A stretch of DNA of 64,000 bases from Erwinia sp. E602 (GTDB taxonomy: Bacteria > Pseudomonadota > Gammaproteobacteria > Enterobacterales > Enterobacteriaceae). Below the pieces are notes generated by a model, which worked only from the letters and a program-made list of their open reading frames with translations, did not search any database and was not told where the DNA came from. Shown piece after piece: positions 1 through 64,000 of the stretch. The number at the start of each line of letters is the position of its first letter. Within the stretch, counting starts at the first letter, position 1. A program made the position numbers and the translations under genes. The stretch is taken from the NCBI RefSeq assembly GCF_018141005.1, contig NZ_CP046582.1:4154001-4218000 (forward strand). The letters run 5' to 3'.

Positions 1-1
1 C

Positions 2-541
2 CAGGAATTTGGCCTTGAAAGTATTGACCATATTAATGGTGATACGCCAATTAAGAAACGACATGAAATTGTAAAACGATTCCAGGGTCATCTGGAACAC
101 GATCGTGGTTTCGATCTGTTAGTGCTTGGTCCAAAAGCCGCGGGAACAGGCTTAACGTTAACGGCTGCTACTCATGTTATTCACTTGTCCCGCTGGTGGA
201 ACCCGGCAGTAGAAGAACAGTGTAATGACCGCGTGCACCGCATCGGCCAACGGCATCAGGTTCAGATCCATATGCCGATGGCCATACACGCTGGTTATCA
301 GGAGCACTCTTTCGACTGCTTACTCCAGGGACTTATGTCACGCAAAAGAAACCTGGCACGCGCGGCGCTCTGGCCAATGGGTGACAGTGCAGGTGATATC
401 TCACAGTTGCAGGCTGCTTTAAGAGAAGATCAATCTGAACCTGGCGGAGAAGTTTTGGAGACGAGTATTCAAATGATGTTTGAAAGGGATGCTGAGACGG
501 ACGGAACTAAGATGGAAGATGGATCTTATCGAATTAGTTAG
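2..541 (+). CDS. SNF2-family DEAD/DEAH helicase, C-terminal part (5' end outside window)
   Basis: The reading frame is open from base 2, so only the last ~179 residues are seen. They form the end of the second RecA-like lobe of an SNF2-type ATPase: a GDTPIKKRHEIVKRF segment (motif IV area), then AGTGLTLTAATHVIHLSRWW and NPAVEEQ (motif V), then QCNDRVHRIGQ (motif VI with its arginine finger). These motifs belong to ATP-dependent DNA translocases and remodellers. The ~80 residues after motif VI look unstructured. The substrate cannot be told from the fragment; it may belong to an accessory or defence locus that continues to the left. Confidence 0.8.
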   Translation, partial: QEFGLESIDHINGDTPIKKRHEIVKRFQGHLEHDRGFDLLVLGPKAAGTGLTLTAATHVIHLSRWWNPAVEEQCNDRVHRIGQRHQVQIHMPMAIHAGYQEHSFDCLLQGLMSRKRNLARAALWPMGDSAGDISQLQAALREDQSEPGGEVLETSIQMMFERDAETDGTKMEDGSYRIS

Positions 542-659
542 CTTTCATGATCTTCTTAGTAAACAGATAATGTGAACAAGGATGTTTACATAACTATTAA
601 GCCTTGTGCACCGTACCTCACCGATCCAGAATCAGCACTAAACCAACGAGGCTTGCAAC

Positions 660-818
660 ATGGCAAAAAAAACCACAAAGAGTCAGATCACCCAATCCCA
701 AATCTGCCGTGCCATTGCCAGTTCAACCGCAATTGAGACGGGTGCTTCCGTGCAAAAAATAGAGCATCAACTCAAACAAAACCTGGCACTGGCGAAAGCC
801 GTTGGACTTGCCCGCTAA
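660..818 (+). CDS. Small hypothetical protein (52 aa)
   Basis: ATG at 660 with a weak GAGG about 8 bases upstream; TAA at 816-818. The product is lysine/glutamine/alanine-rich and predicted helical, beginning MAKKTTKSQI and ending LAKAVGLAR. I do not recognise a family. It lies 118 bp after the helicase gene on the same strand and could be its partner or an independent gene. The remaining bases 819-1028 hold nothing I recognise beyond the ribosome-binding site of the next gene. Confidence 0.4.
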   Translation: MAKKTTKSQITQSQICRAIASSTAIETGASVQKIEHQLKQNLALAKAVGLAR

Positions 819-1028
819 TCTGGCAGAAAAGCGCTCCTCCAGCGTATCTCTTTGCCTCTGGATGAATAAGTCATACAAAAAAAGTATGCCCAAATTTCGG
901 AATATGAGCGTAGTTTTGCTGCAAAACGAATCTTAATCCCACGGCATGCGGTTCGAAACGAGCGACCAGTCATCCCTCACCAGCGAACTCCGCACAATCC
1001 CAACAAATTCCCCCTCAAGGAAGAGCAA

Positions 1029-1544
1029 ATGCAAATCGAGCAACTAAACACTCTCTCGGCCAGCCATAACGAGTTAAACGAACTGGTATCCCTGTTAACC
1101 GACTGCGTGGAAAGCGGCGCCTCTGTTGGCTTTCTCGCCCCGCTGGAAACCGGAGAAGCACAACGCTACTGGCAGGGGGTTGCCGCCGATCTGGCTGAAG
1201 GGGGGCGCACGTTGCTGATAGCCCGTGATGCAGGCCGTATCGCCGGAGCCGTGCAGATTAGCTACTGCGGAAAGAAAAACGGCAGCCACCGCGCCGAGGT
1301 GGAAAAACTGATGGTGCATACGGCGTTTCGTCAGCGTGGCGTGGCACAACAGCTGATGGCCGAACTGGAACGACAGGCGCAGGCTAATCAGCGCACCCTG
1401 TTGATACTGGATACCCGAACGGGGGATACGGCGTCAACGCTGTATCGCAAGCTGGGCTATCAGGAGGCAGGCCATATCCCCGGCTTTGCACGCAGCTCGG
1501 CGGGCACGCTGGATGGCACCACCTTTTTTTACAAAGCCCTGTAA
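1029..1544 (+). CDS. GNAT-family N-acetyltransferase
   Basis: 171 residues, the normal size for a single GNAT domain. The acetyl-CoA binding loop is visible as VHTAFRQRGVAQQLM (Q/RxxGxG/A type) near residues 97-111, preceded by the strand AEVEKLMV and followed by LILDTRTGDTASTLYRKLGY, the usual C-terminal half. It should transfer an acetyl group to a small-molecule amine or protein; the substrate is unknown. A good AGGAAG precedes the ATG. The 3' end overlaps the convergent fic gene by 16 bp. Confidence 0.8.
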   Translation: MQIEQLNTLSASHNELNELVSLLTDCVESGASVGFLAPLETGEAQRYWQGVAADLAEGGRTLLIARDAGRIAGAVQISYCGKKNGSHRAEVEKLMVHTAFRQRGVAQQLMAELERQAQANQRTLLILDTRTGDTASTLYRKLGYQEAGHIPGFARSSAGTLDGTTFFYKAL

Positions 1545-2815
1545 GTCACCAGCTGCTCATTCGCGCTAACCGCCACCACCAGCCCCTCCCCCACCAGCAC
1601 CCGCAGATCGCGCCGCGCGGTTTGTGGGGAGATGCCCAGCGCCTCGGCGACTTCCGCGCCGGTGAAGGTTTTGCCGGGCGTGGCTGACAGCACGTTAACC
1701 AGCGTCACCTGGCGCGGGGTCAGGCGGCTGAGCGCGCCGGATTCGAACAGGCGGCGGTCCAGCGCGGCGCGGCGATTGACCAGCGAGTCGATATGTTCCA
1801 GCAGTCCGTTAACCGCCCGGGTGATGATAGTGGCCTGATAATCAAGGAAGTAGGTCAGGTCCATCCCGTCGGTTTCGGTGTACTGGTAGCTGTGCGCATA
1901 GCGTACCGGCGCGTTGTGCAGCAGGCTGCTGATCGACAGGTAGCGAAAGGCCTCGTAACCCGACCTGAGCATAAACCAGTAGAACAGCGCGCGGCTGGTG
2001 CGGCCGTTGCCGTCGCGGAACGGGTGTTCGTGGGCGATCATAAAGTGCAGGATGCTGGCGCGGATCATCGGGTGAACGTAGTCGGTCGATTCGTTAGCCC
2101 AGGCGCAGACGGCCTCCAGCCGGCTCAGAATGCTGTCTGCCGCCGGTGGCCGATAAATAATCTCACCGTCCCGGCCGGCAATCACCACGTCGTCAGTCTC
2201 GCGGAACAGCCCCGGCGTGTAGGTTTTGTCATTAATCCCGCTCATCCCCACCGCGTGAAAGTGGCGGATCAGATCCACGGTCAGGGGTTGCTGCAGATGC
2301 TCCGCAATCTCACTCATCAGCCGGGCGTTACCGGCGATCATCTGCTCGCCTTCCGTGCGCGCGCGCCGTCCGCTGGAGAGCATCTCCCGCGCCACCAGCG
2401 TGGTGGTGTTCGCGCCTTCCAGCTGTGAACTGGTGATGGCCTCACTGAACCGCAGCGGGGCCAGCTCTGCGCCGCTGGCGCTCAGGCGGCGGCGAATATC
2501 ATCCAGGGCGGGGCGGGTGGTGTATCTGTCGACCTGCTCCAGCGCGGCAAGGATGCTCTGCGTCAGGTTAAACCCGGCCTGCTGCCCCCGTTCGTTGCGG
2601 TACGCAATGCGCTGGATGGCCGCGTCGCGGGCCATACGCGTAAAGTGCCACGCCATCGCGGGATCGTCGCCAGGCGCAAGACGATACTGAAAATCATCAA
2701 ACGGCAGATAGCGGCCTTTATCATCAACCAGCCGGTTATAGCGGTTGTAATGCGTCAGCGTCGCCATGCTGATGTCTGAGCTCAACGGAGGTGAGGGGGG
2801 GCGGGTGATTGCCAT
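1529..2815 (-). CDS. Fic-domain protein with C-terminal winged helix
   Basis: Probable protein AMPylase. The active-site loop HPFRDGNGR (residues 264-272; catalytic His264) matches the Fic motif HxFx(D/E)GNGR. An N-terminal inhibitory motif, SSQLEG (129-134), fits (S/T)xxxE(G/N), so this is a self-inhibited class II Fic protein needing no separate antitoxin. Residues ~365-428 form a DNA-binding winged helix (TPRQVTLVNVL... GISPQTARRDLRVL). The Fic_N-Fic-wHTH layout is common; targets are unknown. A second possible start is Met17 at 2767; neither start has a strong ribosome-binding site. Confidence 0.88.
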   Translation of the reverse strand: MAITRPPSPPLSSDISMATLTHYNRYNRLVDDKGRYLPFDDFQYRLAPGDDPAMAWHFTRMARDAAIQRIAYRNERGQQAGFNLTQSILAALEQVDRYTTRPALDDIRRRLSASGAELAPLRFSEAITSSQLEGANTTTLVAREMLSSGRRARTEGEQMIAGNARLMSEIAEHLQQPLTVDLIRHFHAVGMSGINDKTYTPGLFRETDDVVIAGRDGEIIYRPPAADSILSRLEAVCAWANESTDYVHPMIRASILHFMIAHEHPFRDGNGRTSRALFYWFMLRSGYEAFRYLSISSLLHNAPVRYAHSYQYTETDGMDLTYFLDYQATIITRAVNGLLEHIDSLVNRRAALDRRLFESGALSRLTPRQVTLVNVLSATPGKTFTGAEVAEALGISPQTARRDLRVLVGEGLVVAVSANEQLVTYRAL

Positions 2816-2917
2816 AAACTACGCTCAAAAATTGAATATTGGTTCTAGTTTAGACATTGAAGAGCGGTTACAGCAAAATTTTCGCTTCATTGATGATAAA
2901 GGTTCGCAAACTCTCTC

Positions 2918-2983
2918 TTAACGTTTAGCCGCCAGCTCCCTCATCTGGGCCTGCAGAGAGTCGTGCACCTGCTGGTTATTCAT
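2918..2983 (-). CDS. Candidate micro-ORF (21 aa) between chemoreceptor and fic
   Basis: ATG at 2981-2983, TAA at 2918-2920; product MNNQQVHDSLQAQMRELAAK plus R, an amphipathic helix. The reason to list it is a strong ribosome-binding sequence, GGAAGAGG, six bases before the ATG. It starts just after the chemoreceptor terminator and reads toward fic. It could be a leader peptide, a true microprotein or a relic; no family is recognised. Confidence 0.3.
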   Translation of the reverse strand: MNNQQVHDSLQAQMRELAAKR

Positions 2984-3012
2984 GTTCAGCCTCTTCCTGT
3001 GTGCAGGCAAAT

Positions 3013-3036
3013 GAAAAAAGGCCCCACAGGGGCCTT
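3013..3036 (-). terminator. Intrinsic terminator of the chemoreceptor gene
   Basis: On the minus strand an 8-bp perfect stem (AAGGCCCC / GGGGCCTT, 3-base loop) is followed by six T. It sits 24 bp past the chemoreceptor stop codon. Confidence 0.85.
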
Positions 3037-3059
3037 GATTAGTCTTTTAGCGTAATGAA

Positions 3060-4673
3060 TCAGAACGAACTCCAGTTCTCATCCCCGCCCCCGGTCTTCG
3101 CCGCAATCAGCGCCGGCTGCGGTCTTTTCAGCTCAGGCTTACGCCCTGCGCCGGGCCCGGCCGATCGGCCCGCATCCGCGTCACCGCTTCTCTCGCGCAG
3201 CTTAAATTCGCCCACCAGCTCCGCCATTACCGCGGCCTGTGCCGACATGGCGTGGGCGGCGCTGGCGGACTCTTCCACCAGCGCGGCGTGCTGCTGGGTG
3301 GTGGTGTCGATCTGGCCGATAGCCTGGTTAATCTGGCGGATGCCGTCGCTCTGTTCGTGGGCGGCGCGGGCGATGTCGTTGATCAGCCGTTCCACGTCGC
3401 CGGCGTTGCCGACCATCTCGCGGATCACCGCACCGGTCTGTTCAATCAGCTGCCGCCCGGTTCCGGCCTGGGTTACCGAGGCGTCGATCAGCGCTTTGAT
3501 ATCTTTCGCGGCGGTGGCGCTCTTCTGCGCCAGGCTGCGCACTTCTCCGGCGACGACCGCAAAGCCTTTGCCCTGCTCGCCGGCGCGGGCGGCTTCCACC
3601 GCCGCGTTAAGGGCAAGGATATTGGTCTGGAAAGCGATTGCCTCAATGACGTTGATAATCTCCGACATTTTCTGTGCAGACTGGTGGATGCCCTGCACCT
3701 GTTCGGTGGTTTTCTGCATCATGGCGGTGTTGCGCTGCATAATGCCGCTCCCTTCCGCCACCAGCCGCTGCACCTGGCGGGCGTTGTCGGCGGTGTTTTC
3801 CACCGTGGCGGTCAGCTGCCCCAGCGCCGAGGCGGTCTGCTCCAGCGCGCTGGCCTGCTCTTCGGTGCGTGAGGAGAGGTCCTGATTGCCCGCCGCGATC
3901 TGTGAGGCGGCACTGGCCACCGAACCGGCGCCGCTGCGGATCTGGCCCAGCATCTGGCTGACGTTAATCGCGGTATTTTTCAGGCCAGTCAGCAGCGCGC
4001 CAACGTCATCCCGGTGATAGCGCTCCTTAAACGCGGTGGTCATATCGCCGCGCCCGCTCGCTTCAATCCCCGCCAGCGCCTCGGCCAGCGGCCGCGTAAT
4101 GCTGCGCGAAATCGCACGCATCACCAGCACGCCGGCGATCGCCGCCAGCAGCGCCACCAGCGAGAAAATCAGGTTGTTGCGGTCAAGCCCGGCGGCCAGG
4201 CGGTCCATCTCGCCGGCCAGCACCACGTTGAGGTCGTCCAGCAGCAGCTTCTGCTGCGCGTCCAGCTGTTCCAGCGCACCGGCAACGGCGGTTTTTTCCA
4301 GCGTCTCCGCGTGCGTTTTGAAGTAGTGCTGCTGCTGGCTGACGAATTTCTCCCACACCTGGCGGTCACCCTGCAGATCTTCCGGCACCACGCTGTCGAT
4401 CATCGCGGCGATCCTGCCCTGCAGTTCGCGATAGGCGTTCATCGCCTGCGGATCGCGGCTGGTGACGTAGTTTTTATTCACCCCGGCGATGGCCAGGTTG
4501 CTGTCGTAGAGATCGTTGACCGTCGCCGTGCGCGCCATCGATCCTTTAATGGTCGAGTAGCTGTACTGGTTAACGGCAAACAGCAGCACGATAAACGCCA
4601 GCAGGGTGCCGAACCCCACCAGCAACTTTCTGGAAACAGACAAATTACTCAATAGCGACATGGCAGGGATCAT
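3060..4673 (-). CDS. Methyl-accepting chemotaxis protein
   Basis: Inner-membrane chemoreceptor of 537 residues. Order: TM1 (LLVGFGTLLAFIVLLFAV), a periplasmic four-helix-bundle sensor (~35-170), TM2 (LIFSLVALLAAIAGVLVM), HAMP (~190-245), then the signalling hairpin with the conserved tip EAIAFQTNILALNAAVEAA. The C-terminus ends ENWSSF, a variant of the NWETF tether that recruits CheR/CheB. The ligand is unknown. The likelier start is Met5 at 4661. A sigma-28-type promoter lies directly upstream. Confidence 0.92.
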   Translation of the reverse strand: MIPAMSLLSNLSVSRKLLVGFGTLLAFIVLLFAVNQYSYSTIKGSMARTATVNDLYDSNLAIAGVNKNYVTSRDPQAMNAYRELQGRIAAMIDSVVPEDLQGDRQVWEKFVSQQQHYFKTHAETLEKTAVAGALEQLDAQQKLLLDDLNVVLAGEMDRLAAGLDRNNLIFSLVALLAAIAGVLVMRAISRSITRPLAEALAGIEASGRGDMTTAFKERYHRDDVGALLTGLKNTAINVSQMLGQIRSGAGSVASAASQIAAGNQDLSSRTEEQASALEQTASALGQLTATVENTADNARQVQRLVAEGSGIMQRNTAMMQKTTEQVQGIHQSAQKMSEIINVIEAIAFQTNILALNAAVEAARAGEQGKGFAVVAGEVRSLAQKSATAAKDIKALIDASVTQAGTGRQLIEQTGAVIREMVGNAGDVERLINDIARAAHEQSDGIRQINQAIGQIDTTTQQHAALVEESASAAHAMSAQAAVMAELVGEFKLRERSGDADAGRSAGPGAGRKPELKRPQPALIAAKTGGGDENWSSF

Positions 4674-4699
4674 CCGTAAAATGAGGAAAATTGCTGAAG

Positions 4700-4726
4700 T
4701 TATCGGCAGTCAGGCGCTGAACTTAA
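4700..4726 (-). promoter_or_regulatory. Sigma-28 (FliA) promoter of the chemoreceptor
   Basis: On the minus strand TTAAGTTC, an 11-base spacer, then GCCGATAA. The -10 box equals the FliA consensus and the -35 differs from TAAAGTTT slightly. It lies 27 bp upstream of the chemoreceptor start, which places the receptor in the late flagellar regulon. The rest of 4727-4985 shows nothing else recognisable. Confidence 0.8.
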
Positions 4727-4985
4727 TAGTGAGAGGGAGAAAAAGTAACGATAAATGATAATGTTACGACTTTATTAAACGAAGTCGCTATCGATGGTTA
4801 ATCAGCCAACCGATCGCGTCAGTTTGCCGATCGGCGATCTCCGGCAGGCGAATTTGCGGTGATTAGCGGCAGGCCGCTTCAGCATAAATGAAGTGTTTTA
4901 CCGCGCGGCGCGATCGATTTACTCATCCATCGGCACCGCGCTTCAGGTTATGATGTCGCCCTTCATGAAAACCCTGGCATAAACG

Positions 4986-5450
4986 ATGTTAAAACTGGAT
5001 AAAACCGATCGGGCGATTCTGGCCGAACTGCAAAAGGATGGCCGCATCGCCAATAATGCGCTGGCCGAGAAAGTCGGCCTCTCCCCCTCCCCCTGCCTGC
5101 GGCGGGTGAAGGCGCTGGAGGAGGCGGGCGCCATCGAGCGCTACGCGGCGATCCTCAACCCGAAGGCGGTGGGGATGGAGATGACGGTGTTTGTGCGCAT
5201 CTGGCTGACCAGCCAGGATGCCGATACGGTGGATCACTTCTCGCGTGAGGTGCGGGCGATGCCGGAGGTGGTGGAGTGCCATCTGATGGTCGGCGACTGT
5301 GATTTTATCCTGCGGGTGATGACCGCCGATCTGGCCGCCTATCGCCGCTTCCAGACCGAGTATCTGACCCGCATTCGCGGCGTGCAGAGCGTAAAGACCG
5401 ACCTGCCGATGCAGACCATCAAGCAGACCACCGAGATCCCGCTGCGTTAA
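4986..5450 (+). CDS. Lrp/AsnC-family transcriptional regulator
   Basis: 154 residues, full family length. The N-terminal helix-turn-helix reads LDKTDRAILAELQKDGRIAN...LAEKVGLSPSPCLRRVKALEE; the C-terminal RAM domain (MEMTVFVRIWL... HLMVGDCDFILRVM) binds an amino-acid effector. It is convergent with azlCD, so regulation of those genes is possible but not shown by a shared promoter. Effector unknown. Confidence 0.88.
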   Translation: MLKLDKTDRAILAELQKDGRIANNALAEKVGLSPSPCLRRVKALEEAGAIERYAAILNPKAVGMEMTVFVRIWLTSQDADTVDHFSREVRAMPEVVECHLMVGDCDFILRVMTADLAAYRRFQTEYLTRIRGVQSVKTDLPMQTIKQTTEIPLR

Positions 5451-5525
5451 GCCGCGCCCGGCGGCCCGTCACCGGCCATCGCTGACCGGGTCAACGGCTG
5501 CAAATCCGCAGTGGGCTGGCAGCCC

Positions 5526-5622
5526 GGCAGTACGGTGGCGAAGCGGACTACAGTCGCGCACACCGTACGGCGGTGAAGTGAGCGACTACAGCGCAGGCAG
5601 TACGGCGCGAAGCGGCTTACAG
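5526..5622. repeat. Degenerate ~35-bp tandem repeat
   Basis: Three related blocks built on GGCAGTACGG(T)GGCGAAGCGG-CTACAG lie between the Lrp-type gene and azlD, the last running into the azlD stop. Copies 1 and 3 are nearly the same and the middle one is diverged. Confidence 0.5.
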
Positions 5623-5910
5623 CAGCGCGCGCAGCACGGCGGTGGCGGCCACGCTGATCGCCACCACCGGCAGCAGCGAGAAGCGCATCGCGGCCAGCAG
5701 TGACACGGCCAGCGCCAGCAGGTCGGCCGGGTTAGTGGTGACAAAGTGCGGCGCGATAACGGTAATCAGCACGCAGCCGGGCGCGGCATCCATCACCGCG
5801 CGGGTGCGCGGCCCCAGCGTGCGCCGCCGCAGCAGCAGATAGCCGGCGACGCGGGTCAGATAGGTGGTCAGCGCCATCAGCACAATGGTCAGGGTGGTCA
5901 GCGAAATCAT
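5617..5910 (-). CDS. azlD: AzlD-type branched-chain amino acid exporter subunit
   Basis: 97 residues with about four membrane segments (TLTIVLMALTTYLTRVAGYL at the N-terminus, PVVAISVAATAVLRALL at the end), the standard size for the small AzlD subunit (YgaH type). The chosen ATG (5908-5910) overlaps the TGA of azlC, so the two are translationally coupled. Together they should export branched-chain amino acids or analogues. Confidence 0.85.
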   Translation of the reverse strand: MISLTTLTIVLMALTTYLTRVAGYLLLRRRTLGPRTRAVMDAAPGCVLITVIAPHFVTTNPADLLALAVSLLAAMRFSLLPVVAISVAATAVLRALL

Positions 5911-6641
5911 GACTTCTTCCCGAACAGCAGAATCGCGGCCAGCCCACTGATTGCCCCCACCGGCACATAGGCCGCGCCGGGCACGTAGTGGTAGGTGGTG
6001 GCTGCCGCCACCAGGCTGACCAGCCACGGCAGCGCCGCCCGCATCCCCTTCCACATTCCGCGCAGCAGCACAAAGAACACCGCCGGGAAGGCCATATCAA
6101 AGCCCCAGCGGCTGATATCCCCCAGCGCCGGGCCGACGATCACACCCGCGGTGGTGGAGGTGATCCACACCAGCCACAGCGCCCCCGCCAGCCCGGCGTA
6201 AAAGCCGCCGCTGAAGGCCGGCCCAATACCGGCGGCTCTGCGGCGCGCGCTGTCGGCCATGCTGATCGCCCAGCTCTCATCACACATAAAGAACAGCGCG
6301 GGCAGAACTTTACGGGCGGGCAGATGGCTGAGGTACGGCGCCAGCGACGCCCCCATCACCAGATGGCGGCTGTTAACCAGCAGGCTGACCAGCACGATGG
6401 TCAGCACCTGCGGCGGCGAAGTCCACAGCGCCAGCGCCGCAAACTCTGAGCCGCCGGCAAAGTTCAGGCCGGTCATCAGCCCGAGGCTGGCCACGGAAAG
6501 GCCTTTCTGCGCCGCCTGCGCACCGAGCAGCAGACCAAAAGGCAGCACGCCGAGCATTACCGGCAGGGCGGCGATCGCGCCGCGAGAGATTTCGGCGGAT
6601 AATCCGGCCGTTCGGCTACTACAGGACTCTGAAATCGACAT
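5907..6641 (-). CDS. azlC: AzlC-type branched-chain amino acid exporter subunit
   Basis: 244 residues, all-helical membrane protein of the AzlC/YgaZ family. Family hallmarks include AALPVMLGVLPFGLLLGAQA near the N-terminus, GLNFAGGSEFAALALW, and LVNSRHLVMGASLAPYL. It is the first gene of a two-gene unit with azlD. The upstream stretch 6642-6934 contains no convincing gene. Confidence 0.88.
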   Translation of the reverse strand: MSISESCSSRTAGLSAEISRGAIAALPVMLGVLPFGLLLGAQAAQKGLSVASLGLMTGLNFAGGSEFAALALWTSPPQVLTIVLVSLLVNSRHLVMGASLAPYLSHLPARKVLPALFFMCDESWAISMADSARRRAAGIGPAFSGGFYAGLAGALWLVWITSTTAGVIVGPALGDISRWGFDMAFPAVFFVLLRGMWKGMRAALPWLVSLVAAATTYHYVPGAAYVPVGAISGLAAILLFGKKS

Positions 6642-6934
6642 CGGGGCCTCCGTTAAGGCCCGCTATTATAAGAGAATCCTCTTAGAATCGGGTTGCGATT
6701 GTTGACAAAAAGCGCGCGTAAGCAGGAATAAAAATGCGCATAGTGCAGTAAAAGCAAAAGATAATTGCGCTGGTATACGCCCATCGAAATACCTTGTGCT
6801 AAAGAGCCTGACTTTTTCTTCACGCTTGGGCCAGTCATCCTTTTGATCACCTTCTTCCAGAACCGCACAGGATACATTCCGCCAGCTTATGACGGTGGGC
6901 GGGCTGGCACCAGGTGCCTCGCCCAGCCCGACAG

Positions 6935-7837
6935 TTATCTTTGGAAGGCGGATTTCCGCTTTAGGGTCACCGCGCCTTCCGCCACCAGCGCCAGTACCGC
7001 CAGCCAGATAGCGATATAGGTTGGCCACTGGGCTGCGGGAATGCTCTCCCCAAGCAGCAGCGACACGACCACCAGCAGCACCGGTTCCACGTAGATCAGC
7101 AGGCCAAAAAGCGACAGGTTGAGACGCGGTGCCGACAGCGCCTGCAACACCAGCGCCGCGGCGCTGATCGTCCCCAGACCGGCAATCAACCACGGCAGAG
7201 CGGCCGTCCACTCGGTGGACGCCGCGCTGTGCAGCACAAACAGCAGGCTGACCGGCAGGCTGAAAGCCATATCGATCCAGGTCGCCCCCAGCGTGTTGGT
7301 ATCGGTAACGCGCCGCAGCCAGAAATACCCGGGATAGCCAAGACAGACCACCAGCGCTGGCCATGAGAGCATACGCGCCACCGCCAGCTGGCAGGCAATG
7401 CCGATCACCGCCAGCACGCAGGCCAGCAGCTGAAGACGGCTGATGCGGTCTTTAAAGGCCAGACGGCCGATGATCACCATGCTGATCGGCAGCAGAAAAT
7501 AGCCGAGCGAAACGTCAAGGCCGTAACCGTTGATTGGAGCCCACATAAACAGCCACAGCTGGGCACCGAGCAGCAGCGCCGAGAGCAGGCGTTGCGCCAG
7601 ATAGCGCAGGGAACGGCACGCCAGGCGGGTAATCAGCCGCACCTCGTGCCAGCGCCCGCTGGCCAGCACAAACAGCGCCATGCACGGCACGGTCAGCAGC
7701 ATCCGCCAGCCGTAGATGGCGTCGCCGTTTAGCGGGGCGAGCAGGTGCGTCCAGGCATACAGCAGCGCGAACAGCGCCGACCCCATCACGTTCAGCAGCA
7801 CGCCGCCTGAACTGTTTAACCCACCGCTCTGCGCCAT
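6935..7837 (-). CDS. EamA/RarD-type drug-metabolite transporter
   Basis: 300 residues with about ten membrane helices in two EamA repeats (WLFMWAPINGYGLDVSLGYF with FLLPISMVIIGRLAF; LFGLLIYVEPVLLVVVSLLLGE), closest in look to RarD-type permeases. It probably exports amino acids or related metabolites. It is divergent from an Lrp-type regulator 145 bp away, a common exporter-regulator pairing. Confidence 0.82.
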   Translation of the reverse strand: MAQSGGLNSSGGVLLNVMGSALFALLYAWTHLLAPLNGDAIYGWRMLLTVPCMALFVLASGRWHEVRLITRLACRSLRYLAQRLLSALLLGAQLWLFMWAPINGYGLDVSLGYFLLPISMVIIGRLAFKDRISRLQLLACVLAVIGIACQLAVARMLSWPALVVCLGYPGYFWLRRVTDTNTLGATWIDMAFSLPVSLLFVLHSAASTEWTAALPWLIAGLGTISAAALVLQALSAPRLNLSLFGLLIYVEPVLLVVVSLLLGESIPAAQWPTYIAIWLAVLALVAEGAVTLKRKSAFQR

Positions 7838-7982
7838 AATGCCGTTACTCCTGTCCGTGTCCTGTTGTTTAGCCTGGTCACGACCAGGCTGCTTACCCGC
7901 ATGCTACGGGCATGGCAATTTATTGCATTCAGGCCGATAATTGGGCGCAAAATACGTACTCAAAATGAGAAATTTTCCCGCA

Positions 7983-8462
7983 ATGAATAAAAACCCGGCC
8001 CCGGATAGCTTCGACCTGGCCCTGCTGGCGCTGCTGCAACAGGACAACAGCCTGCCGCTGCGCGAGCTGGCAGAAAAAGTGCATCTCTCCACGGCATCGG
8101 TGCAGCGGCGCATTCAGCGGCTGAAGAAGGCGGGATTTATTCTGGCCAGCACGGCGGTGCTGGATCCGGATAAGGTCGGCCAGGCGATCACGCTGATCGT
8201 TGAAGTGCACGTCGATCGCACCCATGCAGACGATCTGGCAGCGCTGAAGCAGCAGTTTGCCATCCCGGAGGTGCAGCAGTGCTATTACGTCACCGGCGAT
8301 GCGGACTTTATGCTGGTGATCACGGTGGCCACCATGACCGAATTCCAGCAGCTGACGCAGCGGCTGTTCCACGATAACAGCAACGTCAAATGGTTCAGAA
8401 CCACGGTAGTGCTGGAGCGGATTAAAGCCACGCTGCAGGTGCCTTTAAAGAGACCCGCCTGA
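7983..8462 (+). CDS. Lrp/AsnC-family regulator divergent from the EamA transporter
   Basis: 159 residues from the chosen ATG (MNKNPAPDSFDLALLALLQQ); in-frame starts further up at 7941 would add an untypical tail. HTH: LAEKVHLSTASVQRRIQRLKK; RAM domain: AITLIVEVHVDR...CYYVTGDADFMLVITV. By position it likely controls the divergent EamA transporter in response to an amino acid (inference). Confidence 0.85.
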   Translation: MNKNPAPDSFDLALLALLQQDNSLPLRELAEKVHLSTASVQRRIQRLKKAGFILASTAVLDPDKVGQAITLIVEVHVDRTHADDLAALKQQFAIPEVQQCYYVTGDADFMLVITVATMTEFQQLTQRLFHDNSNVKWFRTTVVLERIKATLQVPLKRPA

Positions 8463-8587
8463 CTTCCGTTAATAGCGGATAACTGAACGAGCTGGCAGAA
8501 GATGACGTAGTAAAACCCGCCAGCTTAGCGATTTTATTAATTAGCCCTGCCCTGACGGACATGGATTTAAACAGAATAAATTGAAAA

Positions 8588-8955
8588 GGGTGCTCACAGA
8601 TCGCAGCTTCAGCAACTGACAGGCGGAGCCGAAGCCCCGCCGACAGGTTGTTTTACCGAATGGATTCGTAAGCCATTTCGGCAACAACCCGGATACTGTT
8701 CTGACTGAATGACACGCCGCAGCGGGCATTTTTTGCAATCATGGTGATGATAATAATCATCACGCAGATCGCGACCAGACTGATAGTATCCGTTTCATGC
8801 GGTTTCATCGTTCTTACTCCTTGCCTTTCGGCCAGCAGAGAACTAACCTGTAGTTGTTGAGGCTAGCAGGTTAGCCCCGGGTTAATGAAAATTAATTCGG
8901 GGCTTTCACATTTCTGACCTGCAACATGCTCAGGACAGAAAGATCCAGAGCACCC
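8588..8955 (-). other. hok-type mRNA region with fold-back ends
   Basis: Bases 8948-8955 (start of the inferred minus-strand mRNA, GGGTGCTC) and 8588-8595 (its end, GAGCACCC) are perfectly complementary and lie on either side of the toxin. This matches the fold-back-inhibition pairing that keeps full-length hok mRNA untranslated. The leader between 8809 and 8948 has further inverted repeats where a Sok-like antisense RNA would be made. The ends are inferred. Confidence 0.6.
8653..8808 (-). CDS. Hok-family type I toxin (51 aa)
   Basis: MKPHETDTIS start, membrane segment LVAICVMIIIITMIA, then a C-terminal part CGVSFSQNSIRVVAEMAYES like that of Hok/Gef toxins (conserved Cys, RVVAEMAYE). An AAGGAG lies 9 bases upstream. 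Hok proteins depolarise the inner membrane and are held silent by an antisense RNA. The gene sits in an AT-rich intergenic region and is related to the locus near 18.9 kb. Confidence 0.85.
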   Translation of the reverse strand: MKPHETDTISLVAICVMIIIITMIAKNARCGVSFSQNSIRVVAEMAYESIR

Positions 8956-9353
8956 GCCAGAGAGTCTACGCGTAAACCTTCCAGTGTGAATAAATTAAAA
9001 CCGCCTGGCTATTTTATCTTTCAATTTTATAATATACATCGCAAAAAAAATGAAAGAAAATGATAACTTCAAAGATAATATCACTGCCTTTTAAAAAAAC
9101 CATTAACAGGATTGCGTTATAACCCCAGCCAATAACAACCCTAAATATTAATTCAAATACACATAGTCGTCTGCATAACATAAAAATATACTAAGCAAAT
9201 AACACTTTTTACTTATGAAATAAAGAGTAATCTTTTACATCATCGCTTTACGTGTAATATTAATTATAAAAAATAATTTACTTCTCTCACAATAAAATTA
9301 ATCGTTGATGTTCATACAGGTATCAGCCCTCTTGCCCCCAGCGCGATAAGCTC

Positions 9354-9497
9354 CAGCACCTCAGCACCTCAGCACCTCAGCACCTCAGCACCTCAGCACC
9401 TCAGCACCTCAGCACCTCAGCACCTCAGCACCTCAGCACCTCAGCACCTCAGCACCTCAGCACCTCAGCACCTCAGCACCTCAGCACCTCAGCACCT
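9354..9497. repeat. (CAGCACCT)18 tandem array
   Basis: Eighteen perfect head-to-tail copies of an octamer, 144 bp, about 200 bp upstream of the MFS gene. No spacers, so not CRISPR. Perfect identity suggests recent slippage. The surrounding 8960-9694 is AT-rich and holds no gene I can support. Confidence 0.97.
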
Positions 9498-9694
9498 CAG
9501 CGCATGTTTAATATATAAAACAAATGCTGCAAACATTTTAATCATACAACTCCATGTAATTATTGAAATTTACTTAATAACCTTGTTTTTAACCTCCCTT
9601 TTCGGCCCAATTCACACTCAACATCTGTCCATTTTTTCGCGTATTATCCCGGCCAACAATAACAACACTGAACACGCCTCACCCGGAGAAGACG

Positions 9695-11002
9695 ATGACC
9701 GACGCGCACGCGCAGCCCGCTACTGCAACAGCGGATATGGCAGCTCTCTACCGCAGGATCACCTGGCGACTGATCCCGTTTTTATGCCTGTGCTATCTGG
9801 CGGCCTACCTTGACCGCATCAACGTCGGGCTGGCGCGGCTGCAGATGTCCAGCGATCTGCAGCTCAGCGACGCCGCGTTTGGCCTCGGAGCCGGGCTGTT
9901 TTTTGTCGGCTATATCCTGTTTGAAGTGCCGAGCAATCTGATCCTGCAGCAGGTCGGTGCCCGTGTGTGGATCGCCCGCATTATGATCAGCTGGGGCCTG
10001 CTCTCGGCGGCGACGCTGCTGGTGCAGACGCCGACGCAGTTCTACTGGGTGCGTTTTTTACTTGGCGTGGCGGAAGCCGGTTTCCTGCCGGGTGTGCTGT
10101 TCTACCTGACCCGCTGGTATCCGTCGTGGCGGCGCGGGCGGATTATCGCGCTGTTTATGCTTGGCCTGCCGCTGTCGAGCCTGATCGGCGGGCCGCTGTC
10201 CGGCTGGATCATGACCCACTTCGATCGGCTGCACGGCCTGCGCGGCTGGCAGTGGATGTTTCTGCTGGAGGGCCTGCCGAGCGTGGTGCTGGGCGTGATG
10301 ACGCTGTGGCTGCTGCCCGATGGCGTGATGCAGGCAAAGTGGCTGAACGGTGAGGAGAAACGGCAGATTACCCAGGAACTTGCCGCCGACCAGCAGCAGG
10401 CGACCGGCAGTAAATCACGCCTGCGCGATGGCCTGCTAAATATCCGCGTGCTGATGCTGGGCGGCATCGACTTTTCCATTCTGCTCAGCGCCTATGCGAT
10501 TGGTTTCTGGTTACCCACGCTGATTAAAAACGCCGGCGTCAGCGATATCGGCCTGATCGGCTGGCTGACCGCTATTCCCGGCCTGGCAGCGGTGTTGGCC
10601 ATGCTGCTGATCGGTTACAGCTCTGACCGGCTGCGCGAGCGGCGCTGGCATATTATCGTGCCGTTTATCGTTGCGGCGGCGGCGCTGGCGGCCAGTACCT
10701 TCTTCAGCGGCAGTGTGGCGGTGACGGTACTGCTGTTCGCCGTTGCTCAGGCGATGGTGATCGGTGCGGTACCGGTGTTTTTCAGCCTGCCCGCCACCTT
10801 CCTGCAGGGCACCGCGGCGGCGGCCGGTTTTGCGCTGGCCTGTTCGCTGGCGAATATTGCCGGGCTGGTGAGTAACTCAATTATGGGGCTGGCGCTGGAT
10901 CTGACCGGCAGCAGCAGCGGCGCGCTGTGGTTCTTCGCCGCCTGCCTGCTGCTCAGCTGCCTGCTGGTGATTGCGCTACCGGCGAAGCTGGTTAACCGCT
11001 GA
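9695..11002 (+). CDS. MFS transporter, anion:cation symporter type
   Basis: 435 residues, 12 predicted membrane helices. The N-terminal motif FLCLCYLAAYLDRINVGLA and the loop 2-3 and loop 4 patterns (GYILFEVPSNLILQQVGARV, RFLLGVAEAGFLPGVLFYL) are typical of the ACS family (NicT, TtuB, phthalate or glucarate permeases), which take up organic acids with protons or sodium. Substrate unknown. GGAGAAG lies 7 bases before the ATG. Its 3' end seeds a 46-bp tandem repeat. Confidence 0.85.
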   Translation: MTDAHAQPATATADMAALYRRITWRLIPFLCLCYLAAYLDRINVGLARLQMSSDLQLSDAAFGLGAGLFFVGYILFEVPSNLILQQVGARVWIARIMISWGLLSAATLLVQTPTQFYWVRFLLGVAEAGFLPGVLFYLTRWYPSWRRGRIIALFMLGLPLSSLIGGPLSGWIMTHFDRLHGLRGWQWMFLLEGLPSVVLGVMTLWLLPDGVMQAKWLNGEEKRQITQELAADQQQATGSKSRLRDGLLNIRVLMLGGIDFSILLSAYAIGFWLPTLIKNAGVSDIGLIGWLTAIPGLAAVLAMLLIGYSSDRLRERRWHIIVPFIVAAAALAASTFFSGSVAVTVLLFAVAQAMVIGAVPVFFSLPATFLQGTAAAAGFALACSLANIAGLVSNSIMGLALDLTGSSSGALWFFAACLLLSCLLVIALPAKLVNR

Positions 11003-11166
11003 CCGTCCGCTGGTGACTGCGCTACCGGTAAAGCGGGTGAACCGCCGATCGCCCGCTGGTGACTGCGCTACCGGCAAAGCGGGTGAACCGCCGACCGTCC
11101 GCTGGTGACTGCGCTACCGGTAAAGCGGGTGAACCGCCGATCGCCCGCTGGTGACTGTGCGCTACC
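10963..11166. repeat. 46-bp tandem repeat beginning inside the MFS 3' end
   Basis: GCTGGTGA(C/T)TGCGCTACCGG recurs at 10963, 11009, 11055, 11101 and 11147, exactly 46 bp apart. The first copy spans the MFS stop codon, so the array grew by duplication of the gene end into the gap before pqqF (convergent). Confidence 0.95.
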
Positions 11167-11172
11167 CATCGT

Positions 11173-14100
11173 TCAGGATTCACCTGCGACGAACCGGTCC
11201 TGCGTGGCGTTATTCACCCACCACCAGCCAGCCCGTTCGGCGATCAACTGCCGGTGCCAGGCCAGCAGCTGCGGCGGCGTGATCCGACTGAAATGCGCCG
11301 CTGACAGGTCATCCTGACCGTAGCGCTGCTGCAGCCAGTGCTTCAGCGACTGCGCCATGGCACCCGCCGGTTGCTCTGCAAGTTCGCCCAGCAGGCTGGC
11401 GCTGCGCGCGGCAAGGCTCTGTGGCGTCAGGGCCGCCAGCTGTGGCGTCATACCCTGCAGGAAAGCCTCAATCCGCCCCGCCAGCTCATCGACCAACACC
11501 CGCGGCGACTGCAGAATAAACAGCACGCCGCAACGCCCCGCCGCCTGATAAAAGCGGCAGCTGACCGCATAGCCGATGTTCTGTTCCACCCGCAGCTGCT
11601 GGAAGAACGGCTGCGCATAGCAGGCGGCCAGCAGTTGCCAGGCCGCCAGGCACTCGGTGCTCTGCTCCACCAGCGGGCAGAACAGCAGCAGCGCATGCTC
11701 CCGGCTGTCGGTGGTGACTGAGCGATGAACTCCGCGATAAAACGGCATTGTTGCCTGTATCCCTGCCGCACCAACTTTATCCGTCGCCGACGTCGACGGC
11801 TCTGGCGAGGTCAGATTCTCCTTAGCAGCAGACGCATCAGGAATCTGTGAAGACAGGTTCACCGCAGCAGCAGGCGCATCAGGAACCTGTGAAGACAGGT
11901 TCACCGCAGCAGCAGACGCATCAGGAACCTGTGAAGACAGGTCCACCTCAGCAGCAGACGCATCAGGAACCTGTGAAGACAGGTTCACCGCAGCAGCAGA
12001 CGCGTCAGGAACCTGTGAAGACAGGTTTACCGCAGCAGCAGACGCGTCAGGAACCTGTGAGGGCGGATTAACCGCAGCAGGGAATGCCGTCAGCAGTCGG
12101 GCCAGATCGGCGTGCAGCGCCTCGCTGCCGCCGTAAAGCGCTGCCTGCCACGCCCCGCCGGGAAAAACGTCGTCGTTCAGGGAGCCTGCGCTCTCCTGCA
12201 GCAGTGCAGGAAACTCCGCCAGCAGTGCCCTGACCGCAATGTCCCCACGATCCCTCCCCCTGCGGCGCTGCGCCTCACGTTGCCCGGCGGCCAGCGCCGC
12301 CGCAGGCAGATTATTCAGCCGGGCGTTGATTGCCGCCAGCGCCGTCTGCATTAACGCCGCCGGGGCGGACAGCTGCAGCAGCCACAGCCCCTGCTGGTTG
12401 CTGAACAGCAGTTCTCCACCCTGATGCGCCAGGCTTCCCGCCAGCGGACGCAGCGCGGTCAGCAGGATATCACCCCATGGCGCGGGTAGCGGGAGGATGG
12501 GGGATAACAGCAATACGGCAGCTTCTGTGTCGTTGGGAGGGTGCAGCCCATGATGCGGCAACGCCACCGCGTTATCCGGTAAGACGATTGGCGTTGACCG
12601 TTGCGCCTGTGGGAAGAAACGCAGCCGACCGGGGGCGGCGTTATCTGCCGATTCCGCGGACTCTGCGGACTCTGCGGACTCTGCGGACTCTGCCAACTCT
12701 GCGGACTCTGCGGACTCTGCAGGCTTTACCGATTCTATCGCCAGTGCCAGCAGGAAACCCTGCTGCGTCTGCCGCGCATCCACCGCACGATCGGAGACGA
12801 TAAGGCTAATCATCCCCTGCGGTGAAAACTGCCCCAGCAGGGCCAGCCAGCGATCGGTTTCACACTCGCGCAGTGCGAAGGCCAGCGAACTCCCGGTGGA
12901 ATGCCCGGGCGGCGGGAAGGCCAGTGAACTCCCGGTGGAATGCGCGGGCGACGGGAAGGCCAGGGTACTCCAGATGGAGTGCCCGGGCGGCGGGAAGGCC
13001 AGCGCCCGGTCACGCAGCTGCTCCAGCGGTGCCTGCCGGCTGAACTGGCGTAAGGCAAGCCCGGCGTAATGCGCCCGCTGCGTCTCACTCAGCAGCGCCA
13101 GCTGCCCCAGCCAGTGGTGCAGACGCGCTGCCAGCATTACGCCATCCTGGCGCTCGCCGCCGATGAATTCAAAGCACACCAGCTGCTGCTGCGGGCTCTG
13201 ATAAGGCAGCAGCAGCCGCACGCCGTCAGCCAGCCCCTCTTCTCGCAGCGCGGCCATCAGGCCGCCTTCCGCCTCATCCAGCAGCAGCTGGCGCAGCAGG
13301 GTCATTTCCTCTGCAAACCGCCCTTCAACAAGGAATGCGAAGCGCAGGCATTCGCCGGCAGGCAGCCGTAGCGTAAGACGCCGCTGCCTGCTAAGCCGCA
13401 GTCCGGGCAGTGGCGATATCCCGGCAACGCCAGCGGCTGAAAAACGCGGTTCGCTGCACTGCGATTCGTCAGGTGCTGAAAGCAAACGATCGCCGTGCAG
13501 CGCATCACCGGGTACTGAATGCAACCAATGACTGTTGAGCACATTACCGGGTGCTGAAAGCAAGCGATCGCCGTGCAGCCCGTCACCAGGTACTGAAAGC
13601 AAGCGTTCGCCTTGCAGCGCATCACCGGGTACTGAAAGCGGCCGATCGTCCGGCGGCATATCGTTTGCAGAAAACAGCCGGGCCGCATCCTGCGCCAGCT
13701 GCCATAACTCATCCGGCGGCTGCGGTCCCTGTAGCCACAGGGTGCAGTTCTCCGCCCTGTAGTGATCCCGGTGGAACTGCCGCAGCGCCTGCTGCAATAC
13801 GGCCGCATCTTCACCAAAATGGTCGCGATCGCCAACGCGAAAGCGCTGCCACGGGTGCGTTTCAAAGGCGGCAGTCAGCGCAGCGTCGCATAAGGTTTCG
13901 GCGCGGTCGGCCAGAAGGCGGCATTCGGCATCGATGGTCGCCACCTCCTGCGCGATGGCCTGCTGCTCAAGCAGGGGAACGGCCAGCATATCGCTCATAC
14001 GCAGCAGCGCGTCAGGCAGCAGCGAAGCCGCGCACTCAAAGAAGAAAGCGGTGTCAGCTTCACGGGTGGTGGCGTTGAGCCTGCCGCCCCGGGCGGGCAG

Positions 14101-14307
14101 CCACGCCATCAGCCTTTCGTCGCACCGGAAGTTCTGGCTACCGGCAAACAGCACGTGTTCCAGCAGATGGGCCAGCCCGGGCCACTCAGCGGGTTCATGC
14201 AGGCTGCCTGCGTCCACCCGCAGCAGCGCAGCAGCGCGGGTCGCCTGCGGATCATGAATCACCACGATCCGCAATCCGTTATCCAGCTGCCGCTGCTGCG
14301 TCACCAC
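11173..14307 (-). CDS. pqqF: PqqF-type M16 zinc protease, enlarged by internal repeats
   Basis: PqqF proteases of enterobacteria process the PqqA peptide during PQQ synthesis. The M16 zinc site HLLEH (residues 47-51) is intact, with a downstream acidic helix (AQEVATIDAE) for the third ligand. At 1044 residues the protein is far longer than the usual ~760-800. The excess is explained by four low-complexity tracts: 13-residue repeats like LSVPGDALQGERL, 13-residue repeats like LAFPPPGHSTGSS, a (SAE)n run, and 14-residue repeats like NLSSQVPDASAAAV. All stay in frame and lie between conserved blocks. It begins 3 bp after the pqqE stop with GTG. Confidence 0.9.
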   Translation of the reverse strand: MVTQQRQLDNGLRIVVIHDPQATRAAALLRVDAGSLHEPAEWPGLAHLLEHVLFAGSQNFRCDERLMAWLPARGGRLNATTREADTAFFFECAASLLPDALLRMSDMLAVPLLEQQAIAQEVATIDAECRLLADRAETLCDAALTAAFETHPWQRFRVGDRDHFGEDAAVLQQALRQFHRDHYRAENCTLWLQGPQPPDELWQLAQDAARLFSANDMPPDDRPLSVPGDALQGERLLSVPGDGLHGDRLLSAPGNVLNSHWLHSVPGDALHGDRLLSAPDESQCSEPRFSAAGVAGISPLPGLRLSRQRRLTLRLPAGECLRFAFLVEGRFAEEMTLLRQLLLDEAEGGLMAALREEGLADGVRLLLPYQSPQQQLVCFEFIGGERQDGVMLAARLHHWLGQLALLSETQRAHYAGLALRQFSRQAPLEQLRDRALAFPPPGHSIWSTLAFPSPAHSTGSSLAFPPPGHSTGSSLAFALRECETDRWLALLGQFSPQGMISLIVSDRAVDARQTQQGFLLALAIESVKPAESAESAELAESAESAESAESAESADNAAPGRLRFFPQAQRSTPIVLPDNAVALPHHGLHPPNDTEAAVLLLSPILPLPAPWGDILLTALRPLAGSLAHQGGELLFSNQQGLWLLQLSAPAALMQTALAAINARLNNLPAAALAAGQREAQRRRGRDRGDIAVRALLAEFPALLQESAGSLNDDVFPGGAWQAALYGGSEALHADLARLLTAFPAAVNPPSQVPDASAAAVNLSSQVPDASAAAVNLSSQVPDASAAEVDLSSQVPDASAAAVNLSSQVPDAPAAAVNLSSQIPDASAAKENLTSPEPSTSATDKVGAAGIQATMPFYRGVHRSVTTDSREHALLLFCPLVEQSTECLAAWQLLAACYAQPFFQQLRVEQNIGYAVSCRFYQAAGRCGVLFILQSPRVLVDELAGRIEAFLQGMTPQLAALTPQSLAARSASLLGELAEQPAGAMAQSLKHWLQQRYGQDDLSAAHFSRITPPQLLAWHRQLIAERAGWWWVNNATQDRFVAGES
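11817..12072. repeat. 42-bp repeats in pqqF (14-aa unit x6)
   Basis: Six near-identical 42-bp units encode NLSSQVPDASAAAV-type repeats, forming an Ala/Ser/Pro-rich linker in the third quarter of PqqF. Confidence 0.95.
12651..12722. repeat. 9-bp repeats in pqqF (SAE run)
   Basis: About eight copies of ACTCTGCGG (plus strand), coding for (ESA)n with one SAEL interruption. Confidence 0.93.
12877..13002. repeat. 39-bp repeats in pqqF (13-aa unit x3)
   Basis: The phrase GAAGGCCAG recurs at 12877, 12916, 12955 and 12994. The units encode LAFPPPGHSTGSS and variants. Confidence 0.95.
13472..13650. repeat. 39-bp repeats in pqqF (13-aa unit x~4.5)
   Basis: Diverged 39-bp units encode LSVPGDALQGERL-type repeats. 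They are older-looking than the other tracts since copies differ at several positions. Confidence 0.9.
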
Positions 14308-14310
14308 CGG

Positions 14311-15483
14311 TCAGACCTTGAAGATCAGCTGCGAGTTGACCCGCTCAGAGTTAGCCCGGTTGCGGAACTGCAGCTGGTTAATCTGCACGTTGGTGCAGTT
14401 GGCCTGCTCGCGCGCCGCCAGAATTTTACCGTGATGCTCTGATTTGCTGCATACCGGGTCGGCGTTATCGGCGTTGCCGGTCAGCATAAAGGCCTGGCAG
14501 CGGCAGCCGCCGAAATCCTTCTCTTTTTCTGAACAGGAGCGGCACGGCTCCGGCATCCAGTCAAAGCCGCGATAGCGGTTAAAGCCGAACGAGTTAAACC
14601 AGATGTCGTCCAGGCTCTGCTCCAGTACCGACGGGAACTGCACCGGCAGCTGGCGGGCGCTGTGGCACGGCAGCGCGGTGCCTTCCGGCGTGACGCTGAG
14701 GAAGATTGCCCCCCAGCCGCCCATGCAGCCTTTCGGCCGTTCTTCGTAGTAATCCGGCGTCACAAACAGCAGGTTGGCCAGGTTGTCGCTGGCCGCCATC
14801 TTCTCGCGGTAGCGGTGCACCACCGCTTCGGCACGCTCCAGCTGATCGCGGGTCGGTAGCAGCCCTTCGCGGTTAAGCTGCGCCCAGCCGTAAAACTGGC
14901 AGGTGGCCAGCTCAACGTCATCTGCTTCCAGCTCGATGCACAGCTCAATAATCCGGTCGATCTGATCGATATTGTGGCGGTGCAGCACAAAGTTAAGCAC
15001 CATCGGGTAGCCGTGCGCCTTTACCGCTTTCGCCATTTCCAGCTTCTGCTGGAAGGCTTTCTTTGATCCTGCCAGCGCGGCGTTCAGCGTTTCGTCACTG
15101 GCCTGGAAGCTGATCTGAATATGATCCAGCCCGGCTTCGGCAAAGGCGTCGATCTTCTTCTGCGTCAGGCCGATGCCGGAGGTGATCAGGTTGGTATAGA
15201 AGCCGAGATCGCGGGCGGCGCGGATCAGCTCAGGCAGATCCTTACGCACCAGCGGTTCACCGCCGGAGAAGCCGATCTGCACCGCGCCCATCGCCCGCGC
15301 CTGTTTAAACACCTCGATCCACTGGGCGGTGGTCAGCTCTTTTTCCTGCTGCGCGAAGTCCAGCGGGTTAGAGCAGTACGGGCACTGCAGCGGGCAGCGA
15401 TAGGTCAGCTCGGCCAGCAGCCACAGCGGCGGCTTTACGCCGGTATCAGTCTGCTTCACGTAAAATAATCCACTTCTGCTCAC
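14311..15483 (-). CDS. pqqE: PqqE radical SAM enzyme
   Basis: Forms the Glu-Tyr carbon-carbon crosslink in PqqA. The radical SAM cluster motif CPLQCPYC follows WLLAELTYR, the GGEP motif is present (FSGGEPL), and the SPASM region with extra cluster cysteines is visible ([17 protein letters not shown], then VCSKSEH). The longest frame starts at a GTG at 15483 and overlaps pqqD by 38 bp; the GTG at 15459 gives [15 protein letters not shown], closer to other PqqE starts, and may be the true one. Confidence 0.96.
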
Positions 15484-15727
15484 GCGCCGCCGCGAAGAAA
15501 TCGGTCACGTCATCATCGACGCCGCCCGCCTCCGGAAAACGGGTGTTCAGCGCCTGAATAATCTCTGCCAGGCTGCGTTTGCCGTCGACCAGTTCGAGGA
15601 TCATCGCCGCGCTCTCGTTGAGTTTCGCCATGCCTTCCGGGTAGAGGATCACATGGCAGTTCTGTACCTCTTCCCACTGCAGGCGGTAGCCGCGGCGGAA
15701 CGTCGGGATAGTTTGCGGGTTGCTCAC
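15446..15727 (-). CDS. pqqD: PqqD peptide chaperone
   Basis: 93 residues; binds PqqA and presents it to PqqE. Family pattern [42 protein letters not shown] and the C-terminal [17 protein letters not shown] are all present. This is the prototype of the RiPP recognition element fold. The ATG overlaps the end of pqqC. Confidence 0.96.
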
Positions 15728-16479
15728 AGCAGTTTTCCTTTATGCCAGACCGGCTGGTCGGTAACGGTATGATAAGGCGCACGGTTCAGGGAGTAGGCCA
15801 TGGTCATCGCGTCCAGCATGGTCCACAGGATGTCCAGCTTGAACTGCAGGATCTCCAGCATGCGCTGCTGTTTTTCCACCGTATTGCAGTACTCCAGCGC
15901 CAGCTGCAGCCCGTGCTCCACGTCGCGCCGCGCCTGGCTCAGGCGGCCGCGGAAGTAGCCGTAGCCCTCCTCTTCGATCCAGCCGTAGTGCTGCGGCCAG
16001 CTGTCGAGGCGCGACTGGTGGATCTCCGGGGCAAACAGCTCGGTTAGCGAGCTGCAGGCCGCTTCCTGCCACACCGCACGGCGGGCAAAGTTGACATAGG
16101 CATCCACCGCAAAGCGCACGCCGGGCAGCACCAGCCGCTCGGAGAGCAGTACGTCACGCTCCAGCCCCACTGCTTCGCCCAGCCGCAGCCAGGCTTCAAT
16201 GCCGCCGTCGCTGTCGTCATGGCCGTCGTGATCGAGGATGCGCTGCACCCACTTGCGGCGCGTCAGCGCATCCGGGCAGTTGGCCATGATCGCCGCGTCT
16301 TTCAGCGGGATATTAGTCTGGTAGTAAAAGCGGTTCGCTACCCAGCCCTGGATCTGTTCACGGGTCGCCTCGCCGTTATGCATGGCGATATGGTACGGGT
16401 GATGAATATGGTAGTACGCGCCGCGGGCGCGCAGCGCCTGCTCGAACTGCTCAGGCGTCATCAGTGCGGGTTGGGTCAT
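15724..16479 (-). CDS. pqqC: PqqC, final oxidase of PQQ synthesis
   Basis: 251 residues, the family length. A cofactorless oxidase with a TenA/heme-oxygenase-like fold that closes the ring and oxidises the intermediate to PQQ. Family features: [16 protein letters not shown] near the N-terminus, [19 protein letters not shown], and [17 protein letters not shown]. The start overlaps the pqqB stop. Confidence 0.97.
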
Positions 16480-17387
16480 AGTTCAATACTCATGCCGTCG
16501 TAGCTGACCTCAATGCCCCGGCGGGTCAGCGCTGCGCGCTCGGCCGATGACTCATCAAGGATAGGGTTGGTGTTATTAATATGGATCAGAATTTTGCGTT
16601 TCACCGGCAGCTGGCTCAGTACGCCCATCAGCCCCTGCTCTTCGCCCAGCGCCAGGTGGCCCATATCACGGCCGGTATTGCGGCCGACGCCGGTATTCGC
16701 CAGCTCGTTATCCTGCCACAGCGTGCCGTCGATCAGCAGGCAGTCGGCGCTGGCCATCAGCGCGAGCAGTGCGGCATCCGGTTCGCCCAGCCCCGGGGCG
16801 TATAACAGCTTAGCGCCGCTGTCGCGGTTTTCGATCATCAGCGCAATATTGTGGCCGGGCAGCGGACGCCCGCGATACGGCGAGTACGGCGGCGCGTTGC
16901 TGAGGATCGGGATGGCGGTGAACTGCAGCGCCGGACAAACGGCGACGGAAAACGGCTCGGCCGGCGCGATCGGATGGTGGATCAACCCGCCGTTCCAGTG
17001 CGACAGCATGGTAAAGATCGGGAAGCCGCTGGTCAGGTCGCCGTGTACTTCCGGCGTGCACCAGACGTGGTGCGGGCAGCCTTCGCGCAGATTGAGCAGG
17101 CCGGTGCAGTGGTCAATCTGGCTGTCGGTGAGAATAATCGAGCCAATTGCGGTACCGCGCAGCACACCGTGCCGGTTCAGCTCCGGGTTGGCGGCAATCT
17201 GCTGGCTGATATCCGGCGAGGCGTTACACAACACCCAGTCGGTGCCGTTGTCGCTGACCGCGATCGAGGACTGGGTGCGCGGGGTGGCGGGAATGCTGCC
17301 GTCACGCACGCCCTGGCAGTTACGGCAGTTGCAGTTCCACTGCGGGAAACCACCGCCGGCCGCAGAGCCGAGTACTTTGATTTTCAT
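16476..17387 (-). CDS. pqqB: PqqB metallo-beta-lactamase-fold hydroxylase
   Basis: 303 residues. PqqB acts after the E-catalysed crosslink and is thought to hydroxylate the tyrosine moiety. The start [20 protein letters not shown] with NCRNCQG is the family signature, and SQIDHCTGL replaces the usual lactamase HxHxDH. It is separated from pqqA by an attenuator-like hairpin. Confidence 0.97.
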
Positions 17388-17409
17388 GGGGAGACCGGTA
17401 AGAAAACGG

Positions 17410-17458
17410 AAAAACCTGCGCGCCCGCCCGGCAGGCCGGAACGATGTGGGCGCGCAGG
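17410..17458 (-). terminator. Attenuator hairpin between pqqA and pqqB
   Basis: On the minus strand an 11-bp perfect stem (CCTGCGCGCCC / GGGCGCGCAGG, arms 17448-17458 and 17415-17425) is followed by TTTTTCCGTTTTC. It lies 9 bp after the pqqA stop. Partial termination here would give an excess of pqqA over the enzyme genes, as reported for other pqq operons. Confidence 0.75.
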
Positions 17459-17467
17459 CTGCAGGGA

Positions 17468-17539
17468 TTAACGGTTAGAGATATACAGGGTTACTTCTAA
17501 GCCCAGACGCATATCAATAAAGGTTGGTTTAGTCCACAT
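17468..17539 (-). CDS. pqqA: PqqA precursor peptide (23 aa)
   Basis: [20 protein letters not shown] plus SNR. Glu15 and Tyr19, spaced ExxxY, are the residues crosslinked into PQQ. AAGGAG sits 6 bases before the ATG. First gene of the pqqABCDEF unit; 17540-17720 should carry its promoter, but no confident boxes are visible. Confidence 0.97.
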
Positions 17540-17720
17540 AGTCAGCTCCTTAAGCTTGGCAAAACAACAACAACGAACGTTGCCAACGTTGGCAACACGC
17601 GCATGTTACCAGATTTACGATTTTTGGCGGCTAAGATGTTGCGCCTGTGCTAAAACGATATCAACCCTGAATAGTGTAAGGTTTCACTACCAATGTACTA
17701 TTTGGTTCAAAATACAGGAG

Positions 17721-18767
17721 TTATTGCCGCCAGATTTTTTTCAGCACCCGCAGCCAGTTGCCGCGTGTCAGCCTGTCGATCAGCGTTTCACCGTAACCCG
17801 CCGCGCGCAGCGCCGCCAGCAGACGCGGCAGGCCGGTCACATCGCCCAGCTCTTCCGCCACGGTAATGCCGTCAAAGTCGGAGCCGAACGCCACCCGCTC
17901 CTCGCCCAGCTTTTCCAGCAGGTAATCGAGATGCTGCACCATCACGCTGAGCGGCATATCCGCGCCGCGCTGGCCGTCGCGGCGCAGAAAGGCGGTGCCG
18001 AAGTTCAGCCCGACCAGCCCGTCGCTCTGCGCTATCGCCGCCAGCTGTGCGTCGGTCAGGTTGCGCGGCTGCGGGCAGAGCGCGTGCACGTTGGAGTGGG
18101 TGGCCACCAGCGGCGCATCGCTGAGTTCGGCGGTCTGCCAGAAGGCCTTCTCATTCATATGCGACAGGTCGATCAGCAGCCGGTGCCGGTTGCAGGCGCG
18201 GATCAGTCGCTTCCCTGCATCCGTCAGACCATCGCCGGTATCCGGCGAGCCGGGGAAGCTGCCGTTAACGCCGCTGCCAAAGCAGTTGGGCAGGTTCCAG
18301 AACGGCCCGATGCTGCGCAGCCCGGCCGCCACCCAGCCCTCCAGCTGGCTGAGATCGGCATCCAGCGCCTCTGCCCCTTCAATGTGCAGCACCATTGCCA
18401 GCACGCCCTGCGCGATACACTGCTCAATTTCACCGACGCTGCGGCAGATTTTCGCCTGCCCGGCGGACTGCGCTTCAATCTGCAGCAGGATGGCGATCTG
18501 CCGTTCGGTGATCGCCAGCGGATCGTGAGTGAGCGCTTCAGCGGCGGCATCGCGGCCGTGGAACTTCGCCACGTAATCAGAAGGCGGCACAAACACCGCA
18601 AACAGGCCACCGGCAAAACCGCCCTGACGCATGCGGGCCAGATCGAGATGGCCGCTCAGGCGCTGGCTGAGAAACGCCTGCGCGGGGTTTTCCGGGTGCT
18701 TAAGCCACAGCTGCAGCAGCAGATCGTTGTGGCCGTCATACACCGGCGTAAGTTGCGGGGCGTACAT
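17721..18767 (-). CDS. M19 membrane-dipeptidase-family protein
   Basis: 348 residues with the metal ligands of renal-dipeptidase-like enzymes: DGHND (N-terminus), HIEG (bridging Glu), LSHMN, VATHSN and GSDFDG. It should hydrolyse dipeptides with a C-terminal D- or L-residue. It is immediately upstream of pqqA on the same strand. A role in trimming the crosslinked Glu-Tyr product is an attractive guess, but gene adjacency is the only support. Confidence 0.88.
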   Translation of the reverse strand: MYAPQLTPVYDGHNDLLLQLWLKHPENPAQAFLSQRLSGHLDLARMRQGGFAGGLFAVFVPPSDYVAKFHGRDAAAEALTHDPLAITERQIAILLQIEAQSAGQAKICRSVGEIEQCIAQGVLAMVLHIEGAEALDADLSQLEGWVAAGLRSIGPFWNLPNCFGSGVNGSFPGSPDTGDGLTDAGKRLIRACNRHRLLIDLSHMNEKAFWQTAELSDAPLVATHSNVHALCPQPRNLTDAQLAAIAQSDGLVGLNFGTAFLRRDGQRGADMPLSVMVQHLDYLLEKLGEERVAFGSDFDGITVAEELGDVTGLPRLLAALRAAGYGETLIDRLTRGNWLRVLKKIWRQ

Positions 18768-18822
18768 GGCGGAATATCCTTCGGGGAATCAGACGTATTA
18801 GCATAACGCATTGTACAAAAAA

Positions 18823-19188
18823 GGGTGCTCACAGATCCTGCCTTCAGCAACCGGCGGGATTGCTCCCGCCGCAGATTGCCTTACCTTGCAGACTCGCAGG
18901 CCATTCTGGCGACAATCCGTAAACTGCCCTGGCTGATTTGCAGTTCACACAACGAACCGCGTGGGATCTCAATCAACACCAGCAGTGCGATTAAGAGTGC
19001 AATCACCCCAAAAACGAGCATCTTTTGTGCCATCATGGCCTCCTTATCCTTGCCTCGCGGCAGGTAAAAGGCTACCGTCATGTTGTCTAGGCATGAGAGT
19101 GGCCTCACCAATAGTTAATGACTATATCGGTGGGGCTCTTTCTCTTTCGGCCCTGGCAATACTCAGAACCAAAAGATCCTGAGCACCC
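18823..19188 (-). other. hok-type mRNA region with fold-back ends
   Basis: Bases 19175-19188 (GGGTGCTCAGGATC on the minus strand, inferred mRNA start) pair with 18823-18837 (GATCTGTGAGCACCC, inferred 3' end): nine plus four bases match. The inverted repeat around GGCCTCACC / GGTGGGGC near 19110-19140 marks the likely antisense-RNA region. Both ends are inferred from hok/sok organisation. Confidence 0.65.
18881..19033 (-). CDS. Hok-family type I toxin (50 aa)
   Basis: MAQKMLVFGVIALLIALLVL membrane segment, then SLCELQISQGSLRIVARMAC, which matches the Hok/Gef tail (SLCE plus a C-terminal aromatic/basic end). Two adjacent ATGs exist; the second (19031-19033) is better spaced from AAGGAGG. A longer in-frame reading from 19111 overlaps the leader in the position where a Mok-like peptide would be, and may couple translation. 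Confidence 0.9.
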   Translation of the reverse strand: MAQKMLVFGVIALLIALLVLIEIPRGSLCELQISQGSLRIVARMACESAR

Positions 19189-19355
19189 GTCGCGCAGTGT
19201 ACTCCCTTCTTCTTTACCCGCCATGCAATCCGTTTTTTTGACGCACTTATTCCTAAATTATTGCAACCGAATGAGATAGCGATTAATTTTCTAGAATATC
19301 AATCACAAAAAATTCAGTAAATCACCTGTGCACAGTGATTACGTGTTGCCAGCCG

Positions 19356-19510
19356 TTGCCTCGCGGCAGGTAAAAGGCTACCGTTATGTTGTTCAGGCAT
19401 GAGAGTGGCCTCACCAGTAGTTAATGACTATTCCGGTGGGGCTCTTTCTCTTTCGGCCCTGGTAATACTCAGAACCAAAAGATCCTGAGCACCCGTCGCG
19501 CACGGTACTC
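19356..19510 (-). repeat. Orphan duplicate of the hok leader
   Basis: 155 bp nearly identical to 19050-19204 (leader and antisense region of the adjacent hok locus), but not followed by a toxin frame; 19205-19355 is unrelated AT-rich sequence. It may still transcribe a Sok-like antisense RNA, or be a relic of a tandem copy. Confidence 0.85.
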
Positions 19511-19515
19511 ACCTG

Positions 19516-20520
19516 TCAGCCGCCCGAAATCGTCTCCCCCATAAAGATCTGATAGCTGAGATCCACCGATCCGGCGCTGAACTCGCTGTCGTTAATTCTT
19601 TTCAGCAGCAGCTCGGCGGCGGTGTAGCCAATGGCGTAGCGCGGGGTGATCACGCTGGCGAGGGTCGGGTACATTTCGCGGCTGATATCCAGCCCGTGGA
19701 AGCCGCTAATCGCAATGCGCCCCGGCACGTCAATGCGGTTGCGCTGGCAGTGCAGCAGCGCCCCCAGCGCCAGATCGTCATTGGTGCAGAATATCGCGTC
19801 CAGATCCGGGTAACGCGCCAGCGCGCTGGCCAGCATAGTCGCGCCTAATTTCTGCGATGAGATCGCTTTAGGGTTGACCCGCCGCGCCTCGCCGCCGCGC
19901 TCGCTCATCGCCTGGCAGTAGCCGCGGTAGCGCGACTCGTCGCGGCGGTCATCCTGCGAGCCAAAGTAGACGATACGCCGCCGCCCGCGATCGAGCAGCG
20001 TGCGCGTCATATCGTAGCCGGCGCTGAAGTTGTTAAAACCGACTTCCATATCCAGGCAGCCGCCCTCGGTATCCATCACCTCAACGATGGGGATTTTCGC
20101 GGCGCGCAGGTATTTCACCGCGCGCACCGTGTGATCTTTTTCGCTGAGCAGAATGCCGTCAATGCTGTAGGAGAGCAGGTTGATGATCTGCTCCTCTTCC
20201 GCCTGCCTGTCGTAGTTGTAGTTGGCGATCAGCGTCTGGTACCGCCCCTCTTTGGTCGCCGCTTCGATGCCGCTCAGCAGGTCGGCAAAGATCTGGTTTT
20301 TAAACGACGGGATCAGCACGCCCAGCGTATAGCTCTTAGAGCTGAGCAGCATCTCAGGTGCGCGGTTGGGGATGTAGTTGATCTCTTCAATGATTTCGGC
20401 GATTTTCGCGCCGGTTTCCGGCGAGACGCGCTCCGGCGTGCGCAGATAGCGGCTCACCGTCATTTTGGTTACGCCCGCCAGCGTGGCGATGTCCTGTAAC
20501 GATATGCGGTGCGATCTCAT
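19516..20520 (-). CDS. idnR: IdnR, LacI-family regulator of L-idonate catabolism
   Basis: 334 residues from the ATG MRSHRISLQDIATLAGVTKM, matching the start of enterobacterial IdnR; an upstream TTG at 20535 is less likely. N-terminal LacI HTH (VTKMTVSRYLRTPERVSPET) and hinge (NYIPNRAP), then a periplasmic-binding-protein-like effector domain. It should respond to 5-ketogluconate and control idnDOT. Last gene of the idn unit. Confidence 0.93.
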   Translation of the reverse strand: MRSHRISLQDIATLAGVTKMTVSRYLRTPERVSPETGAKIAEIIEEINYIPNRAPEMLLSSKSYTLGVLIPSFKNQIFADLLSGIEAATKEGRYQTLIANYNYDRQAEEEQIINLLSYSIDGILLSEKDHTVRAVKYLRAAKIPIVEVMDTEGGCLDMEVGFNNFSAGYDMTRTLLDRGRRRIVYFGSQDDRRDESRYRGYCQAMSERGGEARRVNPKAISSQKLGATMLASALARYPDLDAIFCTNDDLALGALLHCQRNRIDVPGRIAISGFHGLDISREMYPTLASVITPRYAIGYTAAELLLKRINDSEFSAGSVDLSYQIFMGETISGG

Positions 20521-20537
20521 AGGCGTCCGTTTCAATG

Positions 20538-20563
20538 CAAAAAAGGCCAGGCAAGCCTGACCT
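20538..20563 (-). terminator. Hairpin with T-tract between idnT and idnR
   Basis: Minus strand: AGGTCAGGC, 2-base loop, GCCTGGCCT, then TTTTTG. Stem of nine with one mismatch; likely reduces read-through into idnR. Confidence 0.7.
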
Positions 20564-20604
20564 TTGGAAGTCGGTACTGGCCGGGCGCTCCCGGCCGGTT
20601 AAGA

Positions 20605-21924
20605 TTAATGAATAATGGCGTTCAGAATCAATACGCCTGCCAGGCCGAGGAACGAGATCAGCGTTTCCATCACCGTCCAGGTTTTCAGGGTTTCCACCAC
20701 GCTCAGGTTGAAGTAGCCCTTAAACAGCCAGAAGCCCGGATCGTTAACGTGAGAGGCGATCACGCTGCCGGAGCCCACCGCCAGCACCATCAGCGCCGGG
20801 TCGGCGTGGGTGATGGCGATAATTGGCGTGACGATACCGGCGGTGGTGATTGCCGCAACGGTGGCCGAGCCCAGCGCGATACGCAGCATCGCCGCCACCG
20901 TCCAGCACATCAGCAGCGGAGAGAGCGATGAGCCCTTCATCATGTTAGCGATGTAGTCGCCCACGCCGCTGTCCACCAGCACCTGCTTAAAGGCACCGCC
21001 GCCGGCGATGATAAACACAATCATGGCGATGGAGGCGATCGACGAACCGCACATCTCCATCACCTCTTCCATCTTACGGCCGTTACGCAGGCCGAGGGTG
21101 AACACCGCGATCACTACCGAGATAAACAGCGCCACCGCCGGGTTCCCGACGAACTCAAAGAACTGACGCAGCACGTTCTCTTTCGGCGTGGTCAGCTCAA
21201 ATACCGCCGCCACCGCCATCAGGATCACCGGGATGACCGCGGCGAAGATGCTGGTCCAGAAGCCCGGCATTTCGTGGTCTTTAAAGATTTTCGGGTTATA
21301 CAGCCCTTCCGGCGGTGACTTCTCAAAGTTCTTCAGGAATTTAGAGAAGATCGGGCCGGCGACGATCACCGTCGGGATGGTGATGATCATACCGTACAGC
21401 AGGGTGGTGCCGAGGTTGGCACCAAAGATGGTGGCAATCGCGGTCGGGCCCGGGTGCGGCGGCAGGAAGCAGTGGGTGACCGACAGCGCGGCCACCATCG
21501 GCACGCCGACGTAGAGCAGCGGCATACCGGAAGCAGCGACCACGGTAAACACCAGCGGCAGCAGCAGCACAAAGCCGATTTCATAGAACATCGCCAGGCC
21601 GACGATCAGGCCGGTAACCATCAGCGCCCACTGCACGCGCTTTTTACCGAAGGCGTCAATCAGCGTAGTGGCCACGCGCTGCGCGGCACCGGTGTCGGAA
21701 ACCAGCTTACCGAGCATGGCACCGAAGCCGAGGATCATCGCCAGGCTGCCGAGCGTGCCGCCAACCCCCTTCTGAATCGAGGCCACCACCTGCAGCGGCG
21801 TCATCCCTTCGGCGACGCCGACCACGGCAGAGACAAAAATCAGCGCGATAAAGCCGTTGACCTTGAAGACGATCATCAGCACCAGCAGCAGGATTACCCC
21901 AATCGCTATTATTGTAATGGGCAT
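20605..21924 (-). CDS. idnT: IdnT, gluconate/L-idonate permease
   Basis: 439 residues, GntP family, about 12-14 membrane segments (PITIIAIGVILLLVLMIVFK start; GVPMVAALSVTHCFLPPHPG and GGAFKQVLVDSGV are family signatures). Proton symporter for L-idonate, gluconate and 5-ketogluconate. It lies between idnO and idnR as in E. coli. Confidence 0.94.
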   Translation of the reverse strand: MPITIIAIGVILLLVLMIVFKVNGFIALIFVSAVVGVAEGMTPLQVVASIQKGVGGTLGSLAMILGFGAMLGKLVSDTGAAQRVATTLIDAFGKKRVQWALMVTGLIVGLAMFYEIGFVLLLPLVFTVVAASGMPLLYVGVPMVAALSVTHCFLPPHPGPTAIATIFGANLGTTLLYGMIITIPTVIVAGPIFSKFLKNFEKSPPEGLYNPKIFKDHEMPGFWTSIFAAVIPVILMAVAAVFELTTPKENVLRQFFEFVGNPAVALFISVVIAVFTLGLRNGRKMEEVMEMCGSSIASIAMIVFIIAGGGAFKQVLVDSGVGDYIANMMKGSSLSPLLMCWTVAAMLRIALGSATVAAITTAGIVTPIIAITHADPALMVLAVGSGSVIASHVNDPGFWLFKGYFNLSVVETLKTWTVMETLISFLGLAGVLILNAIIH

Positions 21925-22002
21925 ACAGCATTTCCTTTCAACATAGAGGTAGTAAGAAGCAAGTATAAGTGGTTAAGAACTTTCTGGTGTAAACACAACA
22001 AA

Positions 22003-22030
22003 CCGGGCCAGGCGAACGGCCCTGGCCCGG
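22003..22030 (-). terminator. Strong hairpin between idnO and idnT
   Basis: Ten-base perfect stem CCGGGCCAGG / CCTGGCCCGG with an 8-base loop, followed on the minus strand by TTTGTTGTGTTT. The imperfect T-tract suggests an attenuator or an mRNA-stabilising element rather than a full terminator. Confidence 0.6.
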
Positions 22031-22047
22031 GTAAAAAAAAGCAATAA

Positions 22048-22812
22048 TCAGACCGCGACGCGCATGCCGCCGTCAACGAACAGCAGGTGGCCGTTAACGA
22101 AGTCAGAGGCTTTCGAGGCGAGGAACACCGCCGCGCCGATCAGCTCTTCCGGGTTGCCCCAGCGGGCCGCCGGGGTGCGCTTGCACAGCCAGCTGGTGAA
22201 GGCTTCGTCATCCGCCAGCGCCTGGGTCATCTCGGTTTTGAAGTAACCTGGCGCGATGCCGTTAACCTGAATATTGTGGCGCGCCAGCTCCACGCACATG
22301 CCGCGCGTCAGCATGGTGACCGCGCCTTTTGAGGCCGCGTAAGGCGTAATGGTGTCACGCCCCAGCTCGCTCTGCATTGAGCCGATATTGATGATTTTGC
22401 CCTGCTTACGGGTGACCATCTGGCGGGCAACGGCCTGGGAAACCAGGAATACGGCGGTCTGGTTTACGGCAATCACGTCGTTCCAGTCCTGCTCCGGGAA
22501 TTCAAGGAACGGACGGCGGCGCTGGATACCGGCGTTATTCACCAGCACGTCGATCGGCCCGACTTCGTGCTCAATGCGCTCAACGGCGGCGTTCACTTCG
22601 GCAGATTTGGTGACGTCAAACGCCACCGCATGCGCCTTAAAACCCTGTTCGCGCAGCGCCGCAGCCGCTTTATCAGCGCCCTGCTGGGTGGTGGCGTTGA
22701 TGATCACTTCCGCACCGGCTTCCGCCAGCCCTTTCGCCATCAGAAAGCCGATGCCACGGCCGGAGCCGGTGATCAGCACACGTTTGTTAGCAAGTGAAAA
22801 AAGCGTGGTCAT
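22048..22812 (-). CDS. idnO: IdnO, gluconate 5-dehydrogenase (SDR)
   Basis: 254 residues. Rossmann NAD(P) motif TGSGRGIG (residues ~16-23), NNAG, catalytic Ser with YAASK. Reduces 5-ketogluconate to D-gluconate after IdnD. The stretch DTITPYAASKGAVTMLTRGM and the C-terminus DFVNGHLLFVDGGM are as in E. coli IdnO. Confidence 0.96.
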   Translation of the reverse strand: MTTLFSLANKRVLITGSGRGIGFLMAKGLAEAGAEVIINATTQQGADKAAAALREQGFKAHAVAFDVTKSAEVNAAVERIEHEVGPIDVLVNNAGIQRRRPFLEFPEQDWNDVIAVNQTAVFLVSQAVARQMVTRKQGKIINIGSMQSELGRDTITPYAASKGAVTMLTRGMCVELARHNIQVNGIAPGYFKTEMTQALADDEAFTSWLCKRTPAARWGNPEELIGAAVFLASKASDFVNGHLLFVDGGMRVAV

Positions 22813-22821
22813 AGGGTTCCC

Positions 22822-23853
22822 TTAAAAAGTCAGCTGCACTTTGGCGGCTTTTTGTTTATCACCGGCAAACAGCAGCGCAGCGTCAATGTCGTTAAAATCG
22901 TATTCACCGCTGAACAGCGGCAGCGGATTAACGGTGCCGTTACCCAGCCACTCCACCGCGGTATTGAACTCGGTGGTAAAGCGGAATGAGCCGACCAGTT
23001 TAATCTCTTTGGCGATCAGCATCATGATCGGGAAGCCCGGCACGTCGCCGCCCATCCCCACCTGCACCAGCGTGCCTTTGGCACGGGTTACTTCCAGGCA
23101 GCGGGTCAGCGAGGACGGATGGCCGGAGGCCTCAAACGACACGTCGAAGTAACCCTTCTCCGCCAGGTACGGCGTGAAATCACCTTCGGCAGCGTGGATA
23201 GTTTTGGTTGCGCCCATCGCGGTGGCCATCGCCAGCGAACGCTCGCTGACGTCCGCGCAGACCACTTCCGCCGCGCCTTTGGCCTTCGCCGCCGCGGCGA
23301 TCAGGCAGCCGATCGGGCCAACGCCGGAGATAAATACTTTTTTACCCTGCAGATCGCCGCCCTGGTTCGCCGCATGAATGCATACCGCCAGCGGTTCGGC
23401 AAACACCATCACTTTGTCATCGGCATCGTTGGCAAACGGGATACACTGCGCGCTGTCGACCACTTTGTACTGGGTGAAGCCGCCGTCCACGTGCGGGAAG
23501 TACATCGCGCTGCCGAAGAAACGCATGGTGGTGCACTGATTCTCTTCCTGCGCTTCGCAGTATTTGCAGTGGCCGCAGGGTTTCGACGGGTTAACCGCCA
23601 CTTTCTGGTTCTCTTTCAGCGCCGGGTTGTCACTTTTCACCACGTGGCCAATCACCTCATGGCCGAGGATCATCGGCATCTTTACCGCAAAGTTGCCGAC
23701 TTTTCCGTGCTGGTAATAGTGCAGATCGGAACCGCAGATGCCGCCACGCGTAATGCGCACCAGCGTGCCCTCGCCCTGATAGTCAACCGGCTGGCTTTTT
23801 ACCTCAACCTGCTCTTTGCCGTTGATCAGACAGGACTGCGTGGTTGTGCTCAT
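22822..23853 (-). CDS. idnD: IdnD, L-idonate 5-dehydrogenase
   Basis: 343 residues, zinc-dependent medium-chain dehydrogenase. Catalytic zinc residues in GGICGSDLHYY and GHEVIGHV; structural zinc cysteines in CGHCKYCEAQEENQC; NAD site GVGPIGCL. Oxidises L-idonate to 5-ketogluconate. The start MSTTTQSC is chosen because GAGG lies 7 bases upstream. First gene of idnDOTR; an idnK kinase is not in this window. Confidence 0.95.
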   Translation of the reverse strand: MSTTTQSCLINGKEQVEVKSQPVDYQGEGTLVRITRGGICGSDLHYYQHGKVGNFAVKMPMILGHEVIGHVVKSDNPALKENQKVAVNPSKPCGHCKYCEAQEENQCTTMRFFGSAMYFPHVDGGFTQYKVVDSAQCIPFANDADDKVMVFAEPLAVCIHAANQGGDLQGKKVFISGVGPIGCLIAAAAKAKGAAEVVCADVSERSLAMATAMGATKTIHAAEGDFTPYLAEKGYFDVSFEASGHPSSLTRCLEVTRAKGTLVQVGMGGDVPGFPIMMLIAKEIKLVGSFRFTTEFNTAVEWLGNGTVNPLPLFSGEYDFNDIDAALLFAGDKQKAAKVQLTF

Positions 23854-23917
23854 GATGTACCTCAAAAAGACGTTTCAGATTCAGGCGCCTATCAGACCGG
23901 GGTTTAACAGTTGAAAC

Positions 23918-23933
23918 TGTGAATCAGATCACT
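23918..23933. promoter_or_regulatory. CRP-binding motif of the idn promoter
   Basis: TGTGA, six bases, TCACT: one mismatch from the CRP consensus, 65 bp upstream of idnD. Fits catabolite control of sugar-acid use. Confidence 0.7.
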
Positions 23934-23954
23934 AAAATTCATGTTACTTAACTT

Positions 23955-23970
23955 ATGTTACGCATAACGT
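23955..23970. promoter_or_regulatory. Candidate IdnR/GntR operator
   Basis: ATGTTACGCATAACGT is a 16-bp near-palindrome (6 of 8 pairs) resembling the GntR/IdnR operator ATGTTACCGGTAACAT. It lies between idnD and fadH, close to the CRP motif. Confidence 0.5.
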
Positions 23971-24065
23971 GAAGCAGTCCGGGCTTTGCCAGCCGCCGTT
24001 TCAGTGGCATTCATCACAAAGGCAATAACGCTACTTTCTTCGCGGGCATTTGCCCGCTACAGTGA

Positions 24066-26102
<2,037 letters not shown>

Positions 26103-26177
26103 CAAGCCTGGCAGGCAACGGCTTTACAGACCTGAAAGAAGATAACAGCGGTGAGATCCCCCTGCTTCACAGGCAAC

Positions 26178-26215
26178 AAAAAAGAGAGCGCTCAGGGTAG
26201 AGCCGCTCTCCTTTT
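26178..26215. terminator. Bidirectional terminator between fadH and yagU
   Basis: Stem GAGAGCG / CGCTCTC with a 13-base loop, six A on the left and CTTTTC on the right, so it can act for both convergent genes. Confidence 0.75.
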
Positions 26216-26266
26216 CGGAACGCACAAACTCACTCTGTTAGTCCGTGCTGAATCATGAAAATCAGC

Positions 26267-26776
26267 TTATCCAACCATCCGCCGGCGCAGATCGCGGCGG
26301 AACACCTCAATCGTCCACATCCACAGAATATGCCCGAGGGTTTCCGAGATGAGCTCATCGGCGGGCAGCTGCCACAGCGGCGGCGCCCAGCCGAACAGCG
26401 GCAGCATTACGCCGTGAAAACCCACGGTCACCAGCAGCGCAAAAGCCACCCCCTGCCAAAGCTTCACCGCCGGAAAGATCTCCACCAGCCAGCAGTAGAG
26501 CATGGCGAAGAAGATTGAGAACAGATGGTGCACCCCGGCCACGCCCCAGTTCACCATATGTTCAGACCAGCGATAAATCATTCCGCCGCTGTTAAAACCC
26601 AGATCGTCCAGCATTTCCGCCGGTGGAATTGCCCGGCCGGGGGTACGCGGAGGCAGCGGGTTTTCCGTGCCCCACTTGACAAAGCTGGCGATGTTGCCGC
26701 CGAAAAAACCGGCGATTAAGGCAGGGATAAAGTGGCGGTCGTTTTTTTTCGTGCGGCTGAACAGCGTGTTACTCAT
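26267..26776 (-). CDS. yagU: YagU-family inner-membrane protein (DUF1440)
   Basis: 169 residues from the ATG at 26776 (MSNTLFSRTKKNDRH), with AAGGA upstream. Several hydrophobic segments (HFIPALIAGFFGGNIASFVK, GVAGVHHLFSIFFAMLYCWL, WQGVAFALLVTVGFHGVMLP). In E. coli YagU is linked to acid survival; the mechanism is unknown. Fragments of a second yagU-like gene flank the mobile island downstream. Confidence 0.88.
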   Translation of the reverse strand: MSNTLFSRTKKNDRHFIPALIAGFFGGNIASFVKWGTENPLPPRTPGRAIPPAEMLDDLGFNSGGMIYRWSEHMVNWGVAGVHHLFSIFFAMLYCWLVEIFPAVKLWQGVAFALLVTVGFHGVMLPLFGWAPPLWQLPADELISETLGHILWMWTIEVFRRDLRRRMVG

Positions 26777-26998
26777 GGTGTCTTTCCTTGGACGGTTAGT
26801 ATCGCCGCCGAAGTGTAATGGAACCCTTAGCCTGTTTTTACGCAAAGATGGCGAAACGGTTATCCCTGAAAAACTCGCGAAAATAACGTTAACAAACTGA
26901 TGTATCTGCTCAGTAACCCCGCTGTCTGCCTAACAGCCAGGCTGCAATTGTGGTAATCAACGGCAAGGACTTCTATCCCCATCAGGGAGGTACACCGC

Positions 26999-27901
26999 AT
27001 GTCTGTCGGCAGATACGTCACGCTTATCCGTTATTCCCTGCGGCTGTTACTGCGCCCGCATCCTCGACTGTCATCGCTGTTTATTGTGCTGATCGTCTTG
27101 CAGGGCATTATTCCTTCAGCCAGCGTGATCGCCAGTATTCGTCTTGGCGATCTGGTCGGCCACGGTACACATAATCAGCTGTTAACCGCCTGCCTGATTT
27201 GGGCATTTACCCTGGTTTTGCCCGAAATGATTGCACCGCTGCTCAGCACCTTGCAAAGCGTACTGAATCAAAAAGCCACCCAGCTCACGCAGCATAAAAT
27301 CATGTCCGCCGTCGCGCATATTGACGATCTGCAGACGATTGAAGGCCCGGAATTGCATGACAGCCTGCAGATGCTGTCGAAAGAAGCCGCCTACCGCCCG
27401 CTCAATCTGCTGGTGAACCTGGTCGATATCTGCAGAAGTAGCTTCACGCTGCTCTCTCTGGCGCTGGTGCTGGCCAGCGTCGCCTGGTGGCTGCCGCTGG
27501 CACTGCTGCTGCCTGCCATCCCGGTTGCGGCTTCCGTTGCCCGCTCACAGCTGGATGTTTTCAGGGCGCTGCTGGGCAACGGGAAAACGGCGCGTCTGAT
27601 CGGCTACTATTTTTCCGTTATCGTCGACGTGAAGCTTGCCAGGGAGATTAAGCTGTTCGGCCTGGCGGACTTTTTTATCGCCAGGCACCGTGCGGCCTTT
27701 GCGGAGATGGATGGCATACTGAAAAAGACCAGAAGAAACCAGTTTCTGCGGCCGCAGAAATGGAATCTGCTGTATTTGATCTCGGCAATGGGGATCATGT
27801 TGTGGTTTTCTGATTATCTCGCCAGCGGAAAAATCTCGACCGGTGAGTTGCTTGGCACGCTTCACAGTCTTTCGCCTGTCCGCCTGCCTGCTATCCTGTA
27901 G
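26999..27901 (+). pseudogene. ABC exporter, 5' half only (transmembrane domain)
   Basis: Good start (GGGAGGT seven bases before ATG 26999) and GC-rich host-like codon use. Codons 1 to ~287 encode the membrane domain of a half-size ABC exporter (LFIVLIVLQGIIPSASVIAS, LASVAWWLPLALLLPAIP). It matches the decayed homologue at 37091-38855 up to LLGTL (~27860), then runs into unrelated sequence and stops. No nucleotide-binding domain follows. The missing GC-rich 3' end appears at 38466-38855, after the island. Confidence 0.85.
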
Positions 27902-27917
27902 CTGCCTGGATACCGGA

Positions 27918-28106
27918 TTATGCGGTCATCCGCTGGCACAGATCGCGGCGGAATACTTCAATCGTTCACACCCCGAGAACAGGCCCGAGGGTTTCCGCCA
28001 CCCTATCACCGGCGGGCAGCTGCTACTGTGGCAGCGCCCAGCCGAACAGCAGTAGCACTGCCGTGAAGCCTCCGGTCATCAGTAATGCAATGGCTACTCC
28101 CTGCCA
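27918..28106 (-). pseudogene. yagU-like relic, 3' part
   Basis: Closely resembles 26270-26455 of yagU (shared CAGATCGCGGCGGAA, GGGCAGCTGC and GCGCCCAGCCGAACAGC), but with substitutions and indels. The match breaks off at the edge of the island and continues at 36559. Confidence 0.85.
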
Positions 28107-28115
28107 CCGTTTCCC
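28107..28115. repeat. 9-bp target-site duplication, left copy
   Basis: CCGTTTCCC, repeated at 36550-36558 outside the other end of the island. With only one copy, the two yagU relic pieces align with yagU in register. Confidence 0.75.
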
Positions 28116-28287
28116 AAGGGCGGAATCCAACTTTTTTGTGTGGCTATTATGCGTTAAAAACACACATTCCCTGATTGAAAAACAGCCTTTTCATCGAGCT
28201 ATACCGATTGATTTCTCATAAATGATTCGCAGGAATAATCAAAAATCGGATTGTGATTAAAAAGCAAACAAAGCAGAATCCCGCCCT
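28116..28287. mobile_element. MITE-like element, left copy
   Basis: ~172 bp without coding capacity, ends AGGGCGGAATCC and AATCCCGCCCTG, which form an imperfect terminal inverted repeat. About 85% alike to 36375-36548 by eye and in the same orientation; the shared core includes CCTTTTCATCGAG, ATACCGATTGATTTCTCATA and TTCGCAGGAATAATCAAAAA. Bases 28288-28594 beyond it are AT-rich with no supported gene. Confidence 0.8.
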
Positions 28288-28594
28288 GAATGTTGCAGCG
28301 GTATTTCCTTCACAAGACGAGATGCCCGAACGCTTACGAACTGGTTGAGATCTTGAGGATTTTTAAGATTTTTGGCCATTTCGTTAGCCAGAGCCTGCAA
28401 TTGTTTTTCTTCCATAATTCAACCTGTTTTTGATGTTGGATTGAACATATAAAAATCAGGCAGATACACAAAACTTTAAACAGGCTCAACCAATCATAGC
28501 TCTAATCAGGTGATCTTCGGTTGTATTTCGACCTTTTTTGATTGAAAAATGATCAAAAATGTAGATACCTAGGGGACACGCCATAGTGAAAAGT

Positions 28595-29047
28595 CTATTT
28601 AGGTTGTCGGTAAACGTTAGGCCTGACAATTTGCCATACAAAATTATCACGATTTACTGGGTCGTATCCCATTTTTTCGTATAGCCACGGAGCTGTCGAT
28701 GTGACTAACATAATTCTTCGTAGGTGTGTCATAACAGGGTGAGACATGCAACATTCCATAAGCCAACGTCCTAATTTCATTTTTTGCCACTCTTCCAAAA
28801 CATAAACATCACAAAGATAGCCAAATGTAGTGCTATCGGTAACTACACGAGCGAAACCAATTTGCTCGTTACCATCAAAGAGCCCAAAACAAAGGCTATT
28901 GCATATACTTTTCCTTACTGTGTCAATATCAATTCCTCCAGCCCAGGTTGAGCGGGTTAAGTAGCTATGAATAGCCTCGATATCAAACTGTTCAGAGTCT
29001 GTAGTGATATTATAATTTTGGTAATTCCAAGCATGAATACTTTTCAT
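28595..29047 (-). CDS. GNAT acetyltransferase of the island
   Basis: 150 residues. Acetyl-CoA loop area VYVLEEWQKMKLGRWLMECC and C-terminal half RIMLVTSTAPWLYEKMGYDP; N-terminal ITTDSEQFDIEAIHSYLTRS is shared by a common GNAT subgroup. Last gene of the operon, 22 bp after the MFS gene. It could acetylate the product (self-protection) or act as a tailoring enzyme. Low GC, like its neighbours. Confidence 0.82.
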   Translation of the reverse strand: MKSIHAWNYQNYNITTDSEQFDIEAIHSYLTRSTWAGGIDIDTVRKSICNSLCFGLFDGNEQIGFARVVTDSTTFGYLCDVYVLEEWQKMKLGRWLMECCMSHPVMTHLRRIMLVTSTAPWLYEKMGYDPVNRDNFVWQIVRPNVYRQPK

Positions 29048-29069
29048 ATTCTTATTCCATTTCTGATTA

Positions 29070-30302
29070 TTAACTGATTTTCTTCTCAGACTGGTCTGTT
29101 AATCCCTTCTGCTGAGAAAAGAGCAACGCCATCACAAGAGATATAACGGCGATTATTCCACAAAGCGTCCATAATCCCTGTGGATTAGCAACATTAACTC
29201 CTAAAAAATGACCAGCAAAAGAATTTCCCACAACGCCACCAATCAGTCCAGCAATCCCGAGCACACCATAAGCTGTGCCTAACAGACTGTCAGGAACATG
29301 TTCACTTGTGATCGCATCGATTGTTGGATCGATAGTAACTTCCCCCAAAGTATAACAGGCAATAATAAAGACAAATATCCATAGTTCAGTTGCTATGCCC
29401 ATCCCACTAAAGCAGAGGGTAAAAGCCAGAAAGCCAGCCCCAATTGTCCACCAATGTGATAGCCATTTGTTCAGCCAGACGTTCACAATAACCTGTAATA
29501 GTATGACAACCGCTGCATTGACAATAAAAAGCGCAGATACTGCCATCGCCCCCCATTGTTGCGAGGCAAAAATCGGGAAAGAACTCTCAAGCTGCATGTA
29601 GAGAAAACTGAAGGCAATATACAGTATGCAGGTAGCCAAGAAGACTGGTTTTTTACTGAGATAGATGAGAGTTTGCTTTGTGCCAACTGAACCAGAATGC
29701 CCTTCAGTGTTCAGCAGAGTAGTCTCCGATGGCTGAATTTTCAGTGTAAACAATAACGCTAACGCGATAAGTTGGCTGGCGGCTGCGGTTAGAAAAAAAC
29801 TGGCACTGTCTGCGTCCATAAAAAACCCGCCAATACTGCTACCGATAGCAACACCAATGTTGTTAACCGTACTGCGAAATGAAAACAATAGCACTTTATT
29901 GCTTCCGACTGACACCTTAGCGACTAACGCCTTGGCCGCTGGAGTAAATAATCCTTTGCTGATACCAATGCTGAGACTCAAACAACATATGATCCAGTGA
30001 ACAGGTTCAGCAACCAGGAAAATTAAATATGTCGTTATTTGAAGAGTCAGGCCACATTTCATAGTGAAATTAGCGCTAATTCTATCCGTCATCAAACCAC
30101 CAACGAATGTTGCTCCATACTGCCCAACCAGAAAGAGAGAGAGCTGTAAGGTTGCAAATTCGGCTGAAAGGTGTTGATGGCGCACTAAATAAACCACTAG
30201 AAATGGAATAACAGAAAAATAACCAATGGATGTCAGCCATTGAACAAATAACACCTTGCAGGTGTTAGGAGAAAATTGACGAATTTCAAGAAATATGGAC
30301 AT
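29070..30302 (-). CDS. MFS exporter of the island
   Basis: 410 residues, 12 membrane helices, DHA1-type drug/metabolite efflux pattern (FLVGQYGATFVGGLMTDRIS for the loop 2-3 motif). The ATG directly follows the ATP-grasp stop codon, so it is translated from the same message. Likely exports the pathway product. Confidence 0.87.
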   Translation of the reverse strand: MSIFLEIRQFSPNTCKVLFVQWLTSIGYFSVIPFLVVYLVRHQHLSAEFATLQLSLFLVGQYGATFVGGLMTDRISANFTMKCGLTLQITTYLIFLVAEPVHWIICCLSLSIGISKGLFTPAAKALVAKVSVGSNKVLLFSFRSTVNNIGVAIGSSIGGFFMDADSASFFLTAAASQLIALALLFTLKIQPSETTLLNTEGHSGSVGTKQTLIYLSKKPVFLATCILYIAFSFLYMQLESSFPIFASQQWGAMAVSALFIVNAAVVILLQVIVNVWLNKWLSHWWTIGAGFLAFTLCFSGMGIATELWIFVFIIACYTLGEVTIDPTIDAITSEHVPDSLLGTAYGVLGIAGLIGGVVGNSFAGHFLGVNVANPQGLWTLCGIIAVISLVMALLFSQQKGLTDQSEKKIS

Positions 30303-31457
30303 TTATGATACCTTCGTAAGAGATAGCATTTGCAATATGCGCCATTCAAGTTCTTGAGGCGTATCTGCATCAACAATGAATCCCCCATGACGGTGGAAAG
30401 AATCCATCAATTGAGGGATTTGCATCCCTTTATAAAGTGTCCACTCGTGCCAACGTACCCATTCTGGTGGAGAGTCAAACGGATGTTGATATGATTCGAC
30501 TTCTCCAGCAGAGAATTGGAAATAAGTAATCGCTGCGCAGCGGCCATAATCTGTGGGGAACGATACAGCCTGATTGGAAAATAATTGTATGCAAGCTTTT
30601 ATCATATCAAACCCCGTTGCCAACTCGACCAACTGCCATATCCGATCACCACCCGGGCGGTTATGACATTCGATCAGATATAGAATATTGCCATCCCTCT
30701 TCACTTCAATATGACCTACGCCATCGCTCATACCAATATGGTCAAGCACAGTGAACACCCAGTCCCGTAGTTCAGGATCATTCGCTACATTGGCATGTAT
30801 ACAATGCCCGATCTCTACAACGCCGGACGTACCGCCTAGTTTTTTTTCCGTAACCGCAACTAGATGATGCTGGCCGTTAACCGTGAACGTCTCGCAACTA
30901 TACTCCTGTCCTGGCGCAAAACTTTCCACCATCCATTCTTCACCTAGTTCTGGCAATAGCTTATCTAAATTATTCAGGATCGAGACCTGTTGACTACCGG
31001 TTGCGAACCGTGGTTTTAGAACCACCGGGAACTGATGTTCGAGAATGAAGGCTTCCACTTTCGCCGTAGTTTCTGCTTTGCTGAAGGGCACATTGTTGGC
31101 TAGGGTAGATGCCAAAGCCTGACGTGTGCGAAGCTTGTCACGGCAAATCAGTGAACAACGCAAAGGAGGACCCGGGATTAGTAGAATGGCAGCAATGACT
31201 GCCGCAGGTTCCATACCATATTCGGTGAACGAAATGACAAAATCAAAGGCACGGAAAGTATGTTCATCCCCAGCCGCCAGTAATACGGCGGGGAAATCAT
31301 CCAAACGAGCCAATAATACTTTTCGGGCATGCTCATATTGAAATGCTGTAACCCGTGAAGATTCTGTCAGAATAGTGATATCTATATTACAGTCAAGTGC
31401 TTTTCTGAAGTAATCGTCAGTTGGCCCCAATAAAAGCATATGTTTTTTATCTAGCAT
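30303..31457 (-). CDS. ATP-grasp carboxylate-amine ligase
   Basis: 384 residues from ATG 31457, chosen for AGAGG seven bases upstream. ATP-grasp features: FPVVLKPRFATGSQQV (P-loop-like strand with Lys), EEWMVESFAPGQEYSCETF, and the metal-binding end GHIEVKRDGNILYLIECHNRPGGD. Such enzymes couple ATP cleavage to amide formation between a carboxylate and an amine, as in L-amino acid ligases. It resembles those more than the graspetide macrocyclases. Overlaps the aminotransferase by 11 bp. Confidence 0.85.
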   Translation of the reverse strand: MLDKKHMLLLGPTDDYFRKALDCNIDITILTESSRVTAFQYEHARKVLLARLDDFPAVLLAAGDEHTFRAFDFVISFTEYGMEPAAVIAAILLIPGPPLRCSLICRDKLRTRQALASTLANNVPFSKAETTAKVEAFILEHQFPVVLKPRFATGSQQVSILNNLDKLLPELGEEWMVESFAPGQEYSCETFTVNGQHHLVAVTEKKLGGTSGVVEIGHCIHANVANDPELRDWVFTVLDHIGMSDGVGHIEVKRDGNILYLIECHNRPGGDRIWQLVELATGFDMIKACIQLFSNQAVSFPTDYGRCAAITYFQFSAGEVESYQHPFDSPPEWVRWHEWTLYKGMQIPQLMDSFHRHGGFIVDADTPQELEWRILQMLSLTKVS

Positions 31458-32697
31458 TGGATACCTCTTCACAGACGTATTCAATAACTTCACACAGACG
31501 ATCTTGCGACTCCGTAGTTTGGCTCAACGCACAAATAATTTTCAAAGTATCGGGCTGATGACTGCATATCGTTGTCAATATTTTATTGGCATACAGGTAA
31601 CGCCAAACTTCATTTGCTAAATCAGCAGTGGTGAAACGTAGAAAATGCAGGTTTGTCAGCGACAGAACGTTTACTAAAGAAGATGGATGTGTTTTTGCAA
31701 GTTCGCTTAGTTGGGCAGCAAAATGTGCTTGGGGTAAATTTCCCTCACAATCTGAAAGCACAGGTTCCAGGAGAGCGAGAACTTCAAGCGCGACGCTTTG
31801 CCCCAGTGGATTACCAGAAAAGGTAGATGATAGCAGTTTTGAACAGCCTGGCCGGCACGTGAACGCATTAAATAGTACTTGTCGGACAACTAACTGAGCT
31901 GATGGAATCAAACCTCCAGTCAGTGTTTTAGATAACAGGATCATATCTGGTTCAACGCGCCAGCCTAAAGCTTGCATTGCGCTGTAGTCACCACAACGCC
32001 CTATACCAGTAAAAATTTCATCGGTAATAAATAACGACCCGTAACGCGTACAACCGGTGCGTAGACGTTCCGCTTCATCAGCATTTAGGATTCGCCCCCC
32101 TGCAATGGCCTGTACAGGCTCAACCAACAACGCCGCATAGCGTTCGCTGGCAAGTAATTGGTTCCCCTCATCAACATCATCAAAGAAGTCCACAAGGACG
32201 CTTTCCGTCAATACCTCATAGCCCTTGCGCCAGAATGTTCGATCGTTTAACTGCAAAGTAAATGCTGTAAGTCCATGAAATGCGCGACGACGAACCAATA
32301 TTTTTCGACGACCTGTCGAGGATACGGCAATTTTCAATGCCGCCTCTACAGCCTCTGCACCAGTGGAAAGGGTCCAATTGTTCCAATTTCCTCTAAGTTG
32401 TAGACGCTCAATGAGAGTCTTTGCCAGGCTTGGAGCCAAAGTCGTGATCCCTAAGGGAGCCCCTGCCGGGAGTTGTGCATTTAATGCACGTTTCAATGCC
32501 TTGGTCAAAGGTTCAAAACTGTGGCCAAACAGTGTTGCTCCATAGTGGCCGATAAAGTCAAACCAGACATTATCCTCAGTGTCGTACAGACGATCACCTT
32601 GTGCTTTGACAAAAATAGGTACGGTTCCGAGCGCACTCAGGGTGTCCACCCATCCTTGGTTTACATAGTGTGAGTAGTCCTGCAACAAGGTGCTCAT
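31447..32697 (-). CDS. Class III PLP-dependent aminotransferase
   Basis: 416 residues from ATG 32697 (overlaps the previous TGA). PLP pocket: TLSTGAEAVEAALKIA, the Asp motif FITDEIFTGIGRCG, and the Schiff-base lysine in MILLSKTLTGG. Class III enzymes aminate aldehydes or ketones on side-chain positions. In this context it may act on a carbonyl made by the di-iron proteins, as the class III enzyme of daptide pathways does (inference). Confidence 0.9.
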   Translation of the reverse strand: MSTLLQDYSHYVNQGWVDTLSALGTVPIFVKAQGDRLYDTEDNVWFDFIGHYGATLFGHSFEPLTKALKRALNAQLPAGAPLGITTLAPSLAKTLIERLQLRGNWNNWTLSTGAEAVEAALKIAVSSTGRRKILVRRRAFHGLTAFTLQLNDRTFWRKGYEVLTESVLVDFFDDVDEGNQLLASERYAALLVEPVQAIAGGRILNADEAERLRTGCTRYGSLFITDEIFTGIGRCGDYSAMQALGWRVEPDMILLSKTLTGGLIPSAQLVVRQVLFNAFTCRPGCSKLLSSTFSGNPLGQSVALEVLALLEPVLSDCEGNLPQAHFAAQLSELAKTHPSSLVNVLSLTNLHFLRFTTADLANEVWRYLYANKILTTICSHQPDTLKIICALSQTTESQDRLCEVIEYVCEEVSNAR

Positions 32698-34109
32698 GAA
32701 TGCAAAAAATCCTTCATGGCAAAGTTTAAGGCGGGCCGATTCATTGTAACATGCAGCTTTTCCAATTCCTCCCATGTGCGCCAAGTCATTTCCAGCAGCA
32801 ATCCATAACAGTCGCGTGCTATTTGCTGTGTCTTAACACTTTGTTCTCCACATTCGGCAAGGAGAAGACGGGAGATATAGGGGTGGAAGAGCTTTTCGTT
32901 TAGTGTCTCATGTTTGCGAGAATTTTCGTTCACTTCCTCAGTAAAAACTCCTGAGTTCGCCACCGCCTCGTTGATGATGTTTGGCTGACCAGGTAGCCCT
33001 TCAGTTATCGTGGCCGCAGCAGCATAGGCAATAACGTGATTGCCAGCAAGCCATGTATAGGTATCACAAAGTAGTTGGGCACAAGGCGTCGGGATCGCAC
33101 TATGTATTTCATCCTCATTTAAGCCCAAAGCAAGACAGGTTCGCAGTTCATAAGATTCATGTCCCATTTCTTCGCTATAGTAGCGGCGAAGAAGCCTCTT
33201 GAGAGGACGAGGTAAACGGAGTGCCATTGCATTTGATACCAAATCGATAAAGCGCTCTGTAATATAATATTCTTGCGCATACACAGCCTGGATAAGCGTC
33301 TGCTGAGCACCATGTTCATTAGTCTGCAAAGCAGAGGCGAACTTGGCAGGTCCGAAACCTTCCAGCGAATCTTTTGCCCACCTTTCCAACCGCAAAGCCA
33401 AGTTTGTTCCAGAGTCAGGTGCTTCGATCAGCAATTCTGGGAATGCTTTACGGGTTGAATCTTCATCAAGGCTCCTGGTTAATGACCACGTGATAACAGA
33501 AAGGCACTTACGAACCTCACCGGCCCAGAAAGCGGTAAGGTCAATTTTTGGTTCAATACTATCGCTACCAGTCAAACGTAAAAGTAAATGACGTGTTACA
33601 TTAACTGCTGGAGGACACAACTGTTCCCACGACAGTAAAGAAATTTTCCCATACAGAAGAAACGAGTTATTTTCATGAGCTAGAATATCCGTGATATCTT
33701 CACTTTTGAGACTGTTGCTAAACGTCAGAAGCTCTGTCGCCGGTATGCGCAGGGCACTTTCCAAAGAACTAAGTGTGTCGAGTGCTTCGTCGAGAACTTT
33801 CTCGATAAGAATCTGTTTCTTGGCTAGTGTATGTTCTGGTGATGTTTCCCGTATAAATCCATATTCATGCAATACGTCTAGCACCTTCTTTTCGTCACTA
33901 TCTTCAAGCACATGACTCATTGCTTCCCAGCTATTTTGGCATCCTTCACTCAATGACTTGAGTAATCCTAATAACTTATCTGGTTCATCACTTGTAATTT
34001 CTATCTCAGGGTAGTCTTCACCAATCTCAATTATCCCCTGAGCATTTTTTACCAGTATCGGGGCATGCAATACTGGCTTGATATAATGGCTTAGGCTCCA
34101 CTGTTCCAT
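32694..34109 (-). CDS. RRE-like + heme-oxygenase-like di-iron protein 3 (divergent)
   Basis: 472 residues. Residues ~1-90 resemble a PqqD-like winged helix (LLGLLKSLSEGCQNSW...KKVLDVLHEYGFIRET). The C-terminal half has a heme-oxygenase-like helical core: AQEYYITE (E280), RRYYSEEMGHESYEL (E313/E314, H317), and NENSRKHETL (H400). Compared with its two neighbours it lacks the His of the first E-x-x-H helix (Ile283) and the Glu three before H400, so it may be a partner or a mononuclear variant. An extra ~130 residues lie between the domains. The start is 8 bp after the preceding stop. Confidence 0.72.
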   Translation of the reverse strand: MEQWSLSHYIKPVLHAPILVKNAQGIIEIGEDYPEIEITSDEPDKLLGLLKSLSEGCQNSWEAMSHVLEDSDEKKVLDVLHEYGFIRETSPEHTLAKKQILIEKVLDEALDTLSSLESALRIPATELLTFSNSLKSEDITDILAHENNSFLLYGKISLLSWEQLCPPAVNVTRHLLLRLTGSDSIEPKIDLTAFWAGEVRKCLSVITWSLTRSLDEDSTRKAFPELLIEAPDSGTNLALRLERWAKDSLEGFGPAKFASALQTNEHGAQQTLIQAVYAQEYYITERFIDLVSNAMALRLPRPLKRLLRRYYSEEMGHESYELRTCLALGLNEDEIHSAIPTPCAQLLCDTYTWLAGNHVIAYAAAATITEGLPGQPNIINEAVANSGVFTEEVNENSRKHETLNEKLFHPYISRLLLAECGEQSVKTQQIARDCYGLLLEMTWRTWEELEKLHVTMNRPALNFAMKDFLHS

Positions 34110-34117
34110 GATATTCC

Positions 34118-35104
34118 TCACGCAAAAATTCGTAATTCCAGATCGGATTCGTAGGTACTGCAGATTTGGGCATCCCATATCTTCATGGTTTCCAATAACG
34201 TCATGATATGCACCAATGTAACGCGAGCCTCTTCCGCCGATATGGCTGAAATATGCCCGAGCAATTCATCAGTAATCAGATGATGCCCACCTTCTTCATT
34301 GACGGCTGAATGCACGGCTATTGGTTTCCAAAATCCTTCAGGAAGATCTAGTGCCTTGCAGGTTTTTACAAATATCAAATTGAATTCTGGATAAGGTTCT
34401 TCGAACAAAAATAGTGCGGAGATAAAGCTCAGAAGATGTTGGCGCCCAAATGTCCCAAGAGTGCAGTAAACAGAGAATGTACTAGAAAGTGGTGTGGTTT
34501 CCTTCACTTTCTCCTCTGAGATCCCTGCAGCAGAGAGCGCTTTGAGTAACAAGGTCTCATGATCGTGTTCTTCAAGAAAAAGTTGTTTTATTCCTTGCGA
34601 AATAGGGTCCGGACATTTATGAGACATTGCTGGCGCTATAATTGAAGGTGCAGCCTTGACAATGTGATAATATTCAATTGCAAAACCAATCAGTTGAGAG
34701 CGTGTAGCCAGTCCTTCACTCATTGCAGTGTAGAGCGCAGAAGTACCCAATTGTGCATGCCATGCGAGAGAGTAGCGTTTCAGTTTGTTAGCAAATTGCT
34801 TACCTGACAAAGTATCACTGATAATTGGGTAGTGACTTTCTGTCAGAAGATAGTGGTTATCAAACTGGACGATGAGATCCTCGATTTCGTTCGCTAATGC
34901 TGGGTAAGCAGATTTTAGCTCAACCAGTGTTTTCCCTCCCTTTTGTAGGTCTAAAAGAAAATTATCTAGCGTGTTATCATTCTGTTCCACAGTAAGCACC
35001 ACACTTTGCTGACGGTAGTCAATATGATACTCTTCTTCATGGCGAGTATATGACACGCCATTACGAAAACGTGGGATAGTGAAACGTTGGTGAGAGGTCT
35101 GCAT
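34118..35104 (-). CDS. RRE-like + heme-oxygenase-like di-iron protein 2
   Basis: 328 residues. N-terminal ~95 residues again look PqqD-like (LDNFLLDLQKGGKTLVELKS...EDLIVQFDNHYLLTE). The C-terminal domain has a full candidate metal set: AIEYYH (E144, H147), FLEEHDHETLLL (E178/E179, H182), AVHSAVNEEGGHH (H265, E271, H274). This pattern fits the Haem_oxygenas_2/iron-containing redox enzyme family, whose studied members oxidise or cleave amine and fatty-acid substrates with O2. GGAG precedes the ATG. Confidence 0.78.
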   Translation of the reverse strand: MQTSHQRFTIPRFRNGVSYTRHEEEYHIDYRQQSVVLTVEQNDNTLDNFLLDLQKGGKTLVELKSAYPALANEIEDLIVQFDNHYLLTESHYPIISDTLSGKQFANKLKRYSLAWHAQLGTSALYTAMSEGLATRSQLIGFAIEYYHIVKAAPSIIAPAMSHKCPDPISQGIKQLFLEEHDHETLLLKALSAAGISEEKVKETTPLSSTFSVYCTLGTFGRQHLLSFISALFLFEEPYPEFNLIFVKTCKALDLPEGFWKPIAVHSAVNEEGGHHLITDELLGHISAISAEEARVTLVHIMTLLETMKIWDAQICSTYESDLELRIFA

Positions 35105-35121
35105 GACGAACTCCGTTTACA

Positions 35122-36099
35122 TTAAATATTGGATAGGCGACGAAGCAAAGGTTTATTGTCATTTGAATAATAATTCCAAACAGCACTGTGGAAATCATCA
35201 TATAACTCAACAAATAGACGGGTGTTAGCAATCATACTTTTCATCTGGTCGTTTCGGACTACAGGGATTTCGTGAAAGAGTTCACGGGTCAGTATCCCAT
35301 GCTCAGCTTCAATATTTATATTAGCATGCGCCTTGATAGGATTAATAAAATCCGGGGAGATGCCCCCGCTATTTTCCATTGCAAGAATATAGCTATCGAC
35401 CTTTATATCCTTCCCTTCAAGGATACCCATAGTACTGAAGAAAAACAGCGGATCATTTGCAGACCAATAGGCAAGTGCGTTACAAAGCGCTAAAGTTTCT
35501 GGCAATGGTAGCGTTTCTGCCATATCTCCTCTGGAAATATCGAGGTGATTTAATGCATTAAGAATAAGTTCGTCATGTCCATACTCTTCGCCATAAAACT
35601 CATTCATAATGAGTCTTGCTTTGGTTGAGGGTAAATAGCTAAGAACCGGTGAATCAAACCAACTTTCACGGAATAAAAAGTGATAGTTTTCAATGGCCAT
35701 GCCGTAATAGACTTTTTTGGGTACTTCTCTCGGTGATTGCATCGCTTGCCAGAACTTATTTTGGTAAAGCGTTGAATACAATAGACTGGCTTGGAGATCT
35801 TCCAAAAGCAAGATAGCCTCATCACCAGAGATAAACTGTTCTCCAGAATCATTGACATATCCGTTTTGATTTTCTATCAAAGCACTGAGAAACTCTGTAA
35901 CTTCTTCGTTACAAATTCCTGGATGTTTTTCCAGAATCTTTTTCAACGGAGTCGTCCCATCACATGCATCGATTACTGCGTTCCAAGTGCTCAGGTCTCC
36001 CGAAAGATTTTCGACAGTGAAGCATAGGTCTTTATCATTGAATACAAAACCTGAATCAGTTTGTTCCAAATGGCCTGAGATAGCGTAATTTTTTTCCAT
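35122..36099 (-). CDS. RRE-like + heme-oxygenase-like di-iron protein 1
   Basis: 325 residues from ATG 36099 (AGAGAG upstream; an in-frame TTG at 36117 is less likely). N-terminus: FTVENLSGDLSTWNAVIDAC then DGTTPLKKILEKHPG and EVTEFLSALIE, a clear PqqD-like pattern. C-terminal metal residues: AIENYHF (E137, H140), FYGEEYGHDEL (E171/E172, H175), AHANINIEAEHG (H258, E264, H267). First enzyme gene after the candidate precursor. PqqC, encoded elsewhere in this window, has a related fold. Confidence 0.8.
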   Translation of the reverse strand: MEKNYAISGHLEQTDSGFVFNDKDLCFTVENLSGDLSTWNAVIDACDGTTPLKKILEKHPGICNEEVTEFLSALIENQNGYVNDSGEQFISGDEAILLLEDLQASLLYSTLYQNKFWQAMQSPREVPKKVYYGMAIENYHFLFRESWFDSPVLSYLPSTKARLIMNEFYGEEYGHDELILNALNHLDISRGDMAETLPLPETLALCNALAYWSANDPLFFFSTMGILEGKDIKVDSYILAMENSGGISPDFINPIKAHANINIEAEHGILTRELFHEIPVVRNDQMKSMIANTRLFVELYDDFHSAVWNYYSNDNKPLLRRLSNI

Positions 36100-36118
36100 A
36101 AGTCTCTCTGCCTGCAAT

Positions 36119-36146
36119 AAAAACAGTCAGCTGATCGGCTGACTGT
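36119..36146 (-). terminator. Terminator/attenuator after the precursor gene
   Basis: Minus strand: ACAGTCAGC, 6-base loop, GCTGACTGT, then TTTT. A perfect 9-bp stem 11 bp past the precursor stop and 20 bp before the first enzyme start, a layout that lets a peptide be made in excess over its enzymes, as in many RiPP operons and in pqqA-pqqB here. Confidence 0.8.
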
Positions 36147-36156
36147 TTTGGAGTGT

Positions 36157-36264
36157 TTACAGATGAGCAGCCATCAGAATTGGGCGATCACTTTTCGGTT
36201 TTATAACAACCTTGGCTTTCTGGTTGCTAGAGGTGTTCGGAGTACTGTTTACTTGTTTGTCCAT
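36157..36264 (-). CDS. Candidate precursor peptide (35 aa) of a RiPP-like pathway
   Basis: Starts MDKQVNSTPNTSSNQKAK and ends VVIKPKSDRPILMAAHL. GGAG lies 6 bases upstream. Hydrophilic Asn/Ser/Lys-rich N-terminus and a short hydrophobic C-terminus (RPILMAAHL), as expected of leader and core. No Cys; few modifiable side chains in the tail other than His, Met and Leu, so oxidation or C-terminal change is more plausible than thioether chemistry. First gene of the operon, followed by a terminator hairpin. No database match has been checked. Confidence 0.65.
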   Translation of the reverse strand: MDKQVNSTPNTSSNQKAKVVIKPKSDRPILMAAHL

Positions 36265-36301
36265 GACTTGCTCCATTACATTCAATAAATTTAACAGTTA
36301 C

Positions 36302-36323
36302 ACATTCTACTCGGTGAGAATGT
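36302..36323. promoter_or_regulatory. Inverted repeat upstream of the precursor gene
   Basis: ACATTCT, 8 bases, AGAATGT: a perfect 7-bp inverted repeat about 38 bp before the ATG in AT-rich sequence. Position and symmetry suit an operator; no regulator gene lies in the island. Confidence 0.5.
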
Positions 36324-36374
36324 AAAAACAAAATAACGAAGGCATAACATTAATGCAACAATCAGATTTACTAT

Positions 36375-36548
36375 CAGGGCGGGATTTAGCTCTTTTTGTT
36401 TAGCTATTATGAGTTAAAAACACGCATTCCCTGATTAAAAAATAGCCTTTTCATCGAGTTATACCGATTGATTTCTCATAAGCAATTCGCAGGAATAATC
36501 AAAAATCAGGTTGTGGTAAAAAAGAAAGCAAAATGGAATCCCGCCCTG
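36375..36548. mobile_element. MITE-like element, right copy
   Basis: 174 bp with perfect 12-bp terminal inverted repeats CAGGGCGGGATT / AATCCCGCCCTG. Better preserved than the left copy at its ends. No transposase is present, so mobility would need one supplied in trans. Confidence 0.85.
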
Positions 36549-36549
36549 C

Positions 36550-36558
36550 CCGTTTCCC
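36550..36558. repeat. 9-bp target-site duplication, right copy
   Basis: CCGTTTCCC, same as 28107-28115; yagU-like sequence resumes immediately after. Confidence 0.75.
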
Positions 36559-36665
36559 CTACCGGGAAGATCTCCACCAGCAAGCAGTAGAGCATGGCAA
36601 AGAACATCGAGCACAGGTGGTGTACCCTTGCCACGCCCCATGTCACCGCATGTTCTGACCCACGT
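36559..36665 (-). pseudogene. yagU-like relic, middle part
   Basis: Resembles 26470-26575 of yagU (GAAGATCTCCACCAGC, AGCAGTAGAGCATGGC, CCACGCCCCA). It is the direct continuation of the relic at 27918-28106. The next 36666-36862 holds GC-rich non-coding sequence with a small hairpin (AACTCGCCTTCGGGGAGTT) that I cannot assign. Confidence 0.85.
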
Positions 36666-36862
36666 TGTTTAGAGTCTGATTCATCAGGCTGATCTACTTG
36701 CTATTTTGCACCCGGGCAGTGCTCAGACAAACTCGCCTTCGGGGAGTTTGAAGGCACTTCAAATGCGGCCGCAGGGTGAGCGAAACGAATCATCCTCACG
36801 TATTTGGTGTACGCTTCAGTTTTTCCGCGCTGCCCGTGTCCGAAGTAGAATTATTTTAATTT

Positions 36863-36979
36863 ATGGATATTAATACCATTCCATTTCTCATAAATTCATA
36901 CGAGGATATCGTTGATGCTCAGGGCATCGAAACCATCAAATTGAAGGAAAGGAAAGTTTCAATCACACTGAAAAAATAA
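36863..36979 (+). CDS. Small hypothetical ORF (38 aa)
   Basis: MDINTIPFLINSYEDIVDAQ, ending KVSITLKK. No clear ribosome-binding site. It lies 111 bp upstream of the decayed ABC exporter gene on the same strand; it might be a peptide cargo, or chance coding in AT-rich DNA. Confidence 0.25.
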   Translation: MDINTIPFLINSYEDIVDAQGIETIKLKERKVSITLKK

Positions 36980-37090
36980 AACAATGGTATTTTTAAAGTT
37001 ATCTTGTGACTAAAATATTCGTAACCTTGCCCTGTCACGCTGAAAAAAAACAATAAAAAATGAAAAGTATTTAAATATTAAGGAGAGATC

Positions 37091-38855
37091 ATGAAAATAA
37101 AAAAAGACTGCAAACCACTAAGATATTCATTAAGGCTATTATTGATCTCTCACCCTAATCTATAAATATTATTCATAGTAATGGTAATAATTCAAGTCTT
37201 AATGCCGACAGCAAGTGTAATGGCAAGTATTCATTTAGGTAACCTTGTTAGCAATGGTTCTCACAGTAAACTACTTATCGCCTGCCTAATATGGGAATTC
37301 ACTTTTACCCCCCCTAAAATTATTGCGACTATAATAAGTACAACACAGAGCATCCTTAATCAAAAGTCAACACAATTGACACAGCATAAAATCATGTTAG
37401 CACTATCTCGCATTCAAGATTTAAAAATCATTGAGAGCAATGAAATACATGAAAAACTAGAAGTTTTATCTAAAGAAGCATCACACCGTCCATTAAACCT
37501 ATTGGTTAACTTGGTTGATATAATAAGAGGTACTTCAACTCTTTTATCAATGTCATTAGTATTAGCTAGTGTAGCATGGTGCTTACCCCTTGCATTGTTA
37601 TTTCCTGCAATTCCCGTCACTGTATCTGTGGCTCAATCTCAATTAGATATTTTTAAAGTTTTGCTTGGAAAAGGCATGACATCAAGACTGATTAGTTATT
37701 ATTTTTCAACAGCAATTGACGTTAGGCACTCTAAAGAAATTAAATTATTCAACCTGTCAGATTTATTTATAAATAAACATCGCGAGTCTTATGATTTAAT
37801 CAGCAAAGATCTTAATAATGTTAGAAAAGGTCAGACCATAAGACCACAAAAATGGAATTTGCTATACTTCATGTCTGCCATGGGTGTGATGCTTTGGTTT
37901 TCTGAATATATTTAAAAAGGTAATGTATCTACTGGTGGATTACTAGGCACCATACAATCAATCTGGCTCTTTGGTCTATCTTGCCAATGGATGGTATACT
38001 CATTTAGCAATCTTGGGATTTTTTTCTTTTTTCGAAAAGCTAATGGTTCTAAAAAAACACAACCAGCCACAAGATAACCATACCAAAAAAATACCAAAAA
38101 TAAAAATAACTTTCGAAAATGTTAGCTTTTGCATATAACGATAATAAAAAAATCATTTGCAACCTTAGTCTAAGAATAATGCAAGGCGATCACATCGCTA
38201 TTGTCGGAGAAAAGGTACTGGCAAAAACACTTTAATAAAATTACTCTGTAGATTATATGTACCCGATCAAGGAAGACTTACGATAGGTGGTATAGACATC
38301 AATGAAATTAACATACGGGAGTGGCATTCAACAATTAGTGTTATTTTTCAAAAGCTTGGCCATTACAAATTGACAATTGAGGAGGATTTTTTTATAGGGG
38401 ATTTAAGCTCAGATGTTACATCTAAAAAAGTCTCCATCGCTTGTCAAAAGGCGAAATTTAATTTACCCGAAGGGGTGAGTATAGACAGCCAGATCGGCAA
38501 AGAGTTTGACGGAACCGATCTCTCCGGCGGTGAGTGGCAGCGCCTGGCGCTGGCGCGGGCCTTTTATGCCGACAGGCCGCTGGTGATCCTCGATGAACCC
38601 ACCAGCGCGATGGACCCGCGCGTTGAATCCGAACTGTTCAGCCAGTTTGCCAGCATAATGGCCGGGAAAACGGCGGTGATGGTGACTCACCGGCTGGGCA
38701 GCGTAAGGAACGTTGATCGGGTGGTGGTGATGAAGGCGGGAAGGATCGTTGAGGAAGGGCCGCCTCAGGTGCTGGAAACGATGAACGGCGAATATGCTGA
38801 GCTGCTGGCGTTGCAGAAAAACCAGTACGCCGACAGGCCTGCATCGCGCGCCTGA
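37091..38855 (+). pseudogene. Decayed ABC exporter, AT-rich with a GC-rich 3' end
   Basis: Starts well (AAGGAG before ATG 37091) but has in-frame TAA at 37163 and 37913, a frameshift in a T-run near SFAY (~38130), and a broken Walker A (~38210). Up to about 38465 it is AT-rich and a diverged homologue of 26999-27860. From there to the end it is GC-rich and undamaged: signature LSGGEWQRLALARAF, Walker B VILDEPTSAMDP, switch His in MVTHRLGS. The junction is in frame, so it looks like recombination between two homologous exporters. Not expected to be functional. Confidence 0.88.
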
Positions 38856-38903
38856 CAATAAGCAGGCCATTGCCACCGTCCGCACCCCATCCCGCCACAT
38901 GAG

Positions 38904-38935
38904 CACACGGGCACACGGGCACACGGGCACACGGG
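38904..38935. repeat. (CACACGGG)4 tandem repeat
   Basis: Four perfect octamer copies just after the ABC remnant. Confidence 0.93.
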
Positions 38936-38942
38936 CATCCAG

Positions 38943-39022
38943 CCAAACAGCCAAACAGCCAAACAGCCAAACAGCCAAACAGCCAAACAGCCAAACAGCC
39001 AAACAGCCAAACAGCCAAACAG
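38943..39022. repeat. (CCAAACAG)10 tandem repeat
   Basis: Ten perfect octamers plus a partial copy, between the ABC remnant and the laccase-domain gene. Same unit length as the array at 9354, different sequence. Confidence 0.97.
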
Positions 39023-39117
39023 CCAAACTAACGTAACCAAAAAGCCACGCGGTTAACACGTTAAACGATTATCCTTGCTGGCAGGATAACGTTTTGCCCA
39101 TTTAACGAGGAGTCGCC

Positions 39118-39834
39118 ATGTCATCCCGCCGTCACTCTGCCCTGCTCTCGCGCCTGGACTGGCTCGATCATGCTTTCCTTCCCGCCGGGGAACGCCCGCC
39201 GGAGGGGACGATCTACAACCAGCAGCGCCACAGCGCGCGGGTAGTGGAGAGCCGTGAGGCGCTGCCGGTCAAAAGCGTGGAGGCGGACGGCGTGATCGCA
39301 GGCTGCGATCGTCCGGTGGCGGTGTATACCGCCGACTGCCTGCCGATTCTGCTGGCGGATACCCGGCAGCGCCAGGTGGCGGCGGTACACGGCGGGCTGA
39401 AAGGGATACTGGGCGGCGTACTGAGCAACGCCATTGACGCGCTCTGTGCGCGGGGCGCCACGCCGCAGAGCCTGTTTATCGCCGTGGGTCCGGCGATTGG
39501 CCCGTGCTGCTATGAGCTGGGTGGCGATCTGATTGCGCGCGCAGAGCAGGACGACCCGCAGCAGCTGGCCGCGCTGATGAGCTACGGCACGCAGCAACCG
39601 GTTAACCCGGCTGCGGTGCGGCCACAGGCGCAGGGCACCACGGGTGGCGTATGGTTTGATTTGCCGCTGCTGGCGAAACGCATCGCGCTGCGCGCCGGGG
39701 TGCCGGAGCAGCAGATAGAGCTGACGGGCATCTGCACTTACTGCATGGCTGAAGAAGAGGCCAGTTACCGCCGCAACAGTCATACTCAGGGCGGCTACCA
39801 GCTGCGTTTCTCATGGATACAACACAGAGGGTAA
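39118..39834 (+). CDS. Laccase-domain (YfiH/PgeF-like) protein
   Basis: 238 residues. YfiH-family motifs: EADGVIAG, AVYTADCLPILLAD, AAVHGGLKG, GPAIGPCCYELG and the C-terminal CTYCMAEEEASYRRN. The family binds metal at Cys/His and has been assigned purine-nucleoside, peptidoglycan-editing or polyphenol oxidase roles. The usual HAGWRG is VHGGLKG here, so this is a divergent paralogue rather than the main yfiH. GAGGAG precedes the ATG. Confidence 0.82.
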   Translation: MSSRRHSALLSRLDWLDHAFLPAGERPPEGTIYNQQRHSARVVESREALPVKSVEADGVIAGCDRPVAVYTADCLPILLADTRQRQVAAVHGGLKGILGGVLSNAIDALCARGATPQSLFIAVGPAIGPCCYELGGDLIARAEQDDPQQLAALMSYGTQQPVNPAAVRPQAQGTTGGVWFDLPLLAKRIALRAGVPEQQIELTGICTYCMAEEEASYRRNSHTQGGYQLRFSWIQHRG

Positions 39835-39939
39835 AACGCCCCGTTATGGCACGGCTGGCCCGCAGAAAACCACAACCTGTACTCACGCTGCCAGTGGCGT
39901 CGTAACCAGGCAGAGGATCCAACCCCCTCCACCTGCCGG

Positions 39940-41067
39940 TTACGGCATCTTCACCGAGCGCAGAATCACGAACTTCTGGTTGGTTTCGACGGTGGTGCAA
40001 TTGCCGAACAGCTTCTTCATTTTGTGGTAGTAGTCGAGGTGGCGGTTGCCGACGATGCGCAGCTCGCCGCCGTCCTGCAGGCAGCGGCGCGCGTCGCGGA
40101 ACATCTGCCAGGCGATATGGTCGGTCACCGCGTTCTGCTGGTGGAACGGCGGGTTGCACAGCACCGCGTGCAGGCGATCGGACGGGTAGCCGGCCAGCAC
40201 GTTGTTAACGCGAAACTCGCTGCGCGCCAGATCGTCCGGGCGGTTCAGCTCCACGTTGAGTCGGCTGGAGGCGACGGCCATATAGGACTCATCGATAAAA
40301 TGCACCGTTGCCAGCGGGTTCTGCTGCAGCGCCGTCAGGCCAATCACGCCGTTGCCGCAGCCGAGATCGACGATCTCGCCCTCAATATCGTGCGGCAGGT
40401 GCTGCATAAAGAAGCGCGCGCCGATATCGAGACCGCTGCGGGCAAACACGTTGGCGTGGTTGTGGATCTGGTAGTCGGTGCCGTCCAGCGGCCAGACGTG
40501 GGTCTCTTTTCCGGCGGCCAGCCCGGGCGCGGTAAAGGTGGTGTAGATCAGCCGCGCCTTTTTCCACGCCAGCGAAGTAGTGGTGGTGCCCAGCACCTTT
40601 TCGAACAGCTGCAGGGTGGAGGTGTGGATATCTTTCGCCTTACCGCCGGCGATAATGCGGGTTTCCGGCGTCACCACTTCGCGCAGCGCGCGCAGCTGCT
40701 GCTCCAGCAGGGCGAGGGTTTTTGGCACTTTCAGCACCACCCGCGACGGCGCGGCCGGCAACGGTGCCAGGCTGTCCAGCAGCTGCACGTCGCACTCGTC
40801 GATGCCGTTCAGCGCCAGGTTCTGCCGCGTCGCCTGCTGGTTCAGCCAGGAGTCGCTGATGCTGTAAACGCCCTCACCCGCCAGCGCGCAGCCCAGCGCG
40901 CCGAAGGTGTCGTTAAAGATCAGCGTGGTGCCGGCGTGCGGCGTCTCTTCCAGCTGCTTCAGCAGATATTCGTCGGCGGCATCCCAGGCCTGCAACGGGC
41001 TCTCTTCGCGCATTTGGGGAAAACGATGCAGCGTTAGCGTGCGGTTGCTCAGTTCGAGTTGGCTCAT
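39940..41067 (-). CDS. rlmG: 23S rRNA m2G1835 methyltransferase
   Basis: 375 residues. N-terminal pseudo-methyltransferase domain, then a SAM domain: [12 protein letters not shown] (motif I) and CNPPFHQ (the NPPF motif of guanine-N2 methyltransferases). RlmG (YgjO) modifies G1835 of 23S rRNA. ygjP lies nearby, as in E. coli. Confidence 0.95.
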
Positions 41068-41277
41068 GGGATCTCCTGCTGGATAAAAATTCCCGCGAGT
41101 TATCCCCTAAAACGGCGGCGCAGTAAACGTTTTTCTTAGCGGAACCGTTAAGTTGTGCAGTGTGGGCGCCTCATTGAACGCGCGCGTGCTGACGATTTAA
41201 GAGGGCCGGGATGCCGGGCGGGAGCCGGAGAAGTGAATGACGGAGCGCCATTAAGGTCGCTCCGTCGTAGCAGGCAA

Positions 41278-42627
41278 TCAGCGATCCAGCGTCATATCAC
41301 GCTTTGAGGTTTCCGGCGCGCGCCACACCGCATACGCCGCTACCAGCGCACCGGCCACCATATAGCCGGCCACCAGCGTCCAGTCGTTATGATCCAGCGC
41401 GGTCAGCCCCTTCGCCACAAACGGCGTAAAGCCGCCGGCGACGATCGCCCCCAGCTGCGCGCCGATCGACGCCCCGCTGTAGCGCACCTTCGGCCCGAAC
41501 AGCTCGGTGAAGAAGGCCGGCTGCACCGCGTTAATCGCGTTGTGAGCGATGTTAATCAGCAGGATGTAGCCGAGCACCATCAGCGCAAAGGAGCCGCTCT
41601 CCAGCAGCCAGAAGAACGGGAACGCCATCGCGGCGGCCATCAGCGCGCCAAACAGATACACCGGGCGGCGGCCGACCTTATCGGACAACGCGCCAAACAG
41701 CGCGTGCATCGGAAACGCCAGCAGGCAGGTGGCCATAATCACGTTCAGCATGGTCTGCTTCTCCACCCCCAGCTGGCTGGTGGCGTAGGAGACGGCAAAC
41801 ACCGTGGCGACGAAAAACGGCACGCTTTCGGCAAAGCGCAGGGTCATAATCAGCAGGATGGTGCGCCAGCGTTCGCGTACTACGGTCACCACCGGGCTTT
41901 CGCGTTTCTCCGGCTGCGACCGCGACTGCTGCTGCTTTTGCGCCTGCACCGCGCGGAATACCGGGGTTTCGTCAACGCGGCGGCGCATATACAGGCCGAC
42001 GCCGACCAGCGCCACGCTGAGCATAAACGGCAGCCGCCAGCCCCAGCTTAGCAGCTGGTCTTCCGGCAGCTGCGAGACCAGCGCAAACGCGCCGGTAGCC
42101 AGCAGCTGGCCGGAAAAGCCGCCGGTCTGCGGAATGGCACCGAGCACGCCGCGCCGGTTGGCCGGGGCGCTCTCCACCACCATCAGCATCGCACCGCCCC
42201 ACTCGCCGCCGACCAAGAAGCCCTGCACAAAGCGCAGCAGCACCAGCAGGATCGGTGCCCAGATGCCGATGCTGTCATACGAAGGCAGAAGGCCTATCAG
42301 GAACGTGGCCGCGCCCATGCCGCCAAGGGTGATCAGCAGGGTGCGCTTGCGCCCCAGCGTGTCGCCCATATGGCCGAAGAAGATGCCGCCCAGCGGCCGC
42401 GCCACGAAGCCGACGCCGAAGGTGGCGAACGACGCCAGCATCGCCGCCAGCGGGCTGACGTTGGGGAAAAACACCTTGCTGAACACCAGCGCGCTCGCCA
42501 GGCCGTACAGCAGGAAATCATAGAATTCGATGGTATTCCCAATCCAGCTTGAGACCACCACCCGGCGAATACCGGCTTTGTCCGGCACCGCCTGCGGGGC
42601 TGCCGGCACTTCCAGTGAAACTGACAT
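41278..42627 (-). CDS. MFS transporter, metabolite:H+ symporter type
   Basis: 449 residues from the ATG at 42627, which has AGGAAGG upstream. The pattern SSWIGNTIEFYDFLLYG, FVARPLGGIFFGHMGDTLGR and RFVQGFLVGGEWGG is that of ProP/ShiA/KgtP-type symporters. The loop after TM6 is charged (QKQQQSRSQPEKRES). Substrate (organic acid or osmolyte) unknown. Confidence 0.87.
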   Translation of the reverse strand: MSVSLEVPAAPQAVPDKAGIRRVVVSSWIGNTIEFYDFLLYGLASALVFSKVFFPNVSPLAAMLASFATFGVGFVARPLGGIFFGHMGDTLGRKRTLLITLGGMGAATFLIGLLPSYDSIGIWAPILLVLLRFVQGFLVGGEWGGAMLMVVESAPANRRGVLGAIPQTGGFSGQLLATGAFALVSQLPEDQLLSWGWRLPFMLSVALVGVGLYMRRRVDETPVFRAVQAQKQQQSRSQPEKRESPVVTVVRERWRTILLIMTLRFAESVPFFVATVFAVSYATSQLGVEKQTMLNVIMATCLLAFPMHALFGALSDKVGRRPVYLFGALMAAAMAFPFFWLLESGSFALMVLGYILLINIAHNAINAVQPAFFTELFGPKVRYSGASIGAQLGAIVAGGFTPFVAKGLTALDHNDWTLVAGYMVAGALVAAYAVWRAPETSKRDMTLDR

Positions 42628-42834
42628 CACGACCTTCCTCATTAAATTCTGCGGGCGCATGATGCATTTAAATGGGCCGGGAGAGAAACACTTTAGGGTT
42701 GAACGGCGGTTTTCTGTGCGCCGGTACGCATTCCCGCCCGCCAGTTAGCCGTTGCCAATGTGCCGGTACGCCCGCACAATAGCGGCGTACAGCGCGCCCG
42801 CCGCGCACGTTTCCGGCAAAAGATTCAGAGAACT

Positions 42835-43335
42835 ATGACCCCGCTACGCTATCTCAACGGTTATCCCCCGGCGATCGTCGCCCAGGCACAGACGCTGTTC
42901 GACCAGGGCAAAATGGGACTGTGGATGGAGAAACGCTATCCGCACGGCCACGGCGTGCAAACCGATAAGGCGCTGTATCAGTACGTCAGCGAGTTTAAGC
43001 AGCGCTATCTGAAAAACGCCCCGGCGCTGTCGAAGGTGCTGTTTGATAACAGGCAGAATCCGGTAAAGGGCACGCTGGGCACCAATACCTTTGTTTCCCG
43101 CGTGCAGGGCGGTAAGTTGAAGAGCAACAATGAAATCCGCATCGCCACGCTGTTCCGCAACGGGCCGGAGGATTTTCTGCGTATGATCGTGGTGCACGAG
43201 CTGGCGCACCTGAAGGAGAAGGATCACAACAAGGCGTTTTACCAGCTGTGCTGCCATATGGAGCCGGACTACCACCAGCTGGAGTTTGATATGCGCCTGT
43301 GGCTGAACTGGCGGGAGCGGGCTGAGAAAGAGTAA
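42835..43335 (+). CDS. ygjP: YgjP, metal-dependent hydrolase-like protein
   Basis: 166 residues (E. coli 167). WLM/SprT-like zinc motif VVHELAHLKEKDHNKAFY (HExxH plus downstream His) and SRVQGGKLK are conserved. The start MTPLRYLNGYP aligns with the E. coli start. Precise function is unsettled. Confidence 0.93.
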   Translation: MTPLRYLNGYPPAIVAQAQTLFDQGKMGLWMEKRYPHGHGVQTDKALYQYVSEFKQRYLKNAPALSKVLFDNRQNPVKGTLGTNTFVSRVQGGKLKSNNEIRIATLFRNGPEDFLRMIVVHELAHLKEKDHNKAFYQLCCHMEPDYHQLEFDMRLWLNWRERAEKE

Positions 43336-43376
43336 CGAAACGGGCGCTGTGCCCGGCAGGCGCGACCACAGCACAG

Positions 43377-43404
43377 CCGCCCGCCGCCCGCCGCCCGCCG
43401 CCCG
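43377..43404. repeat. (CCGCCCG)4 tandem repeat
   Basis: Four perfect heptamers plus a partial copy between ygjP and the PTS-like gene. Confidence 0.9.
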
Positions 43405-43507
43405 CCGCCAGCCTGCGATGACGGACGCGACGCCGCTGCACGCATCCGGCCATCCGGCGGCGCAACGTCTCACCGCCGAATAACCATCAGTTAAGCACCG
43501 TCAGCCT

Positions 43508-45193
43508 TCAGGCAGCCGGTGCCCCGGCCTCTTTCTTCGCCACCGCCTTAAAGCGGTTCGCCACCAGCGTGCTGATGCAGGTCAGCACCATCACCAGCGT
43601 CATCACCATCGCCATATACAGCGCGTTATTCGAGACGAACGGTGAGGCGAAGGCCGGTACGTAGGCCACCCCCTTGACGTTAAAGTAACCCAGCAGCATG
43701 CCCCCCAGCCCCGACCAGAGGATCGCCGAGCAGAACACCACCTTGTTGGCGAACATAAACGGATAGGCGGACTCGACGAAGGTGCCAAAGCCGAGGTTAA
43801 TCATCAGGCCCGGCGTGGCGACCGCCGCCTCGCTGCGCTCGCGCGGGGCGATGACGTTCGCCAGGTTGATGCCGGCGGCGACCATCACCAGCCCGACCAT
43901 ATCCACCGCACCGAGGAAGCTGACGCCGGATTTTTCCATCTCCAGCAGCACCAGCGGCAGGATCACCGCGTGGTAGACGCCCGCCAGTATGGCCGGCCAG
44001 ATCACTAGCCCGGCAATCAGCCCGGCCAGCAGCGGGCTGAACGCCAGGGTTTCCGCAATCGCCAGCTTGATTGCGTCACCGGCGATCAGCGCCAGCGGGC
44101 TGAGCAGATAGTGCATAATCAGCCCGGCCGCCAGCCCGGAGATCCCCCCGGCGACGATATTGACGGTGGTCATCGGGAAGCGCCAGTTCAGGCACAGTTC
44201 AAACAGGTAACGCACAAAGATCCCCGCCAGCACCCCGCCAAGAATGCCGCCGAGAATACCGCCTTCGACCGACAGCACCCCGGCAATAACGCCGGAGACG
44301 ATCGAGACTTCATCCAGTTCAGAGATCTGTTTCGCCGCCAGCACCGCCACCAGCACCGGCAGGCCTTTCAGCAGGATTTCAAAAATGTCGTTGAGCTTTT
44401 CCAGCCCCGGAATATGGCTGGCGGCCAGCACCAGCGCCATGGCGATAAAGCCCGGCAGCGCGGGCAGCATAATGCCGCGGATGTTAAAGCGCTTTAGCAG
44501 GCTTTTACCGGAGGCGCTGCTGCCGGAGGGGCTGCCGCCGAGGTCGGGGCGGTATTTAATACCCCAGTGCTTTGCCAGGCAGGCCACAAACGACACCGCG
44601 CGGGTGCGGCTGGTGGTGCCGATGGTGCCGGAGACGGCAACCACGTTGGCGTTGGCCGCCGCGATCAGCGCCATCGAGGTGCCGCCGGTGCCGACGATCG
44701 GCAGCCGGGTTTCTGCCGCGGCCTGCAGGGCTTCCCGGTTGGCTCCCTGGGGGTCGGCGCTCATCACCATCAGGCCGTCGATCTGCCCGTCACGGATCTG
44801 CTGCGCGATCGCCGCGTCCGTTGCCGCTGCCGCTGCGTTCACGGCTGCCAGCGTGCCGCTGAAGCTGCGCTGCGCTGCGGCCGAATCACGGTAGCCGCGC
44901 GCCGATGCGCGGCTGTCACCGTCAGGCAGAGCGGCCTCTCCTGCCGTGACGCTCTGCCCGCTATCCGCTACTGAGGAGAGGTCATGCCCGGCCGGCAGCG
45001 TCCACAGCGCGGCGGGCGTGGCGGCTTTCACCCCGTCCATCGAGGCCTCGGCGGCGATAAACTGCACCGCCGCCACGGTCATGCCGGCCGCGGCGCACTG
45101 GGCATAGATCTCCGCCAGCAGCTTAGCCGGATCGGCCCCGCCGAGGTTATACAGGTTGCCGCCGCTGCTGCCGATAATGGCTATCTTTTTCAT
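43508..45193 (-). CDS. PTS EIIC-like permease with N-terminal soluble domain
   Basis: 561 residues. The first ~210 form a soluble alpha/beta domain (KKIAIIGSSGGNLYNLGGAD...LMVMSADPQGANREAL, VGTGGTSMALIAAANANVVA). The rest is a ~10-helix membrane domain with EIIC-like phrases (GVIAGVLSVEGGILGGILGG, GLMINLGFGTFVESAYPFMF). No obvious phosphorylated IIB cysteine or IIA histidine site is seen. I place it in the PTS-like sugar permease group with moderate confidence; substrate unknown. Confidence 0.55.
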   Translation of the reverse strand: MKKIAIIGSSGGNLYNLGGADPAKLLAEIYAQCAAAGMTVAAVQFIAAEASMDGVKAATPAALWTLPAGHDLSSVADSGQSVTAGEAALPDGDSRASARGYRDSAAAQRSFSGTLAAVNAAAAATDAAIAQQIRDGQIDGLMVMSADPQGANREALQAAAETRLPIVGTGGTSMALIAAANANVVAVSGTIGTTSRTRAVSFVACLAKHWGIKYRPDLGGSPSGSSASGKSLLKRFNIRGIMLPALPGFIAMALVLAASHIPGLEKLNDIFEILLKGLPVLVAVLAAKQISELDEVSIVSGVIAGVLSVEGGILGGILGGVLAGIFVRYLFELCLNWRFPMTTVNIVAGGISGLAAGLIMHYLLSPLALIAGDAIKLAIAETLAFSPLLAGLIAGLVIWPAILAGVYHAVILPLVLLEMEKSGVSFLGAVDMVGLVMVAAGINLANVIAPRERSEAAVATPGLMINLGFGTFVESAYPFMFANKVVFCSAILWSGLGGMLLGYFNVKGVAYVPAFASPFVSNNALYMAMVMTLVMVLTCISTLVANRFKAVAKKEAGAPAA

Positions 45194-45523
45194 TTTTTCC
45201 CCGAAAACACCGCTGAATTAACCCATTTATGCTCATTGTGCCGTGATCCTGACCCCAGGTAAAAAACCGCCAGGCCACAACGCCTGTACGACACACCAGC
45301 CGGAAAACCATTTTTGATGATAAATGCCGTGTCTGGCAGGGAAAATGAAACAACCGCCTGACTCCGCGTTCAATTGCAGGATCATGCAGCTAATTAGCCG
45401 TCGGCTGGCGTGCTGCGGAAGGTGGATTACAACGGACAGGTCGCGCCGCTGAATGCAGCAACGCCGGTCAGCGCCACGGGCAGCAACGCTTCGGCCGGTG
45501 CTGCCTGCGGTACTGGCCGTGCG

Positions 45524-47218
45524 TCAGATAAAGTCGCGCGCCTTCTGGATCAGGCTGGTTTTGGTCAGCGCGCCGAGGAACGTGCGCTCGGTCGGATTGT
45601 TCAGCACCGGCAGGCGCTCCAGCGTCACCTCGGCGAAGGCTTCCCAGCCCTCGCGGATGGTCTGGCTGGCGAACACGGTCGGGAACTGGCTGTCCATCAC
45701 GCAGCTGACCGGGGAGGTCAGGGTAATCTCCTTATCCAGCACCTTGTGGGAAATATCGTGGATCGATACCACGCCAAGAAACGCCCCGGCGTGGCTGACC
45801 ACATAGACGAACCGCTCCCGCTTGATCGAACTGACCGCCAGCGCCTTGCCGACCGAGTCCTCCGGGGTCAGCGCCGCGCCGGGAACAATGAACTGCGCGA
45901 TGATGCCGTTATCAAAGTCGAACTTGGCGTCCGATCGGCTGAAGTGGCGGCCGATAACCGGGTAGGTGCTGCCAGCGTGCAGCTGCCAGGCGATCATTGA
46001 GGCCAGCACGCAGGCGATCATCGACGGGAACAGCAGGCTGCTGTTCAGCGTCATCTCCAGCACCATCAGCATCGCCATCAGCGGTGCCTGGCTGACCGCG
46101 GCCAGCACCGCGCCCATGCCGATAGCGGCAAAGACTTCGGCGTTGCCTACCGGCAGCCCCAGCGCGGCGGCAACCAGCGCCAGCGCTTCGCCGGCCAGCG
46201 CACCGGTCAGCAGCGCCGGGGTGAACAGCCCGCCTACCGCACTGGAGCCGACGGAGACAGCCGTCGCCAGCATTTTTAACAGCAGCAGCATCAGCAGCAC
46301 CGGCAGCAGGAAGTCGCCGGCCATCACCCGCACGATCACTTCATAGCCGTTGCCGAGGATCTGCGTGCTGCCGATGGCCAGCCCGCCCACCAGCAGGCCG
46401 CCCAGCCCGAGCCGCAGCGGCAGGCTGGCAATATGGCTGAAGCCGCGGCGACTGAGGCCGATCAGGCTGAGCAGCGCCCAGCCGAGCAACCCGGCCAGCA
46501 ACCCGGTGAGCAGCGTCAGGCCGATGCTGCCGGGGGTGAGGTCAAACTGGGCGTGAGAAAACGGGTAGATGGCGGAGCGGTAGCCGAGCGACCACATGGT
46601 CAGCACCGCCGCTCCGGCGGAGATAATCAGCGGGATCAGCCGCTGCATCGCCGAGATGCCAAAGGCGATCTCGGCGACAAAAATCGCCGACGCCAGCGGC
46701 GCATGGTAGACGGAAGCAAGGCCGGCGGCGGCGGCCATCGCCACCAGGTCGCTGTTCTTCAGCGGCAGCGAACGGAACAGCCAGCGGCCCATCAGGCTGC
46801 CGCTCAGCGCCGACAGCTGCACCATCGGCCCCTCACGCCCGAGCGACGCCCCGCTGCTGATGCTGGCCAGCGAGGAGAGGCTGCGAAACAGCGAGGTGCG
46901 CGCCGGCACCGCGTCCAGCCGCGCGTTAATCACCTCCAGATAGTCGGTGCGCCGCGTCTCTTTCTGCTCCAGCGCCGTGGCATAATGCAGGAAAAATCCG
47001 GCAATCACGCCGCCGATGCCGACGATCAGCGGCCAGCTGTACCACGGCCAGACCTGCATCGCGCGGGTGATATCCTCACCGCCGCCGCGAAAGGCCACGG
47101 CGTTAATCAGCGCGATCGCCTCGCGAAAGCCCAGCGTCACCAGCGAGGCGACCAGCCCGACCGGGATCGCCACCAGCAAACTGGTCCAGTTCAGTGCATG
47201 TTTACTGCCCGCGCTCAT
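45524..47218 (-). CDS. ClC-family chloride channel/antiporter with CBS domains
   Basis: 564 residues. ClC signatures: SSGASLGREGPMVQLSA (gating Glu in GREGP), GSSAVGGLFTPAL, and membrane helices throughout to ~430. The C-terminus carries a CBS pair (ALTPEDSVGKALAVSSIKRE...; TSPVSCVMDSQFPTVFASQT). Closest in look to ClcB-type proteins. The 330-bp gap before it (45194-45523) has no gene I can support. Confidence 0.9.
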   Translation of the reverse strand: MSAGSKHALNWTSLLVAIPVGLVASLVTLGFREAIALINAVAFRGGGEDITRAMQVWPWYSWPLIVGIGGVIAGFFLHYATALEQKETRRTDYLEVINARLDAVPARTSLFRSLSSLASISSGASLGREGPMVQLSALSGSLMGRWLFRSLPLKNSDLVAMAAAAGLASVYHAPLASAIFVAEIAFGISAMQRLIPLIISAGAAVLTMWSLGYRSAIYPFSHAQFDLTPGSIGLTLLTGLLAGLLGWALLSLIGLSRRGFSHIASLPLRLGLGGLLVGGLAIGSTQILGNGYEVIVRVMAGDFLLPVLLMLLLLKMLATAVSVGSSAVGGLFTPALLTGALAGEALALVAAALGLPVGNAEVFAAIGMGAVLAAVSQAPLMAMLMVLEMTLNSSLLFPSMIACVLASMIAWQLHAGSTYPVIGRHFSRSDAKFDFDNGIIAQFIVPGAALTPEDSVGKALAVSSIKRERFVYVVSHAGAFLGVVSIHDISHKVLDKEITLTSPVSCVMDSQFPTVFASQTIREGWEAFAEVTLERLPVLNNPTERTFLGALTKTSLIQKARDFI

Positions 47219-47379
47219 GATGCTCCCTCAGGGGTCAAATCCGCTCTGCGCCTATCCTGAAAGAGCCGGGGCAAAAAATCAAATCACCCGCGCCGCGCCG
47301 CGCTGAACCGCCCTGTAAATATTTCTAAATATTGCCGGGCGCAATTGACCTTCCTCCTGCGCTCACCTATCTTCATTTT

Positions 47380-47524
47380 TAGCAAAGGGGAGTAACTTCA
47401 TTGCCGGCTAATCGTCACTACGGTGCTCACGCACCCGGTTACCGGGCAACCCAGGCAGATTCTGATCCTGTGTTGTAAGTGAGACCTTGCCGGAAGGCGA
47501 GGTCTGCTTACAGCATTAACACCA
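47380..47524 (+). promoter_or_regulatory. yybP-ykoY (Mn2+) riboswitch upstream of alx
   Basis: Conserved AAAGGGGAGTAA near 47387, then GTGAGACC TTGCCGGAAGGC GAGGTCTGC near 47480-47510, the alx PRE-element helices. The class senses Mn2+, and the alx copy is also pH-responsive. A hairpin with a T-tract follows. Confidence 0.82.
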
Positions 47525-47527
47525 CTG

Positions 47528-47562
47528 TGGCTGACGTCTTCCGATGTCAGCCATTTGTTTTT
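47528..47562 (+). terminator. Hairpin of the alx riboswitch expression platform
   Basis: TGGCTGACGTC, short loop, GATGTCAGCCA, then TTTGTTTTT, 14 bases before the alx ATG. An intrinsic terminator that the riboswitch could control. Confidence 0.75.
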
Positions 47563-47575
47563 ACGGGATACGCAT

Positions 47576-48541
47576 ATGAATACTGTAGGTACGCCGTTGC
47601 TCTGGGGCACCTTTGCCGTGGTGGTGGTAATTATGCTGGCCGTCGACCTGCTGCTGCAGGGCAAACGCGGCGCGCACACCATGACCATGAAACAGGCCGC
47701 CGCCTGGTCGCTGGTCTGGGTGACCCTTTCGCTGTTGTTTAACGCCGCCTTCTGGTGGTATCTCACCACCACCGCCGGCCGCGAAGTTGCCGATGCGCAG
47801 GCGCTGGCGTTCCTCACCGGTTATCTGATTGAAAAAGCCCTGGCGGTGGATAACGTCTTCGTCTGGCTGATGCTGTTCAGCTACTTTGCGGTACCCGCCG
47901 CGCTGCAGCGCCGGGTGCTGATTTACGGCGTGCTGGGCGCGATCGTACTGCGCACCATTATGATCTTCGCCGGCAGCTGGCTGGTGACCCAGTTCAGCTG
48001 GCTGCTCTATCTGTTCGGCGCCTTCCTGCTGTTTACCGGGATTAAGATGGCGCTGGCGAAAGAGGATGATAACGCCATCGGCGATAAGCCGCTGGTACGC
48101 TGGCTGCGCGGCCACCTGCGGATGACCGATAAGATCGAAGGCGAGAAGTTCTTCGTGCGGCAGAACGGCCTGCTGTACGCCACGCCGCTGCTGCTGGTGC
48201 TGATTATGGTCGAGCTGAGCGACGTGATCTTCGCCGTTGACAGTATCCCGGCGATCTTCGCGGTGACCACCGACCCGTTTATCGTGCTGACCTCAAACCT
48301 GTTTGCCATCCTTGGCCTGCGCGCGATGTACTTCCTGCTGGCCAACGTGGCCGAGCGCTTCTCAATGCTGAAGTACGGATTGTCGCTGATTCTGGTGTTT
48401 ATCGGCGTGAAAATGCTGATCGTCGACCTGTTCCATATCCCGATCGCCATCTCGCTGGGCGTGGTGGGCGGTATTCTGGCGCTGACGCTGCTGATTAACG
48501 CCTGGGTTAACCACCGCAACGACCGTCAGGCCGGGCGATAA
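47576..48541 (+). CDS. alx: Alx/TerC-family membrane protein
   Basis: 321 residues, same as E. coli Alx. Nine or so membrane helices; acidic membrane motifs [13 protein letters not shown] and [18 protein letters not shown] are the TerC family metal-related sites. Alx is linked to Mn2+ export and alkaline response, matching the leader riboswitch. Start [11 protein letters not shown] after ACGGGA. Confidence 0.95.
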
Positions 48542-48760
48542 GCCCGCATTAAATGAGGGCCGCAGTTGCGGCCCTTAAACGTTTTAACCGCATATTCTGC
48601 GCGGTTTATGCACAAAATTGCCGTTACAGAGGCGAGATATCGCGAATTATCCCTTTCCCTGCACGTACATTTCCTTATACTCCCCTGCGCAAACACCTCA
48701 TGCTCCCGTCATTGAACTGCCGGGCGGCTGACATTCATTACCACAGTGATTCTAAAAATT

Positions 48761-50014
48761 ATGCCAACTGAAAAACGTGGCGGCGGCCTGATTCAGCGCC
48801 TGCTGCAGGGTAGCCTGGTAACTCAGATTATGATTGGCCTGCTGGCGGGTATCGCCCTGGCCTGGTTCTCGAAAAGCAATGCGCTGGCGGTGGGCCTGCT
48901 GGGTGAGCTGTTCGTCAGCGCCCTGAAGGCGGTCGCCCCGCTGCTGGTGCTGGTGCTGGTGGTCTCTTCGATCGCTAACCATCAGCAGGGGACGAAAACC
49001 AATATTCGCCCGATCGTGATGCTGTATCTGCTCAGCACCTTCTTTGCCGCCATCGTGGCGGTGGTCGCCAGCCATCTGCTGCCGCAGAACCTGACGCTGT
49101 CGACGGCCGCGGTGGAGATCACGCCGCCGAGCGGCATTATGGCGGTACTGCACGGCCTGCTGATGAGCATGGTCTCTAACCCGATTGAAGCGCTGATGAA
49201 GGCTAACTATATCGGCATCCTGGTGTGGGCGATCGGCCTCGGCTTTGCCTTCCGCCACAGCAGCGCCAGCACCCGCACCTTCCTCAACGACGCGTCCGAT
49301 GCGGTGACCCGGCTGGTGCGCATCGTGATCCGCTTCGCGCCGATCGGCATTTTTGGCCTGGTGGGTTCGATCCTCGCCTCGACCGGCTTTGACGCACTGT
49401 GGGACTACGCCCATCTGCTCGGCCTGCTGCTCGGCTGTATGCTGCTGATGGCGCTGGTGTTCAACCCGATTCTGGTCTGGTGGCAGATCCGCCGCAACCC
49501 CTATCCGCTGGTGTTTATGTGCCTGCGTGAAAGCGGCGTAACCGCCTTCTTCACCCGCAGTTCGGCCGCCAATATCCCGGTAAATATGGCGCTGGCGAAG
49601 AAGCTGAACCTCGATGAAGACACCTACTCGGTATCGATCCCGATCGGGGCCAATATCAGCATGGCCGGCGCGTCAATCACCATCACCGTGCTGACGCTGG
49701 CCGCGGTTAACACGCTGGGCATCCACGTTGACGTCGGCACCGCGATCCTGCTGAGCCTGGTGGCCTCGATCTGCGCCTGCGGCGCGTCCGGCGTGGCCGG
49801 TGGCTCGCTGCTGCTGATCCCGGTGGCCTGTAACATGTTTGGCATTCCGAACGATGTGGCGATGCAGGTGGTCGCGGTCGGCTTTATCATCGGCGTGCTG
49901 CAGGACTCCGCAGAGACGGCGCTGAACTCTTCCGCCGATATTCTGTTCTGTGCGGCGGCCTGCCAGGCCGAAGATCGCCGCAACGCTCAGGCGCTGGTAC
50001 GTTCTCAGCAGTAA
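48761..50014 (+). CDS. sstT: Serine/threonine:Na+ symporter
   Basis: 417 residues, DAACS family. [20 protein letters not shown] and [20 protein letters not shown] are family signatures and nearly identical to E. coli SstT. Follows alx as in E. coli. The next 50015-50575 (about 560 bp) holds no gene I can support; in E. coli the uxa/exu genes lie between sstT and yqjA, and they are absent here. Confidence 0.96.
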
Positions 50015-50575
50015 TCGCACGCCCGGGGCCGCCGCCCGGCGGCCCGCTCTCTGATGCCGGACCTCATCTCCGCCGCCAGACCTGCACGTTTGCCGGTTCC
50101 TGCCGCTGAATTTCCTGCCGGCCCACGGGCCGCATCCCCACCCTGCGACCGCTACCCTCCGGACGCTGGCCGGTATAGCGGGCAGCGGCTTTGCCACGGC
50201 AGATTCGCCGCTGACTTTGTAAAAAACGGCCCGTTGCGTAGGGTCGACAGTTGCAGCGCGAATAAGTGGCACTTTTCAGCGCCCGGGGTCAGCATTCGTC
50301 CAATTATGTCAGCCTGTGTAAAGCTCTTTCACATCCGCTGCGCACAACGGTAAAACATCACCAGACTGGCGTTTCATCCTGTCCAGCTCTGCTTAAATTT
50401 GTTACAGTTATTTGCCGTTACTCACCCGCAATGTCCGGGTTAAGTAAGCGGCCCATTGTGCTAAAACACGCGTGTTCAGCCGCCCCTCGGCTGGCAATGG
50501 CGCACCCAAAAAAACGATTAATTCAGCGTGCCAGCTTGCCGGAAATCGGGCCCATTATGATGTTCAGGACTGTTG

Positions 50576-51250
50576 ATGGATATTTTTAAAGATTTACTGC
50601 ACGCGCTCTGGCAGCAGGATTATGTCACCCTGGCCGATCCGTCGCTGGTCTGGACGCTCTACTTCGTGCTGTTTATGATCCTGTTTCTGGAAAACGGTCT
50701 GCTGCCGGCCGCCTTTCTGCCCGGAGACAGTCTGCTGATTCTGGTCGGCGTGCTGATTGCCAAGGGCACCATGAGCTTCCCCCTGACGCTGCTTATTTTG
50801 ACCACCGGAGCCAGCCTCGGCTGCTGGGTGAGCTATATTCAGGGCCGCTGGCTCGGTAACACCCCGCTGGTGCAAAAATGGCTGGCGCATCTGCCCGCCC
50901 AGTATCATCAGCGGGCGCATCAGATGTTCCACCGGCATGGCCTGTCGGCCCTGCTGATCGGCCGCTTTATCGCGTTTGTGCGCACGCTGCTGCCGACCAT
51001 CGCCGGGTTGTCCGGCCTCAGCAACGCCCGTTTTCAGTTCTTTAACTGGATGAGCGGACTGCTTTGGGTGCTGATCCTTACCGTGCTCGGTTTTGCGCTG
51101 GGGAAAACGCCGCTGTTTCGCAAGTATGAAGATCAGCTGATGATCTGCCTGATGCTGCTGCCGCTGGTGCTGCTGGTCTGCGGGCTCTTCGGCTCACTGT
51201 ACGTGCTGTGGCGGAAAAAACAGTCCTCTCCTAAAGCAGGGGGCCAGTGA
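50576..51250 (+). CDS. yqjA: DedA-family inner-membrane protein YqjA
   Basis: 224 residues, VTT/DedA fold; [20 protein letters not shown] and [19 protein letters not shown] are the family motifs. DedA proteins act in lipid-carrier transport and pH or drug tolerance. The stop overlaps the mzrA start (TGATG). Confidence 0.95.
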
Positions 51251-51630
51251 TGCGCTGGCCCTTTTTCCGCGTGTCCGGACGTTCGCTACGGCTGGCACCC
51301 TGGCTGCTGCTGGCTGGCATGGCCCTGCTGGGCCTGACGCTGATGCCCGCACTGTTCCGCACCGACAGCTCGCTGCAGATCCGCAGCTCCCGGCCGGGCA
51401 GTAGCCCGCCGGATGGCTTTTACGTTTATCAGTCGCTAAGCGCACAGGGCATCCGCATTAAAAGCATCACCCCGGAGCAGAATGCGCTGGTGATCAAATT
51501 CGATTCTCAGGAGCAGAGCCTGGCGGCCGAAAAGGTGCTGCGTGAGTTGCTGCCGTTCGGTTTTGCGATTGACCACCCGGAGGCAACCACCACCGCCCGC
51601 TGGCTTGGCCGCCTGAACCTGCGGACCTGA
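51250..51630 (+). CDS. mzrA: MzrA, EnvZ-modulating protein
   Basis: 126 residues. One N-terminal membrane helix ([19 protein letters not shown]) and a small periplasmic domain ([20 protein letters not shown]). In E. coli MzrA binds EnvZ and links CpxAR to EnvZ/OmpR. Coupled to yqjA. Confidence 0.93.
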
Positions 51631-51784
51631 ATCACCTGGCCGCCCGACTGCGGCGGCTTTTTCTCCCCCACGTTTTGAGCTTTTCTGGTTTTCTGTCTAT
51701 GCTTTACTGACCACCACTCGCTATTTCCCTGTATCAGTAATCCGATGCCGTTAGCAGGTATCGCTAAAGAAAGGAATCTTATCC

Positions 51785-52156
51785 ATGACTACTCGACCGA
51801 TCCTCGCTGCCGTTCTGCTTAGCCTCACCTCGCTCACGCAGGCCGCCGGTCTGTGCCAGCAGAAAGAGCAGGCCATCCAGCATGAAATTGATATTGCGCG
51901 CCAGCATAATAACCCGCACCGGGTTAGCGGGCTGGAGCGGGCGTTGACCGAAACGCGGGCTAACTGCTCCGATGCCAGCGTGCGGGCTGCACACCAGCAG
52001 AAGATTAAGGAACATCAGCAGAAGGTATCCGAACGCGAGCAGGAGCTGAAACAGGAGCGGGCGGAGGGTGGCGATCGGAAGAAGATCGCCAAACGTGAGA
52101 AAAAACTGGCTGAGGCTCAACGCGAGCTGAAGGACGTTCAGGCTGCCCCCTATTAA
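51785..52156 (+). CDS. yqjC: YqjC, periplasmic DUF1090 protein
   Basis: 123 residues with a signal peptide (PILAAVLLSLTSLTQAAG), then CxxKEQAIQHEIDIARQHNN and a charged coiled coil. Two cysteines (about 24 and 60) may pair. Function unknown; linked with acid/polyamine response in E. coli. Confidence 0.92.
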   Translation: MTTRPILAAVLLSLTSLTQAAGLCQQKEQAIQHEIDIARQHNNPHRVSGLERALTETRANCSDASVRAAHQQKIKEHQQKVSEREQELKQERAEGGDRKKIAKREKKLAEAQRELKDVQAAPY

Positions 52157-52200
52157 GGCACAGCGCTGGCTAAATACCGATTACTCATCAGGAGTGTTTC

Positions 52201-52506
52201 ATGTCTAAAGATACCACCTCAGAACATCTGCGCGCCGAGCTGAAAAACCTTGCCGATACCCTGGACGAGGTGCTGAGCACCTCCGGCGAAAAATCGAAGG
52301 CCGAACTGGACAAGCTGCGCAGCAAGGCGCAAAGCGCGCTGAAAGACACCCGTGCCCGCCTCGGTGAGTCCGGCGACCGTATTGCCCAGAGCACCCGTGA
52401 AGCGGCAGAGCGCACCGATGTCTACGTCCGCGACAACCCGTGGACCAGCGTCGGTATCGGTGCCGCCATTGGCGTGGTGCTGGGTGTGCTGCTGACCCGT
52501 CGCTGA
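52201..52506 (+). CDS. yqjD: YqjD, ElaB/YgaM-type ribosome-associated membrane protein
   Basis: 101 residues, DUF883: heptad-like N-terminus, then TDVYVRDNPWTSVGIGAAIG and a glycine-rich tail helix ending LLTRR. E. coli YqjD is a stationary-phase protein that tethers ribosomes to the membrane. Confidence 0.93.
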   Translation: MSKDTTSEHLRAELKNLADTLDEVLSTSGEKSKAELDKLRSKAQSALKDTRARLGESGDRIAQSTREAAERTDVYVRDNPWTSVGIGAAIGVVLGVLLTRR

Positions 52507-52507
52507 T

Positions 52508-52900
52508 ATGGCAGACCGTCAGCAAAGCCACGGCCCCGGCCAGGGGGTCATTAACGTCGGCCAGCGTATCGTTACTACGCTGGTTGGCATCGTGGAAACC
52601 CGCGTGCGGCTGGCGGTGGTTGAGCTGGAAGAGGAGAAAGCCAACCTTATCCAGATGCTGCTGATGATCGGCCTGACCATGCTGTTTACCGCCTTTGGGT
52701 TGATGAGCCTGATGGTGCTGATTATCTGGGCGGTCGACGCACAGTACCGGCTGATGGCGATAGCCATTACCACCGGCGTGCTGTTCGCGCTGGCGCTGAT
52801 TTTCGGCCTGTGGACGCTGGCCAAGTCGCGGCGTTCGACCCTGCTCAGCGCCACCCGGAAGGAGCTGAGCACCGATCGCAAGCTGCTGGAGGATGACTAA
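52508..52900 (+). CDS. yqjE: YqjE inner-membrane protein
   Basis: 130 residues, DUF1469 (phage-holin-like superfamily): two membrane hairpins (MLLMIGLTMLFTAFGLMSLM; MAIAITTGVLFALALIFGLW). Starts 1 base after the yqjD stop. Function unknown. Confidence 0.93.
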   Translation: MADRQQSHGPGQGVINVGQRIVTTLVGIVETRVRLAVVELEEEKANLIQMLLMIGLTMLFTAFGLMSLMVLIIWAVDAQYRLMAIAITTGVLFALALIFGLWTLAKSRRSTLLSATRKELSTDRKLLEDD

Positions 52901-53184
52901 TGTCCAGCCGTGAACGCCGCGAGCGTAAAGCCGAACTGCTGCGTAAGGTGTATCAACAGCGCCTCGACCTCAGCGCCGGGCGTAAGGCCTGGCTGGAGAG
53001 CACCACCCGTTACGATCACGGCTGGCTGGCGCTGCTCAGCGCCAAACGCTATCTGGCGATCGGCAGCGGCGTGCTGGCTATCTGGTCGGTGCGTAACCCG
53101 CGCTTTATCACCCGCTGGGCACGGCGTGGACTGGGCGCATGGAGCACCTGGCGCATGGTGCGCAACGTTATTCCCCGCCGCTAA
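52900..53184 (+). CDS. yqjK: YqjK, small basic membrane-associated protein
   Basis: 94 residues, Arg-rich (SSRERRERKAELLRKVYQQR), a weak membrane segment (YLAIGSGVLAIWSV), and a basic tail. ATG overlaps the yqjE TAA. Last of the tight yqjCDEK set. Function unknown. Confidence 0.92.
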   Translation: MSSRERRERKAELLRKVYQQRLDLSAGRKAWLESTTRYDHGWLALLSAKRYLAIGSGVLAIWSVRNPRFITRWARRGLGAWSTWRMVRNVIPRR

Positions 53185-53391
53185 TGGCCGGCCGCAAACA
53201 CCGCGCGGCCGCGCTTTTATCCCCCCTGCAAATTTCCTGAACAACTTCGACGAATTATCTCGCTTACAATGCGTCAGACTCACCAGTAATATCCACCTCA
53301 ACGACCAGCACTGAAAGCTAAGACAGTGTCAGGCCGGGCTAAATCAGGTCAAACAGACAGTGCGACCCCCCTATTGTTGTTGAGGATTAAA

Positions 53392-53784
53392 ATGAAAAAA
53401 TTAGAAGATGCAGGTTTCCTGGTCGCACGTATCCTGATGCCAGTTCTGTTCATCGTAGCAGGCTGGGGCAAAATCACCGGCTATGCAGGCACCCAGCAGT
53501 ATATGGAAGCAATGGGCGTACCGGGCTTCTTCCTGCCGCTGACCATCCTGCTGGAGTTCGGTGGCGGCCTGGCGATTCTGTTCGGTTTCTTCACCCGCAC
53601 CACCGCGCTGATCACCGCCGTGTTCACCGTGCTGACCGCGCTGCTGTTCCACGCTAACTTTGCGGAAGGCGCTAACTCAATTATGTTTATGAAGAACTTC
53701 AGCATTGCCGGTGGTTTCCTGCTGCTGGCCATCACCGGCCCTGGCGCTTACAGCATCGACCGCCTGCTGGGTAAAAAGTGGTAA
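53392..53784 (+). CDS. yqjF: DoxX-family membrane protein YqjF
   Basis: 130 residues, four membrane helices, DoxX pattern ARILMPVLFIVAGWGKI, LTILLEFGGGLAILFGF. TGAGGA before the ATG. Sits before yqjG, whose substrate is a quinone-glutathione conjugate; a joint redox role is possible. Confidence 0.94.
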   Translation: MKKLEDAGFLVARILMPVLFIVAGWGKITGYAGTQQYMEAMGVPGFFLPLTILLEFGGGLAILFGFFTRTTALITAVFTVLTALLFHANFAEGANSIMFMKNFSIAGGFLLLAITGPGAYSIDRLLGKKW

Positions 53785-53907
53785 ATTGCCGCGGCCAGGC
53801 GGCCAGGCCTTAATCAGGCGGGTGCCATTGCGGCCAGACGGGGTCTACACTTGAAGAAGTCGGGGCGGGGGTTACTCCCTGCCCCTTTTAATTTTTAGGG
53901 AGGAAGT

Positions 53908-54894
53908 ATGGGACAGTTAATCGAAGGCGTATGGCACGACACCTGGTACGACACCAAATCGACCGGCGGGCGCTTTAAGCGCTCAGAAGCGATTTTCCGC
54001 AACTGGGTAACCGCCGATGGCGAAGCCGGCCCGCACGGTAAAGGCGGTTTTAAGGCTGAAGCCGGTCGTTACCACCTGTACGTCTCCCTCGCCTGTCCGT
54101 GGGCGCACCGCACGTTGATTATGCGCCAGCTGAAAGGGCTGGAAGAGACGATCTCCGTTTCGGTGGTGCATCCGCTGATGCTGGAGAACGGCTGGACCTT
54201 TGATGAAGATTTCCCGGCCGCTACTGGCGACAGCCTGTATCAGAATGAATATCTCTATCAGCTCTATCTGCACGCCGAGCCGAGCTATACCGGCCGCGTC
54301 ACCGTGCCGGTGCTGTGGGATAAGCAGCAGCACACCATCGTCAGCAACGAGTCCGCCGACATTATCCGCATGCTGAACAGCGCTTTTGACGGCGTGGGCG
54401 CGCGGGCCGGCGATTACTACCCGGACGATCTGCAGGCGCAGATTGATGAGCTGAACGGCTGGATCTACGACACGGTCAACAACGGCGTCTATAAATCCGG
54501 ATTTGCCACCAGCCAGCCGGCCTACGATGAGGCGGTCACCGCGCTGTTTGCCTCGCTGGAACGTCTGGAGCAGATCCTCGGACAAACCCGTTATCTGACC
54601 GGCGATCGCCTGACGGAAGCGGACCTGCGGCTGTGGACCACGCTGGTGCGCTTTGACCCGGTGTACGTAACCCATTTCAAATGCGATCGCCACCGTATCA
54701 GTGACTACCTGAACCTGAACGGTTTCCTGCGCGAGATCTACCAGCTGCCGGGCATCGCCGAAACGGTGGATTTAGCGCATATCCGTCATCACTACTACCG
54801 CAGCCATAAAACCATTAACCCGAGCGGCGTGATTTCGCTGGGCCCGGCGTTTGACTGGGATGAGCCGCACGGCCGCGACGAGCGCTTTCCTTAA
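53908..54894 (+). CDS. yqjG: Glutathionyl-hydroquinone reductase YqjG
   Basis: 328 residues, xi-class GST. Active-site Cys63 in SLACPWAHRT; C-terminal family region RFDPVYVTHFKCDRHRISDY and IRHHYYRSHKTINP. Reduces glutathionyl-hydroquinones. AGGGAGGAAG precedes the ATG. Confidence 0.96.
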   Translation: MGQLIEGVWHDTWYDTKSTGGRFKRSEAIFRNWVTADGEAGPHGKGGFKAEAGRYHLYVSLACPWAHRTLIMRQLKGLEETISVSVVHPLMLENGWTFDEDFPAATGDSLYQNEYLYQLYLHAEPSYTGRVTVPVLWDKQQHTIVSNESADIIRMLNSAFDGVGARAGDYYPDDLQAQIDELNGWIYDTVNNGVYKSGFATSQPAYDEAVTALFASLERLEQILGQTRYLTGDRLTEADLRLWTTLVRFDPVYVTHFKCDRHRISDYLNLNGFLREIYQLPGIAETVDLAHIRHHYYRSHKTINPSGVISLGPAFDWDEPHGRDERFP

Positions 54895-55030
54895 TTAGCA
54901 TCCGGGGCGATCGCCCGCGCCCCGGCACGCTTTTTTGATCTGGCACAACGCTTTGCTCCGCACGGTTACGTACCTTAGTTGAGGTAAACACACCTTATCT
55001 CAACCGGCAGACCTGCCACGGAGCTTTGCT

Positions 55031-55162
55031 ATGATCAAAACCCTGTCCGTTTGCGCCGCTGTGATTATGCTGGTCTGGATTGGCTTTGTCGGCCACTACT
55101 ATTACCAGACCTTCTCTCACTTTAACGACATCGAACACGCCCAGCAGAGTGCTGAGCACTGA
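55031..55162 (+). CDS. Small membrane protein (43 aa)
   Basis: MIKTLSVCAAVIMLVWIGFV membrane helix, then an aromatic stretch GHYYYQTFSHF and acidic tail. GGAG 8 bases before the ATG. No family recognised. It lies between yqjG and yhaJ, where E. coli carries yhaH/yhaI. Confidence 0.55.
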   Translation: MIKTLSVCAAVIMLVWIGFVGHYYYQTFSHFNDIEHAQQSAEH

Positions 55163-55183
55163 AAACCAGCGGGTGCCGGCCGG

Positions 55184-56086
55184 TTAGCCTGAGCGCTTCG
55201 CCAGCAGCTTAGGGATCTCGCGCAGGCACCAGGCCTTGGCTTCCCCCATGCTGTCACGCCGCCAGGCCATGATGATATCCACCTCACGGGTGTACTCCGC
55301 GCTGACCACCCGCAGACGCCCCTCGGCAATATCCTGTTCAACCATGCTGTACGGCATGGTGCCGACGCCAAGCCCGGCCAGCAGCGCGCGGCGCTTGTCT
55401 TCTACGGTGCTCACCGTCAGACGCTGCTGCTTATCCAGCAGGGTTACCGTCAGTACCGGGCGCTCGCGGGCGGTATCGGCCACCGCAATACCGCGATATT
55501 TTACCCGGGTGCTCTCCGCCTGCGGCTCCGGCTCCTGATGGATCGGATGATCGGCGCTGGCGACATAGACGCTCATCAGGGTGTACAGCTTGCGGGTGTT
55601 GATCTCCGAGGAGGCGCGAAAATGCATATCCGGTGCGATGACGATATCCGCCCGTCCCTGCTCCAGCCGCTCCCACGCGCCGGCCAGCACTTCGGTCATC
55701 AGCGACAGCTGGGTGTTGGCTTTTTCCGCCAGCCTTTCAACCAGCGGGAACAGCAGATCGGTCGCCACCAGCGACTCGGTGGCGATGGTCAGGTGGGTTT
55801 CCCAGCCGCGCGCCAGCGCTTCGGCATCGGTGGTCAGCTTATCGGCGGCCTCCAGCAGCACCCGCCCGCGCTCCAGCAGCATACGCCCGACGTTGGTAAA
55901 TTTAGTGCGGTGGCCGGAACGGTCAAACAGCACCACGTCCAGCTCCTCTTCCAGCTTCTGCATGGTGTAGCTGAGCGCGGAGGGTACCCGGCCCAGCTCA
56001 TCCGCCGCCGAAGCAAAGCTGCCGCGCCTGTCGATAGCATCCATTACCCGCAACGCTTCCAGCGTCAGAGCACGATCTTTAGCCAT
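55184..56086 (-). CDS. yhaJ: LysR-family regulator YhaJ
   Basis: 300 residues. LTTR HTH: LEALRVMDAIDRRGSFASAA, RVPSALSYTMQKLEEEL; effector domain follows. In E. coli YhaJ responds to aromatic compounds and activates yqjF-type genes. Divergent from yhaK with a 135-bp shared promoter region. Confidence 0.93.
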   Translation of the reverse strand: MAKDRALTLEALRVMDAIDRRGSFASAADELGRVPSALSYTMQKLEEELDVVLFDRSGHRTKFTNVGRMLLERGRVLLEAADKLTTDAEALARGWETHLTIATESLVATDLLFPLVERLAEKANTQLSLMTEVLAGAWERLEQGRADIVIAPDMHFRASSEINTRKLYTLMSVYVASADHPIHQEPEPQAESTRVKYRGIAVADTARERPVLTVTLLDKQQRLTVSTVEDKRRALLAGLGVGTMPYSMVEQDIAEGRLRVVSAEYTREVDIIMAWRRDSMGEAKAWCLREIPKLLAKRSG

Positions 56087-56221
56087 AACGATTCTCTGTC
56101 AGGAATTTTGAATATGGGCAGCAGATTAACTGGCTTACAATCCGTCGTCCAGAAACTTACCATTACAGGCTATAACCCCCGGGCGAATTCGGGTAATAAA
56201 CGAGCACGAGGAGGAGAGACG

Positions 56222-56926
56222 ATGATCACCAGCCGGACAGAAAAACAGTGTGGTAAAGCCGATTTTGGCTGGCTGCAGGCGCGTTACACCTTCTCCTTTG
56301 GCCACTATTTCGATCCAAAATTACTGGGCTACGCGTCATTGCGCGTGCTGAACCAGGAAGTGCTGGCACCAGGGGCTTCCTTCCAACCGCGCAGCTACCC
56401 GCGCGTTGATGTGCTTAACCTGATCCTGCAGGGCGAAGCGGAATACCGCGACAGCGAAGGCAACACGCAGCAGGCGCAGGCGGGCGAAGCGTTGTTACTG
56501 GCCACCCAGGCGGGGGTCAGCTACAGCGAACACAATATCAGTAAAGACCGCAGCCTGACGCGGCTGCAGCTGTGGCTGGACGCCTGCCCGGAAAAAGAGA
56601 GTGGCGCACTGCAGCGCATAGCCGTTTCCGACCGGCAGCGCTATACGTTACTGGCTTCACCGGACGGCAGCCACGGCAGCCTGCAGCTGCGCCAGCAGGT
56701 GTGGGTGCACCATCTGGTGCTGCAGCCCGGCGAGAGCCACACCCTGCCGCTGCACGGCCAGCGCGCCTATCTGCAGTCGATTCACGGCTCGCTGCAGGCC
56801 AGCGGCCACCCCAGTCAGCGCGAGGCGCTGACCTGCGGCGACGGCGCGTTTCTGCATGAAGAGGCCAGCGTGACCTTAACCGCCGAAACGCCGCTGCGTG
56901 CGCTGGTGATTGATTTGCCGGTGTAA
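56222..56926 (+). CDS. yhaK: Pirin-family bicupin YhaK
   Basis: 234 residues (E. coli 233). Pirin signature FSFGHYFDPKLLGYASLRVL and PRVDVLNLILQGEAEYRDS; two cupin halves. A redox-sensing protein without the canonical metal set. GAGGAG before the ATG. Confidence 0.94.
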   Translation: MITSRTEKQCGKADFGWLQARYTFSFGHYFDPKLLGYASLRVLNQEVLAPGASFQPRSYPRVDVLNLILQGEAEYRDSEGNTQQAQAGEALLLATQAGVSYSEHNISKDRSLTRLQLWLDACPEKESGALQRIAVSDRQRYTLLASPDGSHGSLQLRQQVWVHHLVLQPGESHTLPLHGQRAYLQSIHGSLQASGHPSQREALTCGDGAFLHEEASVTLTAETPLRALVIDLPV

Positions 56927-56951
56927 GCAGACAGGCGACAGCGGTGTCGCC

Positions 56952-57164
56952 TCAGGAGTGGGTAAGATTTTTTGCAGCCTGAAAAATGACAGCAAGAACC
57001 TCCTCACGAGAAGCCGTGATCGGTTTCCCCGGCGGGGTGAGCCGATCAATCTCATCAGAGGTGAAGACTCTTTCTGTCAGCTCGCCGTTGAGCCTGAGCA
57101 TGCGAGCATGCACCCTGTAAGGTTTAGCAGACATTGTTTCCTCTGTACGAATCTGCGATGCCAT
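56952..57164 (-). CDS. Hypothetical protein (70 aa)
   Basis: MASQIRTEETMSAKPYRVHA, ending AVIFQAAKNLTHS. AGGAGG four bases before the ATG supports this start; Met11 is possible. No family recognised. Confidence 0.55.
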   Translation of the reverse strand: MASQIRTEETMSAKPYRVHARMLRLNGELTERVFTSDEIDRLTPPGKPITASREEVLAVIFQAAKNLTHS

Positions 57165-57210
57165 ATAACCTCCTGTTATGATTACGCTCCGATTGTTGCT
57201 CGTTTTTCAG

Positions 57211-57411
57211 TCAGTCACAATGCTTATCTGTGCCCTGCTGCAACCAGCGAAAAAGCGCATCCGCTTCGCGATACAGAATGAGCTTATTCCCTGAAATATC
57301 TTTGAATCCGTGTTGATCAATGTAGTAACTCGCCACCTGCTCGTTAATCGGCGAGATCAAACGCAGGCCGCTGCAATCGGTCTCCGCCATAAACAAAGTG
57401 GCAACCAGCAT
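57211..57411 (-). CDS. Hypothetical protein (66 aa), possibly frameshifted
   Basis: Frame MLVATLFMAETDCSGLRLIS... ends GTDKHCD. Directly upstream in another frame, 57357-57470 encodes MANYFVKKIGSFFAIILVLL, a typical small-protein membrane anchor. A one-base shift would join anchor and tail into one ~85-residue protein. Either a sequencing or true frameshift, or two chance frames. Confidence 0.4.
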   Translation of the reverse strand: MLVATLFMAETDCSGLRLISPINEQVASYYIDQHGFKDISGNKLILYREADALFRWLQQGTDKHCD

Positions 57412-57893
57412 AACAAAACTAAAATAATGGCGAAAAAAGAACCAATTTTTTTAACAAAATAATTTGCCATGGTCTACCTACATCAACTGGCGTAGGAACT
57501 CTGATATCTCATCCCCCTAAAACCGGTAGACTCAATACCCTGACATTGAGTGCGCCAATCACTCATGGACTGATGAGATTGGCCAGTATTCATTCCCACC
57601 GTCTACCTTGTCGTTTAAACATCATAAATACACTTAAATTACATAACCTTAAATGTTACATGATGATCTAATGATTCATGAAACATAGTAAAGGTATACC
57701 CTTTAGACATAGGTTTTTGAGCTATAGATCGTCGGCTGTACAAAAAAATCATTTACATATTGAAATGTGAAATTCAATCATTATAATCCGTTATGTTACC
57801 ACCTCGGGTGCCTCTTCACCTTACCTGTTACGTGCTTGTACACAGGGTGCAAGGACTAACCAGTGTCCCACTGGGAAGAAAAGGAGAGACATC

Positions 57894-57992
57894 ATGGGTC
57901 CGAAAGTCGTCGATGTATGCAAATACAAACGCTTTCGGTTCGGTCGCTGGGAAGATGTGTGCAAACACAAACGCTCATTGCCGAATCGTTAA
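57894..57992 (+). CDS. Small basic ORF (32 aa) with an internal repeat
   Basis: MGPKVVDVCKYKRFRFGRWE then DVCKHKRSLPNR. DVCKYKR / DVCKHKR is an internal duplication also visible in the DNA. AAGGAG eight bases before the ATG. Not recognised. The rest of 57471-58068 is AT-rich without a supported gene. Confidence 0.4.
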   Translation: MGPKVVDVCKYKRFRFGRWEDVCKHKRSLPNR

Positions 57993-58068
57993 GTGATACA
58001 CCCGTCGGTGGTAACCTTTGATATTGTAAGGTCGAGTTCCGTAGTTCCCGACCTCAAAAAAATCAAAG

Positions 58069-60249
58069 TCACGCTATATCTTTGGTTCCCATCATTGCAA
58101 TAAAATGCTCTTGATCACCGGTGTCAGTAAATATTCTCTCAAACATTTCCAAGTAAACACTAACTTCAATATGACCTATGGATTGAATATTTTTCCCATC
58201 TGAATGTGAATGTCTATTTATAAATCTATAGAATGAGTTATATCGAGGTTCTGCATGAGAATCAGCAAGTGATTTTAAAACCTCTTTAAGCTTGTCTTTC
58301 TTACATGAAAAACTGAAATAATATTCAAGAATATTCCTCATCAAGTTTGGCAATATAATCGAATTCACTATTCCATTTTTTGCGTCTTTTAATACTTGCC
58401 ATAATGATTGATATTCATTAAGAATATCATCCTTTTTCAACTTATAGCATTGACTATAGTTTCCTTTGACTATTCGATTGAAACTCCAGTTTTTTATAAC
58501 ATTTTTTTCAGAGTTGGCTATTATAACTAACTCTTGAAAGAAGAATAGGCTGTGCGTCAAAATGATGAATTTCTTTGCAACATCCTTCAAAATCAGATCA
58601 TTAAAAATCATTGCGGATATCTCATATATATAATTATGAGAAAGGCTTGAAATTGGATCATCGATAACAATAAACTTGTCTTTGATGATATCATCTTTAT
58701 TTTTAAGCCCTTTGCATTGCTCTAAAAAATATAAGAATGATATTATCGTTTTTTCACCTTCACTTAATGATTTAAATACACTCTTAGTATTGCTTTGACC
58801 TTCACGGTGTAGCCTGTATGTTTCTGATTCATCTTGATGCTTTATTAAAGTGAAACCCATTATGCCAAGAGAAATGAGGCTGTCATTAATATGACTTATT
58901 GTTTCTTCGATATTCACAACCTCACTCGATTTTAATCTATTTTCGGATTGTAGTTGCTTGTTTTTATTATTTATGCTTTCAACTTCTTTATCAAGCTTCT
59001 CAATCAACTCATCTAACTCATTCGATTGCTCATGATATCGATTAATGGAACTTTCATTCATTAACCTTAAATGGGATAGAAGGTCTTTCCGTAACATTTC
59101 ACACTCATCATCATAATTATCAATTTTCTTATTATGATATTCAATTTTTTGGTTTAAATCATTTACTTGTTTAATAAAGCCATTAAGTATCTCTTGATCG
59201 ATATTTAAAAAAATAGACTCTGATGGAGATGATATTTTTCTTTGGATGAGTTTTTCATTCGAATCATAATGATGTTTGATGTCACTGATATTTTTTGACA
59301 ATAAGTTATTATCAATCAACTCACCTAGATCATTGAAATTCAACAAGTAACTATCTAAACTATCACGCCAAGTTGCATAACGTTTTTTTACAGCGTCTAC
59401 CTCCAATAAACCTTCTTTGTACGTTTCATCAAAGATATTATTTAATTCTTTCTTGAAATCATTGCTGTTTATTTTCTGTTGGCAAAATGGACACTGATCA
59501 TCCACTAAAAACTTCACACCAGATCTTACCCAGTCAGAGTTAGAAAGTTTTTCTATAGATTTAGACAACTGACTATTGCTGGTGCTTAGCAAGGGTGTGC
59601 TTAAGATATTACTATCTTCGCCAGATAATACCGGAAGTATCAACTTAGGTATGATTGAATACTTTACTTCTTTGAATTTATTTAAATATTTATATCTTTC
59701 CTCCAATTCGGAAAACTCATTTTCTTTAATATTATCATGTCCATTAATAGCTTCGAAAAGCCTTTGTTTTCTTGACATCCAGTTTACAAGGTTACTAACC
59801 TCCGACTTCCTAATGCTTGCAGTTCTATTCCAAATCTCGTCTATTATTTTAGAACACACAGATTCTTTTAATTCTCTTTTCTCCCGTGCATTATTATTCT
59901 TAATATCTATTTTTCTAATATTGCTTGTTATTTCCCTATTGTTATCATCAATTATTTTAGTTATTTCAGCATTTTCATTGTTAAGCGTAAAAACGCCAGG
60001 TTGAGTTTGACTATTGTGAAAGGTTTCATCAATATAATCTTGATTAAAAACAAGGAATTGAACATCCTCATCAGGCGTCAACCTACAATTAGCATATTCA
60101 GGATTACTAGGATTAAAGAAATATCCAGATATGGTAGATTTACCACTACCATTTAACCCATAGATTAGATTCACCTTAGAACTTAAATCAAATTCAACGT
60201 CCACGTCAGGACTGTAACTTCTAACAGATTTAACGAATAATTTTGTCAT
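58069..60249 (-). CDS. PrrC/RloC-like AAA ATPase, candidate anticodon nuclease
   Basis: 726 residues, AAA_13-type. Walker A YGLNGSGKST (30-39), a zinc-hook-like CPFC (253-256) in the coiled-coil part as in RloC, signature LSEGEKT, Walker B FIVIDDPISSLSH, and a switch His in ILTHSL. Near the C-terminus RNILE (R638, E642) followed ~38-40 residues later by RHSH (H680/H682) matches the spacing of the Arg-Glu-His triad of PrrC/RloC tRNA nucleases. AT-rich against the host; next to a DUF4145 gene, so an anti-phage patch is likely. Confidence 0.75.
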   Translation of the reverse strand: MTKLFVKSVRSYSPDVDVEFDLSSKVNLIYGLNGSGKSTISGYFFNPSNPEYANCRLTPDEDVQFLVFNQDYIDETFHNSQTQPGVFTLNNENAEITKIIDDNNREITSNIRKIDIKNNNAREKRELKESVCSKIIDEIWNRTASIRKSEVSNLVNWMSRKQRLFEAINGHDNIKENEFSELEERYKYLNKFKEVKYSIIPKLILPVLSGEDSNILSTPLLSTSNSQLSKSIEKLSNSDWVRSGVKFLVDDQCPFCQQKINSNDFKKELNNIFDETYKEGLLEVDAVKKRYATWRDSLDSYLLNFNDLGELIDNNLLSKNISDIKHHYDSNEKLIQRKISSPSESIFLNIDQEILNGFIKQVNDLNQKIEYHNKKIDNYDDECEMLRKDLLSHLRLMNESSINRYHEQSNELDELIEKLDKEVESINNKNKQLQSENRLKSSEVVNIEETISHINDSLISLGIMGFTLIKHQDESETYRLHREGQSNTKSVFKSLSEGEKTIISFLYFLEQCKGLKNKDDIIKDKFIVIDDPISSLSHNYIYEISAMIFNDLILKDVAKKFIILTHSLFFFQELVIIANSEKNVIKNWSFNRIVKGNYSQCYKLKKDDILNEYQSLWQVLKDAKNGIVNSIILPNLMRNILEYYFSFSCKKDKLKEVLKSLADSHAEPRYNSFYRFINRHSHSDGKNIQSIGHIEVSVYLEMFERIFTDTGDQEHFIAMMGTKDIA

Positions 60250-60845
60250 CTAGCTTTCCTTAGGTTTCAACAAAATTCAAGTGAACATTTCAGGATAATT
60301 TTTACTAAAGCAGTGGTGGGAACAGCGAGAATTTAACACTATTAATACAAACACTTCAATGGTATATCCTATATCAAGTATACTTCTTTTCTGCTGCGAC
60401 TTTCCATCAATTATCATGAGAGGATTATGTATGATTATTTTTGATAATGCATCTATCAAAAGGTACTATCTTGTTTAACTCAATAGCCCGATATGATATA
60501 CCATGAGACTTTTTTTTAAAACCGGCTAATGAAATTCCAATAAACAGGTCATATCAAACTAAAGAGCAGTTCAATAAATTTTTAAATTTAAGATACTTAT
60601 ATACGCTGCTTATTCACAGTGCCCTGTGAGAAAAATTTTACAGCGCGTTCTGCCTTGTTCCAGTTTTGGATAACTGCAGTATGCCAATATGAACTTGATT
60701 TAAGGAAAAAACCGCCCAAGGCGGTAAATAAAAACACCGCGGCAGACTATCAGCAACAATTGGAATCAGATTTCATTCATTAACCTTCAAGCCGATTCAA
60801 TTAATTAACAACTAACGGGATTTGCTTTTATAGTATATAATTAAA

Positions 60846-61505
60846 TTACTTCTTAGATCTGGGGGTTGGGTTTATTTTATTAACATTTATTTTGTTTATG
60901 TAGATAGACTCAATGACGTTTTCCGTTATATCCATGATGCTATTAATTTCGCTACTAGAAGCTTTATAGCTTCTATGCATACTTGCATGACCAGCTTCAA
61001 TTACCTTATCAATTGCTTGAAACTGATACTTCGATATATAACCTTCATCTTTTAATTTAGATAAATTTTTCTTAAAGGTTCCTTGGTCACCAATAACTTC
61101 CACCATTACCATTTCAAGCAATGCCCTAACACCCATAATGGCTAATCGAGGCATGTTGTTTTTTAAGGCTATATAAATCTCTCTAAAAACCTCGGCTTTA
61201 TCAGATTGCTTAAATGATATCGCATCACCATCAATTCGATGTAGCCACTTCGGTTCCTTTCTAATGGTTTTAGGCGGATACTGATTAGAAAAATACTCAT
61301 CATTCATTCCGCTGAATGTGCTTTCGATGTACAATGTAATACTCTCGCAACCCATGCACTCAGAGAGATAATAGTTATCCTCCTCAAAATAAACAACTTG
61401 CTTTCCTTCCTCTTCAAATTCAATTTTTTTCTTGTGGGATAGAATGAGATGCTTTGTTTCACGGGAGCAGTTATTACAATAGATTCTTTTTATTTCTTCT
61501 GGCAT
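60846..61505 (-). CDS. DUF4145-type protein with N-terminal zinc ribbon
   Basis: 219 residues. Two CxxC pairs (CNNC near residue 10, CMGC near 50) form a zinc ribbon; the C-terminal helices RLAIMGVRALLEMVMVEVIG and EAGHASMHRSY resemble the HEPN-like DUF4145 domain often near restriction and defence genes. 596 bp from the ATPase; that gap (60250-60845) is AT-rich, with one GC hairpin (CCGCCCAAGGCGG) and no supported gene. Confidence 0.7.
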   Translation of the reverse strand: MPEEIKRIYCNNCSRETKHLILSHKKKIEFEEEGKQVVYFEEDNYYLSECMGCESITLYIESTFSGMNDEYFSNQYPPKTIRKEPKWLHRIDGDAISFKQSDKAEVFREIYIALKNNMPRLAIMGVRALLEMVMVEVIGDQGTFKKNLSKLKDEGYISKYQFQAIDKVIEAGHASMHRSYKASSSEINSIMDITENVIESIYINKINVNKINPTPRSKK

Positions 61506-61824
61506 ATAGATTATTTTTTGTTAACTTTCACTTAATCATACTCGAAAATGAACATTTTTTACAGAACAATCTTACTAGCTATAATGCAGAAAAGTATAAA
61601 TCACCACATTTAATAACTAATCTTTTAAATAACACTGTCCGCCCCGAGTACACGCACTCTTCTTAGATGGTTTATCTGGAGGCAAGAGAAATATCACATT
61701 TTGTGTTCGCAATACAGGTAAGTGGACAGTTTCTCCCTATACCGTTCGATTATCATCAATAGTTGATGTATCCCATTTTTTCTTCTGAGCACCTGAGATA
61801 TACCAACGTATTGTTTTTGAATAA

Positions 61825-61884
61825 GTTCGAAGCTGACCGGTAAGCCGCATTCTTTTCATGAAGAGTGCCGTGGACAGTCATTCA
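61825..61884 (-). repeat. Partial duplicate of the rnpB 3' end
   Basis: Repeats rnpB 3' sequence (GAAGCTGACCGGTAAGCC, then GTGGACAGTCATTCATC) about 110 bp downstream of the gene, with a ~15-bp difference in the middle. Similar 3' repeats follow E. coli rnpB. It marks the border between rnpB and the AT-rich defence patch. Confidence 0.85.
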
Positions 61885-61898
61885 TCCGGTACAGAAAG

Positions 61899-61922
61899 CA
61901 CAAAACCCGCCGAAGCGGGTTC
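61899..61922 (-). terminator. rnpB terminator
   Basis: Minus strand AACCCGC TTCG GCGGGTT then TTGTG; 12 bp past the RNA 3' end. Confidence 0.85.
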
Positions 61923-61933
61923 TGTGTCGAATG

Positions 61934-62422
<489 letters not shown>

Positions 62423-62454
62423 GGCGCGCAGTGTATAGGGTTTTCTGTGGCTTG

Positions 62455-63318
62455 TCACTCACCCTGCTGGTCAAGCGCGTACTTATACAGGGCATTTTTC
62501 TTCACGCCGTGGATTTCGGCGGTCAGCGCTGCCGCTTTTTTCAGCGGCAGCTCGGTCTGCAGCAGCGCCAGCGTGCGCAGCGCCTCCTGCGGCAGCGCCT
62601 CCTCTTCGGCGTGGAAGCCTTCGACGATCAGCACCATCTCGCCCTTGCGGCGGTTCTCATCCTCCTGCACCCACGCCAGCAGCTCGCCCACCGGCGCACC
62701 ATGAATCGACTCCCAGGTTTTGGTAATTTCCCGCGCCAGCACCACGTAGCGTTCAGCACCCAGCACCTGGACCATATCCTGCAGGCTGTCGAGCAGGCGG
62801 TGGGTCGACTCATAAAAAATCAGCGTGCGTGGCTCTTCCAGCACGGCGCGCAGCGCATCACAACGGCCTTTGCTTTTGGCTGGCAGGAAGCCTTCATAGC
62901 AGAAGCGATCCGAGGGCAGCCCGGACGCGCTGAGCGCGGTAATCGCCGCACAGGCACCCGGCAGCGGCACCACGCGGATGCCGGCTTCACGGCACAGGCG
63001 CACCAGGTGATAGCCCGGATCGTTGATCAGCGGCGTGCCGGCATCGGAAACCAGCGCTATGCTTTGACCGTCCTGCAGCTTCGCCAGCAGCGTCTCCGCC
63101 TTCTGCTGTTCATTATGATCGTGCAGTGCGAACAGCCGCGCATTGATGGCGAAATGTTGTAGCAACAGCCCGGTATGACGTGTATCTTCCGCTGCGATCA
63201 GGTCGACGCCTGCCAGCACCGCCAGGGCCCGCTGGGTGATATCGCCCAGGTTACCAATCGGTGTGGGAACGATATAGAGCGTGCTGGCAGAAATCTCTGC
63301 CCGATCGTGTTGTTTCAT
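62455..63318 (-). CDS. rsmI: 16S rRNA 2'-O-methyltransferase RsmI
   Basis: 287 residues. [47 protein letters not shown] and the [18 protein letters not shown] segment are the family signature (YraL). Methylates the ribose of C1402 in 16S rRNA. Divergent from lpoA, as in E. coli. Confidence 0.96.
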
Positions 63319-63381
63319 TGTTTGATCCGAATTGCCGATTTAATATTGAGCATCTTGAAAAAAAACATCACTGGATACAGT

Positions 63382-64000
63382 ATGCTTCCTTCGAAAGTAA
63401 TTCACAGCAAAGCCGGGCGCATTGCCCCGCTGCTGCTGGCAGCACTGATTTTTGCCGGTTGTACCGGTAACACCCCGCAAACGCCCCCGGCGGATGTCCA
63501 GGGCGCGGCCACCGGCACCTCAGACTATTACCTGCAGCAGATGCAGCAAAGTGCAGATGATAACAAGGTTAACTGGCAATTACTCGCAATCAGAGCGTTG
63601 CTGAACGAAGGCAAGCTGCCCGTCGCTAACGATCAGCTGTCACAGCTGCCGCAGCAGCTAAGCAGCACCCAGAGCCAGGAAGTGCTGCTGCTGCGCGCTC
63701 AGCTGAGCACCGCACAGCAAAACAGCCAGGCCGCCGCCGCACAGCTGAAGCAGATCGATCCGTCGGCGCTGTCGAAAGATCAGCTGGCGCGCTATTACCA
63801 GCTGCAGATCGCCGCAGGCCAGGGGCAGCCGTCGCTGGATCTGCTGCGGGCCTATATCGCCCAGGAGCCGCTGCTTGGCAGTCCGGCGGACAAGCAGAAA
63901 AATATTGATGCCACCTGGCAGGCGCTGACGCAGCTGAGCCAGCAACAGATGAATACTCTGACCATCAACGCCAATGAGAACGTGCTGCAGGGCTGGCTGG
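63382..64000 (+). CDS. lpoA: LpoA, outer-membrane activator of PBP1a (5' part)
   Basis: Open at the window end; 206 codons seen. Lipoprotein signal peptide with lipobox FAGC (Cys27), then the Ser/Gln-rich linker and the TPR-like N-domain (YYLQQMQQSADDNKVNWQLL...). LpoA (YraM) stimulates PBP1a through the periplasm. Normal position divergent from rsmI. Confidence 0.93.
   Translation, partial: MLPSKVIHSKAGRIAPLLLAALIFAGCTGNTPQTPPADVQGAATGTSDYYLQQMQQSADDNKVNWQLLAIRALLNEGKLPVANDQLSQLPQQLSSTQSQEVLLLRAQLSTAQQNSQAAAAQLKQIDPSALSKDQLARYYQLQIAAGQGQPSLDLLRAYIAQEPLLGSPADKQKNIDATWQALTQLSQQQMNTLTINANENVLQGWL

Follow-up and report, generated by a model that had tools for sequence, protein, structure and literature searches.

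The window analysed here, a 64,000-nt stretch of the Erwinia sp. E602 genome, contains a tightly packed minus-strand operon (28595-36264) of eight genes and a hairpin, which opens with a short peptide gene and continues with three related proteins assigned to the haem-oxygenase-like (HO-like) di-iron oxidases (HDO1, HDO2 and HDO3), a class III aminotransferase, an ATP-grasp ligase, a predicted exporter and a GNAT N-acetyltransferase (Table 1). All reading frames are open, every gene lies where the initial annotation had placed it, and Pfam agrees with the enzyme families proposed there. From 5' to 3', successive genes are spaced by 57, 17 and 8 nt, then overlap by 4 and 11 nt, and are finally spaced by 0 and 22 nt. 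The operon is flanked by a 156-nt direct repeat of which only these two copies were found in the genome; it is patchy in distribution, AT-rich relative to its surroundings and 93% identical to that of Photorhabdus tasmaniensis, and was probably acquired horizontally. The hairpin that follows the peptide gene has a minimum free energy of -17.0 kcal/mol (z -3.2 against 60 shuffles), and 24 of the 41 peptide-HDO1 spacers folded (L007 and L024 omitted) have z-scores of -2.0 or lower.

Table 1. Features of the operon and its flanks, in positions of the window.
Feature	Position	Strand	Description
Peptide	36264-36157	-	35 aa, putative precursor or scaffold, ends ...VVIKPKSDRPILMAAHL
Nonapeptide codons	36160..36186	-	R-P-I-L-M-A-A-H-L, conserved C-terminus, from comparison of C-terminal 14-mers
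Hairpin	36149-36120	-	Between peptide and HDO1; T-rich at and past the 3' arm
HDO1	36099-35122	-	325 aa; RRE-like N-terminal domain (predicted) fused to HO-like di-iron oxidase domain
RRE-like domain of HDO1	35836..36099	-	Residues 1-88, predicted from a structure model
HDO2	35104-34118	-	328 aa; architecture of HDO1, from Pfam, ligand positions and N-terminal homology
HDO3	34109-32694	-	471 aa; N-terminus RRE-like by homology, middle segment, HDO domain
Class III PLP aminotransferase	32697-31447	-	Aminotran_3, E 6.9e-44
ATP-grasp ligase	31457-30303	-	ATP-grasp_4; BL00235 relative
MFS exporter, predicted	30302-29070	-	MFS_1, E 7.6e-41
GNAT N-acetyltransferase	29047-28595	-	Acetyltransf_7, E 1.8e-10
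Direct repeat, copy 1	28133..28288		156 nt; just past the 3' end of the operon
Direct repeat, copy 2	36393..36548		156 nt, 88% identical; just past the 5' end of the operon

A conserved peptide ending in His-Leu

Of 42 related loci, drawn from three phyla, 41 encode upstream a peptide ending in His-Leu (HL), nearly always as P-x-L-x3-H-L, and the single exception is a Nostoc locus in which HDO1 is broken; two distant plasmid hits without the triad (L009 and L010) had been excluded beforehand. A short conserved precursor ORF thus adjoins tailoring enzymes in 41 of the 42, as is characteristic of RiPPs, which bears out the initial annotation in treating the peptide as a partner of the enzymes and is at odds with the outcome it had named against itself, enzyme homologues that always stand without the peptide. 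Because of this frequency, and because 44 of the 47 occurrences of a loose form of the motif among 20,338 open segments in 45 loci (the 42, two further Pseudomonas loci and the window's own) fall at the expected site, the pairing of peptide and enzymes exceeds chance.

Among the 14 C-terminal positions compared, the most conserved lie within the last nine: P(-8) and L(-6) occur in 21 of the 22 distinct 14-mers, and H(-2) and L(-1) in all 22, the search pattern itself having demanded HL. When the final 20 codons, counting the stop, are compared, all 3 codon differences between the window and P. tasmaniensis are synonymous, and those from Chimaeribacter comprise 9 synonymous and 1 non-synonymous. 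Peptide lengths and N-termini differ widely among loci, and forms of about 60 aa conserve their N-terminal part too. Pfam, at the limits applied, returned no family for the peptide of the window or for four relatives, and a comparison of five peptides with NCBIfam gave a single match, far under its cut-off.

Three oxidases with putative di-iron sites and RRE-like N-termini

All three HDO proteins score above the Pfam cut-off for Haem_oxygenas_2, and the PDB match of HDO1, which spans residues 89-314, has the HO fold. Their C-terminal halves carry the almost invariant ligand set E-x2-H / E / H-x3-N-x4-H. In HDO2, the positions E179, H182, E235, H265, N269 and H274 are kept in 42 of 42 aligned rows, and in HDO3 the positions E314, H317, E370, H400, N404 and H409 in 28 of 28; these families were built without weak hits and without ORFs of at least 560 aa, which is why HDO3 contributes 28 rows despite its presence in 37 loci. 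For HDO1, the Asn of the pattern is found in 119 of the 120 relatives among the matches listed (120 of 343 at E 1e-8 or better, possibly including paralogues), with P0134 left unmatched. Of the three His and three Glu/Asp expected of an HDO, three His and two Glu are thus kept, while Asn takes the place of the remaining acidic residue in each of the three families. We conclude from these patterns that HDO1-3 likely carry di-iron sites, in agreement with the initial annotation, whose di-iron assignment is matched by a nearly complete ligand pattern.

The full-length PDB search was uninformative for residues 1-88 of HDO1, and these were therefore modelled alone. The model has the order of elements of an RRE and its best solved match in Foldseek is an RRE, albeit with weak E-values and a non-RRE in second rank. 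The N-termini of the three proteins are mutually homologous (hhalign 94.0-95.8%), that of HDO2 matching that of HDO1 over 52 columns. The HDO1 N-terminus is accordingly predicted to be RRE-like from its model, and those of HDO2 and HDO3 by homology to it; RREs occur in many, though not all, RiPP pathways. The earlier proposal of RRE domains in all three proteins agrees for HDO1 with the modelled fold, which runs counter to the N-termini lacking an RRE-like fold, and for HDO2 and HDO3 with the homology of their N-termini, but it draws no support from sequence profiles: RRE profiles alone leave the N-termini below threshold, and a PqqD profile, built from the one usable PqqD locus of three, gave hhalign values of 2.9%, 25.5% and 0.1%. 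New RRE fusions, some of them in the supplement, are reported in the available part of PMC12710340. HDO3 has an additional, unrecognised middle segment (about residues 99-255) that resembles neither the HDO1 and HDO2 N-termini nor the HDO1 and HDO2 families (hhalign 0.1-1.2%), and the start of HDO3 at 34109 is more likely than the longer alternative at 34178, since relatives align at that point with a Met and a conserved Trp.

A constant core with exchangeable downstream enzymes

The peptide, HDO1 and HDO2 form the conserved core, usually together with HDO3. Of the gene set put forward initially, the peptide, HDO1 and HDO2 are therefore upheld, but the aminotransferase (25 of 42 loci), the GNAT (15 of 42) and the ligase (8 of 42, one being a 59-bit remnant in L012) fall outside the core; where contigs end within or directly past the cluster, as in L011, L022, L029, L037 and L042, absence of the later genes is uninformative. 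Depending on the lineage, the downstream enzyme is an aminotransferase, a GMC oxidoreductase (counted in 6 loci, in L036 about 5.6 kb upstream of HDO1) or a TPP enzyme. These are types that handle carbonyls or alcohols, and the ligase and GNAT are accessory. K257 of the aminotransferase is kept in 96% of an alignment of 24 rows that includes the window; the nearest solved relatives of the ligase are L-amino acid ligases (BL00235, E 5.8e-8), and the GNAT probably serves in tailoring or self-protection.

Comparison with known systems

Among the papers listed by the literature searches, we found no described pathway with this gene set, as the initial annotation had supposed, and no RRE-HDO fusion. 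PQQ biosynthesis is similar in its ribosomal scaffold peptide PqqA, its RRE PqqD and its HO-fold PqqC, for which a natural PqqC-PqqD fusion exists (5vrd), although, judged by its name, in reversed order. Unlike the present operon, the PQQ route involves a radical SAM step and a Glu-Tyr crosslink, and PqqC is not known to use a metal. The PEARL scaffold pathway was discarded, as Pfam finds no lantibiotic-dehydratase-like peptide aminoacyl-tRNA ligase in the window operon.

A close parallel in chemistry is MboA, the mangotoxin acetylenase of Pseudomonas, an HDO that acts on the C-terminal residue of a peptide and whose cluster also contains ATP-grasp ligases (PMC13185094). It matches the profile with E 0.0021 and shares the ligand spacing E-x2-H / E / H-x3-x-x4-H, but has an Asp, D176, aligned with the Asn of HDO1-3, and its solved chain of 250 residues compares with 325-471 in HDO1-3. 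Its substrate is a ligase-made tripeptide, the available part of PMC13185094 describing no ribosomal peptide, and it has a separate redox partner, MboB (same source). At least 25 unique clusters combining an HDO with an ATP-grasp ligase are reported there, among which the present one may be included.

Daptides share RRE-guided oxidation of an invariant C-terminal residue followed by a class III aminotransferase, but employ an alcohol-dehydrogenase-like decarboxylase, a C-terminal Thr, a methyltransferase and a peptidase (PMC10036551, in the part available). A daptide assignment was rejected: the peptides found end in Leu rather than the invariant Thr, and Pfam detects no oxidative decarboxylase, methyltransferase or RRE-peptidase in the window operon. 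The thiovarsolin (var) cluster likewise has a ribosomal precursor, the HO-like oxidase VarO, and ATP-grasp and MFS genes, but, going by the accessible portion of PMC6511847, it follows a YcaO/TfuA route to thioamidated peptides with one HDO, and the proposed role of VarO is to place a double bond in an arginine side chain.

The gvg (FVG) group of Pseudomonas was weighed as a possible home for the present system, since the two share a class III aminotransferase, an HDO and a small ORF, together with a regulator of the MocR type. As far as the available parts of PMC8067088 and PMC8064604 describe it, gvg comprises the required Lys-rich small ORF gvgB, the HDO gvgC, the aminotransferase gvgH and the regulator gvgR and yields a small amino acid, but also has carbamoyl- and formyltransferases. 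A Pseudomonas strain carrying an HL-peptide cluster also has a likely gvg cluster (L080), in which the likely GvgH matches the aminotransferase family, while the likely GvgB ends in ...SSIYPMF, not HL, and neither BLAST nor HMM relates the likely GvgC significantly to HDO1-3. Against the gvg core of GvgA, GvgB, GvgC and GvgF, the operon has no carbamoyltransferase or GvgA-like gene, and GvgB and GvgC are unlike its own proteins, so membership was rejected. A 47-aa GvgG-like ORF in L080 does end in HL, a single example that we take as chance. In four other carbamoyltransferase loci, the ORFs of 18-80 aa in one orientation were screened for Lys-rich sequences and HL ends: a Lys-rich ORF resembling GvgB and a single chance ORF with the end KKHL turned up in L081, and neither kind in L082-L084.

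A proposed pathway and its alternatives

We favour, with some reserve, a pathway in which the peptide is gripped by the RRE domains and its C-terminal Leu, or His-Leu, is oxidised by the HDOs to give a small, exported, amino-acid-like antimetabolite; the operon most likely represents a new RiPP-type class, in which the C-terminus would be oxidised while still part of the peptide, then tailored, set free and exported. The strand-like segment K-V-V-I-K-P-K of the peptide is predicted to join the RRE sheet, which would allow the free C-terminus to reach the metal site. There the Leu carboxylate may bind iron, with the HDOs acting in series on the C-terminal residue, by analogy with MboA, whose peptide substrate coordinates iron with the C-terminal carboxylate and undergoes oxidation in the C-terminal residue. 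The resulting alcohol or carbonyl would then be converted by the lineage-specific enzymes, here by an aminotransferase that would aminate the new carbonyl. Because the operon has no peptidase, the modified end could be freed by a host peptidase or by oxidative cleavage of the backbone, after which the ligase may join the released unit to another amino acid, the MFS protein export the product and the GNAT protect the producer. A more specific version, which we regard as doubtful, is a relay of RRE-fused HDOs on one encoded C-terminal Leu, whose side chain would first be remodelled and which would next be excised through oxidative cleavage of the backbone as a keto acid or aldehyde, for the aminotransferase to convert to a free non-proteinogenic amino acid; if true, this would be a new class of ribosomal scaffold pathway, in which a residue encoded in a gene becomes an amino-acid antimetabolite with no need of an NRPS, a tRNA ligase or a protease, and each product molecule consumes one peptide.

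The modified peptide could instead be the product itself, as in a classical RiPP, with a C-terminus oxidised by the HDOs and aminated as in daptides, an N-terminus trimmed by a host protease and export by the MFS protein. The daptide combination of an RRE protein, oxidative decarboxylation of a C-terminal Thr and a class III aminotransferase (available part of PMC10036551), transferred to a C-terminal Leu, would suit the conserved HL peptide and the modelled RRE, and the Chloroflexi relative L031 has an ABC-2 type transporter gene inside its cluster. We nevertheless find this unlikely, given the wide variation in peptide N-termini and lengths, the concentration of conservation in the last nine positions, the lack of a peptidase gene in the window operon and in the annotated Robbsia operon, and the presence of EamA exporters, MocR regulators and ligases related to L-amino acid ligases, which suggest an amino-acid-sized product. 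That the peptide is no substrate at all, but acts through ribosome arrest or attenuation, the hairpin being the terminator and free amino acids the substrates of the HDOs, would explain a short ORF and a hairpin ahead of enzymes, as well as the many structured spacers. It is highly unlikely: a TPP-enzyme gene separates peptide and HDO1 in Tistrella; the spacers of Burkholderia and Paraburkholderia L041-L044 are shuffle-like (z -0.2 to 0.5), yet the peptide is retained; the peptide ends listed hold no run of more than two His or Leu codons; the long forms also conserve their N-terminal part; and HDO1 bears a predicted peptide-binding domain.

An invariant His and oxidised neighbours might also form a metal-binding product, a very improbable reading for which one can cite the HDO that takes part in the biosynthesis of the copper compound fluopsin C (PMC11363339, in the part available) and the TonB-dependent receptor downstream of the triad in Sphingomonas L039; this receptor family, however, was seen in four Sphingomonas loci only, a minus-strand ORF is called in between in L039, and the GNAT, ligase and amino-acid-type exporters elsewhere fit a metallophore less well. 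Extremely unlikely, finally, is a carrier or chaperone role in which the peptide stays unmodified and does no more than assemble oxidases that act on free substrate. The small ORF gvgB is needed alongside an HDO and has no known modification in the available part of PMC8067088, but the last two residues of the HL peptides are strictly conserved and the ligands are spaced as in MboA, which acts on a peptide C-terminus.

Implications

If the favoured pathway is correct, the operon would define a RiPP-type class with a signature of its own, the RRE-HDO fusion together with a C-terminal His-Leu, that spans three phyla and whose peptide and RRE escape the Pfam and NCBIfam models tried. It would join HDO chemistry on amino acids to ribosomal peptide scaffolds, and suggests a possible mode of action for the small ORFs on which gvg and similar clusters depend. 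The exchangeable downstream enzymes, in turn, predict varied small products from a single conserved oxidative core.

Operon content and putative precursor peptide

The eight minus-strand genes at the centre of this analysis, a 35-aa peptide and seven enzymes or transporters, are separated by gaps of at most 57 nt, with several overlaps, and constitute one operon. The enzyme identities proposed in the initial annotation were borne out by Pfam, which matches Haem_oxygenas_2 three times (HDO1, HDO2 and HDO3, three paralogues of the heme-oxygenase-like di-iron oxidase family), Aminotran_3, ATP-grasp_4, MFS_1 and Acetyltransf_7; the ATP-grasp ligase is related to L-amino acid ligases.

Thirty-nine loci emerged when genome contigs were scanned with an HDO2 alignment, and three plasmid loci brought the total to 42. 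Upstream of HDO1, and in its orientation, 41 of these loci have a peptide ORF that ends in P/T/I-x-hydrophobic-x(2-4)-H-L, and such an ORF is also present in two more Pseudomonas genomes, found via HDO1; only 3 of 47 pattern matches, among 20,338 open segments in 45 loci, fall away from the expected site. The peptide is real. The one locus lacking a match to the HL pattern, from Nostoc, is a cyanobacterial remnant of the cluster that has lost both the peptide and HDO1, the latter reduced, by eye, to pieces of both ends. Among 22 distinct C-terminal 14-mers, P(-8) and L(-6) occur in 21, Rhodococcus being the exception, and H(-2) and L(-1) in all 22, an invariance that is a property of the matches found, as the search pattern itself demanded HL. 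Short forms resemble K-V-V-I-K-P-K-x-x-R-P-x-L-x-x-x-H-L, and long forms of about 60 aa (Sphingomonas, Burkholderia, Dyella and Tistrella) have a different first part and a similar strand-like stretch ahead of the same C-terminal end. The spacer following the peptide folds with a z of -2.0 or lower relative to shuffles in 24 of the 41 spacers folded; a hairpin at this position would allow excess peptide production, as required of a consumed substrate.

Coordinates of the operon, its surroundings and related loci
Feature	Sequence	Position	Strand
Operon	window	28595-36264	minus
PQQ operon (PqqF-like M16 peptidase, PqqE, PqqC, PqqB)	window	11173-17387	minus
DUF1440 gene	window	26267-26845	
Pieces of a second DUF1440 copy, flanking the operon	window	27907-28057; 36562-36660	
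Look-alike ORFs, no Pfam match	window	26999-27901; 37181-37915	
Apparent duplicated, broken region	window	26267-28057; 36562-37950	
Short tandem repeat, translated as repeats of SQTAKQPN (+) or LFGCLAVW (-)	window	38794-39059	
Locus on Tistrella mobilis plasmid pTM3	L007	7521-13251	
Decayed copy (peptide, HDO1, HDO2 and ligase remnant only), Photorhabdus luminescens DSM 3368	L012	8832-11250	
Remnant (HDO1 with large internal deletion, HDO2 open, peptide not found), Nostoc mirabile	L024	9603-10996	
Transporter insertion between HDO2 and HDO3, Chloroflexi MAG	L031	5672-8264	
Additional distant HDO gene, Burkholderia	L043	6906-8003	minus
Additional distant HDO gene, Burkholderia	L044	6929-8026	minus
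gvg (FVG-type) cluster, Pseudomonas fluorescens P5A	L080	1910-12512	

Distribution and probable horizontal transfer

The cluster has a sparse, patchy distribution. With a cut-off of E 1e-20, the HDO1 alignment retrieved only the window's own genome among 398 genomes of its phylum, 6 of 201 Sphingomonas genomes and 3 of 298 Pseudomonas genomes. In a protein collection, 343 sequences match the HDO1 profile with an E-value no higher than 1e-8; 120 of them are listed, and paralogues may be included.

Within its genus, the operon occurs in 1 of 37 genomes. Its GC content is 43.3%, against 57.3% in the rest of the window; a Photorhabdus tasmaniensis contig is 92.8% identical to it over 7,792 columns; and it is flanked by 156-nt direct repeats of which the host genome (5.17 Mb, two contigs) holds just two copies. 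The operon was therefore likely acquired horizontally. It appears to lie within a duplicated, broken region, where the look-alike ORFs stand outside or beside the DUF1440 pieces.

Exchangeable neighbours

Across the 42 loci, HDO3 is found in 37, the class III aminotransferase in 25, an EamA exporter in 16, the GNAT enzyme in 15, a MocR regulator in 11 (one weak), the MFS exporter in 10, the ATP-grasp ligase in 8 (one a remnant) and a GMC oxidoreductase in 6, five of them adjoining the HDO triad. These five adjacent-GMC loci show no aminotransferase, although two of their contigs stop there, and the six Sphingomonas loci have neither enzyme. In Tistrella, the gene of a TPP-dependent enzyme lies between peptide and HDO1, and a single 691-aa ORF apparently joins HDO1 to HDO2. 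HDO3 is missing from Rhodococcus and from one Enterobacterales MAG, both of which have HDO1, HDO2 and an exporter, Rhodococcus with a GNAT as well. The core reaction thus seems to require HDO1 and HDO2. As the lineage-specific partners are of types acting on alcohols, aldehydes or keto groups, their enzyme class points to the HDOs making an alcohol or carbonyl on the peptide.

Several loci show further peculiarities. The additional HDO genes beside the Burkholderia clusters are distant in sequence (58-63 bits to HDO2) and divergently oriented, and in the decayed Photorhabdus luminescens copy a His ligand of HDO1 is lost. Pseudomonas fluorescens P5A has the cluster plus a gvg cluster, whose likely GvgB ends ...SSIYPMF and whose GvgG-like ORF ends HL.

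Proposed mechanism and product

We propose that the HDOs would carry out an RRE-guided oxidation at the C-terminal Leu (or His-Leu) of the peptide, whose carboxylate may bind the iron by analogy with the mangotoxin acetylenase MboA. Enzymes that differ between lineages would then tailor the oxidised end, which would be released, optionally ligated and exported as a small, amino-acid-like compound. A product of this size is favoured by the EamA exporters, by a ligase akin to L-amino acid ligases, by the GNAT, by the concentration of conservation in the last nine residues and by the MocR regulators, a kind also described in the gvg cluster (PMC8067088). A larger product may be favoured by the ABC-2 type transporter membrane gene between HDO2 and HDO3 in the Chloroflexi MAG; an ATPase-like ORF, seen by eye, precedes that gene.

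No peptidase is encoded among the operon genes of the window. Release of the small product could proceed by oxidative backbone cleavage, as described for another RiPP enzyme (PMC12636437), and a peptidase would then be unneeded. About 11 kb from the cluster lies the PQQ operon, which likewise builds on a ribosomal peptide and includes an HO-fold enzyme; its PqqF-like peptidase could in principle cleave the new peptide.

Relation to known systems

The PQQ pathway relies on a ribosomal peptide together with both an RRE and an enzyme of the HO fold. An HO-like enzyme, VarO, is described as active in thiovarsolin biosynthesis (PMC6511847), and in daptides an RRE and a class III aminotransferase are described as acting on a C-terminal Thr (PMC10036551). 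Among the matches listed (mostly the first 20) in literature searches of openly available articles without their supplements, there was no RRE-HDO fusion/His-Leu system. Since predicted RRE-HDO fusions are combined with a C-terminal His-Leu here but in none of thiovarsolins, daptides and PQQ, and the listed matches included no such system, the cluster probably represents a new RiPP-type class.
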